A stretch of 64,000 bases of DNA from Haliclystus octoradiatus (lineage: Eukaryota; Cnidaria; Staurozoa; Stauromedusae; Haliclystidae), in assembly GCA_916610825.1 (NCBI GenBank), contig OU744446.1:32778225-32842224 (forward strand), given 5' to 3'. The notes under the pieces were generated by a model, which ran no database searches, was not told the origin of the DNA, and saw only the letters and a program-made list of their open reading frames with translations. Shown here piece by piece: positions 1 through 64,000 of this stretch. Each line of letters opens with the position of its first letter. Within the stretch, counting starts at the first letter, position 1. The translations under genes were made by a program, and so were the position numbers.

Positions 1-1679
1 TCAACAAATTGCATTTCATTTTCATGGTAGCGACGAATTGTTGGTTGTTTTGCTTTCTAAAACACTGAATTCTTTGTAAGATTGTCATATAAAATTGATT
101 TCAAATCGCATCAAATTGATTGCGAATCGCATCAAAATTGTTGTACAATCTCAAAAGTGTGTCTTGAGAAATAGAAATTAACGTTGCAATGAGTGTGGTT
201 ATCAGTAGACACGTTCTAAGAACACTTATCATCGTTGGAAAATAATATGTATTTTTATATAATGAAGTTTTGTAATTATTGCAGCATTTAATTCAATTTC
301 TAAAATACGAGCCATTCAAAAAGTTTCAATATTTGCTGAGCTTCTGTTCAAACAGTTCAATGCCCGGGTTGAATGTAAATTGTTGAAAGCTTTTCGCGCT
401 TACCGTCTTTTCGCCTGAATTAAACGGTATATCATTAAAGGGTCAACACACGGCAGCCGTGCTTGAATCGCCTCATCCACGTGAGGGGTTTTGGGAGACA
501 CATCTGACACGATAAAGCATAGAAAACCTAGAGCCCGTAGGGCGAGTGTTTTTCAGCTTTCATTTTGAATGATTTAAAAATAGAAAACATCGATCTGAAA
601 CTAACGAATTGAAGAAGTATGAAACTCCAATTTCAACGAAAAGCCGATGAGAAATAGTGGAGTTATAGCGTTTTATTTAGACAAAATAGAGAATTCTAGC
701 CTAGTGTAACTGATACCATATCTGAACCTTTTGAAAGTGGACTTTTGAAAGACTTTTGAACACCCGGGTTTTTGCTCTTGTGTAAACGTAGCCTAAGTAT
801 CCTGCCATTGTTGGCATTGTCTGTACTGTGAGTTCCAAACATGACCATTAGCCAAAATCAGATTGCTAGAATAACATGCGATGATTCATAATATTCATTT
901 CCGGGGCACCTTCAGAATGAAATGTAGGTTGTAACTGTAACAGAGACATTCATATTCGCTGGAAAATTCTTATTATGTGGTAACTTTGAGAACATATTAT
1001 AAGAACATTTTCAGGATAAAATTGAAAACTGAATTATCCCTGGATTTCAAATTTAAGCAAATAAAATGTAAAACTTTCCAAATAACATCAGAATAGTTAT
1101 CAAAGGAATAATATTAACCATCGTGCCTTGTGTGCTCAAAGTTGAAAATTGAATGCCATTTTTCAAGCCACGATTAGTGTAGTGAATTAGTGCATCACGA
1201 TACACATTCGAATGCCGAGAGCATATTAGGACCGTTGTCAATTTTACACCTTTAGTATTATTATTGATACTATGAGTAAGGTACGAGGTATGTTGGTTGG
1301 CTATACAATTTGAGGTTTACAGGGAGGAATAGGTCAGATGGTAGAACAACGAAACTTCAGATCGGCTCATATCAAATCTTCCGATGGTCAGATCAGCCTT
1401 GAATTTATCTGAAACACAAACTGAGTACCATTTAAGGGTGGCAGATGAAATGTTCCGGAGGGAATTGCAATGTGAGTAGCTGCAGATAATCATTGCTGCA
1501 GCATTGCTAATCGAGACCTATCTTCCATGAAATCTGTCAAAATTGATCTGCAGTATCGCGACTGAGATCAATAACATCATTGCTCTCAGCGAAAAGAGCC
1601 ACTTCCGTAGAAATAGAAGGGTGGTACGGGTGCCTCCGGTAGGGCAATAACGCCAAAGGAAAGCTGTCGATATACCGAA
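1..1679. other. Non-coding stretch with part of an interspersed repeat
   Basis: No convincing gene. Bases about 280-440 (the block around 'gagccattcaaaaagtttca') are clearly similar to 52705-52860, and the first 60 bases resemble 52655-52700, so this is one copy of a dispersed repeat. The short ORFs at 1053-1241 and 1518-1721 have no recognisable protein features. Confidence 0.5.
280..440 (+). repeat. Interspersed repeat R3, copy 1
   Basis: Shares ordered blocks with 52705-52860: 'gagccattcaaaaagtttca', 'tttctgttcaaa', and 'cgcctgaattaaacggtat' against 'cgcctgaagtgaacggtat'. The copies differ by substitutions and small indels, consistent with an old dispersed element. No coding content was recognised. 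Confidence 0.6.
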
Positions 1680-1694
1680 CAGGGAATACAATTC

Positions 1695-1787
1695 TTGTAT
1701 ATCCTGATATATGTCAGTCAAACTCGTCGAAATAACATCACACTCTGCTCTGGATGAACTTATATCGATTTATATTTCAGATAATCG
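1695..1787 (+). promoter_or_regulatory. Conserved upstream block with splice acceptor before the PAN-like exon
   Basis: The 90 bases before the ATG match 60900-61000 upstream of the paralogous exon, including 'gtcagtcaaactcgt' and 'tttatatttcagataatcg'. The latter reads as a 3' splice site with AG at 1779-1780, only 7 nt before the ATG at 1788. The mRNA therefore probably has a 5' UTR intron, or receives a spliced leader in trans. Which of these holds cannot be decided from genomic DNA. Confidence 0.5.
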
Positions 1788-2126
1788 ATGGAGATAGAAT
1801 TTCTGATGTTATTTATTTGCTTTGGTATTATGATCACATTTGGAGGTTTGATTGATGTCACGTACTCCGCTGATTTGAAATATGTTGAACACATTGTGAA
1901 TGATGGTTACAAAGCATACAAAATTACAAAAAGAATCCCGGGTATATCAAGATCTAAATGCAGCATTGAATGCGCTGCGAACAGGGAATTATGTCATTAC
2001 AAGCGCGAAAGAGAGAAAGCTTCTACAGATTCTACCATAATTTGCGAATTTTTACAACTAACTGCATATGGTTTCTTAAGTGAAAGTGAAATCGCAGAAT
2101 ACAACAGTGGACATGGACCTGTTTCT
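1788..2126 (+). CDS. First coding exon of a secreted PAN/apple-like protein (paralogue of 61001-61330)
   Basis: The exon encodes 113 residues. Residues 1-28 form a hydrophobic signal peptide. A small Cys-rich module follows with C58, C62, C69 and C86 (spacing C-x3-C-x6-C-x16-C, the last in the context CEFLQ). This resembles the core of PAN/apple domains, which bind proteins or carbohydrates outside the cell; the family call is an inference from spacing. I end the exon at 2126 because GTAAGT follows and the paralogue has its donor at the same codon (GPVS versus GPVY). The open frame runs on to 2180, but that part is probably intron. The phase is 0, so it cannot join directly to the phase-1 exon at 14178. 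Remaining exons were not found. Confidence 0.65.
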
Positions 2127-2293
2127 GTAAGTAGAATTTGTAGTTTCTGGAGTAGTATACGCGATGACAGAGTTATATGATGTTGATGTTTCAAGGAAAG
2201 ATTCCAATAACAGCTCTCGATTTGCAGCTCTGTTCCACTGAGACCTAACTTGACACCTGATTTGGCTCCAAATCATATTCTAGAATATCGCAA

Positions 2294-3000
2294 AGGTTTT
2301 CTGCGATCTGATTGGTCGAAAGAGCGTGCATGAAATCCTAGGGTAAAACATGGCTCCGAAAACCGAGAAAAACAGCAAGTTTCAAAAAGTTTGATCTGTG
2401 ATAAAATACACTTTTGATAACAATCCAATAAATATCTCAATAATGGCTACGATTTACAAAATGATATTTAGCTCAAGATGTTTATATTTATTGAAAAGCA
2501 TGGCAAATGAGTTATTTGACGTGTAACATGAAAAATAAAAACACAGAATGAAAGACAATTATAGGCTACGCTGTTTCAAGGTAAACCTAAAATTTAAATA
2601 ACAATTACTGCATTAATTTGATAAAGAACTATTTGTACCACTTTTGTAAGAAATCGTACCACTTATATTACAGACCTTCTTGTATATGTCTTTCTCTATT
2701 CGACAATATGTATGTTGTTGGGGGATTCTCTTTGCTTGGTTTAAATCGTGAATTCATGAATTGAAAATTCGCCGTCGAGTGAGATTCCGACATTTCTATT
2801 ATTTTAGAAAAGGTTAACCACATGCTTGCAAATGCTTGTATTAATATTTACTAAACTGGAAAAAGTTGGGAGACACTCAGGAAGCTAAAAATCACTCGCT
2901 CCGAGCTCGTGGTTTTTCAGCGCTTCACTTGTGTCTCCCAACATTTTCTCGTTTAGTAAATATGAATAAAAACATGGCAAGTATGTGGTAACCCTTTATT
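2294..3000. repeat. Interspersed repeat R1, copy 1
   Basis: Matches 16580-16965 and, more distantly, 50235-50545. Shared blocks include 'tctgcgatctgattg', 'gcgtgcatgaaatcctaggg', 'caatccaataaatatctcaa' and 'tttagctcaagatgttt'. All copies are non-coding. This copy also contains a palindromic section (2846-2966) missing from the copy at 16.6 kb. Confidence 0.75.
2846..2966. repeat. Imperfect palindrome / foldback of about 120 bp
   Basis: The outer arms are 'atatttactaaac' and 'gtttagtaaatat'. Inside these, 'gttgggagacac' pairs with 'gtgtctcccaac'. The transcript could fold into a long hairpin. It looks like a small foldback insertion within repeat R1, whose copy at 16.9 kb lacks the arms. Confidence 0.7.
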
Positions 3001-4187
3001 CATACGTGGAAGTCTGTCCCTGTCATGTGTATTTTTCGAATTCGTGACCTTGAAATTACTGAAATCAAAACAAAATGAATGATTTTATGATTTATCAGCA
3101 TCATCAAGAAAAATCTATTTCTGGAAGGTGAAATGATCATCTGTGTAATTCGATTTAGATTTAGATTTATTCAAATTATTTTCGCTTAATAGTATCCTTC
3201 TTTTTGGTTGTCCTTCTATGCTCTATACTTCGTGGGTCAGTTTACAATAATAATACGTTTTCATAATCAATCTCTGTTGAGTCATAAAGTACTTTCTTCG
3301 ACACTAAGCCATGAACAGTCGTAGTTGTCTCAATCGTAGAAATAATAAAATCACTTGAATATTTCGAATAAACAGGAAAACTGTTACAGAAAATGACAAA
3401 ATTTATTATTCATATTTTTCTACTCTATGAAATGATATACAAAAGTTTTCATGGCAAGACTTTTGTACCAAACTGTTGTCGTTACGTGTTAACTAAAAAA
3501 CTTACGTAATTTGACCAATGCTAGCGACGTTGTTTTCATTCTTTGAAATCTGATTTATAAAATTTTCTAAAAATGCTGGCTGGCTTATTGATCATCTTCA
3601 AAGTTATCACCCCATCCAACATAATCCAACTCCAAATTTGTTGATTGGGGTTGCAAAGTGAAGACATCATTTTGCCAGATTTTCACAACATCGATCGCGT
3701 TGTTGGCCAAATGCTGGCCAAATGCTGGCTTGGGTGGCCTAATGAAGCCAAAATTTTGCCAGAACTTGATAAAACTTTCGCTCAATGTTGTAAAATTGCT
3801 ATAAAAATGCTGAAAAACTGCTGGCAGGGGTATCCAAATGAATCCAGCATTTTCACAACATCGATGTTGTGAAAAAATGGCAAATTGTTGGCTTCGTGTA
3901 ACTGGGGCTTAACTTTTACATTTTTACGGAATTTGTGCAAATATCATTGCATATATTTTTGAATCAATATTATTTTGAAACAAAATTGATTTGGAAAGCC
4001 AGCAACACAATTATTGCCATCACGAAGAGCATCGTTTTGTAAATCATCAAGCACGTTTGTCACAATAAATCGAAAGTTGAACTGACAAATACCATTTTTG
4101 TATATATTCAAATTTATGGAATCTTATGTGATTAGTATTTCATGATTGAAACCGACAATCTTAGTATTGGCTGAAATCGAATCAGAT
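3001..4187. other. Non-coding stretch with a Gly/Trp-poor repetitive patch at 3590-3900
   Basis: No gene recognised. Bases 3590-3900 carry repeated 'aaatgctggc'-type words and an 18-bp perfect palindrome, 'cacaacatcgatgttgtg', at about 3855-3872. The two overlapping open frames there (3645-3872 plus, 3585-3785 minus) follow from this repetitive composition and are probably not genes. Confidence 0.45.
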
Positions 4188-4400
4188 TCACGTGGGAAAA
4201 GTTAACCAATAGGATTGAGTCAAGTATAGTTTAGCACAGATGCTCTGCTTGGTCAGGCACGCATGCTTTACATTTTCCTTTGCGATATTACTTTTAAACT
4301 GCCCGCAGGCTAGAATAGTCCAAGCTGTCGAGCAAAGACACAGTGACCATAATGAAATAATCGAGCCAATCAGCGTCCTGATGAGACCATTGAATTTCAT
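4188..4400 (-). CDS. Possible small secreted Cys-containing protein or exon
   Basis: I do not recognise this protein. From the Met at 4400 the frame begins MKFNGLIRTLIG, followed by a strongly hydrophobic run ending in CLCSTAWT, like a cleavable signal peptide. The roughly 40 remaining residues include three cysteines. The frame is also open upstream to a Met at 4469, but the internal Met gives the better signal peptide. No relative was found in the window, no splice site is obvious, and it may be a chance ORF. Confidence 0.25.
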   Translation of the reverse strand: MKFNGLIRTLIGSIISLWSLCLCSTAWTILACGQFKSNIAKENVKHACLTKQSICAKLYLTQSYWLTFPT

Positions 4401-4469
4401 GATGAAGATATGAAATACGATATACTTAGAAGAAATAGCGAGGAAGTTTCTATCCATAAGAAATCTCAA

Positions 4470-5589
4470 AGATTTCAGTCGTTTTTACTTTTTGTTGATT
4501 TTCTCTGTATTGACCTTTATTAAGAAATATTTCATAAACCTATAAAAAATATAGGTAGATATGCAGGATGTGCTAAGATATCTATCTTTACAACTCAAAT
4601 ATTAATTAAGAGATCGCTCCAAGAAAGTAGTATATATTTGTTAATGAATATTAAATTATTTTATGATATTCGTCGATTGCTCTAAAGTCATAATTTACCT
4701 GTGGTCTTTCATAAAACGTATTTGAATTATTTTATTATAGTTTACAAAAATGACTGAATAATGATTAAGATTTATATTTTTATCATTTTACCATTTTTGA
4801 ATCCACAGAGGCTAGATGAAATCTACAAAGGTATGTACTACTGTAAAAATGAAATATTACGGTGTATAATATGTGGGTTTTTTTCATCTCAGGGGTTATA
4901 TAATCATGGTTTCAATAATTGTTGTGCTGCAATATAGATACCAGAAACATCAACGACATAATATTTATGCATTTCAATTATGTCATATATTAAAAACACG
5001 GTGATCGTCCTAGATTTTACAATACAATTATCTTACCCAACCCACAGCGACATTAATTACAACTGGCGGATTTACGTCTCATCATATGATATAAATAAGG
5101 AAATGATCATAAAATGTTCAAATTGATGCACACACATTAAACCAAATACCACAGAAACACAACATAGTTAAATGGTAACATTTCCTATATTAAACAATCA
5201 ACACCAATATAGTACAAAACTTACATTTGCGAAGTAATTTCTCATCAAAACAAGGACTTTGTTTCACAAAATTGAGATACAATAGTCATTATAATTTCTA
5301 TAAAATTTTATCGGCTGAATCAAATCAAATCACAATCAGTTAATACTTGACATCGAAACTCTATGAAATGTACGCTCAATTCCACCATAATTGGTATTTG
5401 ACATTGAGACAATGTTATTTGTACATGTCTTTTATAAATGAGCGACCTTTGCGGATACAAGAATCAACGCTACTTCTATCTGAAAATTTCCTCCTCGAAC
5501 TAGTTGTCATTGCTATTCAGCGACATCATTTTACTAGTGCCATGGGTCCGAATTTAGATCTATATACAAATGGAGCGCAAGTCGCCGTG
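4470..5589. other. Non-coding stretch
   Basis: AT-rich sequence without recognised genes or repeats. The open frame at 5347-5598 has no family features. Confidence 0.4.
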
Positions 5590-5995
5590 CCTGCCTGAAT
5601 GTTTGCAACTCATTTATATTACCTCATGAAATCTGACGATATTTAGTTCAAAGTGATCGTAATAGTCCAAACAGCGAGCTAGGCTAATATTTTTTCAATA
5701 TTCGCCTTGCATAAAAAGATATCAAGGATTATCAACAAAAGTATTTGATATTAGCAGCGTTAGCTTTGATCCTTCTGTTAAGTGGGTGATTTATAAACCG
5801 TTGCCATGGTGCTTCGATTGAATAGTGCTGCTATTGTTTTAGCCTAAATAAGCGATCCTCCCCAATGAGGAAGTATTTTACCTAAATATTGAATTGACAT
5901 ATCTACATATTGACATAGCCCTACGATGAACGGCGCCACCGTCATTGTATCAATGTAACAAATTTAGATTATCAAGGATGTTTTACACAAATGCC
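5590..5995 (+). repeat. Interspersed repeat R4, copy 1
   Basis: Resembles 48430-48790 in order and orientation. Shared features are 'gatcgtaatagtccaaacag' against 'gatcgccgtagtccaaacag', a run around 'aaaaagatatcaaggattatc', and 'cggcgccaccgtcattgt' against 'cggcgccgctactattgt'. Both copies are diverged and non-coding. Confidence 0.6.
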
Positions 5996-6062
5996 CTTGA
6001 AAATAATAAAATTTTAATTTAAATATCGCTCAGTTTAAAATAGATTAAGAAGATTGACTGAT

Positions 6063-6151
6063 CTATAAGTCCCGCTTTGATATACCGCACTTTGACGAGC
6101 GGTAAGCGGGACTTATTCCCTTCGTACAGCGTTGTGCAGGATTCTGCACAA
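6063..6151. repeat. Two adjacent strong hairpins
   Basis: Hairpin 1 (about 6065-6116) pairs 'aagtcccgctt' with 'aagcgggactt' and 'taccgc' with 'gcggta'. Hairpin 2 (6128-6151) has a perfect 10-bp stem, 'cgttgtgcag' with 'ctgcacaacg', and a 4-base loop. These stand out in GC content from the flanks. The function is unknown; they may be transposon ends or a structured RNA. Confidence 0.6.
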
Positions 6152-6259
6152 CGGCATTCTGTTTGATCGTATTGTTCTGACAAATTATCACGCATTTGAT
6201 GTACGGGGAAAGACGGGGTCCAACATTTCGTAAATTAATGAAAGATGCAACATGCAAGC

Positions 6260-8004
6260 CAAAATAAAATGAATTAAATCTATATGGAAACTTATGGTTA
6301 TTACATCAAGTCGATTAACTGATGCTTGTCAAAAATTACAAACTTATTTCAACATCATCATTCAAAATACAGATGGCGAAATTATCTGTAAATGTTTTTA
6401 CCCTCCAAGATCGTTTAATATTGTATCATTGTGAATGCTTTGGGCTACCATCGAAAAATTCAGCAGTTCCACGTCGTGTACAAGACCAAGGGAAAGATTT
6501 ATTCAGAATATAGCAACATTCAAGTGTAGTGTTTATGATTTCCACAATGAATCATATTTCAATCTGCATTTCGATCTCCAACGAGCGCTCAAAAATTTTG
6601 CAGTTAACAGCAGCGTTCGCTAAATCAATGACTCGCCAGAATCAGTAAGTTAGAATAATAAAATCAGTTTTCCAGTTTAATTAGCTCCAATACCCTGAAA
6701 TATATACATATGCAATAAGTGACTCAAGCCACCATTTCTGTCAAACATTTTAGCAGCTTTTAAAATTTCAGGCTGTTATATATTTTACGATTCGTTCAGT
6801 GTTGACTGTATGACACCCTGGAATACTCAGATAAACAACGTCATCGACGAGATTTTGTTGGCGGCTTCTTTGCTTTCTAAAAGAATAGAATTACCAAAGG
6901 ACACAAGTCTCAAATTAAGAAGATTGTTCAGGAATTTATTCTGCTGAATCCATGTTTTTAAATTTAACTAACCGGACTTCAAATGTAGAATTCACGATGG
7001 TATTACAGGCTATCTTTTTATATAGATTACATTATTATATTACTCCAATCAATTATCAAGAAGGAACTATGTTGTATATTATGTTCTTTTCAGGCATTTG
7101 TTAAAGACACTAAGCCCATGACATGTTGCTTAAATTTGTTACTGTCATTTATATATAGATAGTGTTTTGATAAGTATGTAACTGCCTTTCATAGCTGTAG
7201 ATTTCCTTCCATATCGCTTTATCATTTTGAGATGCCAACAGAAAAGCATAAAGAGCGGGTTTTCGGAAAGACCTGGATGACAGGGATTCGGTCCCCCAAC
7301 AAATATGTAATTATGGTATCTCGATGTGGGAGGGAGCTTTTATAGCTGTGTTTAATGCAAACATTAATAGAAACAGTTTCTATACGGAACCTAATTAAGT
7401 TCATTATAATATGAAACATGTACAGCCGGCAGATCATTTCGTCGGCCATAACAGAATCATGTTGCAAGTGGTATAAAGGCGCCGATACAATTAGATATCA
7501 GTGAATTGAAAACATCTTGAGAAACTAATACAATTAACAAAATTACTGGCAGGAAATCACTCTACAGTACTGTAGCATCTATATGATTTATTAACAAGTA
7601 TTTCCAGTCTATAATCATAAAATGATGTCATCGGGATTTCTAATTCGCTGCTTAAATTCCCTCTAGACACCATAATGCAGGATAGAGGCTTAAAGAAGCT
7701 AGAGATTTTTTTGGGGGATTCCCCCAAACAATGAAAGCTGTCACCTCCCATGATTCATCTCACATTAATTTACTCGCATTGCGTGTAACTGTGCACTAGT
7801 GGTGTAAATAATTAATTGTAATATAGGAAAGAGTTATAGGCTATAAGTAATTCAGTCTAGATAATTATGTATACCATTTTAGTTCATTAATTTTAGTTTC
7901 AATTGTGAAAATAAAACATCCCAAAAAAGTTTCTATTATTATAGTAAACAGTATTAAGTATTTCCAGATTCGTTAACAAATTAAAATGATCTACTTATAT
8001 TAAT
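6260..8004. other. Non-coding stretch
   Basis: No gene supported. Several short ORFs (6322-6513, 7222-7467, 7557-7751) lack signal peptides, conserved motifs or splice context. Confidence 0.4.
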
Positions 8005-8084
8005 AATACTGTCTGTTTATATATCACAATATTTCTATCACTTATATACATAATACTGTCTGTTTATATATCACAATATTTCTA
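8005..8084 (+). repeat. 45-bp tandem duplication at the left edge of Helitron-like unit A1
   Basis: A block beginning 'aatactgtctgtttatatat' occurs at 8005 and again at 8050, directly before the element. It obscures the exact left boundary of the element. Confidence 0.7.
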
Positions 8085-11000
8085 TATTTCTATATTTCGA
8101 TATTTCTGTGTCTGTCCGCGACTTATGTACGTCTTACTGGCGATATAATACGGATAATCCGTTGTCGGGAAATTATGCAAACATTTGTGTCGAGATAACC
8201 GTGTACAGTAACAAATTTGTTGTATGAAAAGTATGGGTCTATGGCGTTGTTTTAAAATAATATACTTCATCTGATATTTTATTTGATATCATTGCATTAA
8301 AAAATTCAGAGATTTTGAAAAATTTCATAGGTCGATAATCTAGCGGGCAGCCAAATCGACTTCAAATTGAAATCTCCAGAACAAAAATATTTTGCTTTAA
8401 ATTTAAAAGCTGCGTGTAAATTGTTTGAACAAGTGAAACTTGAAACTGAATCAGTTTTATGATAATTAAAGCAATACGAAATACTGAATTACATTGAATT
8501 ACCAGTATAACTAGGCCAGACAAAATATGTTTTGAAATCAAAGAAACGTAGACATATTTCATGTAGTGTTGATATCAGCAATACATATAGCGCGGCACAA
8601 ACGCTATGAAATTAAAGAGACTTGAGGTCTTAATTTAATTTATTAATGAAACAAAATGCCGTTCATTACTTTTCTCAAAATCGAGATATAAAACATTTCA
8701 CTTTTAAAAAGGCTATTTTGATACATAATTTGTGAGAACACTGAGCAAACAATCTGTTTTGAAATGAATAATCTATCGCGGGGCTTAAAAACAAATTAAT
8801 TTGCAAGAATTTTCAAATTGGCGTTGGCGTTCGACTATTTCGAAAAATATTCAAAGTTCGAAGAGATTATCTGTCTACAGTCTAAAATCATAGAGTTTAG
8901 AATTAATCAAGGCATTGCACAAAAGTATTTTTATAATTTATTATTTAATATAAAAAAACGAATCATTTGGTTTTAAGCAGCAAGGCTTTTATTTTCAGAT
9001 TTTGCTTCCATAATTAACGAAGGAATTATACTGGCATCGATTAATATTAAAATTTCATTTTGTTGACTTGCTATACGAATAAGACACAGTATGTTACTAC
9101 AGTTTCGAGAATAAAAATAGCGATGTCTTGTTATTATCTTTGATCAACATTTAATAAAGTTAATTTCAGGTATATCAAATTTAACAAAGTTAAATTGAAT
9201 TGAGCGTATGATTTGTGATAAATAATAATAATTATAATATTTTCAGCGTTCAAAAATTTTGCTTTGAATTTAAAAGCACAAAAACATAATTCAAAAACAT
9301 TTTTAAATAGTTAATACAGTTTGGATGAGTGTAACAAACCTTGTGTTACAAAAATAAAAAGTGAAAAGGTTGCACGAAATAATCGATCATAGCAAACAAT
9401 ATTTATTAAAATAAAACTTACCATTTTCCAAATGAGATCCAAATAAAAACTATACGAGCGGCATAATCTCCGAACAACATTTAAATACATAATAGCGGGT
9501 TCTCTGAGTTAATACACCAATCAATAGTAAGTTAACAACCATATTTTATCGAAGGAGAATGTACGCCCGATAAGAATAAAATAAAGATTGTCTTTTATTC
9601 GAAATAATTCTGACAAAAATGATCATTTCATATCGTAATCAAATGCATGGTAAAGTAGATTCATTTTCTACATAGTAAATTATCCTTTTCGTCAGACATC
9701 ATAACATGAGCATTTAAATATTACCATCGGCTATGGTATTTTATATCTTTGAAGCTGCACTAAACATTTCCACTCTATAAACCATCGCGTCCGTTTCAAT
9801 AAATTCTGAATAAATATGCATATCACGAATCTGGCAAAATGAGTTGTTTTCGTTTTTCTATCAAAATAATTAATTTATTCATAATCGTCTTTCCTTTCAT
9901 TCGACATCTGTAATGTATTATAAATAGCGCGTAGAAATATTGACAACAAGATGTAACATAATATCAATATCGAATTAGTATAGCGATTTATTATAGAATT
10001 TTATTTCCTTTTAAAAGAATGTTGATGCTATTAGTCTGGAAAATTTGATAACAAGAAGCACTATGAGTTCAACATTTCACATCTTTTGTTTACTTTTAAA
10101 ATTTTATTTTCAACGAACTCTTAGTATTTTGATAGACTGCCATGAAAATCACAGGCCTACTTGCTGAGATTGCAAAGATCAAAAATATATAGGCTCATAT
10201 ACTATCATATCATAATATTATCAGATTATATATATAGTTTGAAATCAATACACGCGCTGTCGCCTTGTTCAGTAATACGTTGTCGAAGCAATAGGTTTGT
10301 TGATTAGTACAGTCAAGGCGCGTACAACAGTATGTAAGGGGTTGGCTCATTGGTTAATGCTCTGGTATTACAAAATCAGGGTCGTAAGTTCAAATCTGCC
10401 ATTCGGCAGTTTTTATCAACGATTTTTCTGATTTTTTTTTTAATATGAAGCAGTAAATCATTGTTAATTAACAAAAGATATCGCTTGATCATGTTAATAA
10501 CAGAAATTAGTGGACCATGTGTTTTGTCGAAGCTAAATTAATTTAATGCTGAATATATTGCATGCAATGCCACGAGTTTGACCGGCCACACCTTGACGGC
10601 GTTATTTTGTGAACACCACATTAGTGTTGTATATATTGCAATAAAGATTTATGAATTCGAACCGAACGCGATCCGATCGTGTCGGGTCAGATTCGGGTTA
10701 ATATTTTAGGTCTTCGGATCTGATCGGATTTGAAGTGATTTTTTATGGATAGTTTCAGATTTCGAAATTTGACTGAGTATTTGTAATTTATAATAATTAA
10801 TGTGTTCTGGCTTCCTTTCAACACATAAAATAAAGTTTTTCTATGTAGACAAAGCTACGTTAAATTATACATTTCAATCGACTCAATTGATGTGAAATAA
10901 ATTAAATTTTTATTAAAGGAATGATTAAGATGTATTGATTAATGCTACATCGTTTCAATGCGTATTGTGTCTCATGTTCTCCTCCAGAGTTCATACTCCG

Positions 11001-11097
11001 TATTATACAGCGATAGAAAGCTTAGTCAATTGTTTAATTATAAGTGATCTGAAAGTTTTATCATAGAAGGTCCATTATGGACTACACTCATTGCTAG
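8081..11097 (+). mobile_element. Helitron-like non-autonomous unit A1 (first of tandem pair A)
   Basis: One of four copies of a 3.0 kb unit in the window (A1, A2, B1, B2). The left end begins in a short (tatttc)n tract followed by 'tgtgtctgtccgcgac'. The right end carries a hairpin (GTCCA-tta-TGGAC) 11 nt before CTAG, followed by T. A hairpin followed by CTRR and insertion before T is the classic Helitron 3' end. No terminal inverted repeats or target duplications are seen. No Rep/helicase ORF is present, so the unit would need a helper. The conserved ORFs at 8082-8270 and 8362-8562 are short and probably meaningless. The exact 5' TC is ambiguous because of the microrepeats. A1 ends directly against A2. 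Confidence 0.65.
10336..10409 (+). other. tRNA-like segment with pol III A and B boxes inside unit A1
   Basis: An A-box-like word, 'tggctcattgg' (10343-10353), is followed 34 bases later by a B-box-like 'gttcaaatc' (10388-10396), the normal tRNA spacing. Acceptor and T stems pair poorly, so this is not a working tRNA gene. It may be a decayed tRNA or the head of an old SINE captured by the element. All four units carry it. Confidence 0.55.
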
Positions 11098-14000
11098 TAT
11101 TTCTATATTTCGATATTTCTGTGTCTGTCCGCGACCTATGTACGTCTTACTGGCGATATAATACGGATAATCCGTTGTCGGGAAATTATGCAAACATTTG
11201 TGTCGAGATAACCGTGTACAGTAACAAATTTGTTGTATGAAAAGTATGGGTCTATGACGTTGTTTTAAAATAATATACTTCATCAGATATTTTATTTTAT
11301 ATCCTTGCATTAAAAAATTCAGAGATTTTGAAAAATTTCATAGGTCGATAATCTAGCGGGCAGCCAAATCGAAGTCAAATTGAAATCCCCAGAACAAAAA
11401 TATTTTGCTTTGAATTTAAAAGCTGCGTGTAAATTGTTTGAACAAGTGAAACTTAAAACTGAATCAGTTTTATGATAATTAAAACAATACGAAATACTGA
11501 GTTACATTGAATTACCAATATAACTAGGCCAGACAAAATATGTTTTGATATCAAAGAAACGTAGACCTATTTCATGTAGTGTTGATATCAGCAATACATA
11601 TAGCGCGGCACAAACGCTATGAAATTAAAGAGACTTTAGGTCTTAATTTAATTTAATAATGAAACCAAATGCCGTTCATTACTTTTACCAAAATCGAGAT
11701 ACAAAACATTTCACTTTTAAAAAGGCTATTTTGATATATAACTTGTGAGAACACTGAGCAAACAATCTGTTTTGAAATGAATAATCTATCGCGGGGCATA
11801 AAAACAAATTAACTTGGCAAGAATTTTCAAAATGACGTTGGCGTTCGATCAATTCGAAAAATATTCAAAGTTCGAATAGATTATCTGTCTACAGTTTAAA
11901 ATTATAGAGTTTAGAATTAATCAAGGCATTGCACAAAAGTATTTCTATAATTTATTATTTAATATAAAAATATGAATCATTTGGTTTTGAGCAGGCAGGC
12001 ATTTATTGTATGGAAGGAATTGTAGGCTTTTATTTTCAGATTTTGCTTCCATAATTAACGAAGGAATTATAGGCATCGATTAAAATTAAAATTTCATTTT
12101 GTTGACTTGCTATACGAATAAGACACAGTATGTTACTACAGTTTCGAGAATAAAAATAGCGGTGTCTTGTTATTATCGTTGATCAACATTTAATAAAGTT
12201 AATTTCAGGTATATCAAATTTAACAAAGTTAAATTGAATTTAGCGTATGATTTGTGATAAATAATAATAATTATAATAATTTCAGCGTTCAAAAACTTTG
12301 CTTTGAATTTAAAAGCACAAAAACATAATTTAAAAACATTTTTAAATAGTTAATACAGTTTGGGTGAGTGTAACAAACCTTGTGTTACAAAAATAAAAGG
12401 TGAAAAGGTTGCATGAAATAATCGATCATAGCAAACAATATTTATTAAAATACTACTTACCATTTTCCAAATGAGATCCAAATAAAAACTATACGAGCGG
12501 CATAATCTCCGAACAACATTTAAATACATAATAGCGGGTTCTCTGAGTTAATACACCAATCAATAATAAGTTAACAACCATATTTTATCGAAAGAGAATG
12601 TACGCCCGATAAGAATAAAATAAAGATTGTCTTTTATTCGAAATAATTCTGACAAAAATGATCATTTCATATCGTGATCAAATGCATGGTAAAGTAGATT
12701 CATTTTCTACATAGTAAATTATCCTTTTCGTCAGACATCATAACATGAGCATTTAAATATTACCATCGGCTGTGGTATTTTATATCTTTGAAGCTGCACT
12801 AAACATTTCAACTCTATAAACCATCGCGTCCGTTTCAATAAATTCTGAATAAATATGCATATCACGAATCTGGCAAAATGAGTTGTTTTCGTTTTTCTAT
12901 CAAAATAATTAATTTATTCATGATCATCTTTTCTTTCATTCGACATCTGTAATGTATTATAATTAGCGCGTAGAAATATTGAAAACAAGATGTAACATAA
13001 TATCAATATCGAATTAGTATAGCGATTATTATAGAATTTTATTTCCTTTTAAAAGAATGTTGATGCTATTATTCTGGAAAATTTGATAACAAAAACCACT
13101 ATCAGACCAATTTTTCAGATCTTTTTTTACTTATAAAATTTTATTTTCAACGAACTCTTAGTATTTTGATAGACTGCCATGAAAATCACAGGCATATTTG
13201 CTGAGATTGCAAAGATCAAAAATATATAGACTCATATAGTATCATATCATAATATTTTCAGATCATATATATAATTTGAAATTCAATACACGCGCGTGGG
13301 TCGGCCTTGTTCAATAATACGTTGTCGAAGCAGTAGGTTTGTTTATAAGGTCAGTTAAAGCGCTGATATGAGTAAGTAACGGAGTGGCTAATTGGTTAAT
13401 GCTCTTGTATAATAATTTCAGGGTCGTCAGTTCAAATCCGCCATTCGGCAACCTTTTATCAACGATTTTTCTTATTATTATTTAATATGAAGCAGTAAAT
13501 CATTTTTAATTAACAAAAGATATCGTTTGATCATGTTAATAACAGAAATCAGTGGACCATGTGTCTTGTTGAAGCTAAATTAATTTAATATTGAATGTAT
13601 CGCATGCAATGCCACGAGTTTCACTGGCCACACTTTGACGGCGTTATTTTGTGAACAGCACATTAGTGTTGTATATATTGCAATAAAGATTTATGAATCC
13701 GAACCGAACGCGATCCGATCGTATCGGGTCAGATTCGGATTAATATTTTAGGTCTTCGGATCGGATCGGATTTGAAGTGATTTTTTATGGATAGTTTCAG
13801 ATTTCGAAATTTGACTAAGTATTTGTAATTATAATAATTAATGTGTTCTGGCCTCCTTTCAGCACATAAAATAAAGTTTTTCTATGTAGATATAGCTACG
13901 TTAAATTATACATTTCAATCGACTCAATTGATGTAAAATAAATTAAACTTTTATCAAAGGAATGATTAAGATGTATTGATTAATGCTACATCGTTTCAAT

Positions 14001-14137
14001 GCGTATTGTGTCTCATGATCTCCTCCAGAGTTCATACTCCGTATTATACAGCGATAGTCAGCTTAGTCAATTGTTTAATTATAAGTGATCTGAAAGTTTT
14101 ATCATAGAAGGTCCATTATGGACTACACTCGTTGCTA
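11098..14137 (+). mobile_element. Helitron-like non-autonomous unit A2 (second of tandem pair A)
   Basis: Head-to-tail with A1; the junction reads CTAG then 'tatttctatatttcgatatt'. It is 3040 bp, the same length as B2. It differs from A1 by many scattered substitutions, and has a small extra segment near 12000-12030 missing from B2. Its right end has the same GTCCA/TGGAC hairpin and CTAG (14134-14137). The next sequence is unrelated to the right flank of B2, so CTAG is a true end. It lies 40 nt upstream of the exon starting at 14178. Confidence 0.65.
13377..13450 (+). other. tRNA-like segment inside unit A2
   Basis: Same position as in A1. The A-box region is 'tggctaattgg', and the B-box word 'gttcaaatc' lies in 'cagttcaaatccgcc', slightly closer to consensus than in A1. 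Stems are degenerate. Confidence 0.55.
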
Positions 14138-14177
14138 GTATCTATATACTATTCGTATGATTTAGATCTATCCTCAG

Positions 14178-14982
14178 TGCCAACAGTTAACCCATTAACT
14201 ACAAAACTCACAACCACCAGTCTTCCTCCTTCTCAATCACCTTCAACGCTAGCAAACACAATTACTATTGGCACAGTAAAAGGTGAGAATTCTTTGATAA
14301 TCAACTAAACAGAAACAAATAGCTTGACATGAACATTTAAGAAATGACTAAAATTGAGTATTTTTTTTTTCATTTTAGTTTCATTGAACGAATGCCTCGT
14401 GGAATGTAATCAAAATATTGTCACATTCAATCCAAACAATCCACCAAGTGCCGTCGTTGACGGATACAATCAAAATCCATCTGATGTATTTTGGATGAAA
14501 TGTCAAAGTCAATCGGTAATTGTGTGCACTTTGAGTAGCTTATGACTTCTATCTTCTGATTTCTGAATGAATATATATTCAATTTACGATATGGTATATA
14601 CAACAAAATGGGAAATATGTTTTACAGATTTTACTGCCAAAATAATATGTCCATTTTTCCGAATATCATAATACATTGAGAATTTGAGATACGCCATTGA
14701 CTTTGGGGTTGGCTTGAAGGTTGCGGTAAATTCAACAAGGCACTAGATAGTATTAATATTATTATACAAGGTAGCATATAGACAGATATTAATATGTTAT
14801 CAAAGTAATTCCATTTCAATGGTGTTTAGATCCTAAGATGTTACGCTGTTCCTTTTCAGGATGCAGACCAATGTAGTTGCGTTGATACTCATTTTTCAGT
14901 GTTTAGTATCCTCATGGACGATACAGTGGAAGTCAAATGTAGAGAGATTATCAGAAGTAACAACTGTATGTGTATGCAATAA
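14178..14982 (+). CDS. Last three exons of a secreted Ser/Thr-rich, Cys-rich protein
   Basis: Three exons connect in one frame. Exon a is about 14178-14282 (acceptor 'tcctcag', donor 'gtgag'). Exon b is 14379-14515 (acceptor after a T-run 'cattttag', donor 'gtaatt'). Exon c is 14860-14982 (acceptor 'ccttttcag', stop TAA at 14980). The exon a to b junction is phase 1 and b to c is phase 0, and both fit. Exon a encodes a Thr/Ser/Pro-rich stretch typical of an O-glycosylated linker. Exons b and c encode about 86 residues with eight cysteines, including CLVEC, CSC and CMCMQ at the end. I do not recognise the domain. An extracellular role is inferred from composition. The 5' exons are unknown; the first PAN-like exon at 1788 is a tempting partner, but its phase-0 donor does not fit exon a. 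Confidence 0.55.
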
Positions 14983-15764
14983 TCTACCACATTTGGCTCA
15001 TCTAAATAACCTTTATTATTGTTAATTTGCATTTATTCTATTACTATACAGTGGATTTGTTAACTGTTAAGTTTATTGTATAGTAAGATTTGTATTAATT
15101 AGCATACTTAGTCATTAACCTCTTTATCGTGTATCCTCGTAATCGTTGAGTATAAATAGCTTTGTTAAATATTATTTAGACTGAGTGTTATTTAAGCAGT
15201 CTTGAATGGAATGAATGCTACATTGTATCATTAATTGAATTCATTGAACACTATACTTTGACTTCTTTTTGTTGTTGCCATTCTCTTGCTAGAGTTAATA
15301 CAGAACTCTACAGTATCATACTGAATAGATTAATGATTTATACAGGGACATTTTGAGGAATGTGACATTAACATGAATTTTAATGTACTTTAAGATTATA
15401 ATTACATTTGATGTATAACTTCCATCCTTCCATCATAACGGTTAGAAAATATGACGTGGATAGAGTCCCGGTAGCCGGGTCTTTGGTTGAAAAAAGCAAG
15501 AGTCCCGGTAGTCCAATACGCATGCGCAGAACGATTTTCTTTCTTCGAAATGTGTAAAAAAAACTTTCAATTTTCTTAAACAAAGTTATATCTATTTTAA
15601 AAGTTATTAAAAGATATCACATTTATTTGATAATGACATTGAGGCAAATAGGATAACTTATGAAAACGATTCAACATTTGTGGAAGTACAGTAAATGCTT
15701 GATTTAGCAGAAACAGAGAATTATTTAATCGAAGTCGCGTTTTTCACGATGGCCGACGGAAACA
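14983..15764. other. Non-coding stretch downstream of the Cys-rich gene
   Basis: Contains the presumed 3' UTR and intergenic DNA. A TATAAATAG word occurs near 15150, with no gene start after it. No other feature seen. Confidence 0.4.
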
Positions 15765-16200
15765 TTCATCATCATCATCATCATCATTTATTCAGGGCCT
15801 GGTAAGCCATACTAGGCTTGTTTTCACAGGGCTGATTACAAAATGCATACAATATAATATTTAAGAATAAAATGTTAGTACAGTATTAGGAAATTTTACA
15901 TTTATAAAAAGTATACAAATTTACATAAGATATATATTATTTAATAAATGTTTTCTTCAAATTATCTATATATGTTGTTCTGTTATAGCTATTTCTTTTA
16001 TCCAGGAGGCTTGTTGATTCCATTTGTGAATACCAGCTGATTTAAATGAGTGACTGTGGCATTTGTCGTTGTATATGTTATTGTGAGCAAAAGAGCGAGT
16101 TAACGCGATCATTAAATGAAAAAGTTTCATCTGCAGCACGAGCAAATGTTTAATAAAACCAATGTGATTGAATGATTGAATTATGAAAAATGCTGTTGAA
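15765..16200 (-). mobile_element. 3' end of an L2/CR1-like LINE (minus strand), decayed
   Basis: On the minus strand the open frame 15966-16328 contains LTRSFAHNNIYND, then HSFKSAGIHKWN, then IKEI. This matches position by position the C-terminus of the better LINE copy at 39864-40334 (SHFHNDIYIK, HPFQDAGAHKWNNLP, MKEV). The element ends at 15765-15788 in a (CAT)n tract as read on the plus strand, the same microsatellite tail as that LINE. Only the last part of the reverse transcriptase ORF and the 3' UTR remain. No function is expected. Confidence 0.7.
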
Positions 16201-16394
16201 CTTAGCAGGAATTCGTCAATTTCCTCGTCTGTTTTCTTAGAGAAGCTGCAACCATTGTTACTATTATCGACATTATCATTATTATTATTAAGCAAATTAT
16301 ATCCGAAATTAAAATTCCGTTTTGCCATTTTAATTGTTTTGATTTTGTTTGGAGGTAATCAGAAACCTCTGAATCGCAAACCCCAGAAACCCTG

Positions 16395-16565
16395 GTTCAA
16401 ATTTCCTGCGTGCCTTCATCAATTTTTCGTGCACGCTCAATCGACAAATCCAATTGCTGGGAATCATTCGACGACTCTAGAACAAAGGATGCCGCGTGCC
16501 TTCATCGACTTTTACCTGCACGCTCTACGACCAATCAAACCGCAAGGAGTCATTCCATCGTTTTA
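16395..16565 (+). repeat. Imperfect tandem duplication of about 80 bp
   Basis: 'gcgtgccttcatcaattttt' is echoed by 'gcgtgccttcatcgactttt' about 84 bases later, each followed by 'tgcacgctc' and a similar 'ggaatcattc' or 'ggagtcattcc'. It causes an apparent open frame (16183-16566) that I do not regard as a gene. Confidence 0.6.
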
Positions 16566-16579
16566 GAATTATGTTTCTG

Positions 16580-16965
16580 AAATATCACGAAGGCTTTCTG
16601 CGATCTGATTGTTCGAATGAGCGTGCATGAAATCCTAGGGTAATACATTGCTCCGAAAACAGGGAAATCTGCTAGCTTCAAAAATTTTATCTTTCATAAA
16701 ATACAGAAAGTAGAACTTTCCAACAACAATCCAATAAATATCTCAATCAATAAGGGTAGAGATTTACAAAACAGTATTTAGCTCAAGATGTTTTTGTTTA
16801 TTGTAAAACGTTGCAAAAGGGAAGACAATTATATGCAGGGCAGGCTACGCTGCTTAATGTAAACCTAAATTTTTAACAATTACTACCTTGATTTCCAACA
16901 ACCTTATTCTCGTTAAGTATAAATATGAATATAAACATGGCAAATGTGCGGTAACCCTTTAATAG
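16580..16965. repeat. Interspersed repeat R1, copy 2
   Basis: Aligns with 2294-2600 and then 2960-3000. It shares 'gcgtgcatgaaatcctaggg' and ends in 'aaacatggcaaatgtgcggt', like the copy at 2970-2990. It lacks the palindrome of copy 1. Confidence 0.75.
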
Positions 16966-17638
16966 AAAATGTAATCTGCTTATATGCTATGCAAAAATTT
17001 TCAAACTAACAACTTACATTGCGTCACTTACACCTCTCAAGTGGCCGTGCACTACTGAAGCAATAAATAGGTTTGATTGACTGATTCCTTCTATTGAACA
17101 ATATTCACATGAACAGATATATTTAATCCTATGTGCAAAATAGGCGAAGCCAAAATTGATTTGTTGTCGCAACGCAGAGCTTAATCACAGGAGAATTATA
17201 GGTTTTCTACCCATGCAAGAAACAGAAAGCAAAATCTAAAAAACAAAGAATTCCTAACCATATTTGAATGATCTGATTCAAGATATGCTTTTGAAATATG
17301 TCGCGCTACAACTGGCTGAAAAAACTGCTCGGACATATTAAATACAATAACTGTACTGTCAATACAATCACATCATTTGACATTTTTAAGTATATTATAT
17401 ATGTAATTGTAATTGATTGTAATAGATGTATATATCTTATCGTAATATATACAGGTATTAATCACGAAGGAAGTGAAGTCAGTAAATACTGCTCTGTAAG
17501 ATCGTATGAGGATCTGATTGAAGAAACATTGGGAAAAAAAACAGAGAACAGTTGGTTGTATTGTTTGATTTGATTCCATTTCTTCTATTTCTTCAGATAT
17601 TTGTATCCGATTTAGTTCTTAATGATATCTCAATGCTC
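16966..17638. other. Non-coding stretch
   Basis: No supported feature. The ORF at 17298-17573 has an AG acceptor-like site near 17455 and a short charged tail, but no recognisable domain. Confidence 0.4.
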
Positions 17639-18604
17639 TCAATGAGCTAATGGCACTATCTTTGTACTACAAGGAAAATAATTCCAAACAAAATGACCTA
17701 TCGTTGGATTTTGATAACAATATACCAGAGGGTTGATTGCTGAGTTTGAAAGCATCAATGTTGTAACAATGTTGAATGACAGTAACGCATTTCTTGATAG
17801 GCGCCCTTGACTACTCACAATAATAGAATTAACAGTTAACGGTAAATGAAATATCAATAAAACAATTGCTACCGTGCAAAGGAAACGAGTTACTCTACGT
17901 CTTTGTTGGGCCATGCGTAACTGCTCAATGGCATTGGCTGACGGCTGAGGCATACTTTTATTCAACTTCTTCAGGGTATAGTTGATCTTTAGATATACAA
18001 ACGGATTAACAGTATATGATATAATGATAATAACAATATTAAATACCATGAATATGTTCCATAATACCGTAACTTGTGCAATAATACTCAAGGTGATTAC
18101 TACCATTAAAGATGTGCTCACCATCCACTTTATAACTCCAATAGTTAGTTTAGCACAATGAAAATATGGATGACATATTGCAAGGTATCTTTCTATTGAT
18201 ATAAACAGAATGCATATCATGCTTGTCAATGACGAAATCATACCAAGAAAGTTCAGATACGCCGATAGCGTGCAATCATATATATGTAATGCTTTTAAAA
18301 TCATATAAGTACCGTAGATAGGCATAATGGCTACACCTGTAAATAGATCAGTCAATGACAATGCTAATAACGGTATATTACTTCCTGTCTTTAATAATTT
18401 TTTTGTTGCTAATGCTAGAACAATCAGGAAGTTCATAATCACTATCCATGGTGTTAGTAATAAACATATAACACCAAGCACTAGTAGCGAACTTTCCATT
18501 ACTTGTGATTCCAAGAAAATGCGTGTTAATGATCTACCAAAATAATTACAATTTAATGTTGTATGTTCAAAACCATAAGTGCTTGATTTGTTTGCTGCTG
18601 ACAT
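17639..18604 (-). CDS. Class A (rhodopsin-like) G-protein-coupled receptor, intronless
   Basis: A complete 321-residue frame with seven hydrophobic segments. Residue N58 fits position 1.50. LSLTD puts D86 at 2.50. C111 is at the start of TM3 for the usual disulphide. ERY at 138-140 is the DRY variant. W160 is at 4.50. FHLP places P255 at 6.50. NPLVY at 291-295 is the NPxxY motif. An N-glycosylation site (NKS, 5-7) lies in the N-tail. The basic third loop around QQRRRVTR suits G-protein contact. It would act at the plasma membrane; the ligand cannot be told, though short-loop receptors of this shape are commonly amine, adenosine or lipid-like. Extracellular loop 2 looks very short and lacks a cysteine, which is unusual. 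The start Met at 18604 is the first in frame. Single-exon structure is common in this family. Confidence 0.85.
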   Translation of the reverse strand: MSAANKSSTYGFEHTTLNCNYFGRSLTRIFLESQVMESSLLVLGVICLLLTPWIVIMNFLIVLALATKKLLKTGSNIPLLALSLTDLFTGVAIMPIYGTYMILKALHIYDCTLSAYLNFLGMISSLTSMICILFISIERYLAICHPYFHCAKLTIGVIKWMVSTSLMVVITLSIIAQVTVLWNIFMVFNIVIIIISYTVNPFVYLKINYTLKKLNKSMPQPSANAIEQLRMAQQRRRVTRFLCTVAIVLLIFHLPLTVNSIIVSSQGRLSRNALLSFNIVTTLMLSNSAINPLVYCYQNPTIGHFVWNYFPCSTKIVPLAH

Positions 18605-19141
18605 CTTGGATACACAAGCTATAGTATTTTATTATAGTTTTCTTCGCAGTTCTGAAAGTTCTTTTACATGTAATGCGATTTATGAATTATTTCAATTTCA
18701 CTCACTCGCAGATGTTTTTAATCTTCTTTGAGATCAATTCAAGAAATACACTTCAAACAAGAGATCACGAGAAATCCATACGAAATAGATTTAACATATC
18801 AAAACATTTACGATATTCAAATGTAATTTGCTGATGTGATTGTCAAAATTTACTGCTTCCTGTGCTATGAGAGAAACGACCATAGTAAATAATTGTTCAA
18901 AAACTTTATAAATACTAGGGAAATGAGTCAATTTTGTTTACGATATGTGTGATCAAGATAATGAGACAGTCATCAGAAGATAGATGCATATCAGATAAAC
19001 GATTGCGGTTGAGCATTTTAACTGTAAAATACATCGCTTTAAAGTTATCCAAAAATTAAATTATAATAATGTAATATGAAGTCAAAAACATGTATGTGAA
19101 AGTGCTTAATGTTTGTTAAAACAGAACATAATATAAAATTG
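18605..19141. other. Upstream region of the GPCR, nothing specific recognised
   Basis: AT-rich. It should contain the GPCR promoter (minus strand), but no convincing TATA box or other site was identified. Confidence 0.35.
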
Positions 19142-19260
19142 AGACAAAGATGAATCAAAGCCTTTTCGTAATTCCAAGTTTCAAGTGTTTATTTCACGAT
19201 CTTCAGACGGTATACTAACATATTAAAAAACATACCACTATACTCATGTGAACATACATA
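19142..19260 (-). repeat. Solo arm of the hammerhead-like foldback element
   Basis: Matches the left half of the foldback at 42975-43167: 'acaaagatga' at the edge, then 'aagcctt', 'gtttca', and finally 'cataccactatactc', which is identical at 43061. The second arm is absent, so this is a half or truncated copy. Confidence 0.65.
19165..19210 (-). ncRNA. Hammerhead-ribozyme-like motif HH1 (minus strand)
   Basis: Read on the minus strand: CCGT, core CTGAAGA, stem II region TCGTG...CACTT, core GAA, ACT-TGG-AAT, T, ACG. Stem I pairs CGT with ACG (3 bp). Stem III is weakened compared with HH5. Both core blocks (CUGANGA and GAA) are intact. It is probably a decayed type I hammerhead. Confidence 0.45.
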
Positions 19261-20914
19261 AAATGCAATATATAATATAATTCTTCAAATACAAAGGTTA
19301 ATTATATAATTATTTCATTCTAAACGTGCTATTTGCCGAAATCTTTAAATCTATCTCACATGATCATGATAAAAAAAAACTAAAAAAAAAACAATTAACA
19401 TATGTATCTAACGGAAGAATGAAGAATATTGCGAAGTGTAATTATAATTCCATTAAATGTCACTAAATAATAATTAATTTTAGCTGATTGATTAAGAAAA
19501 AGCATGCATTTTTCTGTTTTATCAGTCAAGGGTATCTAGAGCGTAATAGATTGATTTTGTTGTGAATACGCTGCATGTATCGCTTGAACTACAAAATCTA
19601 GCAATCAACAATTAATATTTCACCTGTTGAATAGATACTTTCCTTCTGGATAAATTTAACTGTCGACTTATAATAATCTAGTGAGAATAGTTCATCAAAA
19701 CACAGCTGCATGAAAGTGTTTGCTGTTTCTTTACTTTTTATAGAACTTACAAGCAAGATGCAGAGTCTGGGCGAGCAATGAATTGTGGGACAGAGGTGTG
19801 AAGGTTTGAACAAACTTCATATGACTATAGATCTCAAATTTGACGAAAAAAAAAAACCTTTGTTCGATTCGACTGTCAAGTGGGGGGCAAGTCAGGCCTA
19901 GCAACGATTGATCAAAGCCAGACTTTTGTTTTAAACTTTTGCATCGATTTTACTAAATATACTTGTTTGATATACTATAATGAATGATCTGTCATTGCTG
20001 ATGTTAGATAATTCCTATCCCAATCGGAATAACATACTCGGTAACACACACCAGAACAATTGTCAACACACTTCGGGATCTTAAGCATATTTAAGTCATA
20101 GCGAGAGTCTCTTTTACATCTTCGACCTATTGAAACATCTTCCTTTGGCAAAATTAAACGAATATATTTATTAAAATCAGTGCAAGACTTCAAAGTAAAG
20201 TCTGGATTAGCTCAACCATCGTTGCAAAAGATCACTTAGCTTCCACTTGGAAAAATACATATTTCTTTCCCAAAAATTTGAAATCTAGCCACAGTAATAT
20301 TTCTCCCCGCTATACTGATATGCTTTACATTTCTTTCTCTGTGAAGTCTCTATTGACTGAACGATATTTGACACAAATTTACACTTTTAGTATATCGCGT
20401 TAAGAAATTATTTGCGCTTGTTGACCTTCACAAATCAGTCCCACGAATCATAGCTCGCCCAAGAATCTGGACCTTAAATGTTCTGCTAAAGAACTGCCAT
20501 GTTTAGGATTTCTGATATCAAAATCTTATAACTACTTGTATCAGCTTGCCCAAGCATAAGGCTGTAAGGCATTCAGTAACCCTTGTATTTACAAAAACAT
20601 ATTTTACTATGATTTTTAAATCAATTTAAGTGTAAAACTGGTTTCAGAAATTTTATATTACAAGTCTTCGTCAAATTTCAGCATTGGTTACGCTATCTGG
20701 GTATAATAACATACCGGTTATGTATTGCGCAATTAGAGTAAAAATCACTGGTTAGTGAAATTTTGCACTGGAATAGTCAACTTGTTTTATGTTGAACCGA
20801 GGACTACATTTAGGCTATTATTATTAAAATCATTACTTTTCATTATCAGAAGCAGAATCCAACATGAATGATCTTTTTCTATTCATCATTATCATTATTA
20901 TAGATAGAATAGTA
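19261..20914. other. Non-coding stretch
   Basis: AT-rich, with poly-A-like runs near 19375 and 19848. Apart from the weak Cys-rich frame at 19975-20193, no gene or repeat is recognised. Confidence 0.4.
19975..20193 (-). CDS. Weak Cys-rich ORF, possible exon
   Basis: I do not recognise this protein. The second half contains RRCKRD, then CVDNCSGVCYRVC, a dense cysteine cluster of the type seen in extracellular modules. An acceptor-like AG (read on the minus strand, 'tttcaatag') precedes RRCKRD, so the real coding part, if any, may be only the last 50 residues. No signal peptide and no paralogue in the window. It may be a chance frame. Confidence 0.2.
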   Translation of the reverse strand: MKSCTDFNKYIRLILPKEDVSIGRRCKRDSRYDLNMLKIPKCVDNCSGVCYRVCYSDWDRNYLTSAMTDHSL

Positions 20915-20957
20915 TCTGTCTGATGGTCGCATAAAGCGAGAAACTTCAAGATACAGA
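20915..20957 (+). ncRNA. Hammerhead-ribozyme-like motif HH2
   Basis: TCTGT, core CTGATGG, stem II TCGC-ATAAA-GCGA (4 perfect pairs), core GAA, short stem III region ACTTCAAGAT, then ACAGA. Stem I pairs TCTGT with ACAGA (5 bp). The last core base is G instead of the required A9, and stem III is irregular, so it is probably inactive. It lies 110 bp before the (TTA)n block and downstream of the minus-strand Penelope-like element. Confidence 0.45.
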
Positions 20958-21066
20958 AAATTAATGCGTGGTCTTTGAATCCATTATTATTATTTACGCT
21001 CTATCAAATGTCATCGAGCACTATCTCAACTGCTGTTAGATACCATATTATTATTATTATATTAGA

Positions 21067-21417
<351 letters not shown>

Positions 21418-21649
21418 TAAAGCAAAAGATAGCGACAAAAAACTACAAGTAGTGGTTGTTGAAAAATTTTCGGTATTATACATTATACCATCGTCAGTTC
21501 AAAAGAAAGAAATATTAATTTACAAATTACTTATAGGCTAAGGATCTAAAAACTTAATACATTCTAATTGTTAAAAATAGTGCTAAAAATAAAACAATGA
21601 AACAGAAAGGAAACCTATTCAATTACAATATGTTCTATCATGCATATAT

Positions 21650-23066
21650 TTACAAAAGGAGACGAGAACGGATAGAGTCACTCTGAGTGTTGAGAGTCGG
21701 TTTCCTTTCGCGGATGATTAGCATTTCGTGAACCAAACAGTCAAACTTGTTGTTACATTTTCTCACTACTGAAAACAGATGTTGTGAATCACTGATGGTC
21801 CTATTGTGTGAATGTAAGTGTCGTCCGACAGCCGAGCTCGATCCACCGTGTTCAGCAATGCGTTGATGAAGGTGTCGGCATGTAAAACCGACATAACTCG
21901 CATCACACGAGTCACACTTGAATTCATACACAACGCATTGACGAGACAGTAGAATCGGTCTCGGCTCCCGGACTCTAAGTTCATCATTTAATTTTCTACT
22001 TTTAAATATCGGTCTAAACTGTTGACCGACTTCAACACTCAGAGTTCCTAATTGTTTACTTAAAGAGTTAGCAGATATCTGGTCTTTATACGGCAATATA
22101 ATATTGATTGTATTGTTCTTTTGTGGATTTTCATTGTTAGTCGTATGGCGATTAAATTTAGAAATACAATAATCAATAAAATCTAAGGGATACTTCAGTT
22201 TTAAAAATACATCCTTAATATTTAAACATTCTGAATTAAATATATTGTCATCGGACGATAACCGTCGTGCACGATCTAACATGGTTAAAATAAGGCCTCG
22301 TTTGTATTTTTCATCAACATGACTTTGGTAATGAAGCAATAGTCCACAATCAGTCTGCTTTTTGTAGATAGGGGTTTCTATAATAGAACCGTTTTTATTG
22401 AGCATAATGCCAAGGAATGGTAATTTATTATCTTGCTGTACCTCAAAAGTAAATTTTAAAGAGGAACTATTGTTTAAAACATTCTACTGCTTCAGAATAA
22501 CTGGGCATAACAGCAAACGTGTCATCAACATATCGACAGTAATATCGTGGTAAACAGTTCTGTTGATCAAGTGTATCCTCTAAATCGCACATAAATACAT
22601 TTGCCATTAATGGACCAAGCGGTGAACCCATAGCAACACCATCAATTTGCTCGTATAAATTACCATTTAATTGAAATAATTGATTTTTAGTAGCTAATTG
22701 TAATAGTTCAGTTAGACCTTCAGAAGTAATACAAAGATCGTACGTTTGGTTAAACCAATCATCTTTAAAAGCCTTTTCTACGAGTATTTTTATTGTCTCT
22801 TCTACGGGAACATTTGTAAATAAAGAAGACACGTCATATGATACCAAAATGTCTGATTCACTTAGAACTAAAGTTTTCGCTTCATCACAAAATTCAAAAG
22901 CATCTTTCAAAGTAAAAATATTATTAGAAATTGGCTGTAGCTTTTTCTCTAGCCATTTTGCGAGCTTGAAGTTATACGTATTAGTAGCACTTAGTATCGG
23001 TCGCATTGCTAATGTCTGTTTGTGGGACATTAGCAATGTGAGACATTGTTTGTGAGACATTAGCAA
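21650..23066 (-). pseudogene. Penelope-like element, reverse transcriptase plus GIY-YIG endonuclease (minus strand), frameshifted
   Basis: Two consecutive frames (22467-23066, then 21650-22405) make up the 5'-truncated ORF of a Penelope-like retroelement. In order it contains YNFKLAKWLEKKLQP, RT motif A-like VSYDVSSLFTNVP, motif B-like GVAMGSPLGPLMANVF and the catalytic YVDD. The downstream part carries a GIY-YIG nuclease with a CDSC zinc-binding pair, YVGFT, HQRIAEH and a conserved E in VHEMLI. The ORF ends at TAA 21650. An 8-base deletion near 22480, seen by comparison with the plus-strand copy, breaks the frame. The N-terminus is cut off at the centre of a palindrome. It is otherwise nearly identical to the plus copy, so insertion was recent. 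Confidence 0.9.
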
Positions 23067-24011
23067 TGCGACCGATACTAAGTGCTACTAATACGTATAA
23101 CTTCAAGCTCGCAAAATGGCTAGAGAAAAAGCTACAGCCAATTTCTAATAATATTTTTACTTTGAAAGATGCTTTTGAATTTTGTGATGAAGCGAAAACT
23201 TTAGTTCTAAGTGAATCAGACATTTTGGTATCATATGACGTGTCTTCTTTATTTACAAATGTTCCCGTAGAAGAGACAATAAAAATACTCGTAGAAAAGG
23301 CTTTTAAAGATGATTGGTTTAACCAAACGTACGATCTTTGTATTACTTCTGAAGGTCTAACTGAACTATTACAATTAGCTACTAAAAATCAATTATTTCA
23401 ATTAAATGGTAATTTATACGAGCAAATTGATGGTGTTGCTATGGGTTCACCGCTTGGTCCATTAATGGCAAATGTATTTATGTGCGATTTAGAGGATACA
23501 CTTGATCAACAGAACTGTTTACCACGATATTACTGTCGATATGTTGATGACACGTTTGCTGTTATGCCCAGTTATTCTGAAGCAGTAGAATTTTTAAATG
23601 TTTTAAACAATAGTTCCTCTTTAAAATTTACTTTTGAGGTACAGCAAGATAATAAATTACCATTCCTTGGCATTATGCTCAATAAAAACGGTTCTATTAT
23701 AGAAACCTCTATCTACAAAAAGCAGACTGATTGTGGACTATTGCTTCATTACCAAAGTCATGTTGATGAAAAATACAAACGAGGCCTTATTTTAACCATG
23801 TTAGATCGTGCACGACGGTTATCGTCCGATGACAATATATTTAATTCAGAATGTTTAAATATTAAGGATGTATTTTTAAAACTGAAGTATCCCTTAGATT
23901 TTATTGATTATTGTATTTCTAAATTTAATCGCCATACGACTAACAATGAAAATCCACAAAAGAACAATACAATCAATATTATATTGCCGTATAAAGACCA
24001 GATATCTGCTA
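22069..24011. repeat. Large near-perfect palindrome of the Penelope-like element
   Basis: The minus arm 22069-23017 (949 bp) and plus arm 23055-24011 (957 bp) are inverted copies around a 37-bp spacer. By eye they differ only by the 8-base indel and a very few substitutions (for example ETP versus ETS in the protein). The spacer repeats 'gacattagcaatg' words. The plus arm runs into the assembly gap, so total arm length is unknown. Confidence 0.9.
23066..24011 (+). CDS. Penelope-like element reverse transcriptase (plus strand), truncated at the gap
   Basis: An open frame of about 315 residues before the Ns. It has the RT landmarks YDVSSLF (about 57-63), GVAMGSPLGP (123-132) and YVDD (159-162), then the thumb region. 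Unlike the minus copy it has no frameshift. The 5' part of the ORF, normally several hundred residues, is missing at the palindrome centre. The GIY-YIG domain presumably lies in or beyond the gap, but after the gap the sequence is Helitron-like. The enzyme would copy element RNA into DNA at a nicked target. The apparent frame through the Ns to 24349 is meaningless. Confidence 0.9.
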
Positions 24012-24211
24012 NNNNNNNNNNNNNNNNNNNNNNNNNNNNNNNNNNNNNNNNNNNNNNNNNNNNNNNNNNNNNNNNNNNNNNNNNNNNNNNNNNNNNNNNN
24101 NNNNNNNNNNNNNNNNNNNNNNNNNNNNNNNNNNNNNNNNNNNNNNNNNNNNNNNNNNNNNNNNNNNNNNNNNNNNNNNNNNNNNNNNNNNNNNNNNNNN
24201 NNNNNNNNNNN
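24012..24211. other. Assembly gap (200 N)
   Basis: Exactly 200 N, probably a placeholder length. It separates the Penelope palindrome from Helitron-like unit B1. The true distance and sequence are unknown. Confidence 1.
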
Positions 24212-27200
24212 CTATATTTCGATATTTCTGTGTCTGTCCGCGACTTATGTACGTCTTACTGGCGATATAATACGGATAATCCGTTGTCGGGAAATTATGC
24301 AAACATTTGTGTCGAGATAACCGTGTACAGTAACAAATTTGTTGTATGAAAAGTATGGGTCTATGGCGTTGTTTTAAAATAATATACTTCATCTGATATT
24401 TTATTTGATATCATTGCATTAAAAAATTCAGAGATTTTGAAAAATTTCATAGGTCGATAATCTAGCGGGCAGCCAAATCGACTTCAAATTGAAATCTCCA
24501 GAACAAAAATATTTTGCTTTAAATTTAAAAGCTGCGTGTAAATTGTTTGAACAAGTGAAACTTGAAACTGAATCAGTTTTATGATAATTAAAGCAATACG
24601 AAATACTGAATTACATTGAATTACCAGTATAACTAGGCCAGACAAAATATGTTTTGAAATCAAAGAAACGTAGACATATTTCATGTAGTGTTGATATCAG
24701 CAATACATATAGCGCGGCACAAACGCTATGAAATTAAAGAGACTTGAGGTCTTAATTTAATTTATTAATGAAACAAAATGCCGTTCATTACTTTTCTCAA
24801 AATCGAGATATAAAACATTTCACTTTTAAAAAGGCTATTTTGATACATAATTTGTGAGAACACTGAGCAAACAATCTGTTTTGAAATGAATAATCTATCG
24901 CGGGGCTTAAAAACAAATTAATTTGCAAGAATTTTCAAATTGGCGTTGGCGTTCGACTATTTCGAAAAATATTCAAAGTTCGAAGAGATTATCTGTCTAC
25001 AGTCTAAAATCATAGAGTTTAGAATTAATCAAGGCATTGCACAAAAGTATTTTTATAATTTATTATTTAATATAAAAAAACGAATCATTTGGTTTTAAGC
25101 AGCAAGGCTTTTATTTTCAGATTTTGCTTCCATAATTAACGAAGGAATTATACTGGCATCGATTAATATTAAAATTTCATTTTGTTGACTTGCTATACGA
25201 ATAAGACACAGTATGTTACTACAGTTTCGAGAATAAAAATAGCGATGTCTTGTTATTATCTTTGATCAACATTTAATAAAGTTAATTTCAGGTATATCAA
25301 ATTTAACAAAGTTAAATTGAATTGAGCGTATGATTTGTGATAAATAATAATAATTATAATATTTTCAGCGTTCAAAAATTTTGCTTTGAATTTAAAAGCA
25401 CAAAAACATAATTCAAAAACATTTTTAAATAGTTAATACAGTTTGGATGAGTGTAACAAACCTTGTGTTACAAAAATAAAAAGTGAAAAGTTTGCACGAA
25501 ATAATCGATCATAGCAAACAATATTTATTAAAATAAAACTTACCATTTTCCAAATGAGATCCAAATAAAAACTATACGAGCGGCATAATCTCCGAACAAC
25601 ATTTAAATACATAATAGCGGGTTCTCTGAGTTAATACACCAATCAATAGTAAGTTAACAACCATATTTTATCGAAGGAGAATGTACGCCCGATAAGAATA
25701 AAATAAAGATTGTCTTTTATTCGAAATAATTCTGACAAAAATGATCATTTCATATCGTAATCAAATGCATGGTAAAGTAGATTCATTTTCTACATAGTAA
25801 ATTATCCTTTTCGTCAGACATCATAACATGAGCATTTAAATATTACCATCGGCTATGGTATTTTATATCTTTGAAGCTGCACTAAACATTTCCACTCTAT
25901 AAACCATCGCGTCCGTTTCAATAAATTCTGAATAAATATGCATATCACGAATCTGGCAAAATGAGTTGTTTTCGTTTTTCTATCAAAATAATTAATTTAT
26001 TCATAATCGTCTTTCCTTTCATTCGACATCTGTAATGTATTATAAATAGCGCGTAGAAATATTGACAACAAGATGTAACATAATATCAATATCGAATTAG
26101 TATAGCGATTTATTATAGAATTTTATTTCCTTTTAAAAGAATGTTGATGCTATTATTCTGGATAATTTGATAACAAGAGGCACTATGAGGTCAATTTTTC
26201 ACATCTTTTGTTTACTTTTAAAATTTTATTTTCAACGAACTCTTAGTATTTTGATAGACTGCCATGAAAATCACAGGCCTACTTGCTGAGATTGCAAAGA
26301 TCAAAAATATATAGGCTCATATACTATCATATCATAATATTATCAGATTATATATATAGTTTGAAATCAATACACGCGCTGTCGCCTTGTTCAGTAATAC
26401 GTTGTCGAAGCAATAGGTTTGTTGATTAGTACAGTCAAGGCGCGTACAACAGTATGTAAGGGGTTGGCTCATTGGTTAATGCTCTGGTATTACAAAATCA
26501 GGGTCGTAAGTTCAAATCTGCCATTCGGCAGTTTTTATCAACGATTTTTCTGATTTTTTTTTTAATATGAAGCAGTAAATCATTGTTAATTAACAAAAGA
26601 TATCGTTTGATCATGTTAATAACAGAAATTAGTGGACCATGTGTTTTGTCGAAGCTAAATTAATTTAATGCTGAATATATTGCATGCAATGCCACGAGTT
26701 TGACCGGCCACACCTTGACGGCGTTATTTTGTGAACACCACATTAGTGTTGTATATATTGCAATAAAGATTTATGAATTCGAACCGAACGCGATCCGATC
26801 GTGTCGGGTCAGATTCGGGTTAATATTTTAGGTCTTCGGATCTGATCGGATTTGAAGTGATTTTTTATGGATAGTTTCAGATTTGGAAATTTGACTGAGT
26901 ATTTGTAATTTATAATAATTAATGTGTTCTGGCTTCCTTTCAACACATAAAATAAAGTTTTTCTATGTAGACAAAGCTACGTTAAATTATACATTTCAAT
27001 CGACTCAATTGATGTGAAATAAATTAAATTTTTATTAAAGGAATGATTAAGATGTATTGATTAATGCTACATCGTTTCAATGCGTATTGTGTCTCATGTT
27101 CTCCTCCAGAGTTCATACTCCGTATTATACAGCGATAGAAAGCTTAGTCAATTGTTTAATTATAAGTGATCTGAAAGTTTTATCATAGAAGGTCCATTAT

Positions 27201-27219
27201 GGACTACACTCATTGCTAG
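24212..27219 (+). mobile_element. Helitron-like unit B1 (first of tandem pair B), left end in gap
   Basis: Nearly identical to A1 along its whole length; by eye only a few substitutions, such as 'aaaagtttgcacg' for 'aaaaggttgcacg' and several changes near 26150-26200. It ends in the GTCCA/TGGAC hairpin and CTAG (27216-27219). The first 10-20 bases of the unit lie in the gap. It has no ORF with a known domain. Confidence 0.65.
26457..26530 (+). other. tRNA-like segment inside unit B1
   Basis: Identical to the A1 copy: A-box 'tggctcattgg', B-box 'gttcaaatc'. Degenerate stems; not a functional tRNA. Confidence 0.55.
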
Positions 27220-30200
27220 TATTTCTATATTTCTATATTTCGATATTTCGATATTTCGATATTTCTGTGTCTGTCCGCGACTTATGTACGTCTTACTGGC
27301 GATATAATACGGATAATCCGTTGTCGGGAAATTATGCAAACATTTGTGTCGAGATAACCGTGTACAGTAACAAATTTGTTGTATGAAAAGTATGGGTCTA
27401 TGACGTTGTTTTAAAATAATATACTTCATCTGATAATTTATTTGATATCCTTGCATTAAAAAATTCAGAGATTTTGAAAAATTTCATAGGTCGATAATCT
27501 AGCGGGCAGCCAAATCGAATTCAAATTGAAATCCCCAGAACAAAAATATTTTGCTTTGAATTTAAAAGCTGCGTGTAAATTGTTTGAGCAAGTGAAACTT
27601 GAAAATGAATCAGTTTTATGATAATTAAAACAATACGAAATACTGAATTACATTGAATTACCAGTATAAATAGGCCAAACAAAATATGTTTTGAAATCAA
27701 AGAAACGTAGACTTATTTCATGTAGTGTTGATATCAGCAATACATATAGCGCTGCACAAACGCTATGAAAATTAAAGAGACTTTAGGTCTTTAATTTATA
27801 AATGAAACAAAATGCCGTTCATTACTTTTCACAAAATCGAGATACAAAACATTTCACTTTTAAAAAGGCTATTTTGATATATAATTTGTGAGAACACTGA
27901 GCAAACAATCTGTTTTGAAATGAATAATCTATCGCGGGGCATAAAAACAAATTAACTTTCAAGAATTTTCAAAATGACGTTGGCGTTCGATCAATTCGAA
28001 AAATATTCAAAGTTCGAATAGATTATCTGTCTACAGTATAAAATTATAGAGTTTAGAACTAATCAAGGCATTGCACAAAAGTATTTCTATAATTTATTAG
28101 TGAATATAAAAATATGAATCATTTGGTTATGAGCAGGCAGGCTTTTATTTTCAGATTTTGCTTCAATAATTAACGAAGGAATTATAGGCATCGATTAAAA
28201 TTAAAATTTCATTTTGTTGACTTGCTATACGAATAACACACAGTATGTTACTACAGTTTCGAGAATAAAAATAGCGATGTCTTGTTATTATCGTTGATCA
28301 ACATTTAATAAAGTTAATTTTTTCAGGTATATCAAATTCAACAAAGTTAAATTGAATTGAGCGTATGATTTGTGATAAATAATAATAATTATAATATTTT
28401 CAGCGTTCAAAAATTTTGCTTTGAATTTAAAAGCACAAAAACATAATTTAAAAACATTTTTAAATAGTTAATACAGTTTGGATGAGTGTAACAAACCTTG
28501 TGTTACAAAAATAAAAAGCGAAAAGGTTGCATGAAATAATCGATCATAGCAAACAATATTTATTAAAATACAACTTACCATTTTCCAAATGAGATCCAAA
28601 TAAAAACTATACGAGCGGCATAATCTCCGAACAACATTTAAATACATAATAGCGGGTTCTCTGAGTTAATACACCAATCAATAATAAGTTAACAACCATA
28701 TTTTATCGAAGGAGAATGTACGCCCGATAAGAATAAAATAAAGATTGTCTTTTATTCGAAATAATTCTGACAAAAATGATCATTTCATATCGTGATCAAA
28801 TGCATGGTAAAGTAGATTCATTTTCTACATAGTAAATTATCCTTTTCGTCAGACATCATAACATGAGCATTTAATTATTACCATCGGCTGTGGTATTTTA
28901 TATCTTTGAAGCTGCACTAAACATTTCAACTCTTTAAACCATCGTGTCCGTTTCAATAAATTCTGAATAAATATGCATATCACGAATCTGGCAAAATGAG
29001 TTGTTTTCGTTTTTCTATCAAAATAATTAATTTATTCATAATCATCTTTCCTTTCATTCGACATCTGTAATGTATTATAAATAGCGCGTAGAAATATTGA
29101 CAACAAGATGTAACATAATATCAATATCGAATTAGTATAGCGATTTATTATAGAATTTTATTTCCTTTTAAAAGAATGTTGATGCTATTATTTTGGAAAA
29201 TTTGATAACAAGAACCACTATCAGACCAATTTTTCAGATCTTTTTTTTACTTATAAAATTTTATTTTCAACGAACTCTTAGTATTTTGATAGACTGCCAT
29301 GAAAATCACAGGCATACTTGCAGAGATTGCAAAGATCAAAAATATATAGGCTCATATACTATCATATCATAATATTTTCAGATTATATATATAATTTGAT
29401 TTTCAATTACACGCGCGTGTGTCGGCCTTGTTCAATAATACGTTGTCGAAGCAGTAGGTTTGTTGATCAGGTCAGTCAAAGCGTCTATAATAATAAGTAA
29501 GGCAGTGGCTCATTGGTTAATTCTCTGGCATCACAATATGAGGGTCGTCAGTTCAAATCCGCCATTCGGAAAATTTTTATCAACGATTTTTCTTATTTTT
29601 TTTAATATGAAGCAGTAAATCATTGTTAATTAACAAAAGATATCGTTTGATCATGTTAATAACAGAAATTAGTGGACCATGTGTCTTGTCGAAGCTAAAT
29701 TAATTTAATATTGAATATATTACATGCGATGCCACGAGTTTGACCGGCCTCACCTTGACGGCGTTATTTTGTGAACACCACATTAGTGTTGTTTGTATTG
29801 CAATGAAGATTTATCAATCCGAACCGAACGCGATTTGATCGTATCGGGTCAGATTCGGGTTAATATTTTAGGTCTTCGGATCGGATCGGATTTGAAGTGA
29901 TTTTTTATGGAAAGTTTCCGATTTCGAAATTTGACTGAGTATTTGTAATTTATAATAATTAATGTGTTCTGGCTTCCTTTCAACACATAAAATAAAGTTT
30001 TTCTATGTAGACAAAGCTACGTTAAATTATACATTTCAATCGACTCAATTGATGTGAAATAAATTAAATTTTTATTAAAGGAATGATTAAGATGTATTGA
30101 TTAATGCTACATCGTTTCAATGCGTATTGTGTCTCATGTTCTCCTCCAGAGTTCATACTCCGTATTATACAGCGATAGTCAGCTTAGTCAATTGTTTAAT

Positions 30201-30259
30201 TATAAGTGATCTGAAAGTTTTATCATAGAAGGTCCATTATGGACTACACTCATAGCTAG
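27220..30259 (+). mobile_element. Helitron-like unit B2 (second of tandem pair B)
   Basis: Joined head-to-tail to B1. The junction has an expanded (tatttc/gatatttc) tract compared with A1/A2. It is 3040 bp long and is the counterpart of A2, with more differences than A1 versus B1. The right end is hairpin then CTAG (30256-30259), followed by T and a flank unrelated to that of A2. Confidence 0.65.
29498..29570 (+). other. tRNA-like segment inside unit B2
   Basis: A-box 'tggctcattgg' and B-box region 'cagttcaaatccgcc' with normal spacing; acceptor pairing is poor. Fourth copy of the internal tRNA-like segment. Confidence 0.55.
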
Positions 30260-30439
30260 TATTGCATAAATGAATCATTTATTTTTAAACTTTATTATCC
30301 GATTGAAAGTTCTAAACTTGGCGCCAATTAAAACCTATCCTAACTGAAGTTTAATGTCTGCTCACTGTGAATTAACTTTTGACATTTTGCTGACAAAGCA
30401 CTATAGCCTAGACAAAACAATGGCACCATCAAAATGTAT

Positions 30440-30560
30440 CTATTTTATCACGTGATAGTAATCTCGCATTAGCCAATTAGATGAATCAAGCTAAATTTCT
30501 CTGTTTTTTCACGTGATTTGTAAGGGGATATGTATTGGTAAGGCATGAGCTACTAAATTT
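30440..30560 (+). promoter_or_regulatory. Possible promoter: two CACGTG E-boxes and a YY1-like site
   Basis: CACGTG occurs at 30449-30454 and 30510-30515, each followed by AT. 'gccatcttt' near 30563, the reverse of the YY1 consensus AAGATGGC, precedes the small ORF. Clustered E-boxes and a YY1 site are typical of TATA-less promoters. No transcript evidence is available. Confidence 0.3.
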
Positions 30561-30634
30561 TGCTGCCATCTTTGTTGGTCTTAATTCGATTTAACATCTT
30601 TAAGACAAACTTTGATTCGCCCTTTAGGACATTT

Positions 30635-30778
30635 ATGATAGCATCATCCAGTAGGCAACCAGCCCCCAAAACAACAGAGGCATTGTTGAATGAATTTTCA
30701 GATGCACTTGCTACTACCAAGGCTGCGTCAAGGGATATACTCGCAACCTATCCGGGACTTTTAAATTCAATCAAATAG
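30635..30778 (+). CDS. Short unrecognised ORF downstream of E-boxes
   Basis: From the internal Met the frame begins MIASSSRQPAPKTTEALL and continues as an apparently amphipathic helix to NSIK and a TAG stop, 47 residues in all. The frame is open upstream to 30560. The composition (Ala, Thr, Glu, Lys with few hydrophobic runs) looks more protein-like than its neighbours. I do not recognise a family. It may be the first exon of a gene, a short protein, or a retrocopy fragment just past Helitron-like unit B2. Confidence 0.25.
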   Translation: MIASSSRQPAPKTTEALLNEFSDALATTKAASRDILATYPGLLNSIK

Positions 30779-31084
30779 CGAATTGCACGTACGAGTGCGG
30801 AGCGAAAATTTAGATCTGTATTTTGTTAAAGAAGTATTAGTACTGTGTGTAGTTGTAAAGGAAGTTAAAGAGTAGCCAAGATGTATTTGAATTTTGCTTG
30901 ATTGAGATGGAATGTTGTGAGTCAATATATAGCAATATATAGTCAATCGAAGTTGGTAATAAAATTTTATACATTATAGTTGGTATTGATATAATTACCT
31001 TAAATATGTTCTTTAATTGAGTTGTATTTCTGTTGTCAATAATATTCTCCAACTGTTTGTTTGTGAAATTAAATCTGAAGTAAT

Positions 31085-31830
31085 TTGATTAAAATCTATC
31101 CTTCAAATCAAGATGTTGCAGTTTTCATAGATGGCTGTGATTGACAAATCTGTACTTAAAATTCAATACGTAACGAATATTTGATCCATAGGCGAGGAAA
31201 ATCTATCTTCCTGAGATATATTGCAAAGAAAGAAGGCCAACCGTACATGAAGTCTTTTCTAAAAGGATATATGCAAAGTTGCAAATCATTAATCAAATCC
31301 AGTTGCTGCAGTCTTCGTGGATGGCTTTGATTGACATCTGTACTTAAAATTCACTTAAGGCTTAATGCACGGGTTGCCGCGCTTCTCAGGAGACACAAGT
31401 AAAGCCTAATGAATATTTGATCCATAGGCGAGGAAAACCCATCTTCCTGAGCATTTCCTAACAGCTCGAGTGCAGGAAAATCTCGATGAAGCACGGATAA
31501 CCGCACATGAACTCTTTTCTAAAAGGATATATGCAAAAGCAACTCATTACTCAAATCACGATGTTGCAGTCTTCGTTGACGCTTTGATTGACATCTGTAC
31601 TTAAAATTCAATAAAGGCTTAACGCACGGGTTGCCGTGCTTCATTGGGATTTACTTAAACGAGTGATGTCATGAGACACATGTAAAGCATAATGAATATT
31701 CAATCCATATGCGAATATAATAAATCTTCCTGTTTGTCTCCTAACAACTCGAGTGCAGGTAAATCGCATTGAAGCAAAGCAAATCGTACATGGACTTTTT
31801 TCTAAAAGGATATATGTAAAAGCAGCTCAT
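31085..31830 (+). repeat. Three-copy tandem repeat, unit about 260-285 bp
   Basis: 'tctaaaaggatatatg' recurs at 31258, 31518 and 31801. Each is preceded in turn by 'gttgcagt' or 'gctgcagtcttcgt', 'tttgattgacatctgtactt', and 'gaatatttgatccataggcg' or a close variant. Units are diverged (roughly 80-90 percent by eye). The second and third contain 'acgggttgccg'. Non-coding. A faint relative starts near 62260. Confidence 0.8.
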
Positions 31831-31923
31831 CACTTTCCTGATTCACATTTACGAATTCGAATTGATCGTAAAATTGTTGAACAGAGAATAAATTGAAAAA
31901 TATACAGATTGCATTGAAACTTC

Positions 31924-34900
31924 TTGCAACGAAAGCTTCATGTCACGAATGATAGGCTTAAATTTATAGATGTAATAAATTTTAGAGGATTAAATACCGA
32001 TCTAAAAAGAAAACAACTGGCAAATGATAGAATAACATACAACCTGTCCATCTTAGTTATCCAAGAAACGAAGTTGAAAGTAGAAGGTCTATTTGATATA
32101 AAACTGCTGGTATGAAGAACACTTTTGCAGTTTATCACACTGGGAACAAAGAAAACAACTACTATGGAATCGGGATAATAGCAGAGAAAGGAATCAATGT
32201 ATCATTCCGTACTATTAGTGACAGCATATGTAATGCTATAATGAAATTAGATAACAATAACAATGAAAGAAACAATTAAAACATTATATATATATGCACC
32301 AACACTATAAATATGTGAACAAAACCCTAAAATCAAGGTGGAATGCTATCAAAGATTTGAAATGCAATTAAAAGTACAAATAGTAGAGATATGTTCATCA
32401 TAGGTGGAGACCAATATGCCAATACCGGATTAGGAAAGGTAGAGTTTCCTGAAGTAAGAGGACGATATGGTAAAGAAGAAATGAACTCCAATGGAAGGAC
32501 ACTGGCAGAAATACTTTTATGAAATAATATGATACTGTGTAATACAATGTTTCCCCACAAAATTGCACATCGTAAAACATGTGAAGCACCACTGAGACAA
32601 GTAGGACATAGAGACAGAAATGTCCAGATAAGGAGAAACCCATATAGAAATCAAATCGACTATACTATGACGTAAAATTCACACAAACAGGTTAAAAGAT
32701 ATTGTGATCGAGCTTTCACTGTCGCAGGAACTACTGTTTGGCACTCTCTCCCAGAGTACATTAGGACTACCTCAGATGTAGTCTTTTTTATTCAGGTGCG
32801 CATTTTATATTAAATAGAAATACTTTTTCAATCCATTTAAAAATATAAATTCTAATCCAAATACACTTAGGTATATATGTTAAGAGTCTTGGATATTCAT
32901 TGTAGAACATTTTTATTCTATTCAAATTGTGAAGCGCTTCAGAATATTTATAGTTTTAGCGCAATAAAAATTTATTTATTATTATTAATATTATAAAAGA
33001 CGCAAGATCATATGGTGCTTGAAACATATACCGACCACAAACTTGTAAAAGCAAAATTAAACATAAAATGCAGGCATAAACTAAAAATATCCTCAAGCGA
33101 AACCAAAATTGAATTTGAATATACTTCGAGATGAAGAAAATAAAATTTATACCAGGATAAAATTGTGGAAAATTAGTAGACATAGATGTAGATAATTTAC
33201 AGGAAAACTGGACAAATATTGTGAAGACATGATAAAATACTGCTGAAGAAATAGTAAGGATAGGAAAGAAAACAAAAAAGCACAAACAAAGAGCTATTAC
33301 TGTTATCTGAAAAGCGAAAGGAATTTTGAAACACCATAGAATCTATCTAGTGATAGAAATCTCAAATTGAAACTGCAGAAAGAGAGAAACAAGATTATGA
33401 AGGAGCTACAAAAGCAATTGCATAAAAAGGAACTTGAAGATAGAGATAATGGAACTGGTAAGGGAGATCGAAACACTAAACAGGATTCCAGGAGAATGTT
33501 CCAAGTCATTAAACAGCTCCAACGAAAAAAAGAAGCCCAAACTCATTGTAGAAGGGATGCATGGTAAGACAACGAATATACATAATCAATTTGACATCAT
33601 TACTATCTTCTTTACCAACGCATTCAATAAATCATCTTAAGAAGAAATAGAAAACATAACTTCTACCGAAATAAATTCTACCATTCAACCTGAAAGAAAT
33701 ACAAGCAGCAGTTAAATCCTTCAAAAATGGAAAGAGTCCAGGGGTGATAACTTACATGGTGAACTTCTGAAATATTGCCCTGACATTGTAGGTCAATAAA
33801 TAGCTAACATTTTCAACGAGATATCAAAAACAGGTGAGTATATCCAAAAGAGCTAAAAGAAAGCCTTTTAGGACAATTACAAAACCTGGAAAAAAAGCTG
33901 GACCTCCATGCAACCTAAAACAAATATCCCTCTTCTTTCAGCAGTCAGGAACATACTGGCTATTTGAATCTTGAGACGTTACCTTCGAAAAATGGAAAGC
34001 AGAATACCAAGCTAACAAGCTGCCTACCCGCAGGGTCGTAGTACAACAGAGCCTTTTTTTCCTTCAAAATCTCAGCAGAGAAAGCTATTACAACAGAACA
34101 TTATGCAATAACATTATTATTACTAGACATGTCAAAGGCATTGGACACCATAAATAGAAAAACTCTTACATATACCCTGAAAGAGGAATTAGATGATGAC
34201 GAACTTCACATGATGAATATTTTAATTGAAGATATGATAATAAAAATAAATTAGATGATAACATTGGACAACCCATGAAAGCTAACAGAGGATTACCTCA
34301 AGGAGATTGCCTATGATATTCATATTATATTTAGCTCAAGCATTGAAAGAAAATAAATCAATCACAAATCCATCATATACACAAGATCGCAATTATACTA
34401 AACATGAACTGTTAATAGATCAGCAATATGGTGACGATATCAGCTGGATTGCAGGCAACAAGAGAGGCATAGAAAATAAGACAGAAAGTAGCAGATATAT
34501 TAAAAAGCTTAACCTGCAAGTAAATATACGATAAGACCGAACAGTACGAAATTAAAAGAGACAATTGTGGAAATGAGTGGGAAAATGTAAATACCTAGGT
34601 AGCATGCTGAATACAGAAGAAGATATAAATCGATGAAAGATCTTAGCTATCAGCTCATATACACATCTAAAACACAATTAGATAATAAAACACAAAAAAA
34701 AAATTAAAATGAGGATTTTCAAGACTCATCTGAAAGTATCTGTGAACTCTGGACCTTAAAAAACATCAACTGCGCGAAATAGTCACATTTCTAAGACATT
34801 TGTTGAGGAAAATGGTAGACATCAAAAGGGATGATATATATATATATATATAATCAGCGATCTGAAATCATATAAAATGACAGAACAAATACTTTGCAGT

Positions 34901-35090
34901 GTGGAGGTTAAGAGACGAAGGCTGAAGTGTTATGGCCATTTGATTCGATTGCCAACAGATGCACAAGCGAAGAAATCCCTCAAAGACGCTGAACAATTTT
35001 ATACACAGAAACCAAGAGGAGGGCAGAGACTAAGGTGGCTAATGTGTGTAGAAAATGAATTACAAAATATGAATGTAATAATAAATTAGT
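31924..35090 (+). pseudogene. Decayed full-length-type LINE (endonuclease plus reverse transcriptase)
   Basis: Frame-by-frame reading gives the parts of a non-LTR retrotransposon ORF in order. The AP-endonuclease start is NFRGLN...VIQETKLK (near 31980-32085). GGDQYAN, NSNGRTLAEIL and NQIDYTM follow (32400-32670), then TDHKLVKAKL (33030). The RT region has FKNGKSPG near 33720, LLLLDMSKALDTI (34115), NRGLPQGDCL (34290) and QYGDDISWIA (34420). KYLGSMLNTEEDI follows (34590), and the C-terminal RRRLKCYGHLIRLP is at 34910. Many stops and frameshifts show it is dead. It is interrupted by a second LINE tail at 32700-32993. The clade is not certain. Confidence 0.8.
32700..32993 (+). mobile_element. 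Nested 3' end of another LINE with 7-bp target duplication
   Basis: Encodes the typical LINE C-terminal words YCDRAFTVAGTTVWHSLPEY, followed by a 3' UTR ending 'gcgcaataaaaatttattta' and (TTA)n. It is flanked by 'taaaaga' at 32693-32699 and 32994-33000. Without it and one duplicate, the endonuclease frame of the host LINE reads on towards TDHKLV. A younger, 5'-truncated insertion. Confidence 0.8.
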
Positions 35091-35404
35091 AGTGAATTGT
35101 AATAATGGTAACAGTAAATATCTAACTGTCAATGTAAATAAAAACAAATTAAAACAAATTGCAAATGACAGATAAGCATGGCAAAAGTTGGTAAACTACG
35201 CAGTGTCCTGAACCAAGGATGGAAGAACGTAAAATAAGAAGAGAAGATAGTAAATTTAACACAATATAAACAGTTCTGTCTCAGCTATGAACGTTTCACC
35301 ATTTGTTTTTTATGCTTATGTCGTGGTATCACATTTACTTACATATTTTATCCAAAATTGTAACTCTGCTTAGACGACATTTATTTTATTTTTTTGTGTC
35401 ACTT

Positions 35405-35690
35405 CCTCTGAAAACGTGTGCACTCCTCTTGCCCAATTAACTGGCTAGAAATCATTGCATCATTTTACAATTAATTTTTATGAAGCCAATCATAATCAAA
35501 CATTTAAAAGCCACATATATGATTTCCACAATATCAAATGCGATTCCAAAATATATTCCAATTAATTTGTGCCTCTAAAGGAAACGAGCAAATTAAAGTG
35601 GGATTAAAAGTCTAGTTTGCCATGATGATTAATCATTTGTAATATAGCTGGTTAAAAGGACAAGACAACTGAGATGACCCTCGCAGTGAC
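35405..35690 (+). repeat. Direct repeat D, copy 1 (286 bp)
   Basis: Starts 'cctctgaaaacgtgtgcact' and ends 'cctcgcagtgac'. It matches 36207-36492 with only about three differences by eye. Confidence 0.9.
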
Positions 35691-35997
35691 CCTGTGTCAA
35701 ATCTGAAATCAATTAAGGTTCTTATGTAAGATAATGTATTTCAAGATAATTTTGTGCAGTTTTTCTCTTTGGAAGGTGATAAATTCTTGTTTCCATTTAC
35801 AATCATTATAATGTTGAAATGTAGCTGGGCATTACATCATACAATAGAGAGACGAGGCGATTCAGTGAGTGAATAGGCTTAATGATACGTCACAACCAAT
35901 AAATAATAATGCACTGACGCGATGCTCCTGAAGTGATTACTTTATGGGTTTACTAATTAATCTCTTTCTCCTGCTCTTTCCATGCGCCGTATCAATC

Positions 35998-36069
35998 GAC
36001 CTGTTGGTCTAGTGGTATGATTCTCGCTTAGGGTGCGAGAGGTCCCGGGTTCAACTCCCGGACAGGTCC
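35998..36069 (+). tRNA. tRNA-Pro (anticodon AGG)
   Basis: A complete 72-base cloverleaf. The acceptor stem pairs GACCTGT with ACAGGTC. The D arm lies in TGGTCTAGTGGTATGA (box A). The anticodon stem pairs CTCGC with GCGAG around the loop TTAGGGT, giving AGG at 36030-36032. The T arm contains GGTTCAACTCC (box B). The discriminator is C, and no CCA is encoded, as expected for a nuclear gene. There is no intron. The body is almost the standard animal tRNA-Pro sequence. It lies between duplicated blocks D and E. Confidence 0.97.
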
Positions 36070-36072
36070 ATA

Positions 36073-36078
36073 TTTTTA
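36073..36078 (+). terminator. RNA polymerase III terminator of tRNA-Pro
   Basis: A run of five T ('atttttat') starts about 4 bases after the tRNA 3' end on the sense strand, sufficient for pol III termination. Confidence 0.8.
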
Positions 36079-36142
36079 TCTGTAACATTGCTAACAGTAA
36101 CAAAAGCTCCACTGTAGATAACACTATATTCCTCCATTCTTG

Positions 36143-36199
36143 GAGGAAATCTGTCAGAGCATGGGTAGGAACATCGGTGACGTTTGTTTTCGGAAAATT
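36143..36199 (+). repeat. Direct repeat E, copy 1 (57 bp)
   Basis: 'gaggaaatctgtcagagcat' to 'tttcggaaaatt', repeated at 36500-36556. Confidence 0.9.
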
Positions 36200-36206
36200 G
36201 TGTGCA

Positions 36207-36492
36207 CCTCTGAAAACGTGTGCACTCATCTTGCCCAATTAACTGGCTAGAAATCATTGCATCATTTTACAATTAATTTTTATGAAGCCAATCATAATCA
36301 AACATTTAAAAGCCACATATATTATTTCCACAATATCAAATGCGATTCCAAAATATATTCCAATTAATTTGTGCCTCTAAAGGAATCGAGCAAATTAAAG
36401 TGGGATTAAAAGTCTAGTTTGCCATGATGATTAATCATTTGTAATATAGCTGGTTAAAAGGACAAGACAACTGAGATGACCCTCGCAGTGAC
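36207..36492 (+). repeat. Direct repeat D, copy 2 (286 bp)
   Basis: Second copy of the block at 35405-35690; for example 'ggaatcgagc' here versus 'ggaaacgagc' there. It is followed after 7 bases by repeat E copy 2, whereas in the first copy D and E are 452 bases apart with the tRNA between. Confidence 0.9.
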
Positions 36493-36499
36493 AGGGTCT

Positions 36500-36556
36500 G
36501 AGGAAATCTGTCAGAGCATGGGTAGGAACATCGGTGACGTTTGTTTTCGGAAAATT
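36500..36556 (+). repeat. Direct repeat E, copy 2 (57 bp)
   Basis: Identical by eye to 36143-36199; it closes the D-E unit. Confidence 0.9.
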
Positions 36557-39410
36557 AAGTGAAAATTGAAAAATTGATAACAAAATTTGAATTTCTCCAT
36601 TGAATTTGAAGAAACTACCAAGATTTTATTAGACAGAAGATGCTCTTCATCTGGAATAGAAAGATAAGGTGCTTTGGCATCTGTTTTACTGTACGGTATG
36701 TACGGTACGAAATTAATTACCGTTTGCAAAAATGGCAGTGACTTTAATTACAACGACAATGCCGGATAACCTTCCATCAAGTGTATTATACGAATGTCGT
36801 TATGCCACAATTTTACTACTCATAAATACCGCCGTACAGTCCTCAAGTATCGGGATGAATACAAATTCAAAAGCGAAATCACGGCCCTAATAGACCGAGT
36901 AGGCTAATTCTTCAATTTCCTGATCAAGTGACACATATGCGGGACTCATATATGCGCTTTTTTAAGCAAACGTCCTTTCGTACATTGTTGTTGTACGAGA
37001 AGGTCGTGCTAATTTGGCTTATTTGATCTCATGAAAGATATTTTAAACTACCTAGTTAGTCGAAATGTCCAATATGTAGTATTTGGTGGAATCTTATCCT
37101 GTGTGTGTAGAAGATTTTCTATCGATTTTGGAGTGATGAAGCTTTATTTAAACAGAAGCTGCACCAAATTTGATCGCTGTGGATGACCGTAAAATTGGAA
37201 ATGAAATGTTTTATGGATTTTGAAACATTTTTTGAAAGCATTTGATAAACTGCAATGAAAACAAAACAAGCTAAGATAAACTGGAGATGAATATGCAGTA
37301 TAAATAGAATTCAAAAGATCTTAATATGGGTTTTGTTATAGTGAAAAATTACGTACATTGAGCATGAAATTTGGAATAAAAAAATGTCATGATTTGCGAG
37401 GTTTTGAAGCATTGAAACCAAACTAATCTTTGCTTATTTAAATAAAATACCAAACATTTATGACTTAGAATGTGCATTTATGGTATGCAGAAGTCTTCGT
37501 GTACATTTTTTACTAGAAAAGTTATGATTTGCGAAGAACTAACAGCGAGGACTTTGATGAAAACTTCATGAACTCTGATTTGATCGAATCATTAAGATGA
37601 CTTGTGTTGCTCATCTATATTACCTTCCCTATACATATGACTGTTGTATATATGTTTATATTGTTCACTTCAAAAGCTAGGAATTTATTTGTTTCAATGT
37701 TATGTTATAGTTTACAGCTATAAATTATGTTGTTTTAGTTTTTTCTTTACGGCGCGACACTTCTCAATGTTTGAAAACGCATAGAAATCTGTGTTCTACG
37801 TCATCAACTATGTTTACGACCAACTCTATAATTCTACTGTACATGCCATATTGATCGTAAATAATGAAATTTTATTTATTATATTAAATATGCTGGAAAC
37901 CATCATATAGTACTATTTTTGAATTGAAATTGTAGTGAAACACAATAATTATTTCAAGAAATGCTACTTTTTGATGGAATAACTGACGATGTTAGTAATG
38001 ATATATAACTTTTAAATTCACAAGTACTTATATTGGCTCTTAAACTACTTTAATCGATCTTCAATTTGTATTAAATCATTCAAATACTAAATTTAAGATA
38101 ATATTACGAAGAGGAATATGCGAGAAAAATAGTTGCACGAGACCATTGCTTTCCGTTGTTGAAAAACCCAACCACCGCATTCAGGTCAGCCGTGTGTCTA
38201 TGTGCCGTAGTCCCAGCAGACTGTCCCCTTCCGTTATAATGTGTTATACTTATGTCGTTCAATAAATCCCGATTTTAATGGATTATATATTATTCTATTT
38301 TTTATTCCTTATATAAACGTTGTAAGTTCATTCTCTCTCTTATACTTCCTGAAGATGATTTTAGATTAAATCGAAACTGTAGCAAAATATTGTGCCTTCT
38401 TCTTATCGCTAATCAATATTTTAATTTCTTCTACTTTTTTTCTAGTGAGGCACATGTTGTGTTTACTGTTCAATGACACAAAATTGCCTATATTACAATG
38501 TTTTAAAATTTATCGGATCGATTTGAAGGTTTGAACAGCCAAACCATGTCCAGCACTAATATCATAGCAATACCGTTCTCTGTTATTTGCAAATTCCTGA
38601 AAAGTGACCTATAAAGCTAACTTACTGGAAAGTTGGATGCAGGTAAACTTACAGAACAGTTTTGCTTCATTTGTGTGGATTTTAAGCTGCGCGTACTGTA
38701 ACATAGGTTGAAGACGAGAATGGAATAAGCATCAGCCGAATTTGAGCGATCATTTCGCAAGAATTGCGTACAATTGTTAGCCTCTTGTAAAGCATTGCCA
38801 GAAATGAATGCCAATGTTGTGAAATTTATGGAAAAATGCTAGTAAATCACCCGAATGAATTCACCAATAGCAGGATTTTTCTTGAAATGACTCAAATGCA
38901 CAAAATATCAATAACTCGTGCTTTGTATGATAACTTGCATGATTTTTATAAACATGTACATGACCATCTCTTATAAATTATACATAAGTTGATAATTTAG
39001 AAATTCCTTATCAAATTTGAGATTATCGATCGTGATATCAAGCTCGAATTTTATATGAGAACTATTGCGTTTTCAAACCCAGTTACTATCTGCGTTGAAA
39101 TGGTGATGTGGTGTCATCACTCTAAACCAATCAGATTCATTGAATCATTTTCGTTTTAATGCAATGCCTGATATCAATTTTGCTTGCAAATGCTTTCGGC
39201 TATACTTAAATTATTCTATGGCAGTTCGTGAATTCCTTCCTTAATTTTGAGTGTCTCTAGAATGTTTCCATTTGCATTTGTGTCTGGTTTCGCGAACAAT
39301 TCCCTCAACCAATCACAAGCAATACATCATTAGGATTTCATTCATTCATTTTATTTATTTCACCTCGTATTTTACTTGGGTAATACAGGAATGCCGCAGT
39401 TACCGCGTGG
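36557..39410. other. Non-coding stretch
   Basis: No gene recognised; ORFs at 36511-36729 and 38617-38814 lack features. Near 38349-38377 there is CTGAAGA, then a GATTT/AAATC stem, then GAAAC. This is a hammerhead-like or Penelope-tail-like motif, but without a matching stem I, so it is noted only as a weak relative of the HH family. Confidence 0.4.
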
Positions 39411-39414
39411 GTAC

Positions 39415-39421
39415 ATTTTAC

Positions 39422-39481
<60 letters not shown>

Positions 39482-39482
39482 A
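39415..39482 (+). repeat. (CAT)n microsatellite, about 22 copies
   Basis: Uninterrupted 'atc' repeat. The ORF ending in poly-serine (39251-39490) is caused by it. It could be the tail of a decayed LINE, since the LINEs here end in the same triplet. Confidence 0.9.
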
Positions 39483-39750
39483 TAATTTAATTGAATATGT
39501 ATAAATAAGACTTCATCTTACAAACATGTCACACATCCTGTATTTATTTTGGACATATTGACAATAAATGTGTGGTGTAGTTCTAGACAGAGAACACGCT
39601 TGCATTATGTCTGAATAGAACTGACTATATTTCAACATACATTAAAATTACTATATTAAGATCATATGACTTTAGCAGTTACACAATAATCACAGTTGGT
39701 ATTTACATGTTTATAATTAGGTGACTACGTCACAAAATGAAACAAACAAA

Positions 39751-40425
39751 CATCATCATCATCATCATTTATTCAGAAACCTTCAAGTTATGACATAACT
39801 TTTTTTTAAAGGACTGATACATAGCTAAGTTAACAGGAAAACAGACATTGAGTGATAAAGGATTTAAATAACAGGAAAGAGTGGTAAGTATAAAGTAAAT
39901 TTATAACGTAAGTGCTTCTCAAGGAGACATTTGAAAGTAGACCTGCTTTGGACTTCCTTCATTGCAGACGGTAGATTGTTCCATTTATGCGCACCAGCAT
40001 CTTGAAATGGATGGCGATGGCTCGATTTGATATAAATGTCATTGTGGAAGTGAGATCTTGTTCTGGTGGAATACGGCAGTTGGAAAAAGTAGGAAAGCAA
40101 AGAAGGAGCTAGTTTGAATTTAATTTTATGAGTGAACATTAGTTGATGCGATGTTATTCTGTCACTAACATAAATCCAACCTGGTCGATTTTGCATATCA
40201 GAGGCACGAGAGCGACAGTTACAACGGAGCACTGTCCTCATTCCTCTGTTTTGCAATCTCTGGAGGAGATCTAGATGTTCAGTTTCACAGTTCCCCCCAT
40301 ACGACAGCGCAAAAGTCAAAGTGTGGCAAAACAATGTTGTTATAAATATTTGTGGCTACTTCTTGGGGTATGAATCGTCTCACAAATCTCAAAACCCCCA
40401 AGCTTCTAATTATTTTCTTATTAAA
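39751..40425 (-). pseudogene. 3' part of an L2/CR1-like LINE: reverse transcriptase C-terminus and (ATG)n tail
   Basis: Minus-strand reading gives IRSLGVLRFVRRFIP, NIVLPHFDFC, then after a frameshift LDLLQRLQNRGMRTVL, and HPFQDAGAHKWNNLP (the open frame is 39864-40334). These are the standard thumb and post-RT words of CR1/L2 LINEs. The 3' UTR ends at 39751-39768 in a (CAT)6 tract as read on the plus strand. Upstream (higher coordinates) the element is broken by repeat R2, and the 5' part resumes at 41260. Confidence 0.85.
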
Positions 40426-40615
40426 CAAATAGTTTATACTTTCCGTGAACTATTCTCTGATAGCACCACGACAGGCACGTAAGAAGAAAACGAGAAGGCA
40501 TCAGAAATTTACGAGCCGCCTCGGCGAGTAATTGTCGCTTCGAGTTTTCTCCTGAACTGACTCGAGTGGTGCTATCAGAGCATATAGTTCACCGAAAGTA
40601 TGAACTATTTGGTTT
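40423..40615. repeat. Foldback with about 50-bp inverted arms
   Basis: The left arm 'tatactttccgtgaactat' plus 'ctctgatagcaccac' is mirrored on the right by 'gtggtgctatcagagcatat' and 'gttcaccgaaagtatgaact'. It forms the left end of repeat R2. The relative at 58021-58130 has a shorter centre and one truncated arm. Confidence 0.75.
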
Positions 40616-41235
40616 AGAACATATTCAGCCCCTATGTTTAGAACATAGCCAGATTTGTGACTGCTAGGTACGTATTCAGAGCATTTTCTGATATTCTCAT
40701 ATATCGTGACGTCACAGGAAGAAAGTTGAGTCGAGAGCTGTACACTTGCCTTTTTAAATCAACTAAAAGCTGCGAGGAGAAATTGATATCGAGAAATTTA
40801 TGATTCTCTTCTTGAAGTTAAAAGAATGGATGCTTAACATCGTTTTCTTACATAGTCATGCATTCTTATCTTTAAACAATATTTTCTATTTTCTTATGTG
40901 TGTTATTGATTATGGAAAACTGACTGGGAAAACTTGAAAAGGAAAGAAAATGTTTCTCACTAAAATTTGAAGAATTTCGTAAAAAGCCGTGAACCAAAGA
41001 AAGATTTATTTATTAAACTTTTATCTATGAACTTGCAAAAATTGGCCATTAAAATATAAGGGAATGTATTAATGAAATGAAGTTATGTTATGTTATATTT
41101 TCACAATTATCAATAAAGTAAAAGTTATGCAAATTGTTTTTAAGTTGTTAATTTGTGCAAAATATTTCTATACACTTTAAACATGTTTGTTTACTGGCTC
41201 AGATATTTCTTGATGTAACTTGGGGCTTTCTCTGA
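40423..41235. repeat. Interspersed repeat R2, copy 1
   Basis: From the foldback to 'gtttactggctcagatattt' this matches 58017-59240 at roughly 90 percent or more by eye. Shared words include 'gagtcgagagctgtacactt', 'aagaatggatgctta' and 'aatgaaatgaag'. Compared with the other copy it lacks about 200 bp near 41010 and lacks the LINE insertion. It has no coding content. It sits in the middle of the minus-strand LINE. Confidence 0.8.
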
Positions 41236-41259
41236 TTTCACATCGTGACCCATCATAAC

Positions 41260-42800
41260 TCTGATTCTGCACATTGCTGTCTCAAGGAACTGAATGTAAG
41301 ATATCAAGCATGGTTGTCGATAATATATTTTATTGCTGATCGAATCTCAAATCTTCTAATGGAGAATGCTTCTTTTTAGCTGTGATGTAGTTTTGACAAT
41401 TTTTCTTGCTTTTGTCTCTGATTTATCTTTTATAGAGACGGTTTCGATTAACAATTGCTTTAACACGCATAAGAGTTAGCCATACTGGTTGATCTGGTTT
41501 TACTATCCTCGTTCTTGTGGGATACAGACGATCCAAAATAGATAATATATTCGACTCAAACTCTTGGGCAGGCCTAGTTGGATCGGAAATATTGGACAGT
41601 TGAATGATTGAAAGCTCTGAAATAAGGTGAGTCAGGTATGCATTTTTCGTTGATATGTATAATGCCTTTACTGGAGATGGTCGAGGAGCAGTAGTTTTTA
41701 TTGTTGTGCAGACCATGGAGTGGTCACTCTCTGCTCTAATAGGTACCACGATAGTGCTTTTGTGCATCTCGATTTTGTTTGTTATGATTACGTTAAGAAT
41801 AGTTGATGGTGAAAGTCGAGTTGTTCGATTTACAAGACTTGAGAGGTTTTCATCATTGATGAAGTTGACGAGTTGTTTCCCTTTATGTTTGGTGAAGAAA
41901 GGTCTAGGTTAAGGTCGCCAAGAATACAAAAATCAAGCCCAGTAGCTCTGATGAGATGAGTTGTCTGTGAAAGAACTTCTAAAAAATCAATGGAGGGCGA
42001 TAAGCAAGCCAGAACAATGCACATTTTGACCTTTCCAGATTTTATTTCAATACAGATTATTTCAGCATTGTTAGGTTCGAATGAAGGGTGTCTTCATGAT
42101 TGAATCTCCATCGAATGAAAGCCAGTACACTGTTACGGCTACGGTCCCTGCGGTGGATCTTGAAATTTACAGCAGTAGGCAATAGCGACGTGACTGAGTA
42201 AGTGGTGCAGAGCTTCGTTTCAGCAAGACAAAAGAAATCAACTAATTATCCATGAAGGATAACGGAATAATATTCAATTTTGTTGAAGACACTGTTGATG
42301 TTCCAATGACACAGTGCTGTGTTGTTCATTTTCCGTAGTTTTTTTTTTTAACTTTTTTTGGTGCAAATAGTTCATTTTCCATTTCAATACTTTGGCCCCG
42401 TGTGATAAGGGTTTCTTGGCTTATTGTAGGCAATATTGTGTTATCAATAGAAATGCTGTGATTTCCTTCAAACGATTCGGCAGTGGATTGTATTATTAAG
42501 CGAAGAATCATCGTAATAGCCATTGTTAAGGGCGATTGTTTGTGAGATGTCATCGACAAATGTTGTGTTTTCGAAATTTCCATGTAGATATAATTCTTCA
42601 ATGCACTCACAATCTGTAATTGATTTTCAACATTTCATAATTTTGATCTTTCTGCCCCTTCAATATCATCTAACAAGTATTCACTTCCAGGGTTGATCAC
42701 ATCAGAATGATTTGAATTATGAAGCCGGAAAATTTCTTCCCGACTGTACTTGACCATTGTTCCATTGTCAAGAATAACGTGGATAAAAATAAAAAAATTG
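41260..42800 (-). pseudogene. 5' part of the L2/CR1-like LINE: N-terminus and endonuclease
   Basis: Reading down the minus strand: MVKYSREEIFRLHNS (a typical L2/CR1 ORF2 start, in the open frame 42635-42892) and ENELFAPKKVKKKNYGK. The AP-endonuclease words follow: CHWNINSVFNKI, LDFCILGDLNLDLSS, then AESDHSMVCTTIK and VKPDQPVWLT (41423-41767). The frame is broken several times. The RT palm with the catalytic YxDD is not present between here and the 3' part at 40425, so the element has lost its centre or it was replaced when repeat R2 entered. Confidence 0.75.
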
Positions 42801-42996
42801 ATGTAATAATAAATAAACATTAAAAGCTTAATTTTTAGATAAGAAAAGTCGTAAATCAAGAATGTAGAATAATGATACCATGATTGGAGCAAATTATTAG
42901 CAAGTTGATCGCTAGATAATCATGAACAATTCTAAGTGCAGATTTGAATTTATAGTTTCATAATTGAATAGACACAAAGATGAGGTAAAAGCCTTC

Positions 42997-43043
42997 TACG
43001 TTACTCGTAGTTTCACGCGTTTACTTTGCGTTCATCAGACTGT
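42997..43043 (-). ncRNA. Hammerhead-ribozyme-like motif HH3 (minus strand)
   Basis: Minus strand: ACAGT, core CTGATGA, stem II ACGC-aaagtaaac-GCGT (4 perfect pairs), core GAA, stem III ACT-ACG-AGT (3 pairs), A at the cleavage position, then ACG. All core bases are canonical. Stem I has only two pairs in this copy, so activity is doubtful. An alternative longer stem III (CTACG/CGTAG) is also possible. Confidence 0.55.
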
Positions 43044-43099
43044 TTACTAGAAAATTAAAACATACCACTATACTCGTTATGCTTTAATCTTCTAGTAAA

Positions 43100-43144
43100 C
43101 CATCTGATTAACGCATAGTAAACCCATGAAACTCCGATTAACGG
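43100..43144 (+). ncRNA. Hammerhead-ribozyme-like motif HH4
   Basis: Plus strand, facing HH3: CCAT, CTGATTA (core G8 changed to T), a decayed stem II, GAAAC, then TCCG-ATTAA-CGGA. It has lost a required core base and is presumably inactive; kept because it shows the element was built from two facing copies. Confidence 0.4.
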
Positions 43145-43472
43145 AAAAGGCATTTGCCTCATCTTTGCAGGGGCGGATGCAGCTAGAAAATTGACTGGTG
43201 CAAAGAAGTAATCGAACCCCCTGAACAGAGTTTAAATGCAACTTTCAGGTTCCTAATTGAAGCGAGCTTGAATAGTATTCCCATCTTTGTAATCACAAAT
43301 TGAGAAATTATACCAAGATTAGTTTCCCACTTAGTAGCCAGTGGTAGTCACAGGAAACGCCAAGTGAAGGCTCTTGGTATGTTTCCGGGGAGAGGTTTTT
43401 TTTTTCTACATAAGAACACATATAAAAAAAACTTTGACATAATAATATTTATTATGATGTATATTTATTTAT

Positions 43473-46134
43473 TGACCATATATCACAAAATGACATAGCC
43501 TATTATTATAACACTGAGTGCATGTGCTGAGCTCAATATAAAATTAAGGGAATTGAAAGAGATTGACCATATATCACAAAATGACATAGCCTATTATTAT
43601 AACACTGAGTACATGTGCTGAGCTAAATATGAAATTAAGGGAACTGAAAGAGATTGACCATATATCACAAAATGACATAGCCTATTATTATAACACTGAG
43701 TGCATGTGCTGAGCTAAACATGAAATTAAAGGAACTGAAAGAGATTGACCATATATCACAAAATGACATAGGCTATTATTATAACACTGAGTGCATGTGC
43801 TGAGCTAAATATAAAATTAAGGGAACTGAAAGAGATTGACCATATATCACAAAATGACATAGCCTATTATTATAACACTGAGTACATGTGCTGAGCTAAA
43901 TATGAAATTAAGGGAACTGAAAGAGATTGACCATATATCACAAAATGACATAGGCTATTATTATAACACTGAGTGCATGTGCTGAGCTAAATATAAAATT
44001 AAGGGAACTGAAAGAGATTGACCATATATCACAAAATGACATAGCCTATTATTATAACACTGAGTACATGTGCTGAGCTAATATGAAATTAATGGAACTG
44101 AGAGAGATTGACCATATATCACAAAATGACATAAGCTATTATTATAACACTGAGTGCATGTGCTGAGCTAAATATGAAATTAAAGGAACTGAAAGAGATT
44201 GACCATATATCACAAAATGACATAGGCTATTATTATAACACTGAGTACAAGTGCTGAGCTAAATATAAAATTACGGGAACTGAAAGAGATTGACCATATA
44301 TCACAAAATGACATAGGCTATTATTATAACACTGAGTGCATGTGCTAAGCTAAATATAAATTAAGGGAACTGAAAGAAATTGACCATATATCACAAAATG
44401 ACATAGGCTATTATTATAACACTGAGTACATGTGCTAAGCTAAATATGAAATTAAGGGAACTGAAAGAGATTGACCATATATCACAAAATGACATAGACT
44501 ATTATTATAACACTGAATACATGTGCTGAGCTAAATATGAAATTAAGGGAACTGAAAGAGATTGACCATATATCACAAAATGACATAGGCTATTATTATA
44601 ACACTGAGTACATGTGCTGAGCTAAATATGAAATTAAGGGAGCTGAAAGAGATTGACCATATATCACAAAATGACATAGCCTATTATTATAACACTGAGT
44701 ACATGTGCTGAGCTAATATGAAATTAATGGAACTGAGAGAGATTGACCATATATCACAAAATGACATAAGCTATTATTATAACACTGAGTGCATGTGCTG
44801 AGCTAAATATGAAATTAAAGGAACTGAAAGAGATTGACCATATATCACAAAATGACATAGGCTATTATTATAACACTGAGTACAAGTGCTGAGCTAAATA
44901 TAAAATTACGGGAACTGAAAGAGATTGACAATATATCACAAAATGACATAGGCTATTATTATAACACTGAGTGCATGTGCTAAGCTAAATATAAAATTAA
45001 GGGAACTGAAATAAATTGACCATATATCACAAAATGACATAGGCTATTATTATAACATTGAGTACATGTGCTGAGCTAAATATAAAATTACGGGAACTGA
45101 AAGAGATTGACTATATATCACAAAATGACATAGGCTATTATTATAACACTGAGTACATGTGCTGAGCTAAATATAAAATTAAGGGAACTGATTGAGATTG
45201 ACCATATATCACAAAATGACATAGGCTATTATTATAACACTGAATACATGTGCTGAGCTAAATATGAAATTAAGGGAACTGAAAGAGATTGACCATATAT
45301 CACAAAATGACATAGGCTATTATTATAACACTGAGTACATGTGCTGAGCTAAATATAAAATTAAGGGAACTGAAAAAGATTTACCATATATCACAAAATG
45401 ACATAGGCTGTTATTATAACACTGAGTACATGTGCTGAGCTAAATATAAAATTAAAGGAATTGAAAGAGATTGACCATATATCACAAAATGACATAGGCT
45501 ATTATTATAACACTGAGTACTTGTGCTGAGCTAAATATAAAATTAAGGGAACTGAAAAAGATTTACCATATATCACAAAATGACATAGGCTATTATTATA
45601 ACACTGAGTACATGTGCTGAGCTAAATATAAATTAAGGGAACTGAAAAAGATTTACCATATATCACAAAATGACATAGGCTATTATTATAACACTGAGTA
45701 CATGTGCTGAGCTAAATATAAAATTACGGGAACTGAAAGAGATTGACGATATATCACAAAATGACAAAGGCTATTATTATAACACTGAGTGCATGTGCTG
45801 AGCTAGATATGAAATTAAAGGAACTGAATGAGATTGACCATATATCACAAAATGACATAGGCTATTATTATAACACTGAGTACTTGTGCTGAGCTAAATA
45901 TAAAATTAAGGGAACTGAAAGAGATTGACCATATATCACAAAATGACATAGGCTATTATTATAACACTGAATACATGTGCTGAGCTAAATATGAAATTAA
46001 GGGAACCGAAAGAGATTGACCGTATATCACAATATGACATAAGCCATTATTATAACACTGAGTACATGTGCCGAGCTCAATATAAAATTAAGGAAACTGA
46101 AAGAGATTGACCATATATCACAAAATGACATTAG
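43473..46134 (+). repeat. 91-bp satellite array, about 29 copies, with higher-order structure
   Basis: Units start 'gaccatatatcacaaaatga' and repeat every 91 bp (43474, 43565, 43656 and so on). Variants differ at fixed positions: 'cataggc' or 'catagcc', 'gtgcatg' or 'gtacatg', 'aagggaactg' or 'acgggaactg'. A rare set ('agctaatatg', then 'gtacaagtgc') occurs near 44072 and again near 44707. This gives a seven-unit higher-order period of about 635 bp. The array abuts the hAT remnant. It is non-coding. Confidence 0.95.
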
Positions 46135-46214
46135 CATTGCAAGAGATTAAAATAGAATTTGAACAAACATGGAAATGGTGCAGAGCCTTATTATTCTTCC
46201 TCGTCACTTTCTGG

Positions 46215-47237
46215 TCACAGTATATTTGAAAAAGTCATCCTTCTGGGATGGAGAATTGCAAACATTTTAAAAACTTCCTCGATATTTATTTCCTCACTTC
46301 GATGGACATTCATCATTGCAAGTCCATTGAATCTGCTCTCAGACATTGTACTTCTTAAAAAGGTTTTAAGGCGTCGGAGGTTTGAAATTGAACGTTCACA
46401 AGTACATGTTGTCACTGGCAAAGTTGCAAAAATTTTAAAAACTTCCTCGATATTTATTTCCTCACTTCGATGGACATTCATCATTGCAAGTCCATTGGAT
46501 CTGCTCTCAGACATTGTACTTCTTAAAAAGGTTTTAAGGCGTCGGAGGTTTGAAATTGAACGTTCACAAGTACATGTTGTCACTCGCAAAGTTGCAAAAA
46601 TTTGAAAGGCACAGAAAATGTTGGGAAAAGAAAGCTTGTCAATATACGGGAGGAGGTCCTTGAGGTTTTGTGGAGCACTGTCACCACGGTTTCTACATAC
46701 CAATTCCCACATCTCAATTTCAGTGTCCACATATCTAGGTTCTTGAAGATCATCTTTAATTCGATTCAGAAATGCTACAAATTTCTCTTTGTGTTCCCAT
46801 TTTTGTTTGTTTGCTAAAATATTTAGTGGCATTCCATAGGCAGCATCCATAAAGTCCAAATTTTTTTGGGAGAATTTATTTTGAATTCCAGTAAAAAGAT
46901 GGTCAATAAAAGGAACAGCTGTATTAATTCTATAATAAGAACAAACATAATCTGTGGGAGCATTGTTTCGATGTTTCTGAGAATCTGTTGTTCTAGGTTT
47001 GGATGGAAAAACTCCGATTTTGCTTGCAATTGCTATGGCTTCATTAAACCAAGAGAAATGACGAGCCTCAATATCACGTCTCATATTTTGAAGCGTCAAC
47101 ATAAGGGTAGTAAATTTATGTTTAGCTGCAATGGAGTCATATGTTTGTATTGTAAAGGCTTGGTTAATGGTCTGGTTACTTTTAAACATTGATAGACAAT
47201 AACAAGGGTAATAATAAAAGAGAACTGTGGTAGGCAA
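46215..47237 (-). pseudogene. hAT-superfamily transposase C-terminal part with duplicated dimerisation motif
   Basis: A 340-residue frame resembling the C-terminal half of hAT transposases of the ZMYM/THAP0-like group. It has YYRINTAVPFIDHLFTGIQN, then the hATC dimerisation core CTCERSISNLRRLKTFLRST followed by MSE, GLAMMNVHR and EEINIEEVF. The core occurs twice because of a 168-bp (56-codon) in-frame tandem duplication at 46265-46600. The zinc-finger N-terminus and first catalytic residues are missing; traces in another frame continue to about 47300. Transposases of this class cut DNA at terminal inverted repeats, but this copy is almost certainly inactive. Its 3' end touches the 91-bp satellite. 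Confidence 0.85.
46265..46600 (-). repeat. 168-bp in-frame tandem duplication in the hAT remnant
   Basis: 'ttttaaaaacttcctcgata' starts at 46265 and 46433. The two copies differ at only a few positions (for example 'ggcaaagttgc' versus 'cgcaaagttgc'). Confidence 0.95.
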
Positions 47238-47305
47238 TGATATAACGATTCTGCTTTTGATGTTGATTCAGGCAGCCAGAGTCGATCTCTCAAATTTGTT
47301 TCCAA

Positions 47306-48429
47306 TGATGTTTATTCTTGAAGCTCACATACAGCACTTTCTCAAAATGACAAGAAGGCTTCGATAGTGAATCATGAAATATAAACTGGATTTTTTAAGG
47401 GTTTACATTAGAATTTAATTAAAACAAGAAGTAGGTAATTGTTTAGCATATTTTTATGAAAACTTTTATTTGACATGCAAGTTTCCAGGAGAAACCTGCC
47501 GTTTTAGTTCTGAGTGCTCGATCTATAAAAGTATATGGGCTTCAGTGCTATGTCGGGTAGAGACTGTTCAAGTATATGTCTATTATCACACATGTGCGGT
47601 TATAAACATATATCTGCATGGTTTTAACCAAAAAGCTAGAACACAAGTTTAGAAACTGTCGACGAGCTGCGTAAGATTGAATATTTTTTAATAACGTCAA
47701 ATCAAATGTATGTTCTGTAATTGAAAACTCAACTTTAGAAATTAAAAAAAGTAACAGCTTGGGATTTGCTATATTCCGGTGAAACTTTTACTACATTTCT
47801 AATATTGCAAACATATTTGGAAAACAATTATGTCGAATACATTTTGAAATGATATTATAGGAATTTCATTCAACTTGTATTCAATGAAAAATCAATGACC
47901 CATTAAATTAGAAAACAAATCATTGTTGTGGTGAAATTGATGAGAGATAATTGATGTTCCAGACGACAAAGGTTATGTTACATTATTACTAAATGATGTG
48001 AATCCCTCATTATTCGCTCAAATCCTTATTAAAAACGCCAATGTCATGAAATTTGCTTTGATTTCTTTTGATAAAGAGAATTCCTCCCACGGGGAATTTC
48101 AATTTTTGCGAAACAGGAAATAGACTTTAGTGATATCGATTTTCTCAAATGCGAGAAAACATCATAAAAGGAATTTAATTGGCTATATTGTTTTTATACG
48201 TTTAGGAAAGATTATGTAAAGGCACTGATTGACTGGCTGTTTTAAACGTTGTAAAACGGACGGAAAATATGTTTAAGGTTTCCTACATGCAGATCATGCT
48301 AGCTATATAATATAAACCAGTATAAAAGAACGACAGAGCAAGAAAGGAGCAGCATCTACGAAAGTACAGCACAATATTTCAGTTACTCATCCCTAAATAC
48401 AAATAGAGATCTGTGCGTCGCGCCTGAGT
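47306..48429. other. Non-coding stretch, possible TATA words near 48305-48325
   Basis: No gene supported. 'agctatataatataaacc' and 'agtataaaagaacg' near 48300-48330 look like TATA boxes, but only repeat R4 follows. Confidence 0.35.
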
Positions 48430-48790
48430 GTATGTACGTGTTCTTTTCATTCATTTATTAATCTATGAAATGTGACAAACTATAGCTTAAAATGATCGCC
48501 GTAGTCCAAACAGAAAGCTGCGCCAATAATTTATCCTAGATTTTTATTGCATGAAGAGATAGCAACGACTATCTAAAAAATTAGAATATTTACAACGTTA
48601 GTGTTGTTCCTTTTGTCAAATAGGTGTCCCTTTCTTTGTTGTCATAGTGCTCCGATGATCGGCGCCGCTACTATTGTTTAAATGTAGCCAAATCTAAAAT
48701 GACATGGATGACAAGTATGACAAGAATGACAAGTATTTATCTAAAGGCCCCTGGAAAAAATAGAATGTTAAGTTTAATGTTTAGAAGTTG
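48430..48790 (+). repeat. Interspersed repeat R4, copy 2
   Basis: See 5590-5995. This copy also has a short 'gatgacaagtatgacaagaa' repeat near 48705-48735. Confidence 0.6.
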
Positions 48791-50229
48791 CAAACCTATT
48801 GTTCAGGATTTTATTGTGCTGAATGAATCTAAGTTATTGCTGAACCTATTCTTTCGTGAATGAATCGCCGTCTGTAATGCAGGCTAGTTTAATTCAAAAA
48901 ACCTGGGACGTCGTAGATCGGTCCCATATGGGAAATATGGCGAAGTCCTGAATCAGTCCTATCTGCGGTCAGTAAAAAAAATCCTCAGCACGTTATGAAA
49001 AGACTGTTATAGGCCGAGTCTGGGACTTGATTATGACTTTTCAGGACCCCCGATTGTCCTCACTAAGCTCAGTGACGCTTTCAGTCTCAATGTCGGAAAT
49101 GTTGTTTCGAAGAGATATGATCAGTCAAGTCGTAGCAGATTGATATTTATTGGCTTTAATAATTAATTCATTTAAAAGTAAAAAAACAAAATACATATTA
49201 GAAAAATGAACTATATACGGCTCAAAGCTAGTAACAATTTATAAACAAATACTTACATCGGTAGCTTTACCACGGCTCAACGGCTAAATAAACGACTTCT
49301 ACTTGTTCTATACTTCATTTGGTACCCCGCGGGGGGTAACTTCCATTGCGCTTCGATGGGGTCGTAAAATTTTTACATGATGAAAAAGATACCCAAACTA
49401 TATTTTTTATGAATGACAGATTTAACCAAAACAAAGTGAAAGAAGAAACATTCATAGGCAAAATTTGTTTTGCAGAAAAAAATTGCAAAGCGTCAAAAGG
49501 ATACCTCAAAAAATCTTCATGACTAAGCATTCTTTAAACATTTTTTTCGGGATTTTTAAAAAGGTACCCTTTAATATTTGAACGTCCCCGTCCCCGTATA
49601 CCAAAAGTATGGAAGTTATCCCTCCGGGTTTGGTACTGATTTGCAATGCAATTAGCTTGGTTTATATATACGATTTACATGAAAGAAGGCGTCTAAATTA
49701 ACTACTTGTCTAGTCTAAATACAAGAAAACAAACGATCAGTAAATACACAACATACGATGTCTTAATTATATATATGCAAGCAATGACTCCATGTGGATC
49801 TGCTTATAGGTTGCGACTTTTACGTATAGTTGTGATTAGTCAGTATTGTACTATTGTAATTATGAACTTAAAGACACGAAATAGTACCTTGGCAAGGCTA
49901 TAATATGAAAGCGATAATAATGTTGTAATAATATATAAATTTGATAGAGTTACATGTTCTGTTCACTAACATGTCTTAAGCCTTGGCGAAACCGTAGAAC
50001 ATTTTGACAGAACATTCACAGAACATTAATGTTCGGTGTAATGTTCTATCGATTTACAGGGTTACTGGATAGAACACTATGTCCTGTCATGTTCTGTCCA
50101 ATTTTTTTCATAACTAGTGTTTTTTATAATATCAAATATGGAGAGTTATAGCATGGTTATAGTAGCATCGATGACGGGGAACGTTGAGTCAAATTTCTTT
50201 GGTGTAACTGGTATTCTAATGTATATTAA
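48791..50229. other. Non-coding stretch with a cluster of AGAACA/TGTTCT words
   Basis: Between 49950 and 50100 the word 'gaaca' or its complement 'tgttc' recurs about eight times, including the perfect palindrome 'gaacattaatgttc' near 50022. Otherwise nothing recognised. The ORFs at 49315-49530 and 49706-49903 have no features. Confidence 0.45.
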
Positions 50230-50234
50230 AAACT

Positions 50235-50545
50235 TTATGCAATATCATGAAGCTTTTCTGAATTCTCATTGATCGAACAAGCGTTCATGAATTCCAGCTT
50301 AAAACATGGCACCGAAAACCAGGGTAACCTCCTGCGCTTCAAACCTTTTATCTGTGATAAAATACAACAATTCCACCTTTGTTTACTCCTAATCCAATAG
50401 ATATCTGAATTATTGCAACCATTTATAAAACGACTTTTAGTTAAGTATGTTAATATTGTTTGAAAAGCGTGGTACGAGGATTTAACTTTTCGAAATTTTA
50501 ATAGGAATTTATGTACTATGGCAATGATTTCGTTAGAGTATAAAT
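50235..50545. repeat. Interspersed repeat R1, copy 3 (diverged)
   Basis: Shares 'ttcatgaattccagcttaaa' (compare 'tgcatgaaatcctagggtaa'), 'acatggcaccgaaaaccagg', 'tctgtgataaaatacaa' and 'aatccaatagatatctgaat' with 2294-2500. The same order is kept with many substitutions. Confidence 0.65.
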
Positions 50546-50589
50546 AGAGACTATGTGGAGAATAGGAAAAACTTGAACACATAATAATA

Positions 50590-51855
50590 TCTACTGTTCA
50601 ATAAAATATAGAAAAATTCAACTATCTACCTGACAGCTGCACGCAAATAGCTATTAATCATGTCACTAGGAAAGTATCAAATGAAAAAATAGAGAACAAA
50701 TTTGTATGAGAAACTGTTTTTTAGTAGATATGCATGTACAGTATACATGTGAGATAATGTAACATAATAGTGTAGTTAATATTCTACTTCGAGAATGCAG
50801 CTGAAATTATGATGCATTGAAGCCTTTACAATCTTACTTTACGTGCTTTAGTCTAACTTTCATTAGCTGATTTCTGATATCAGAAACATATTCATCTGCA
50901 TGCATGGCTATGTCATTCGCACTCCAAGATGGATTCCAAATTAATAGGTTCGATGCATGCACCCTTCAGAAATTATGTAACAATTGTAACTCAACTTGTT
51001 GTATATACAAAATAATCTTGTTTACGTTGCCTATTAATTCGATATACATATAAAGATTTGTTTAGAAAGTTAGTGAAGAACGTTTAAAAAGTGACCGTTT
51101 TAAAAGCTTAAACAGAAAACATGGAGATTAAAACTTTCAAAGCTAAGTGATGTCGAACGCTATTTTTCTGGTCAGAGCCACAGAGCGTATCAAAATAGGA
51201 TCATTTGTCCAAACCAACAACTAAAATCTCGAAAATCGATGTGCAAATTTTACAATATTGGCCGGAATTTAGAACATCAAAGCTAGAAAACAATTTCACT
51301 TTTATAGTGCTTCAAGATTCTCAAAATGACACTTTGCGGAAAAAATTCAGTTGTACTCTTGACTTGAAATGTTCCGCATATTAGTGGTAAGCGATGTTAA
51401 ACACAATTGCACATACAGAAAATGGATTATCATCGAATGTCTTTAATTCAATGACATTGTCCAAAATGGAACTTTTAAAATTGATTTATATCTTCTTTTG
51501 TATTGTTAAGCGTATTCTGCTGCCCGCCCTAGTTCTGCTAATCAATATCCTACCAAATTTTTACTCCTTTATTTAAAACAAAGGTTGACTCTTATTGAAG
51601 CTGAAATAAAATTGAAGTGGTCCTTTTATTTGGTTTTGACTATCAGATTTTAAATAATTATAATGACTATATAATGTCCGATGTTTGTGTTTGCCGAACT
51701 GTTTCATCTTGTTTACCAGCGCCAATATTATGTTTGGCAATCGTGTATTGTCTGTTAATTTAACACCGCTTTTTGTTTAGCAAGCCATACTCCGTTGACA
51801 TATCTTTATACTGTGGTTGATATCTATCTCGTGTGTAACGAAATTGGTTATTAAC
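50590..51855. other. Non-coding stretch
   Basis: No supported gene or repeat. The ORF at 51394-51576 has a hydrophobic end but no other support. Confidence 0.4.
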
Positions 51856-51859
51856 AAAA

Positions 51860-52075
51860 GGTGTGTTTTATGATTTTCTCATGCTTTTGTATGAATAAAT
51901 AATTTAAAAAATTAGTATTTTGTTAAAACTATCACCGCTCGATAAAAACATACAGGCTGTGTAGGCTAATTCGAAATATGTGTTCTATGATTTTTTCGTG
52001 CATTTCTATGAATAAATAATTTAAAAAAATTATTATTTTGCTAAAATTATCACCGCTCGACAGAAATATACATAA
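51860..52075 (+). repeat. Two-copy tandem duplication, period about 117 bp
   Basis: 'tatgaataaataatttaaaa' and 'tatcaccgctcga' recur about 117 bp apart (51871 and 51988 for 'tgatttt'). The copies are about 85-90 percent alike. Confidence 0.75.
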
Positions 52076-52639
52076 TATTATACTACTATATTATAGGACG
52101 AATAAACATCAGTTCGATTTTTCATCTGAATAACTATCTGAGATACTGGCATATTATCTACGACTAAGATCGGTATATAGCCATCCAAGTTCAGAAGAGG
52201 AAGTAAGCATCATTGTGTAAATCATACTATGCTAAGGTTGGTGGTGCATATAATAATAATGTATAGCATGCGGTAGAAGTAAAGCAGTGATGAATGTATA
52301 CGTTGACAGATATTTAAATATAATAGAGGAACCAAAGATAATTATCATCAAATAATCATTCTTTATCGTCAACTTTTGTTGATAATATCATGATCTCTGG
52401 CACGGCGAAATTAATTCTGATATGTGTTCTAAAAATTGGAACAAAGTCAATAAAAAATTTATATCGTTTATCAAAATGATATCATATTTTTAACGATAAC
52501 CGATACGATACTGTACCGTAAATGATATCTTTTTTGCTTAATTAGAAGTATTTCAGTTATATCGATAAAAATAAAAATAAATTATTTGCGGCTCGTTTAC
52601 AACTACGGTGGAAATTGAGAGTCGAAAACGGTTTGTATC

Positions 52640-52860
52640 GAATTATGAACCTCAACAGTTGCATTTCAAGGTAGCGACAAAAATTTGATTGCTAGTTTAA
52701 AATTGTGCATAATTCAGTTCTGAAAATACAAGCCATTCCAAAAGTTTCATTATTTGCTAAGTTTCTGTTCAAATATTTTGGGTGCAAAATGCTGAAAGCG
52801 TTTTGCATTTAGAGTCTTTACGCCTGAAGTGAACGGTATTTCGTTATTTATTACCAGAAA
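52640..52860 (+). repeat. Interspersed repeat R3, copy 2
   Basis: Partner of 280-440; it extends left into sequence similar to bases 1-60. Confidence 0.6.
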
Positions 52861-52989
52861 CTGTCTGAATAATACATTTTCGCTGAAAAGTTAGAAACAT
52901 TTGGTAAATTGAAGAACATTTTTGAAGAAAAGTATTAAAAGATTTATTATTATATTCATGTAATATTATTTATGGCACCTTTCAACCAT

Positions 52990-53636
52990 ATCGGAAACCT
53001 AACGACGATACACTATACATCAACACCAAGTCTAACCACTGCCAAAAATTTCTAATCCTCATTAAAAAACAGTTTCCAAAGTCGAACGAGTTAAGCAAAA
53101 TATTCAACGCCAACACTATTGAAGTTAGCTACAGCTGCACCTCAAACATGAAGACCATTATAACTAACCATAACAATGAAGTAATTAACCGAGAAAAGAA
53201 AAATCAGCAGGCTTGTATTGAACAATGCAGCTGTAAGATAAAACGGCTCTGACCATTTAACAATGAATTCCTCACAGAAAGCCTCGTTTACAAGGCAAAA
53301 GTTACTACCACGGAAGGTCAGGAAGGTCAAAATTACATCGGTTTGAGGGAGGGAACCTTCAACCAAAAATACACGCAGCATATGATGTCATTTAAACACA
53401 GAAAATATATGAACAGCACACAACTTTCGAAATACATTTGGAGACTAAAAGATAGAAAAGAAAACTACAAAGTTGAATGGACCTGCCTAGCTAAAGCGAA
53501 AGCACACAGCAACAAATCAAAAAATGCCATCTATGTCTCATTGAAAAGTACCATATTATTTGCGCTAACGAAAATCTATTGAATGAAAAGTCTGAACTTA
53601 TTTCCAAATGTAGACATGAACATAAAGTTTTCTAAC
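52990..53636 (+). pseudogene. C-terminal part of a second Penelope-like family (WFNPP/GIY-YIG type)
   Basis: The plus-strand reading gives FLILIKKQFPKSNELSKIFN, then IEVSYSCTSNMKTIITNHNN. An in-frame stop follows, then LVYKAKVTT, NYIGLREGTFNQKYTQH and STQLSKYIWRLKDRK. A one-base shift near 53520 leads to CHLCLIEKYHII and a natural end at about 53636. This is the linker and GIY-YIG endonuclease of Penelope-like elements (the NYIGL corresponds to YIG), a family distinct from that at 22 kb. The reverse transcriptase part is missing (5' truncation). One stop and one frameshift are visible. A hammerhead-like motif lies 190 bp downstream. Confidence 0.8.
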
Positions 53637-53828
53637 TAATTATAAATCCGTGAAAACATAACATCTATTTATAATTTATATATGCAGATGATAGCTAACA
53701 AGCGATAATAGGAAATAATAACAATATAATTTATTTCTAGAATCAACAGCCTATGTTCTGTTAAACAATAAATGTGGATTTGTAAATCGATATAGGTGGA
53801 ACTAAATGTTTTTCATTATCTAGTTTAT

Positions 53829-53866
53829 TTGTCTGATGATCGTAAGCATGAAAATATTAGTAACAA
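53829..53866 (+). ncRNA. Hammerhead-ribozyme-like motif HH6, 3' of the Penelope-like fragment
   Basis: TTGT, core CTGATGA, short stem II region TCG-TAAG-CAT, core GAA, AAT-ATT-AGT, A, ACAA. Stem I pairs TTGT with ACAA (4 bp), a compensatory variant of CTGT/ACAG in HH5. Downstream 'gaatgtgta' is also shared with HH5. Stem II is weak. It is in the same orientation as the Penelope-like ORF. Confidence 0.5.
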
Positions 53867-53869
53867 TTA

Positions 53870-56800
53870 TGAATGTGTACACAGCAAAATCCTTCGCGGC
53901 TATTTAGAGACAATAAAGGTGTCTTTCAAGAAATTATTCTTACAAAACAAGACCATTTGAAGTTTTCCGTGTGGTAAGGAATTTTGTGTTATATCAATGC
54001 AATTTTTCCTAAATTAATTAACACCTTAAGGAGTTGAATAGTAACTAGAATAAGACCAAAATTCTTCCTTTTTATCAATATTTTCTTCAATAATTAACAC
54101 CTTCTTCAATTATTTGAGTAGAATCGGGCTATTTAATGATATAATTTTCTTGTTTCAGAATAATTTCGTTACACAGAAATTATATATTTTCACACATATG
54201 ATCCCTAGATATCCTTTATAAATAAATACTAGTATCCCAGTATACCCACCCCCGTTTGCATGAGCAAATCTATTTTAGTATCTATCCAAACACAATATGA
54301 ACACAATACTTCTAACTAATTTCGTAGTTATTATAATTGATACAATCAAATTTATAAGGAATGATTAAGTCTAAAAAGTATAAAAAACGAAAGTATAATA
54401 AGTACAACTATAAGTATACAAGAATAAGAATAAGAAGCATACAGTAAATATAGAGTTAAAACATCATCACCAGATTGATGAAGCATTAATTAATAAATTA
54501 TTAAATTATTAAAGATAGCCTATATACTATACTTTATAGATAATGTAGGCTTAATTCTTAGTTCGTTGCAGAATGTTCCAACAAAATTGAAGTGGACATG
54601 ATCATCCAATCCATTCCATTCATCATCATCATAAATTTGTTCAGAATAGTTTATCCAACTTCTTGATATTGACCTTGTATTGTATCTGCTAGGATAGTCA
54701 CATCTCTGAAAAAGAAGTAAAATTCCATATAAGTAATAGCAAGATCAAAAGGCAAATTAGTCGAAACAACACTGCTGTAGGATCGCAATTATTTAATATT
54801 GACGCTAAATCTGATTCTACTTTTGTCAGCTCAGAAACTGTTAATACATTCGAAAATCAATAACTTGTTCATTTAACTAATCCGATTTCATTTGAATTTA
54901 TGTGTGCAGGAATCTGATTCTATTTAGTCACAAATACTGTATAGGCCTTTATTGACATATCTGCTGAGCAAATGACGTGATAGATAAGTAGCCTGTTTGA
55001 CTTCTGATAAAGAAGTAAACGTAACTATGCATTTCATACTATAATTGTATATACTATCACAAACGAAGAATAAATGAAATGGGAAGCTATTGGCTATTGG
55101 TAATTATATGAAACCTTTTGCTGTCGGCTTCGGCCTCTGGACCTCGGGTCCCTGTTCAGCAGACTTTCTATAAAAACAATAACGTTTCATTATTTTTTTT
55201 TTCATTTGATAGCCAATTAATTTATTAAATTGTTTTCATTTATTTAATTGTCAAGAGTAGATCAGTCTACAATATCAGTAGCTATATCTATAGGCCTACA
55301 ATGGTTAGACCTACAGTATTTACTACTTATGACCTGGATTCCTGCACACATAAGATAATAAATCTAAATCTATTACTTGTTGAGTTCATTTAATATTTTA
55401 TGAAATCGGGATAATGTAATTTTTAATGTTGGTAGACTGATAATAGGCTCACCTGCTTATTATTCAGTTGCAACACCGCTCATTGCGTGAACCAGGAACA
55501 GTATAAATAGATTCGTTCGAACTCAAAACAACAGATTTCCAAACGCTTGATCAGTTTGTACGCCATCACCTATTTAATATAATATGTGGATACATTTATA
55601 AAACAGTTTACAGTGTAAAGCAGGACTATGTAATAATAATCATAGGGGCATATACGAATAACATTGTAAAAGAAAGACAAATCTGCCTGCAGTCAAAATT
55701 AAAATATGCTCGGCCTAACATACCTTTTCATTCTGATTGCTTGATATAAATCATTTTCTGTCGACCAAAATTGTTGTATGCATCATCGTGTTTGAGTAAT
55801 ATTAATTCTCCAATATAATCGCCAAGTAATACAGTATCAAATTTGTTAAAGGCATTGTAGTTTGTAGCCCGGTAGATGTTGAACACTTTCTTCAGCCTTC
55901 AAAGTCGCGCTCAAAATTTCAATGTCAAAGTTTGCATAGCAAATTACCAACCGTCAATAGATGTGAAGTTTTTGGCAAGATTTCCAGCTGGGGTTTTGGC
56001 TAGATTCACACCATGGTCACACCGGTCTCTGTGATGTACCGCTGAGCGGAGTTGAAACCCCAGCTTGATCAGTAATCATTGAAATTGTGACTCACGCAAT
56101 AAGTTTCACATCTTGCCGCATGAATGTATTATTTTGCTTTATTTTATTTCGATTGCAAATGTTAGATAGATATATATCATACAACGATCATTGGATATAG
56201 TAGATAGATACTGCGTCAACTGGAGCATTATTTGCGAAAAGCTGTCATCTCTGTATTCATACCACATATGCTGTTTATTTTCTGTTTGATTAATATTTTC
56301 AAATGTTTTCAATTTTTTTGCTGAATGGCTGACCCTGGTTTTGTAACCCGTACTTTGAAGGCGACTAAAGAGCTATTCAGCTACTTACTACAACGTGGTA
56401 AATGGAAATAATCTACCACGGCTATTACAATATGAACTTATTATTATTTTGACTCGCTGAATGATATGGTTCCAGGCCTGACGTGATTAAAATAATACTA
56501 CTTGGGTTCAACGGTGCCTGCCTAAATCCACAGAAAAAATATCAAATTGGTTATTAGACGATTACATGATTGGTTAGAGACTATCGTTCAAGAAGAGTAA
56601 TTTTCTGTGAGTTGTATTATCTTTAAATCACCAACGCAATGCAAATAGAAATTTAACATTTTTTCTAGACAATATCGACATCATTTATAGTTATCTTGTT
56701 CAAAAACTCTATAAATATGAAGATAAACCTTACAACAGATTCAATTAACTAAATGCAATGTAGCTATTGCTTTATATCGAGCATTATTTAAAATGTTAAA

Positions 56801-57880
56801 TTACATCAATTATCAAATCAGTATATTTCACGTTTCCATAACAAAATATGCTCAAAGTCTAGAACAACAAGTAATATAAACATCATCATTTTTAATTATA
56901 TTTACTTAGCACCAGGCTTACTTATACATTTGTGTACTTCATACAATACTATCAAATATATGTCAATGCTAACAAAACTCCTATAGCCTTTTGACATACT
57001 ATATGCTAAACCGCTATAGCGATCATCTAATTTTACTGTATTTCTTGTATGACCGTTGTATGACATAGCTGTATAAATCTTAATATAGTATATTTTGTAT
57101 ATATTTTATTTGCCAATCCTTGTTAGAAATAAAATACACGCATACAAACATCATACTTTCGTAACCTTGTTTTTACTAAAAAAAAGTACATAAAAAAAAC
57201 CGTACAAAGAGCGTTACTTTTTGACCATTTCTTTCCCTCACTTTTAATACATTGATATAGATATAAAAGGATATGGACCGGATATTAATTTTGTTGCACA
57301 GTTTACTCTTTACGCAATTACAATGAAACATTGAATTTATAAGGTCAAAAATATTTGTTTTATGGACATTAGCTTCAGTATATAATTCATCATTTTCCTT
57401 CTCATTTTTAGTGATTGCAATATATTTTCAATTTATTTGTTAATTTTCACACAATGTAAACGAACAGCATCGCTCATATAGTGATGCGAAATAAAATAAA
57501 ATTCAAACAACCACTTTTATAAATATATAGATATATAGAATCTACCTCAATTCCTTCATCGCATGTAAGTGCAGTAGGAGCAGCAAGCTAGATTATCTTG
57601 ATGCAAGACATAATGAGCTCAGACAGGTATGCAAGATTTTATATCTCTTTTAGAAGATAATTAGGATCGGCGTCCAAGAAGTGTGAAATACCTGGTAAAA
57701 CAGATCTTGTTTGGACTAATTTTTTCTCCGAAATAAGACTTAATGGCTATGCCATTTTTCAGTTTTTGCTGTGTAGTCTTTGACTCCTTTTATTATGTAA
57801 CATTATATATATGTAATGTACTTATAAATGTATGAGACAAGACATCAATAAAAACGCTCAATGCTAATTGCAGAGCTATA
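53870..57880. other. Long non-coding stretch
   Basis: No ORF, RNA gene or repeat recognised over 4 kb of AT-rich DNA. The best regulatory-looking site is 'cagtataaatagattcg' at about 55499-55515, a good TATA box, but no coding start follows within several hundred bases. Confidence 0.45.
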
Positions 57881-57881
57881 T

Positions 57882-58010
57882 GAAAAGGTTGACTCAAAGA
57901 TTACGAGTTTAGTCCGTTAATCTGAATTTCGCGTAAGGGATGCTTTTAGTTCTCTTATACGCACAACTCAGAGTAACGGACTAAACTCGTAATCTTTGAG
58001 TCACCTTTTT
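57882..58010. repeat. MITE-like foldback with about 55-bp inverted repeats
   Basis: Left 'gactcaaagattacgagttt' followed by 'agtccgtta' is mirrored on the right by 'taacggact' and 'aaactcgtaatctttgagtc'. The arms continue to 'cgcgtaag' and 'cttatacgc'. Only about 20 bp separates the arms. It lies directly next to repeat R2 copy 2. Confidence 0.85.
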
Positions 58011-58016
58011 ATGAAA

Positions 58017-59240
58017 TATTAAACAAATAGTTCATACTTTCATACAAATGCCTTCTCGTTTTCTCCTTACGTGTCTCTCGTGGTGCTATCAGAGCATATA
58101 GTTCACGGAAAGTATGAACTATTGGTTTAGAACATAGCCAACCCCGATTTGTGAATGTTGGGTACGTTTTTTGAGAGCATTTTCTGATCCTACAATCCAT
58201 GATCAAGTATGTAATTCTCAGGTTTCGTGACGTCTCAGCTGAGTCGAGAGCTGTACACTTGCTTTTTTTAAATCAACTAAAAGCTGAGAGGAAAAATTGA
58301 TATCGAGAAGTTTATATTCCTCTTCTTGAAATTAAAAGAATGGATGCTTAGCATCGTTTTCTTACATAGTCATGGATTCGTATCTTTAAACAATATTTTC
58401 TATTTCTTATGTGTGTTCTTCATTATGGAAAACTGACTTTGAAAGCTTGAAAAGGAAAGTAGTAGTAGTAGTAGTATAGACAGTCACATTATAGGAATGT
58501 GCCGTCCCTCTTACGCCTTACATATTTGCTATACAAAGAACGCTTCAAAACACGGTCAGACATAGCTGACAAAGAAACTTTTAAATAACACAATTCACGA
58601 TACAAAACATGATGAAAAGATACTACTCTCCCATAGCCCCGTCGAAGCATCTCCTTCGGTTGCCAGTGAAGGATGTCATGCAGCGGTTGAGGGGCATACG
58701 TCTTTGATCTTTCGATGTGACCTAAAAAAGACATCTGACGTTGGTGAGCAAAGGGAAAGGAAAGAAAATGTTTCTTACCTATAATTTGAAGAACTTCGTA
58801 AAAAGTCGTGAACGCGAAGAAAGAAATGAAACAAAGAAAGATTTATTGACTAAATGTTTGCCAATTACCTATTTAAAAGAGCAGATTATTGAATTTATGA
58901 ATTCTTTAGAATGCTGCTAACTTTCATTTGGAGAAATGGTTTTATTATTTAAAATTTTAGAGGTTGATTCTGTTTAGCCTATATGTTTTGGTTTCGGTAG
59001 TTTATCGAAAGCTTTCTTTTCAATGCCAGGAATTTAGTTTTTACTTATATCTAGGAACTTGCAAAAATTGGCCATTAAAATATAAGGGGATGTATTAATG
59101 AAATGAAGCTATGTTATCTTATGTTTTCACAATTATCAATAAAGTAAAAGTTATGCAAATTGTTTTTAAATTGTTAATTTGTGCAAAATATTTCTATACA
59201 CTTTAAACATGTTTGTTTACTGGCTCAGATATTTCTCCTG
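58017..59240. repeat. Interspersed repeat R2, copy 2 (interrupted)
   Basis: Matches 40423-41235. It is interrupted by a LINE fragment at 58460-58755 and is longer by about 200 bp near 58850-59050. It ends at 'gtttactggctcagatattt' like copy 1. Confidence 0.8.
58460..58755 (-). mobile_element. LINE 3' fragment inserted in repeat R2, with 9-bp target duplication
   Basis: The minus-strand ORF 58489-58734 reads MSFLGHIERS, LHDILHWQP, RRGYGRVVSFHHVL and AMSDRVLKRSLYSKYVRR, the post-RT C-terminus of a LINE. The 3' end is a (TAC/AGT)n tract at 58460-58476. It is flanked by 'aaaggaaag' at 58451-58459 and 58756-58764. Repeat R2 copy 1 (about 40940) keeps the unoccupied site 'gaaaaggaaagaaaatg'. Confidence 0.85.
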
Positions 59241-59586
59241 CGAGCCATTTGATTTATTTTAAACAACTTAGAGAAAATGAAATTGTATATTACTCTACAA
59301 ATATTCACTGTATTTGCTTTTTACTTTTAATTACTTGCTGTTTATAATGCCATATTTAAATAATTATCGGCTGTTTGGTATTTTCATAAATTTCTTGAAA
59401 TCGATGGGGTCAAGCTTGGCTATGGTGAAATGGCGTTATTGGCGTTAACCAATAAAATCGCAAGAATAAATCGTAGCAGATCCTTGATATGTTCTAGATA
59501 TATATATATATCTACATAATAATAAAATTTATGTTTATCTAATAGCAGATAATATAGGGCTCTATGTCTTCATTTGACAGAGCGGT

Positions 59587-59800
59587 AAATAATAATAATA
59601 TATGGCGAAAGAGTCAAAGAATACACATTCTTTACTGTTACTCCAGTAACCAGAATTTTTACTCAAATTTGATTAGACAGATTTTTTTTTAGACAGATTT
59701 GAGTAAAAAATCTGTCTGAAGATCGCTGTAAAAAACGTGAAACTTGAGTAACAGTAAAGAATGTGTATTCTTTGACTCTTTCGCCATTTATTATTATTAT
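59587..59800. repeat. Foldback element with facing hammerhead-like halves
   Basis: The arms 'ggcgaaagagtcaaagaata' and 'tattctttgactctttcgcc' continue inward through 'cacattctttactgttactc' and 'gagtaacagtaaagaatgtg'. The flanking (TAA)n/(TTA)n is also symmetrical. The right arm ends in motif HH5. The left arm, read on the minus strand, has a decayed facing copy: CTGT-CTAATCA and ACT-GG-AGT-A-ACAG. It lies 220 bp beyond the end of the minus-strand Penelope-like fragment. Confidence 0.85.
59712..59754 (+). ncRNA. Hammerhead-ribozyme-like motif HH5 (most complete)
   Basis: CTGT, core CTGAAGA, stem II region TCG...CGT, core GAA, stem III ACT-TG-AGT (3 pairs, 2-base loop), A at the cleavage position, ACAG. 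Stem I pairs CTGT with ACAG (4 bp). Core positions fit CUGANGA...GAA with the A15.1-U16.1 pair and H17 = A. A type I hammerhead with minimal stem III is the kind known from Penelope-like elements and retrozymes. Stem II is short here, with a U-U at its base, so self-cleavage may need dimers or may be lost. Confidence 0.6.
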
Positions 59801-60018
59801 ACATATATATATAAATAGAGGAGTCATAGACTACACATTTTGTTACTGTAACTTGAAGTTCTATTGCAGCTATTGTTAAATGGGATAAAGCCTATTGTAT
59901 CGCAATGTGTGTCTTTTCTTTTTGATCGTTTCCTATGCGGCATTTAATTGTTACAGTTTATGTTTTAGTCGATTTATAATTATTGAAATGAAATTTATTT
60001 TGTGTCTACATTTTGAAA

Positions 60019-60516
60019 TTAACTCAGATCTTTTATTAAGTAACTCTTTTTTGGAACAATGATATGATATTTTTCTGCCAGGCATAGCTGGCATCTTATC
60101 GTTATATTATTGTATGGTTTTGCTCTCGACAGAGCTGTCCATTCGATGCTGTAGTCGGTGGCTTTGTCCTTCTGTTGCCAAATATATTTGGATAGTTGCG
60201 TGTTGTGTGTATTACGTTCATGCCGAAATGTGCTTGTGTGCTGTGTGTAGCATGTCTTGAAAGAATTTTCCTTCAGACCGATGTAATTTTTACCCTCTTT
60301 GTCCTCCGGGGTAGTCACTTTGGCGTTGTATATTAAGCCTTCCATAAGGCATCTATTGTTTAATGGACAATTTTCCTTTGTGCGGCAGTTGCATAATTGC
60401 GCATTTCTGTTACTTCCATTTCGGTATTTGTTAATTTCTTGTTGTGGTTAGTAATGTTTCCTTTATGTTCGAAGTGCAACTGTAACTTACTTTTAGCGTG
60501 TTTTGATTGAAAATCT
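60019..60516 (-). pseudogene. Second Penelope-like family: GIY-YIG part (3' half of an inverted insertion)
   Basis: Minus-strand words in order: IFNQNTLKVSYSC, NHNKKL, CNCRTKENCPLNNRCLMEG, YNAKVTTPEDK, NYIGLKENSFKTCYTQH, TQLSKYIWQQKDKAT and RCQLCLAEKYHII. The open frame is 60019-60345. Frameshifts lie near 60400 and 60450. It is the same family as 52990-53636. The 5' neighbour of this fragment in the element is found inverted next to it at 60517-60720. Confidence 0.8.
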
Positions 60517-60720
60517 GGCCACACTACTACTAATTTAAAATATGAGCCAAGGCCAGCAACATCAAGTCGTAGAAAAGGGAAAAGGAAGAGAAATTTCAGA
60601 TGGTTTAACCCACCGCCCGCTAAAGTGTGAAAACCAACATTGGCCGAACATTCCTTAACCTAGTCAAAAAGCATTTTCCGAAGACAAGCAAGCTACATAA
60701 GATTTTTAACGAACCTGAAG
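60517..60720 (+). pseudogene. Second Penelope-like family: WFNPP segment (inverted 5' half)
   Basis: Plus-strand reading gives KRKRNFRWFNPP, then after a one-base shift VKTNIGRTFLNLVKKHFP and KLHKIFN. In related elements this segment comes immediately before the NTLKVSYSC segment. Here it lies head-to-head with it. The segment ends at KIFN exactly where the minus-strand part begins (IFN). The frame 60627-60809 continues into flanking DNA after this. Confidence 0.8.
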
Positions 60721-60899
60721 CTTATAGTGTATATCTATATGCAAAATATATTACATACAATGAAATGAATGAATTATACATTACATGCAAACTGCATTAC
60801 TGTATATGAAATAAGACTGCGACACATTAATGCAAATGTCAAAAAGGCAAAATGTCAGTATATATGTCAATATACCCAAGAAGGATTATATTTCTTGTA

Positions 60900-61000
60900 T
60901 ATCTTATGTATATAAAGTCAGTCAAACTCGTTGAAATAATATGTATACGCTCTGCTATGGATGAATTTATATGGATTTATATTTCAGATAATCGAACGAG
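60900..61000 (+). promoter_or_regulatory. Conserved upstream block with splice acceptor, second copy
   Basis: Same order of words as 1695-1787: 'gtcagtcaaactcgt', 'ctctgct', 'tttatatttcagataatcg'. AG is at 60986-60987, 13 nt before the ATG. 'atgtatataaagtcag' just upstream could be a TATA-like element. Confidence 0.5.
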
Positions 61001-61330
61001 ATGGAATTTCTGATTTTATTTATCTGCTTTGGTATTATTATCACATTTGGAAGTTTGATTGATGCCACCTTTTCCAATGGATTGAAATATGTTGAACACA
61101 TTGTAAATGATGATAACAAAGCATACAAAATCACAAAAAGAATTGCAGATATATCAGGTGTTAAATGCAGTATCAAATGCGCAGCAAACAGGGAATTATG
61201 TCATTATAAGCGTGAAAAAGAGATTTCTACAAGTTCAACGATAATTTGCGAATTTTTACAACAAAGTGATGGTGGCACTCTGAGTGAAAGTGAAATCACA
61301 GAATACAACAGTGGATATGGACCTGTTTAT
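61001..61330 (+). CDS. First coding exon of a secreted PAN/apple-like protein (paralogue of 1788-2126)
   Basis: 110 residues: a signal peptide (about 1-25), then LKYVEHIVNDDNKAYKITKR, and a Cys module with C56, C60, C67 and C83 (same spacing as the paralogue, last gap one shorter). Residues CAANRELCHYKRE and IICEFLQ are identical in both. The exon ends before GTAAGT at 61331. Sequence similarity continues about 130 bp into the intron. The following exons would lie beyond 61.5 kb or outside the window. Function is not known; an extracellular binding or adhesion role is inferred from the PAN-like pattern. The 5' copy has one extra codon pair at the start (MEIEF versus MEF). Confidence 0.65.
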
Positions 61331-61464
61331 GTAAGTATAATTAGTTGGAGTAGTAGCGATGACAGAGTTATAGTATTTTGATGTTTCAAGGACAAATTTC
61401 AATAATAGCTGTCGATTGGCAGCTCTGAGCCACTGAGATCTAACTGTACAGTTGAGTTTGCTCC

Positions 61465-64000
61465 AATTGGCAGTTATGCAAAGGAATTACCTCTTTCTCA
61501 AGTGTATTTTCCAGATTACTGTATTTCCAGTGTACTTTAAATTATGGGTATCAGTTTTTAAAGGAGAAGAAGGAGTCTGACTGAATTATAATAACAAAAG
61601 CAATAACTAATTTAGACAGGCTTCGAGAAAGTGTGAATCCTTGGATCCTAGATTTCGACGGAGAATTCCAATTCCCGCAAAATACGTATTTTTTCTTTTT
61701 TTTGTATGTTTATGAGATGAGATTCTCATCAACTGTCGGACGAACAGTACCTACTATAATTATTGTCTTGTGTTATATGACAGTTTATAAGAATCAAATT
61801 TTTATATTACGAACTGCAAACATTTAGATACTTTTAGATACTCAATGAGATTTCTCATAGTGAACGTTGACAAGTTCCCTCGCGAATTTCAAAATGTTTT
61901 TGAATCACTTTTATACGAGAGAGTTTTACAAATTTCATGCCAGAGAAAATAAAACAAGCAACAAAATATGAGATGAGGCTGTGTAATCGTAGTCTATGCA
62001 TACACAATTTGCATCTTATTTAACAATTTTCTCGTCGCTATTTTATTGTCGAAAAATATCACTCTTCTGCTAAAGTTTATAAGCAACAAACTTTTTTTTT
62101 ACGAAATGCGAACATTTAGATATTTTTAAATACTCAATAGTTATCTAGCTTAAGTTTGTATTTTGTGGAGTTGTATTCGTTTTAGTCAGTATCAATATCC
62201 AGCTGATTTGTTTCAAAAATTAAATCTGAAACTCGAATGGACGTCGTCTTAAAATTTGTCCTCCAAATCATGAAGCTGCACGCATCATTGATGCCTCTTA
62301 GATTGACGGTTGAATTTAAAATTAAATATTTAGTTTCAAGTCACAGAAATTGAATTTTAAATGTTAAGATAATTTTTACATGAGAATGTTTCAAGCAAGG
62401 TTGTTTACATTTTTGGTGTTTTATTAACCAACCAGCGCTCAATAAAATTTCATGTGATACCAAGATGCGCTGTGATTGGGCACACCATATTCTTGGTTTC
62501 TGGCACATTTTATTACCTTCAGTTTTGTTTGGCCCTCATGGAGCGCCGCGTGGAAATGAGAGCCGTGATGGAATGAGGCTAGCCAATGTCAACATGAGTT
62601 TGATATTGTGCCTCATTTAAAAGAAATATTTCATAGAGCTAATATTTCAGATCGAGGTCGAAGTTATCTGGTGACGCCGTAGACTGAGCCCGATAACTTC
62701 GCCCTAAGTGTGAATTCACAACGCGCAGTGGAAGTGTTGAAACGATCAAACAATAGAATCACAGCAGGACAGCTTTTACAAGGATAGTAATTTTACGATC
62801 AAACCCTTCTTGTCTCAAATGCATATAAAATGGTCGTAGAAACGGGAAAAAGATTACAAAATTGCTATATGATGTCTGAATTTTTATATATCATGATTCC
62901 ATTCTCAGAATACGAAATTGGACTTTCAACAAAAGTCTAAAATGAGATTGGAATGTAATATATTTAGCAAAGGTTTGTACTGGAGGTGTTTGGTGCTTCA
63001 CCAAGCCTTCCAGCTGTGTGTTGATACTGGACACGTGACTGCGCCTTGCGAATTATTCTCAATATTGTGCAAAGCCGCATTTAATAATTGAATTATTGTT
63101 TTGACCTCATCATATCTAAAGAAAATCGTAAGAAAACAAGAGTCGCAAATAAATATCATTATTTATTTGCTAATTTATAATTCCAAATAATAAAATTTGA
63201 AAACTATGATAAAATGTGGACTTTCAAAAATAAAAAACATTTCAAGATATAAAATCATGATTTTAAAAAGTTCTACAATTAAATTAGTTTACTTGCATTT
63301 GATCATTATAGGTGCAAGCTGCATTATTTTGGAATAATAATTTAGCAAGTTAATAAAGTCTCTTCTTTTACCGATAATGCTTTCTCCGTTGCTTGTTCTC
63401 TTTCCATTTGCTATTGACTTTCGAAAAATTAATAAAAAATTATTCAAAAATATTGTTTGCCTACGTCAACTTAACCACGTTGTATTGGGTACTACAGAGT
63501 GAGATATTGATCATCACTGGATCATAATAAACTTTCCAAAAAAAAATCAATATCTCCAGGTATTACACGTTTTAGCTAGAAATATCGTGTTTTCTTTCGA
63601 ATACTTATACGAACAATGATTATTAGTTTAAGATTATAATGGAAATCGAAGACTCGAATAATAATAAAAAAATAACTTTAGAACATTACCACTTCGACAA
63701 ACAACTTTATTAGAAAATTAAAATGAAATGAAATCACCACAAGAGCTAAATAAGCATGTTGAATAATTATTATTAAGAAATTAAGAATATATTTTCTTTT
63801 AATATACTTTCGATAACCAAGCAGACACAATTTAAATAGAGCTTTTTCACACCGGCCGTGTTGGTATGTACATCCAGCTGTCATATAGTCTTTTCAAATA
63901 CATCACAAGGGTTATAATCTTTTTTTTTGACAATTCTCGAGAGACTCATGAGCCCGTGAAAAAGTTTTGCAGATCAATTGGCACAACTAGATTTGAATCA
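61465..64000. other. Non-coding stretch to the window end
   Basis: No gene recognised; ORFs at 61633-61827 and 63678-63884 have no features. A short word, 'cgaactgcaaacatttagat', near 61808 is echoed as 'cgaaatgcgaacatttagat' near 62102. Bases 62255-62330 faintly resemble the start of the tandem repeat at 31085. Further exons of the PAN-like gene may be hidden here. Confidence 0.4.

Follow-up and report, generated by a model that had tools for sequence, protein, structure and literature searches.

Minimal type I hammerhead motifs of putative Penelope-like elements in the stalked jellyfish Haliclystus octoradiatus, with a loop III that suggests dimer action

Abstract

The genome of the stalked jellyfish Haliclystus octoradiatus carries an abundant class of small RNA motifs, which we read, with a probability of roughly 85%, as minimal type I hammerheads derived from the pseudo-LTRs of several Penelope-like families, which would cut as dimers and whose elements would insert mostly from uncut RNA. 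The stretch of DNA that was analysed, 64,000 nucleotides of contig OU744446.1 and referred to here as the window, holds six copies (HH1 to HH6), which are relics of Penelope-like elements, mostly decayed. That the intact relatives cleave is something we infer from their sequences.

Results

Detection of the motifs

A strict hammerhead pattern, searched in 261,861,806 bases on 33 contigs, gave 3,067 matches (1,553 + 1,514), and the reversed-pattern control gave none (0 + 0). It is this genome-wide comparison that decides that the motif is real; the window on its own is weak evidence. In a structural scan of the window, requiring a stem II of 3 bp gave no match (mean of 0.05 in 60 Markov shuffles), a stem II of 2 bp with a stem I of 3 bp retrieved HH5 only (shuffle mean 0.15, maximum 3), and the loosest setting retrieved HH5 and HH3 (mean 0.28, maximum 3, 60 shuffles). 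A loose window pattern with 13 matches (shuffled mean 3.04) was set aside; four of its matches are an unrelated duplicated repeat.

A covariance model was built from 17 natural copies, all of them outside the window. Within the window it scored HH5 at 47.8 bits (E 8.6e-10), HH3 at 44.2, HH2 at 43.9, HH6 at 34.4, HH1 at 32.3 and HH4, weakly, at 16.6 bits (E 0.072); no further match in the window fell below E 1, the next best having 11.6 bits and E 1.3. Across the window and 45 loci (46 sources, 264,822 bases), the model gave 115 matches at E 0.01 or better, a number that cannot be read as a density because the loci were selected for carrying the motif. A scan with the Rfam hammerhead models, which the sequence-only reading had put forward as a check, found no match at the motifs in the window, in the HH5 region or in 17 loci with intact relatives. 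It proved to be a false-negative test: as the intact relatives were missed too, the failure reflects the models and not the fold. One match to Hammerhead_3 (L040:6269-6320, 20.6 bits, E 9.9) lies away from any motif and was taken as chance, and a whole-genome search with RF00163 gave 0, a result that is uninformative alone, since control genomes gave 0 as well. Thus, an abundant hammerhead class, associated with an ORF that has no Pfam family, is missed by the Rfam models at every locus tried.

State of the copies in the window

The letters confirm the six motifs at the positions listed in Table 1. HH2, HH4, HH5 and HH6 lie on the plus strand and HH1 and HH3 on the minus strand, a point missing from the sequence-only reading, which as a whole was partly confirmed. 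That reading had given all six a common layout (stem I, CTGANGA, stem II, GAA, a 3-bp stem III, A or T, stem I), from which HH2 (CTGATGG) and HH4 (CTGATTA) depart; the strict core is found in the window only in HH1, HH3, HH5 and HH6, only HH3 and HH5 have kept all 3 bp of stem III, and four of the six motifs have a broken core or stem III. The claim that stem I changes in step on both sides holds for HH1, HH2, HH5 and HH6, but fails at the third pair of HH3 and the second pair of HH4. HH5, which reads CTGT CTGAAGA TCGCTGTAAAAAACGT GAA ACT TG AGT A ACAG from stem I to stem I, had been called the best copy. It does have the top score in the window; however, most of its stem II is lost, with 2 bp remaining in TCGCTGTAAAAAACGT compared with TCGCTGTGAAAAGCGT in intact relatives, and HH5 is probably inactive or very weak. 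The cut predicted for it, after A59750, was placed correctly by the earlier reading.

Table 1. Hammerhead motifs and associated features in the window.
Feature	Position	Strand	Description
HH1, decayed family A hammerhead	19165..19210	-	stem III C.A mismatch, weak stem II; letters, covariance model
HH2, decayed family C hammerhead	20915..20957	+	A9G, stem III mismatch; letters, covariance model
Tail hairpin, HH2 element	20998..21019	+	followed by (ATT)n tract to about 21415
Head-to-head element, HH3 and HH4	42975..43167	.	arms 42975-43064 and 43078-43167, 84% complementary
HH3, family A hammerhead	42997..43043	-	core, stems II and III intact; stem I 2 bp only
HH4, decayed partner of HH3	43100..43144	+	G8T, stem III mismatch; weak model match, E 0.072
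TTTTTCATT motif	53809..53817	+	precedes HH6 by about 24 nt; shared with families B, C, F, J
HH6, family D hammerhead	53829..53866	+	stem II shortened, stem III mismatch; letters, covariance model
Tail hairpin (GCTCTGTC...GACATAGAGC), left arm of HH5 element	59559..59583	-	sequence identical to family B tails
Inverted repeat with HH5 in right arm	59589..59800	.	arms 59589-59647 and 59742-59800, 97% complementary
HH5, family B hammerhead	59712..59754	+	2-bp stem II, 2-nt loop III; motif letters, structural scan, covariance model
Decayed hammerhead 3' part downstream of 60019-60447 ORF	59820..59861	- (as ORF)	59841-59861 located; remainder by eye
ORF fragment, same kind of element	60019..60447	-	Cys motif, GIY-YIG-like C-terminus; 56% identity over 116 aa to L051 ORF

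Covariation of the stems

By its order of CTGANGA, stem II, GAA, stem III, H17 and stem I, open at stem I, the motif is a predicted type I hammerhead. Seventeen family rows were compared, hand-picked from 53 types and mostly intact, which raises the paired percentages: stem I is 98.5% paired and stem II 79.4%, each with changes on both sides at three of its four pairs. Whole-structure covariation reaches 0.323 against a shuffled mean of 0.167, and 18 cells are changed on both sides against a mean of 4.8, values attained in 0 of 500 shuffles each; the number of pairs changed on both sides is 6 against 3.5 (11 of 500 shuffles as high), and one of the five covariation measures, the number of further pair types, does not exceed the shuffled mean (9 against 9.6, reached in 420 of 500). 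It should be noted that these shuffle controls overstate the significance, because related families are not independent. When the 3' partners were slid along the alignment, pairing fell to 49.4% or less.

A similar picture comes from 66 distinct motif strings, in which the first four pairs of stem I are 95, 89, 86 and 82% paired and the fifth 14%. Pairing is 0.88 in stem I (0.76 shuffled, maximum 0.81 in 1,000 shuffles) and 0.77 in stem II (0.71 shuffled, maximum 0.75); position 1 of stem II is U.U in 42 of the 66 strings, which counts against the hammerhead reading. The fetch pattern left stem I out and included parts of stems II and III, and the invariance of the core and near-invariance of the ACT/AGT stem III are partly imposed by it. 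Four unrelated CTGACGA repeats were left out of the stem, loop III and upstream-motif counts. The earlier proposal that a covarying stem I points to selection at the RNA level held across the families, with the 98.5% pairing and the compensatory changes at three of four pairs.

The coding element

A locus designated L051, the first 141 letters of which are N, contains an ORF flanked by hammerheads at 199 and 2715, a spacing of 2,516 bp, and thus a tandem unit of about 2.5 kb of family B. Among the 100 family B sites listed, same-strand spacings of 2,516, 2,516 and 2,518 bp recur, so that tandem hammerhead copies are seen at the DNA level. Family B is young, as the matches to a 460-bp query, at least 51 with 40 of 2,096 candidates scored, include 41 of almost full length and 99-100% identity; spacings similar to those above recur among these matches.

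The ORF encodes about 710 aa (stop-to-stop 378-2543, 721 aa; 713 residues from 402; ATG at 405). By eye, it contains a reverse-transcriptase-like series, FDIENFYPSI, MGSYDG and YRDD, followed by a Cys motif and a GIY-YIG-like end (YIGLT...RYTQH). Searches of Pfam (to E 10) and of the PDB gave no match, and NCBIfam gave one unrelated row at chance level (E 0.067), so that the Penelope assignment rests on the motifs seen by eye and on the architecture. A single-sequence structure model of the ORF was unusable (pLDDT 32.7), and none of nine viral-contig stretches with the ORF peptide pattern encodes a relative. In their sequence features, namely putative pseudo-LTRs, head-to-head copies and a single tail, the elements are of the Penelope-like kind. 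The sequence-only reading, which had proposed type I hammerheads with a minimal stem III from Penelope-like sources, is supported by the covariation, the 3,067 matches and the repeats of the ~2.5 kb element.

The window holds a fragment of the same kind of element beside HH5: the ORF at 60019-60447, 265 bp from HH5, matches the C-terminal domain of the L051 ORF. HH5 was considered as the sense-strand hammerhead of this ORF, but this was dropped, as the ORF lies on the opposite strand and has its own decayed 3' end. In the left arm of the HH5 inverted repeat, the hammerhead is mostly gone.

Several other features of the window were recorded. A different reverse transcriptase at 21650-24011, of the YVDD type, matches Pfam RVT_1, looks Penelope-like by eye and has a head-to-head arrangement interrupted by an N run; its ORF (22-24 kb) was considered as a relative of the hammerhead-element ORF and rejected (best BLASTP E 5.3, not significant). 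A 6-kb direct duplication (8090-14141 and 24212-30262, 96.9% identical, two units of ~3 kb per copy) may be an assembly effect, because its second copy begins directly after a 200-base N run (24012-24211). Adjoining HH4 is a 91-bp satellite (43471-46131, 29.3 copies), in which no hammerhead is visible in the consensus or found by the covariance model at E 5. There are also two related small genes (1665-2271 and 60865-61466, 83% identical DNA, the first ORF without Pfam match), a hAT transposase fragment with two dimerisation-region matches (46215-47267), and a 286-bp direct repeat (35405-35690 and 36207-36492, 99% identical) flanking a tRNA gene (35998-36069).

State of the template at insertion

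For a 29-base pattern lying directly 3' of the cut site, allowing up to two mismatches gave 1,449 matches; a pattern spanning the site gave 1,324, and a satellite array may have inflated both counts. The difference of about 9% leaves room for copies starting at the cut site, and base changes explain part of it; 21 of the 100 exact family B sites listed lack an exact crossing match. With 1,324 matches crossing the site against 1,449 on its 3' side, the template seems to be mostly uncut, suggesting that uncut RNA is the usual template for insertion, in line with the in vitro insertion of ribozyme mutants of a lizard element (PMC11167929).

The array itself is a side observation. At G000:C1:38055422-38055810, four family B 3' halves follow one another on the same strand at intervals of 90 or 180 bp, and genome-wide the reverse matches exceed the forward ones by 313 and 318, perhaps because of a hammerhead satellite array.

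A predominantly uncut template could also mean that the hammerhead is kept for a role other than cutting, for instance as a protein-binding or template-folding element. The site-crossing matches, at ~91% of those 3' of the cut site, would fit such a role, as would the observation that ribozyme mutants of a lizard Penelope-like element still insert in vitro (PMC11167929). In the same study, the ribozyme of the lizard element failed to cut when the protein was absent, and no RNA-seq ends were seen at its cut site, findings that tell against our preferred reading. However, a core and covarying stems that are kept across families fit catalysis better, the core being partly imposed by the fetch pattern, and we consider a non-cutting role improbable.

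Loop III and dimer action

Stem III is a nearly invariant ACT-loop-AGT. Among 50 types with a 3-nt loop, nucleotides 1 and 3 of the loop can pair in 44 (39 Watson-Crick, 5 G-U; 6 unpaired), the 39 Watson-Crick pairs comparing with a shuffled mean of 20.0 and a maximum of 33 in 10,000 shuffles. For this count, 19 strings were added by hand from part of the strict-pattern listing, and HH6 falls outside the pattern. A 3-nt loop is present in 14 of the 17 family rows, with a Watson-Crick pair in 13 and a G-U pair in one, and the remaining three have TG, TT, which is unable to pair, and TAAA; among the types with a 2-nt loop, self-pairing is possible in 14 of 16, in seven of them via wobble. Because a pair between nucleotides 1 and 3 leaves a single base in the loop, it is unusable by a monomer hairpin and usable by two copies. 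In the energy model, the double hammerhead lies below twice the monomer in all ten natural examples with a 3-nt loop, and in the 2-nt-loop families B (HH5 included) and H the monomer stem III cannot close under the model rules. The hammerhead is the lowest-energy fold in 0 of 10 three-nt-loop monomers and is not so in 12 of 13 natural pairs, and since it is rarely the minimum-energy fold, the dimer energies are suggestive only.

According to passages of two papers (PMC7761336, PMC6466107), Penelope hammerheads may act as dimers, for which a palindromic stem III loop and tandem copies are needed. The self-complementarity of loop III suggests dimer action of this published kind, and the proposal, made from the letters, that a dimer of HH5 be tried was well founded in view of this self-complementarity and the dimer energies. 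The simpler possibility, that each monomer cuts after its 3-bp stem III has closed on its own loop, would account for the near-invariance of ACT/AGT (partly imposed by the fetch pattern) and agrees with the ability of 3-nt loops to close in the folding model. On the other hand, a complementarity across a one-base gap, as in 44 of 50 types, is useless to a monomer, and families B and H carry 2-nt loops. We therefore regard cutting by monomers as quite improbable and favour cutting by dimers.

Orientation, tails and 5' ends of solo copies

Of 31 cases of close neighbours (gap below 150 nt), 26 stand head-to-head, with the two motifs divergent, and the five exceptions all lie in the L040 cluster. 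For family B, among the 100 sites listed, 18 of the 20 neighbours no more than 300 bp apart are divergent. A tail hairpin (GCTCTG...GAG) was sought in 29 divergent pairs, the pairs HH3/HH4, L006 and L046 having been added by hand: 23 pairs have it on exactly one arm, none has it on both, and in six it was not found; by eye, three of these six (L034, L018, L042) have a mutated tail. Pairing within the hairpin, 42 of 48 in 12 hand-picked tails, was equalled in 59 of 5,000 shuffles, which is modest support. In family B, the tailless arm passes directly into an (ATT)n tract and the tail likewise ends at one; in L051, both corresponding points are short ATT tracts within the unit.

In family B, the 5' ends of nine of 18 copies coincide to within 5 nt, at 17-21 nt upstream of the hammerhead, and the sequences suggest that transcription may start at this distance. 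Of 103 upstream regions, 14, from five families, have a TTTTTCATT-like motif at -22 to -26 (shuffled mean 0.43, maximum 3). The overlapping loci L005, L007, L011, L013 and L028 were excluded from the tail-architecture, 5'-end and upstream-motif analyses, and L015 also from the last.

This arrangement bears on two further explanations. The copies might be remnants of non-LTR retrozymes, which spread via circular RNA as short tandem repeats; these have type I hammerheads and, as passages of PMC7229834 describe, are present in jellyfish, and the four family B sites on one strand, 90 or 180 bp apart (C1:38055422-38055810), are what such repeats would look like. Nevertheless, no direct tandem repeats of 150-450 bp with hammerheads were found at the loci examined, the close neighbours are head-to-head and not tandem (26 of 31), and the units possess a tail, target AT repeats and exist in a coding form of ~2.5 kb, all of which makes a retrozyme origin very unlikely. 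Finally, inverted repeats of a DNA transposon or MITE with a chance likeness to hammerheads would yield short elements such as 59589-59800 and the 5' end common to nine of 18 family B copies, but not the compensatory changes in stems I and II, the tandem coding copies or the tails on one arm only, so that we give this explanation hardly any credence.

Discussion

Our preferred reading, hammerheads of Penelope-like pseudo-LTRs that cut as dimers, can be put together as follows. Read-through of a tandem array would yield RNA with two or more hammerheads, two of which may pair via their ACU-N2/3-AGU segments to form a double hammerhead; this would cut after residue 17 (usually A) and release unit-length RNA. 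A single molecule carrying only a solo copy such as HH5, or two copies head-to-head, would be unable to cut in this way, and the RNA used for insertion would normally not have been cut at the ribozyme concerned. Reverse transcription would begin downstream, at the AT-rich tracts flanking the tail hairpin, and extension of both target strands would give rise to head-to-head copies.

It is tempting to go one step further and suppose that the ribozyme senses tandem arrangement, being on in the read-through RNA of tandem units and off in solo and head-to-head copies, because helix III would be formed only between two copies. We put this forward as a tentative idea that we rather doubt. If true, unit-length coding RNA would be made solely from arrays, and the solo copies would supply uncut template.

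A passage of one review (PMC7761336) calls the role of the hammerhead in Penelope-like elements unknown. The thousands of copies, from several families, in this chromosome-scale genome provide sequence evidence for dimer action, and what seems newly useful here is the covariation in loop III, the count of tails on one arm and the match counts at the cut site.

The motifs are of a known kind, dimer-type Penelope hammerheads, in a host for which we found no report in the open-licence literature, where no paper combining Haliclystus and ribozyme was found. Small hammerhead variants of Penelope-like elements were described by Cervera and de la Pena 2014 and Lunse et al. 2017, as cited in passages of PMC7761336 and PMC6466107. 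As far as these passages go, the published hammerheads resemble ours in their minimal type I fold without a long helix III, their location in pseudo-LTRs, their tandem copies and their palindromic stem III loop, and dimer action has been reported for them. The copies described here differ in their stalked jellyfish host and in having a 3-bp stem III with a loop of 2-4 nt, and, set beside the published ones as known from the citing reviews, in comprising several families and showing covarying self-complementarity of the loop.

Animal non-LTR retrozymes, as presented in parts of PMC7229834, likewise have type I hammerheads and thousands of genomic copies and occur in Cnidaria; unlike the elements studied here, they are direct tandem repeats of 150-450 bp, and neither a coding form nor head-to-head pairs are described in those parts. 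The Penelope families of Adineta vaga, in the portions of PMC3846280 that concern their architecture, share head-to-head inverted pLTRs, one optional tail and tandem pLTRs with our elements; host and protein are different, and the word "hammerhead" occurs 0 times in the main text of that paper. The Poseidon element PAc of the lizard Anolis (PMC11167929) resembles our elements in its tandem units with a hammerhead close to their 5' end, its optional tail, its ATT-rich targets and its internal start of reverse transcription, and both strands are extended in vitro in PAc. Here, 172 nt separate the cut site from the ATG downstream of it (L051:405), whereas in PAc the site is 26 bp inside the ORF, and, compared with PAc, both putative start sites of family B are ATT tracts matching the target repeats.
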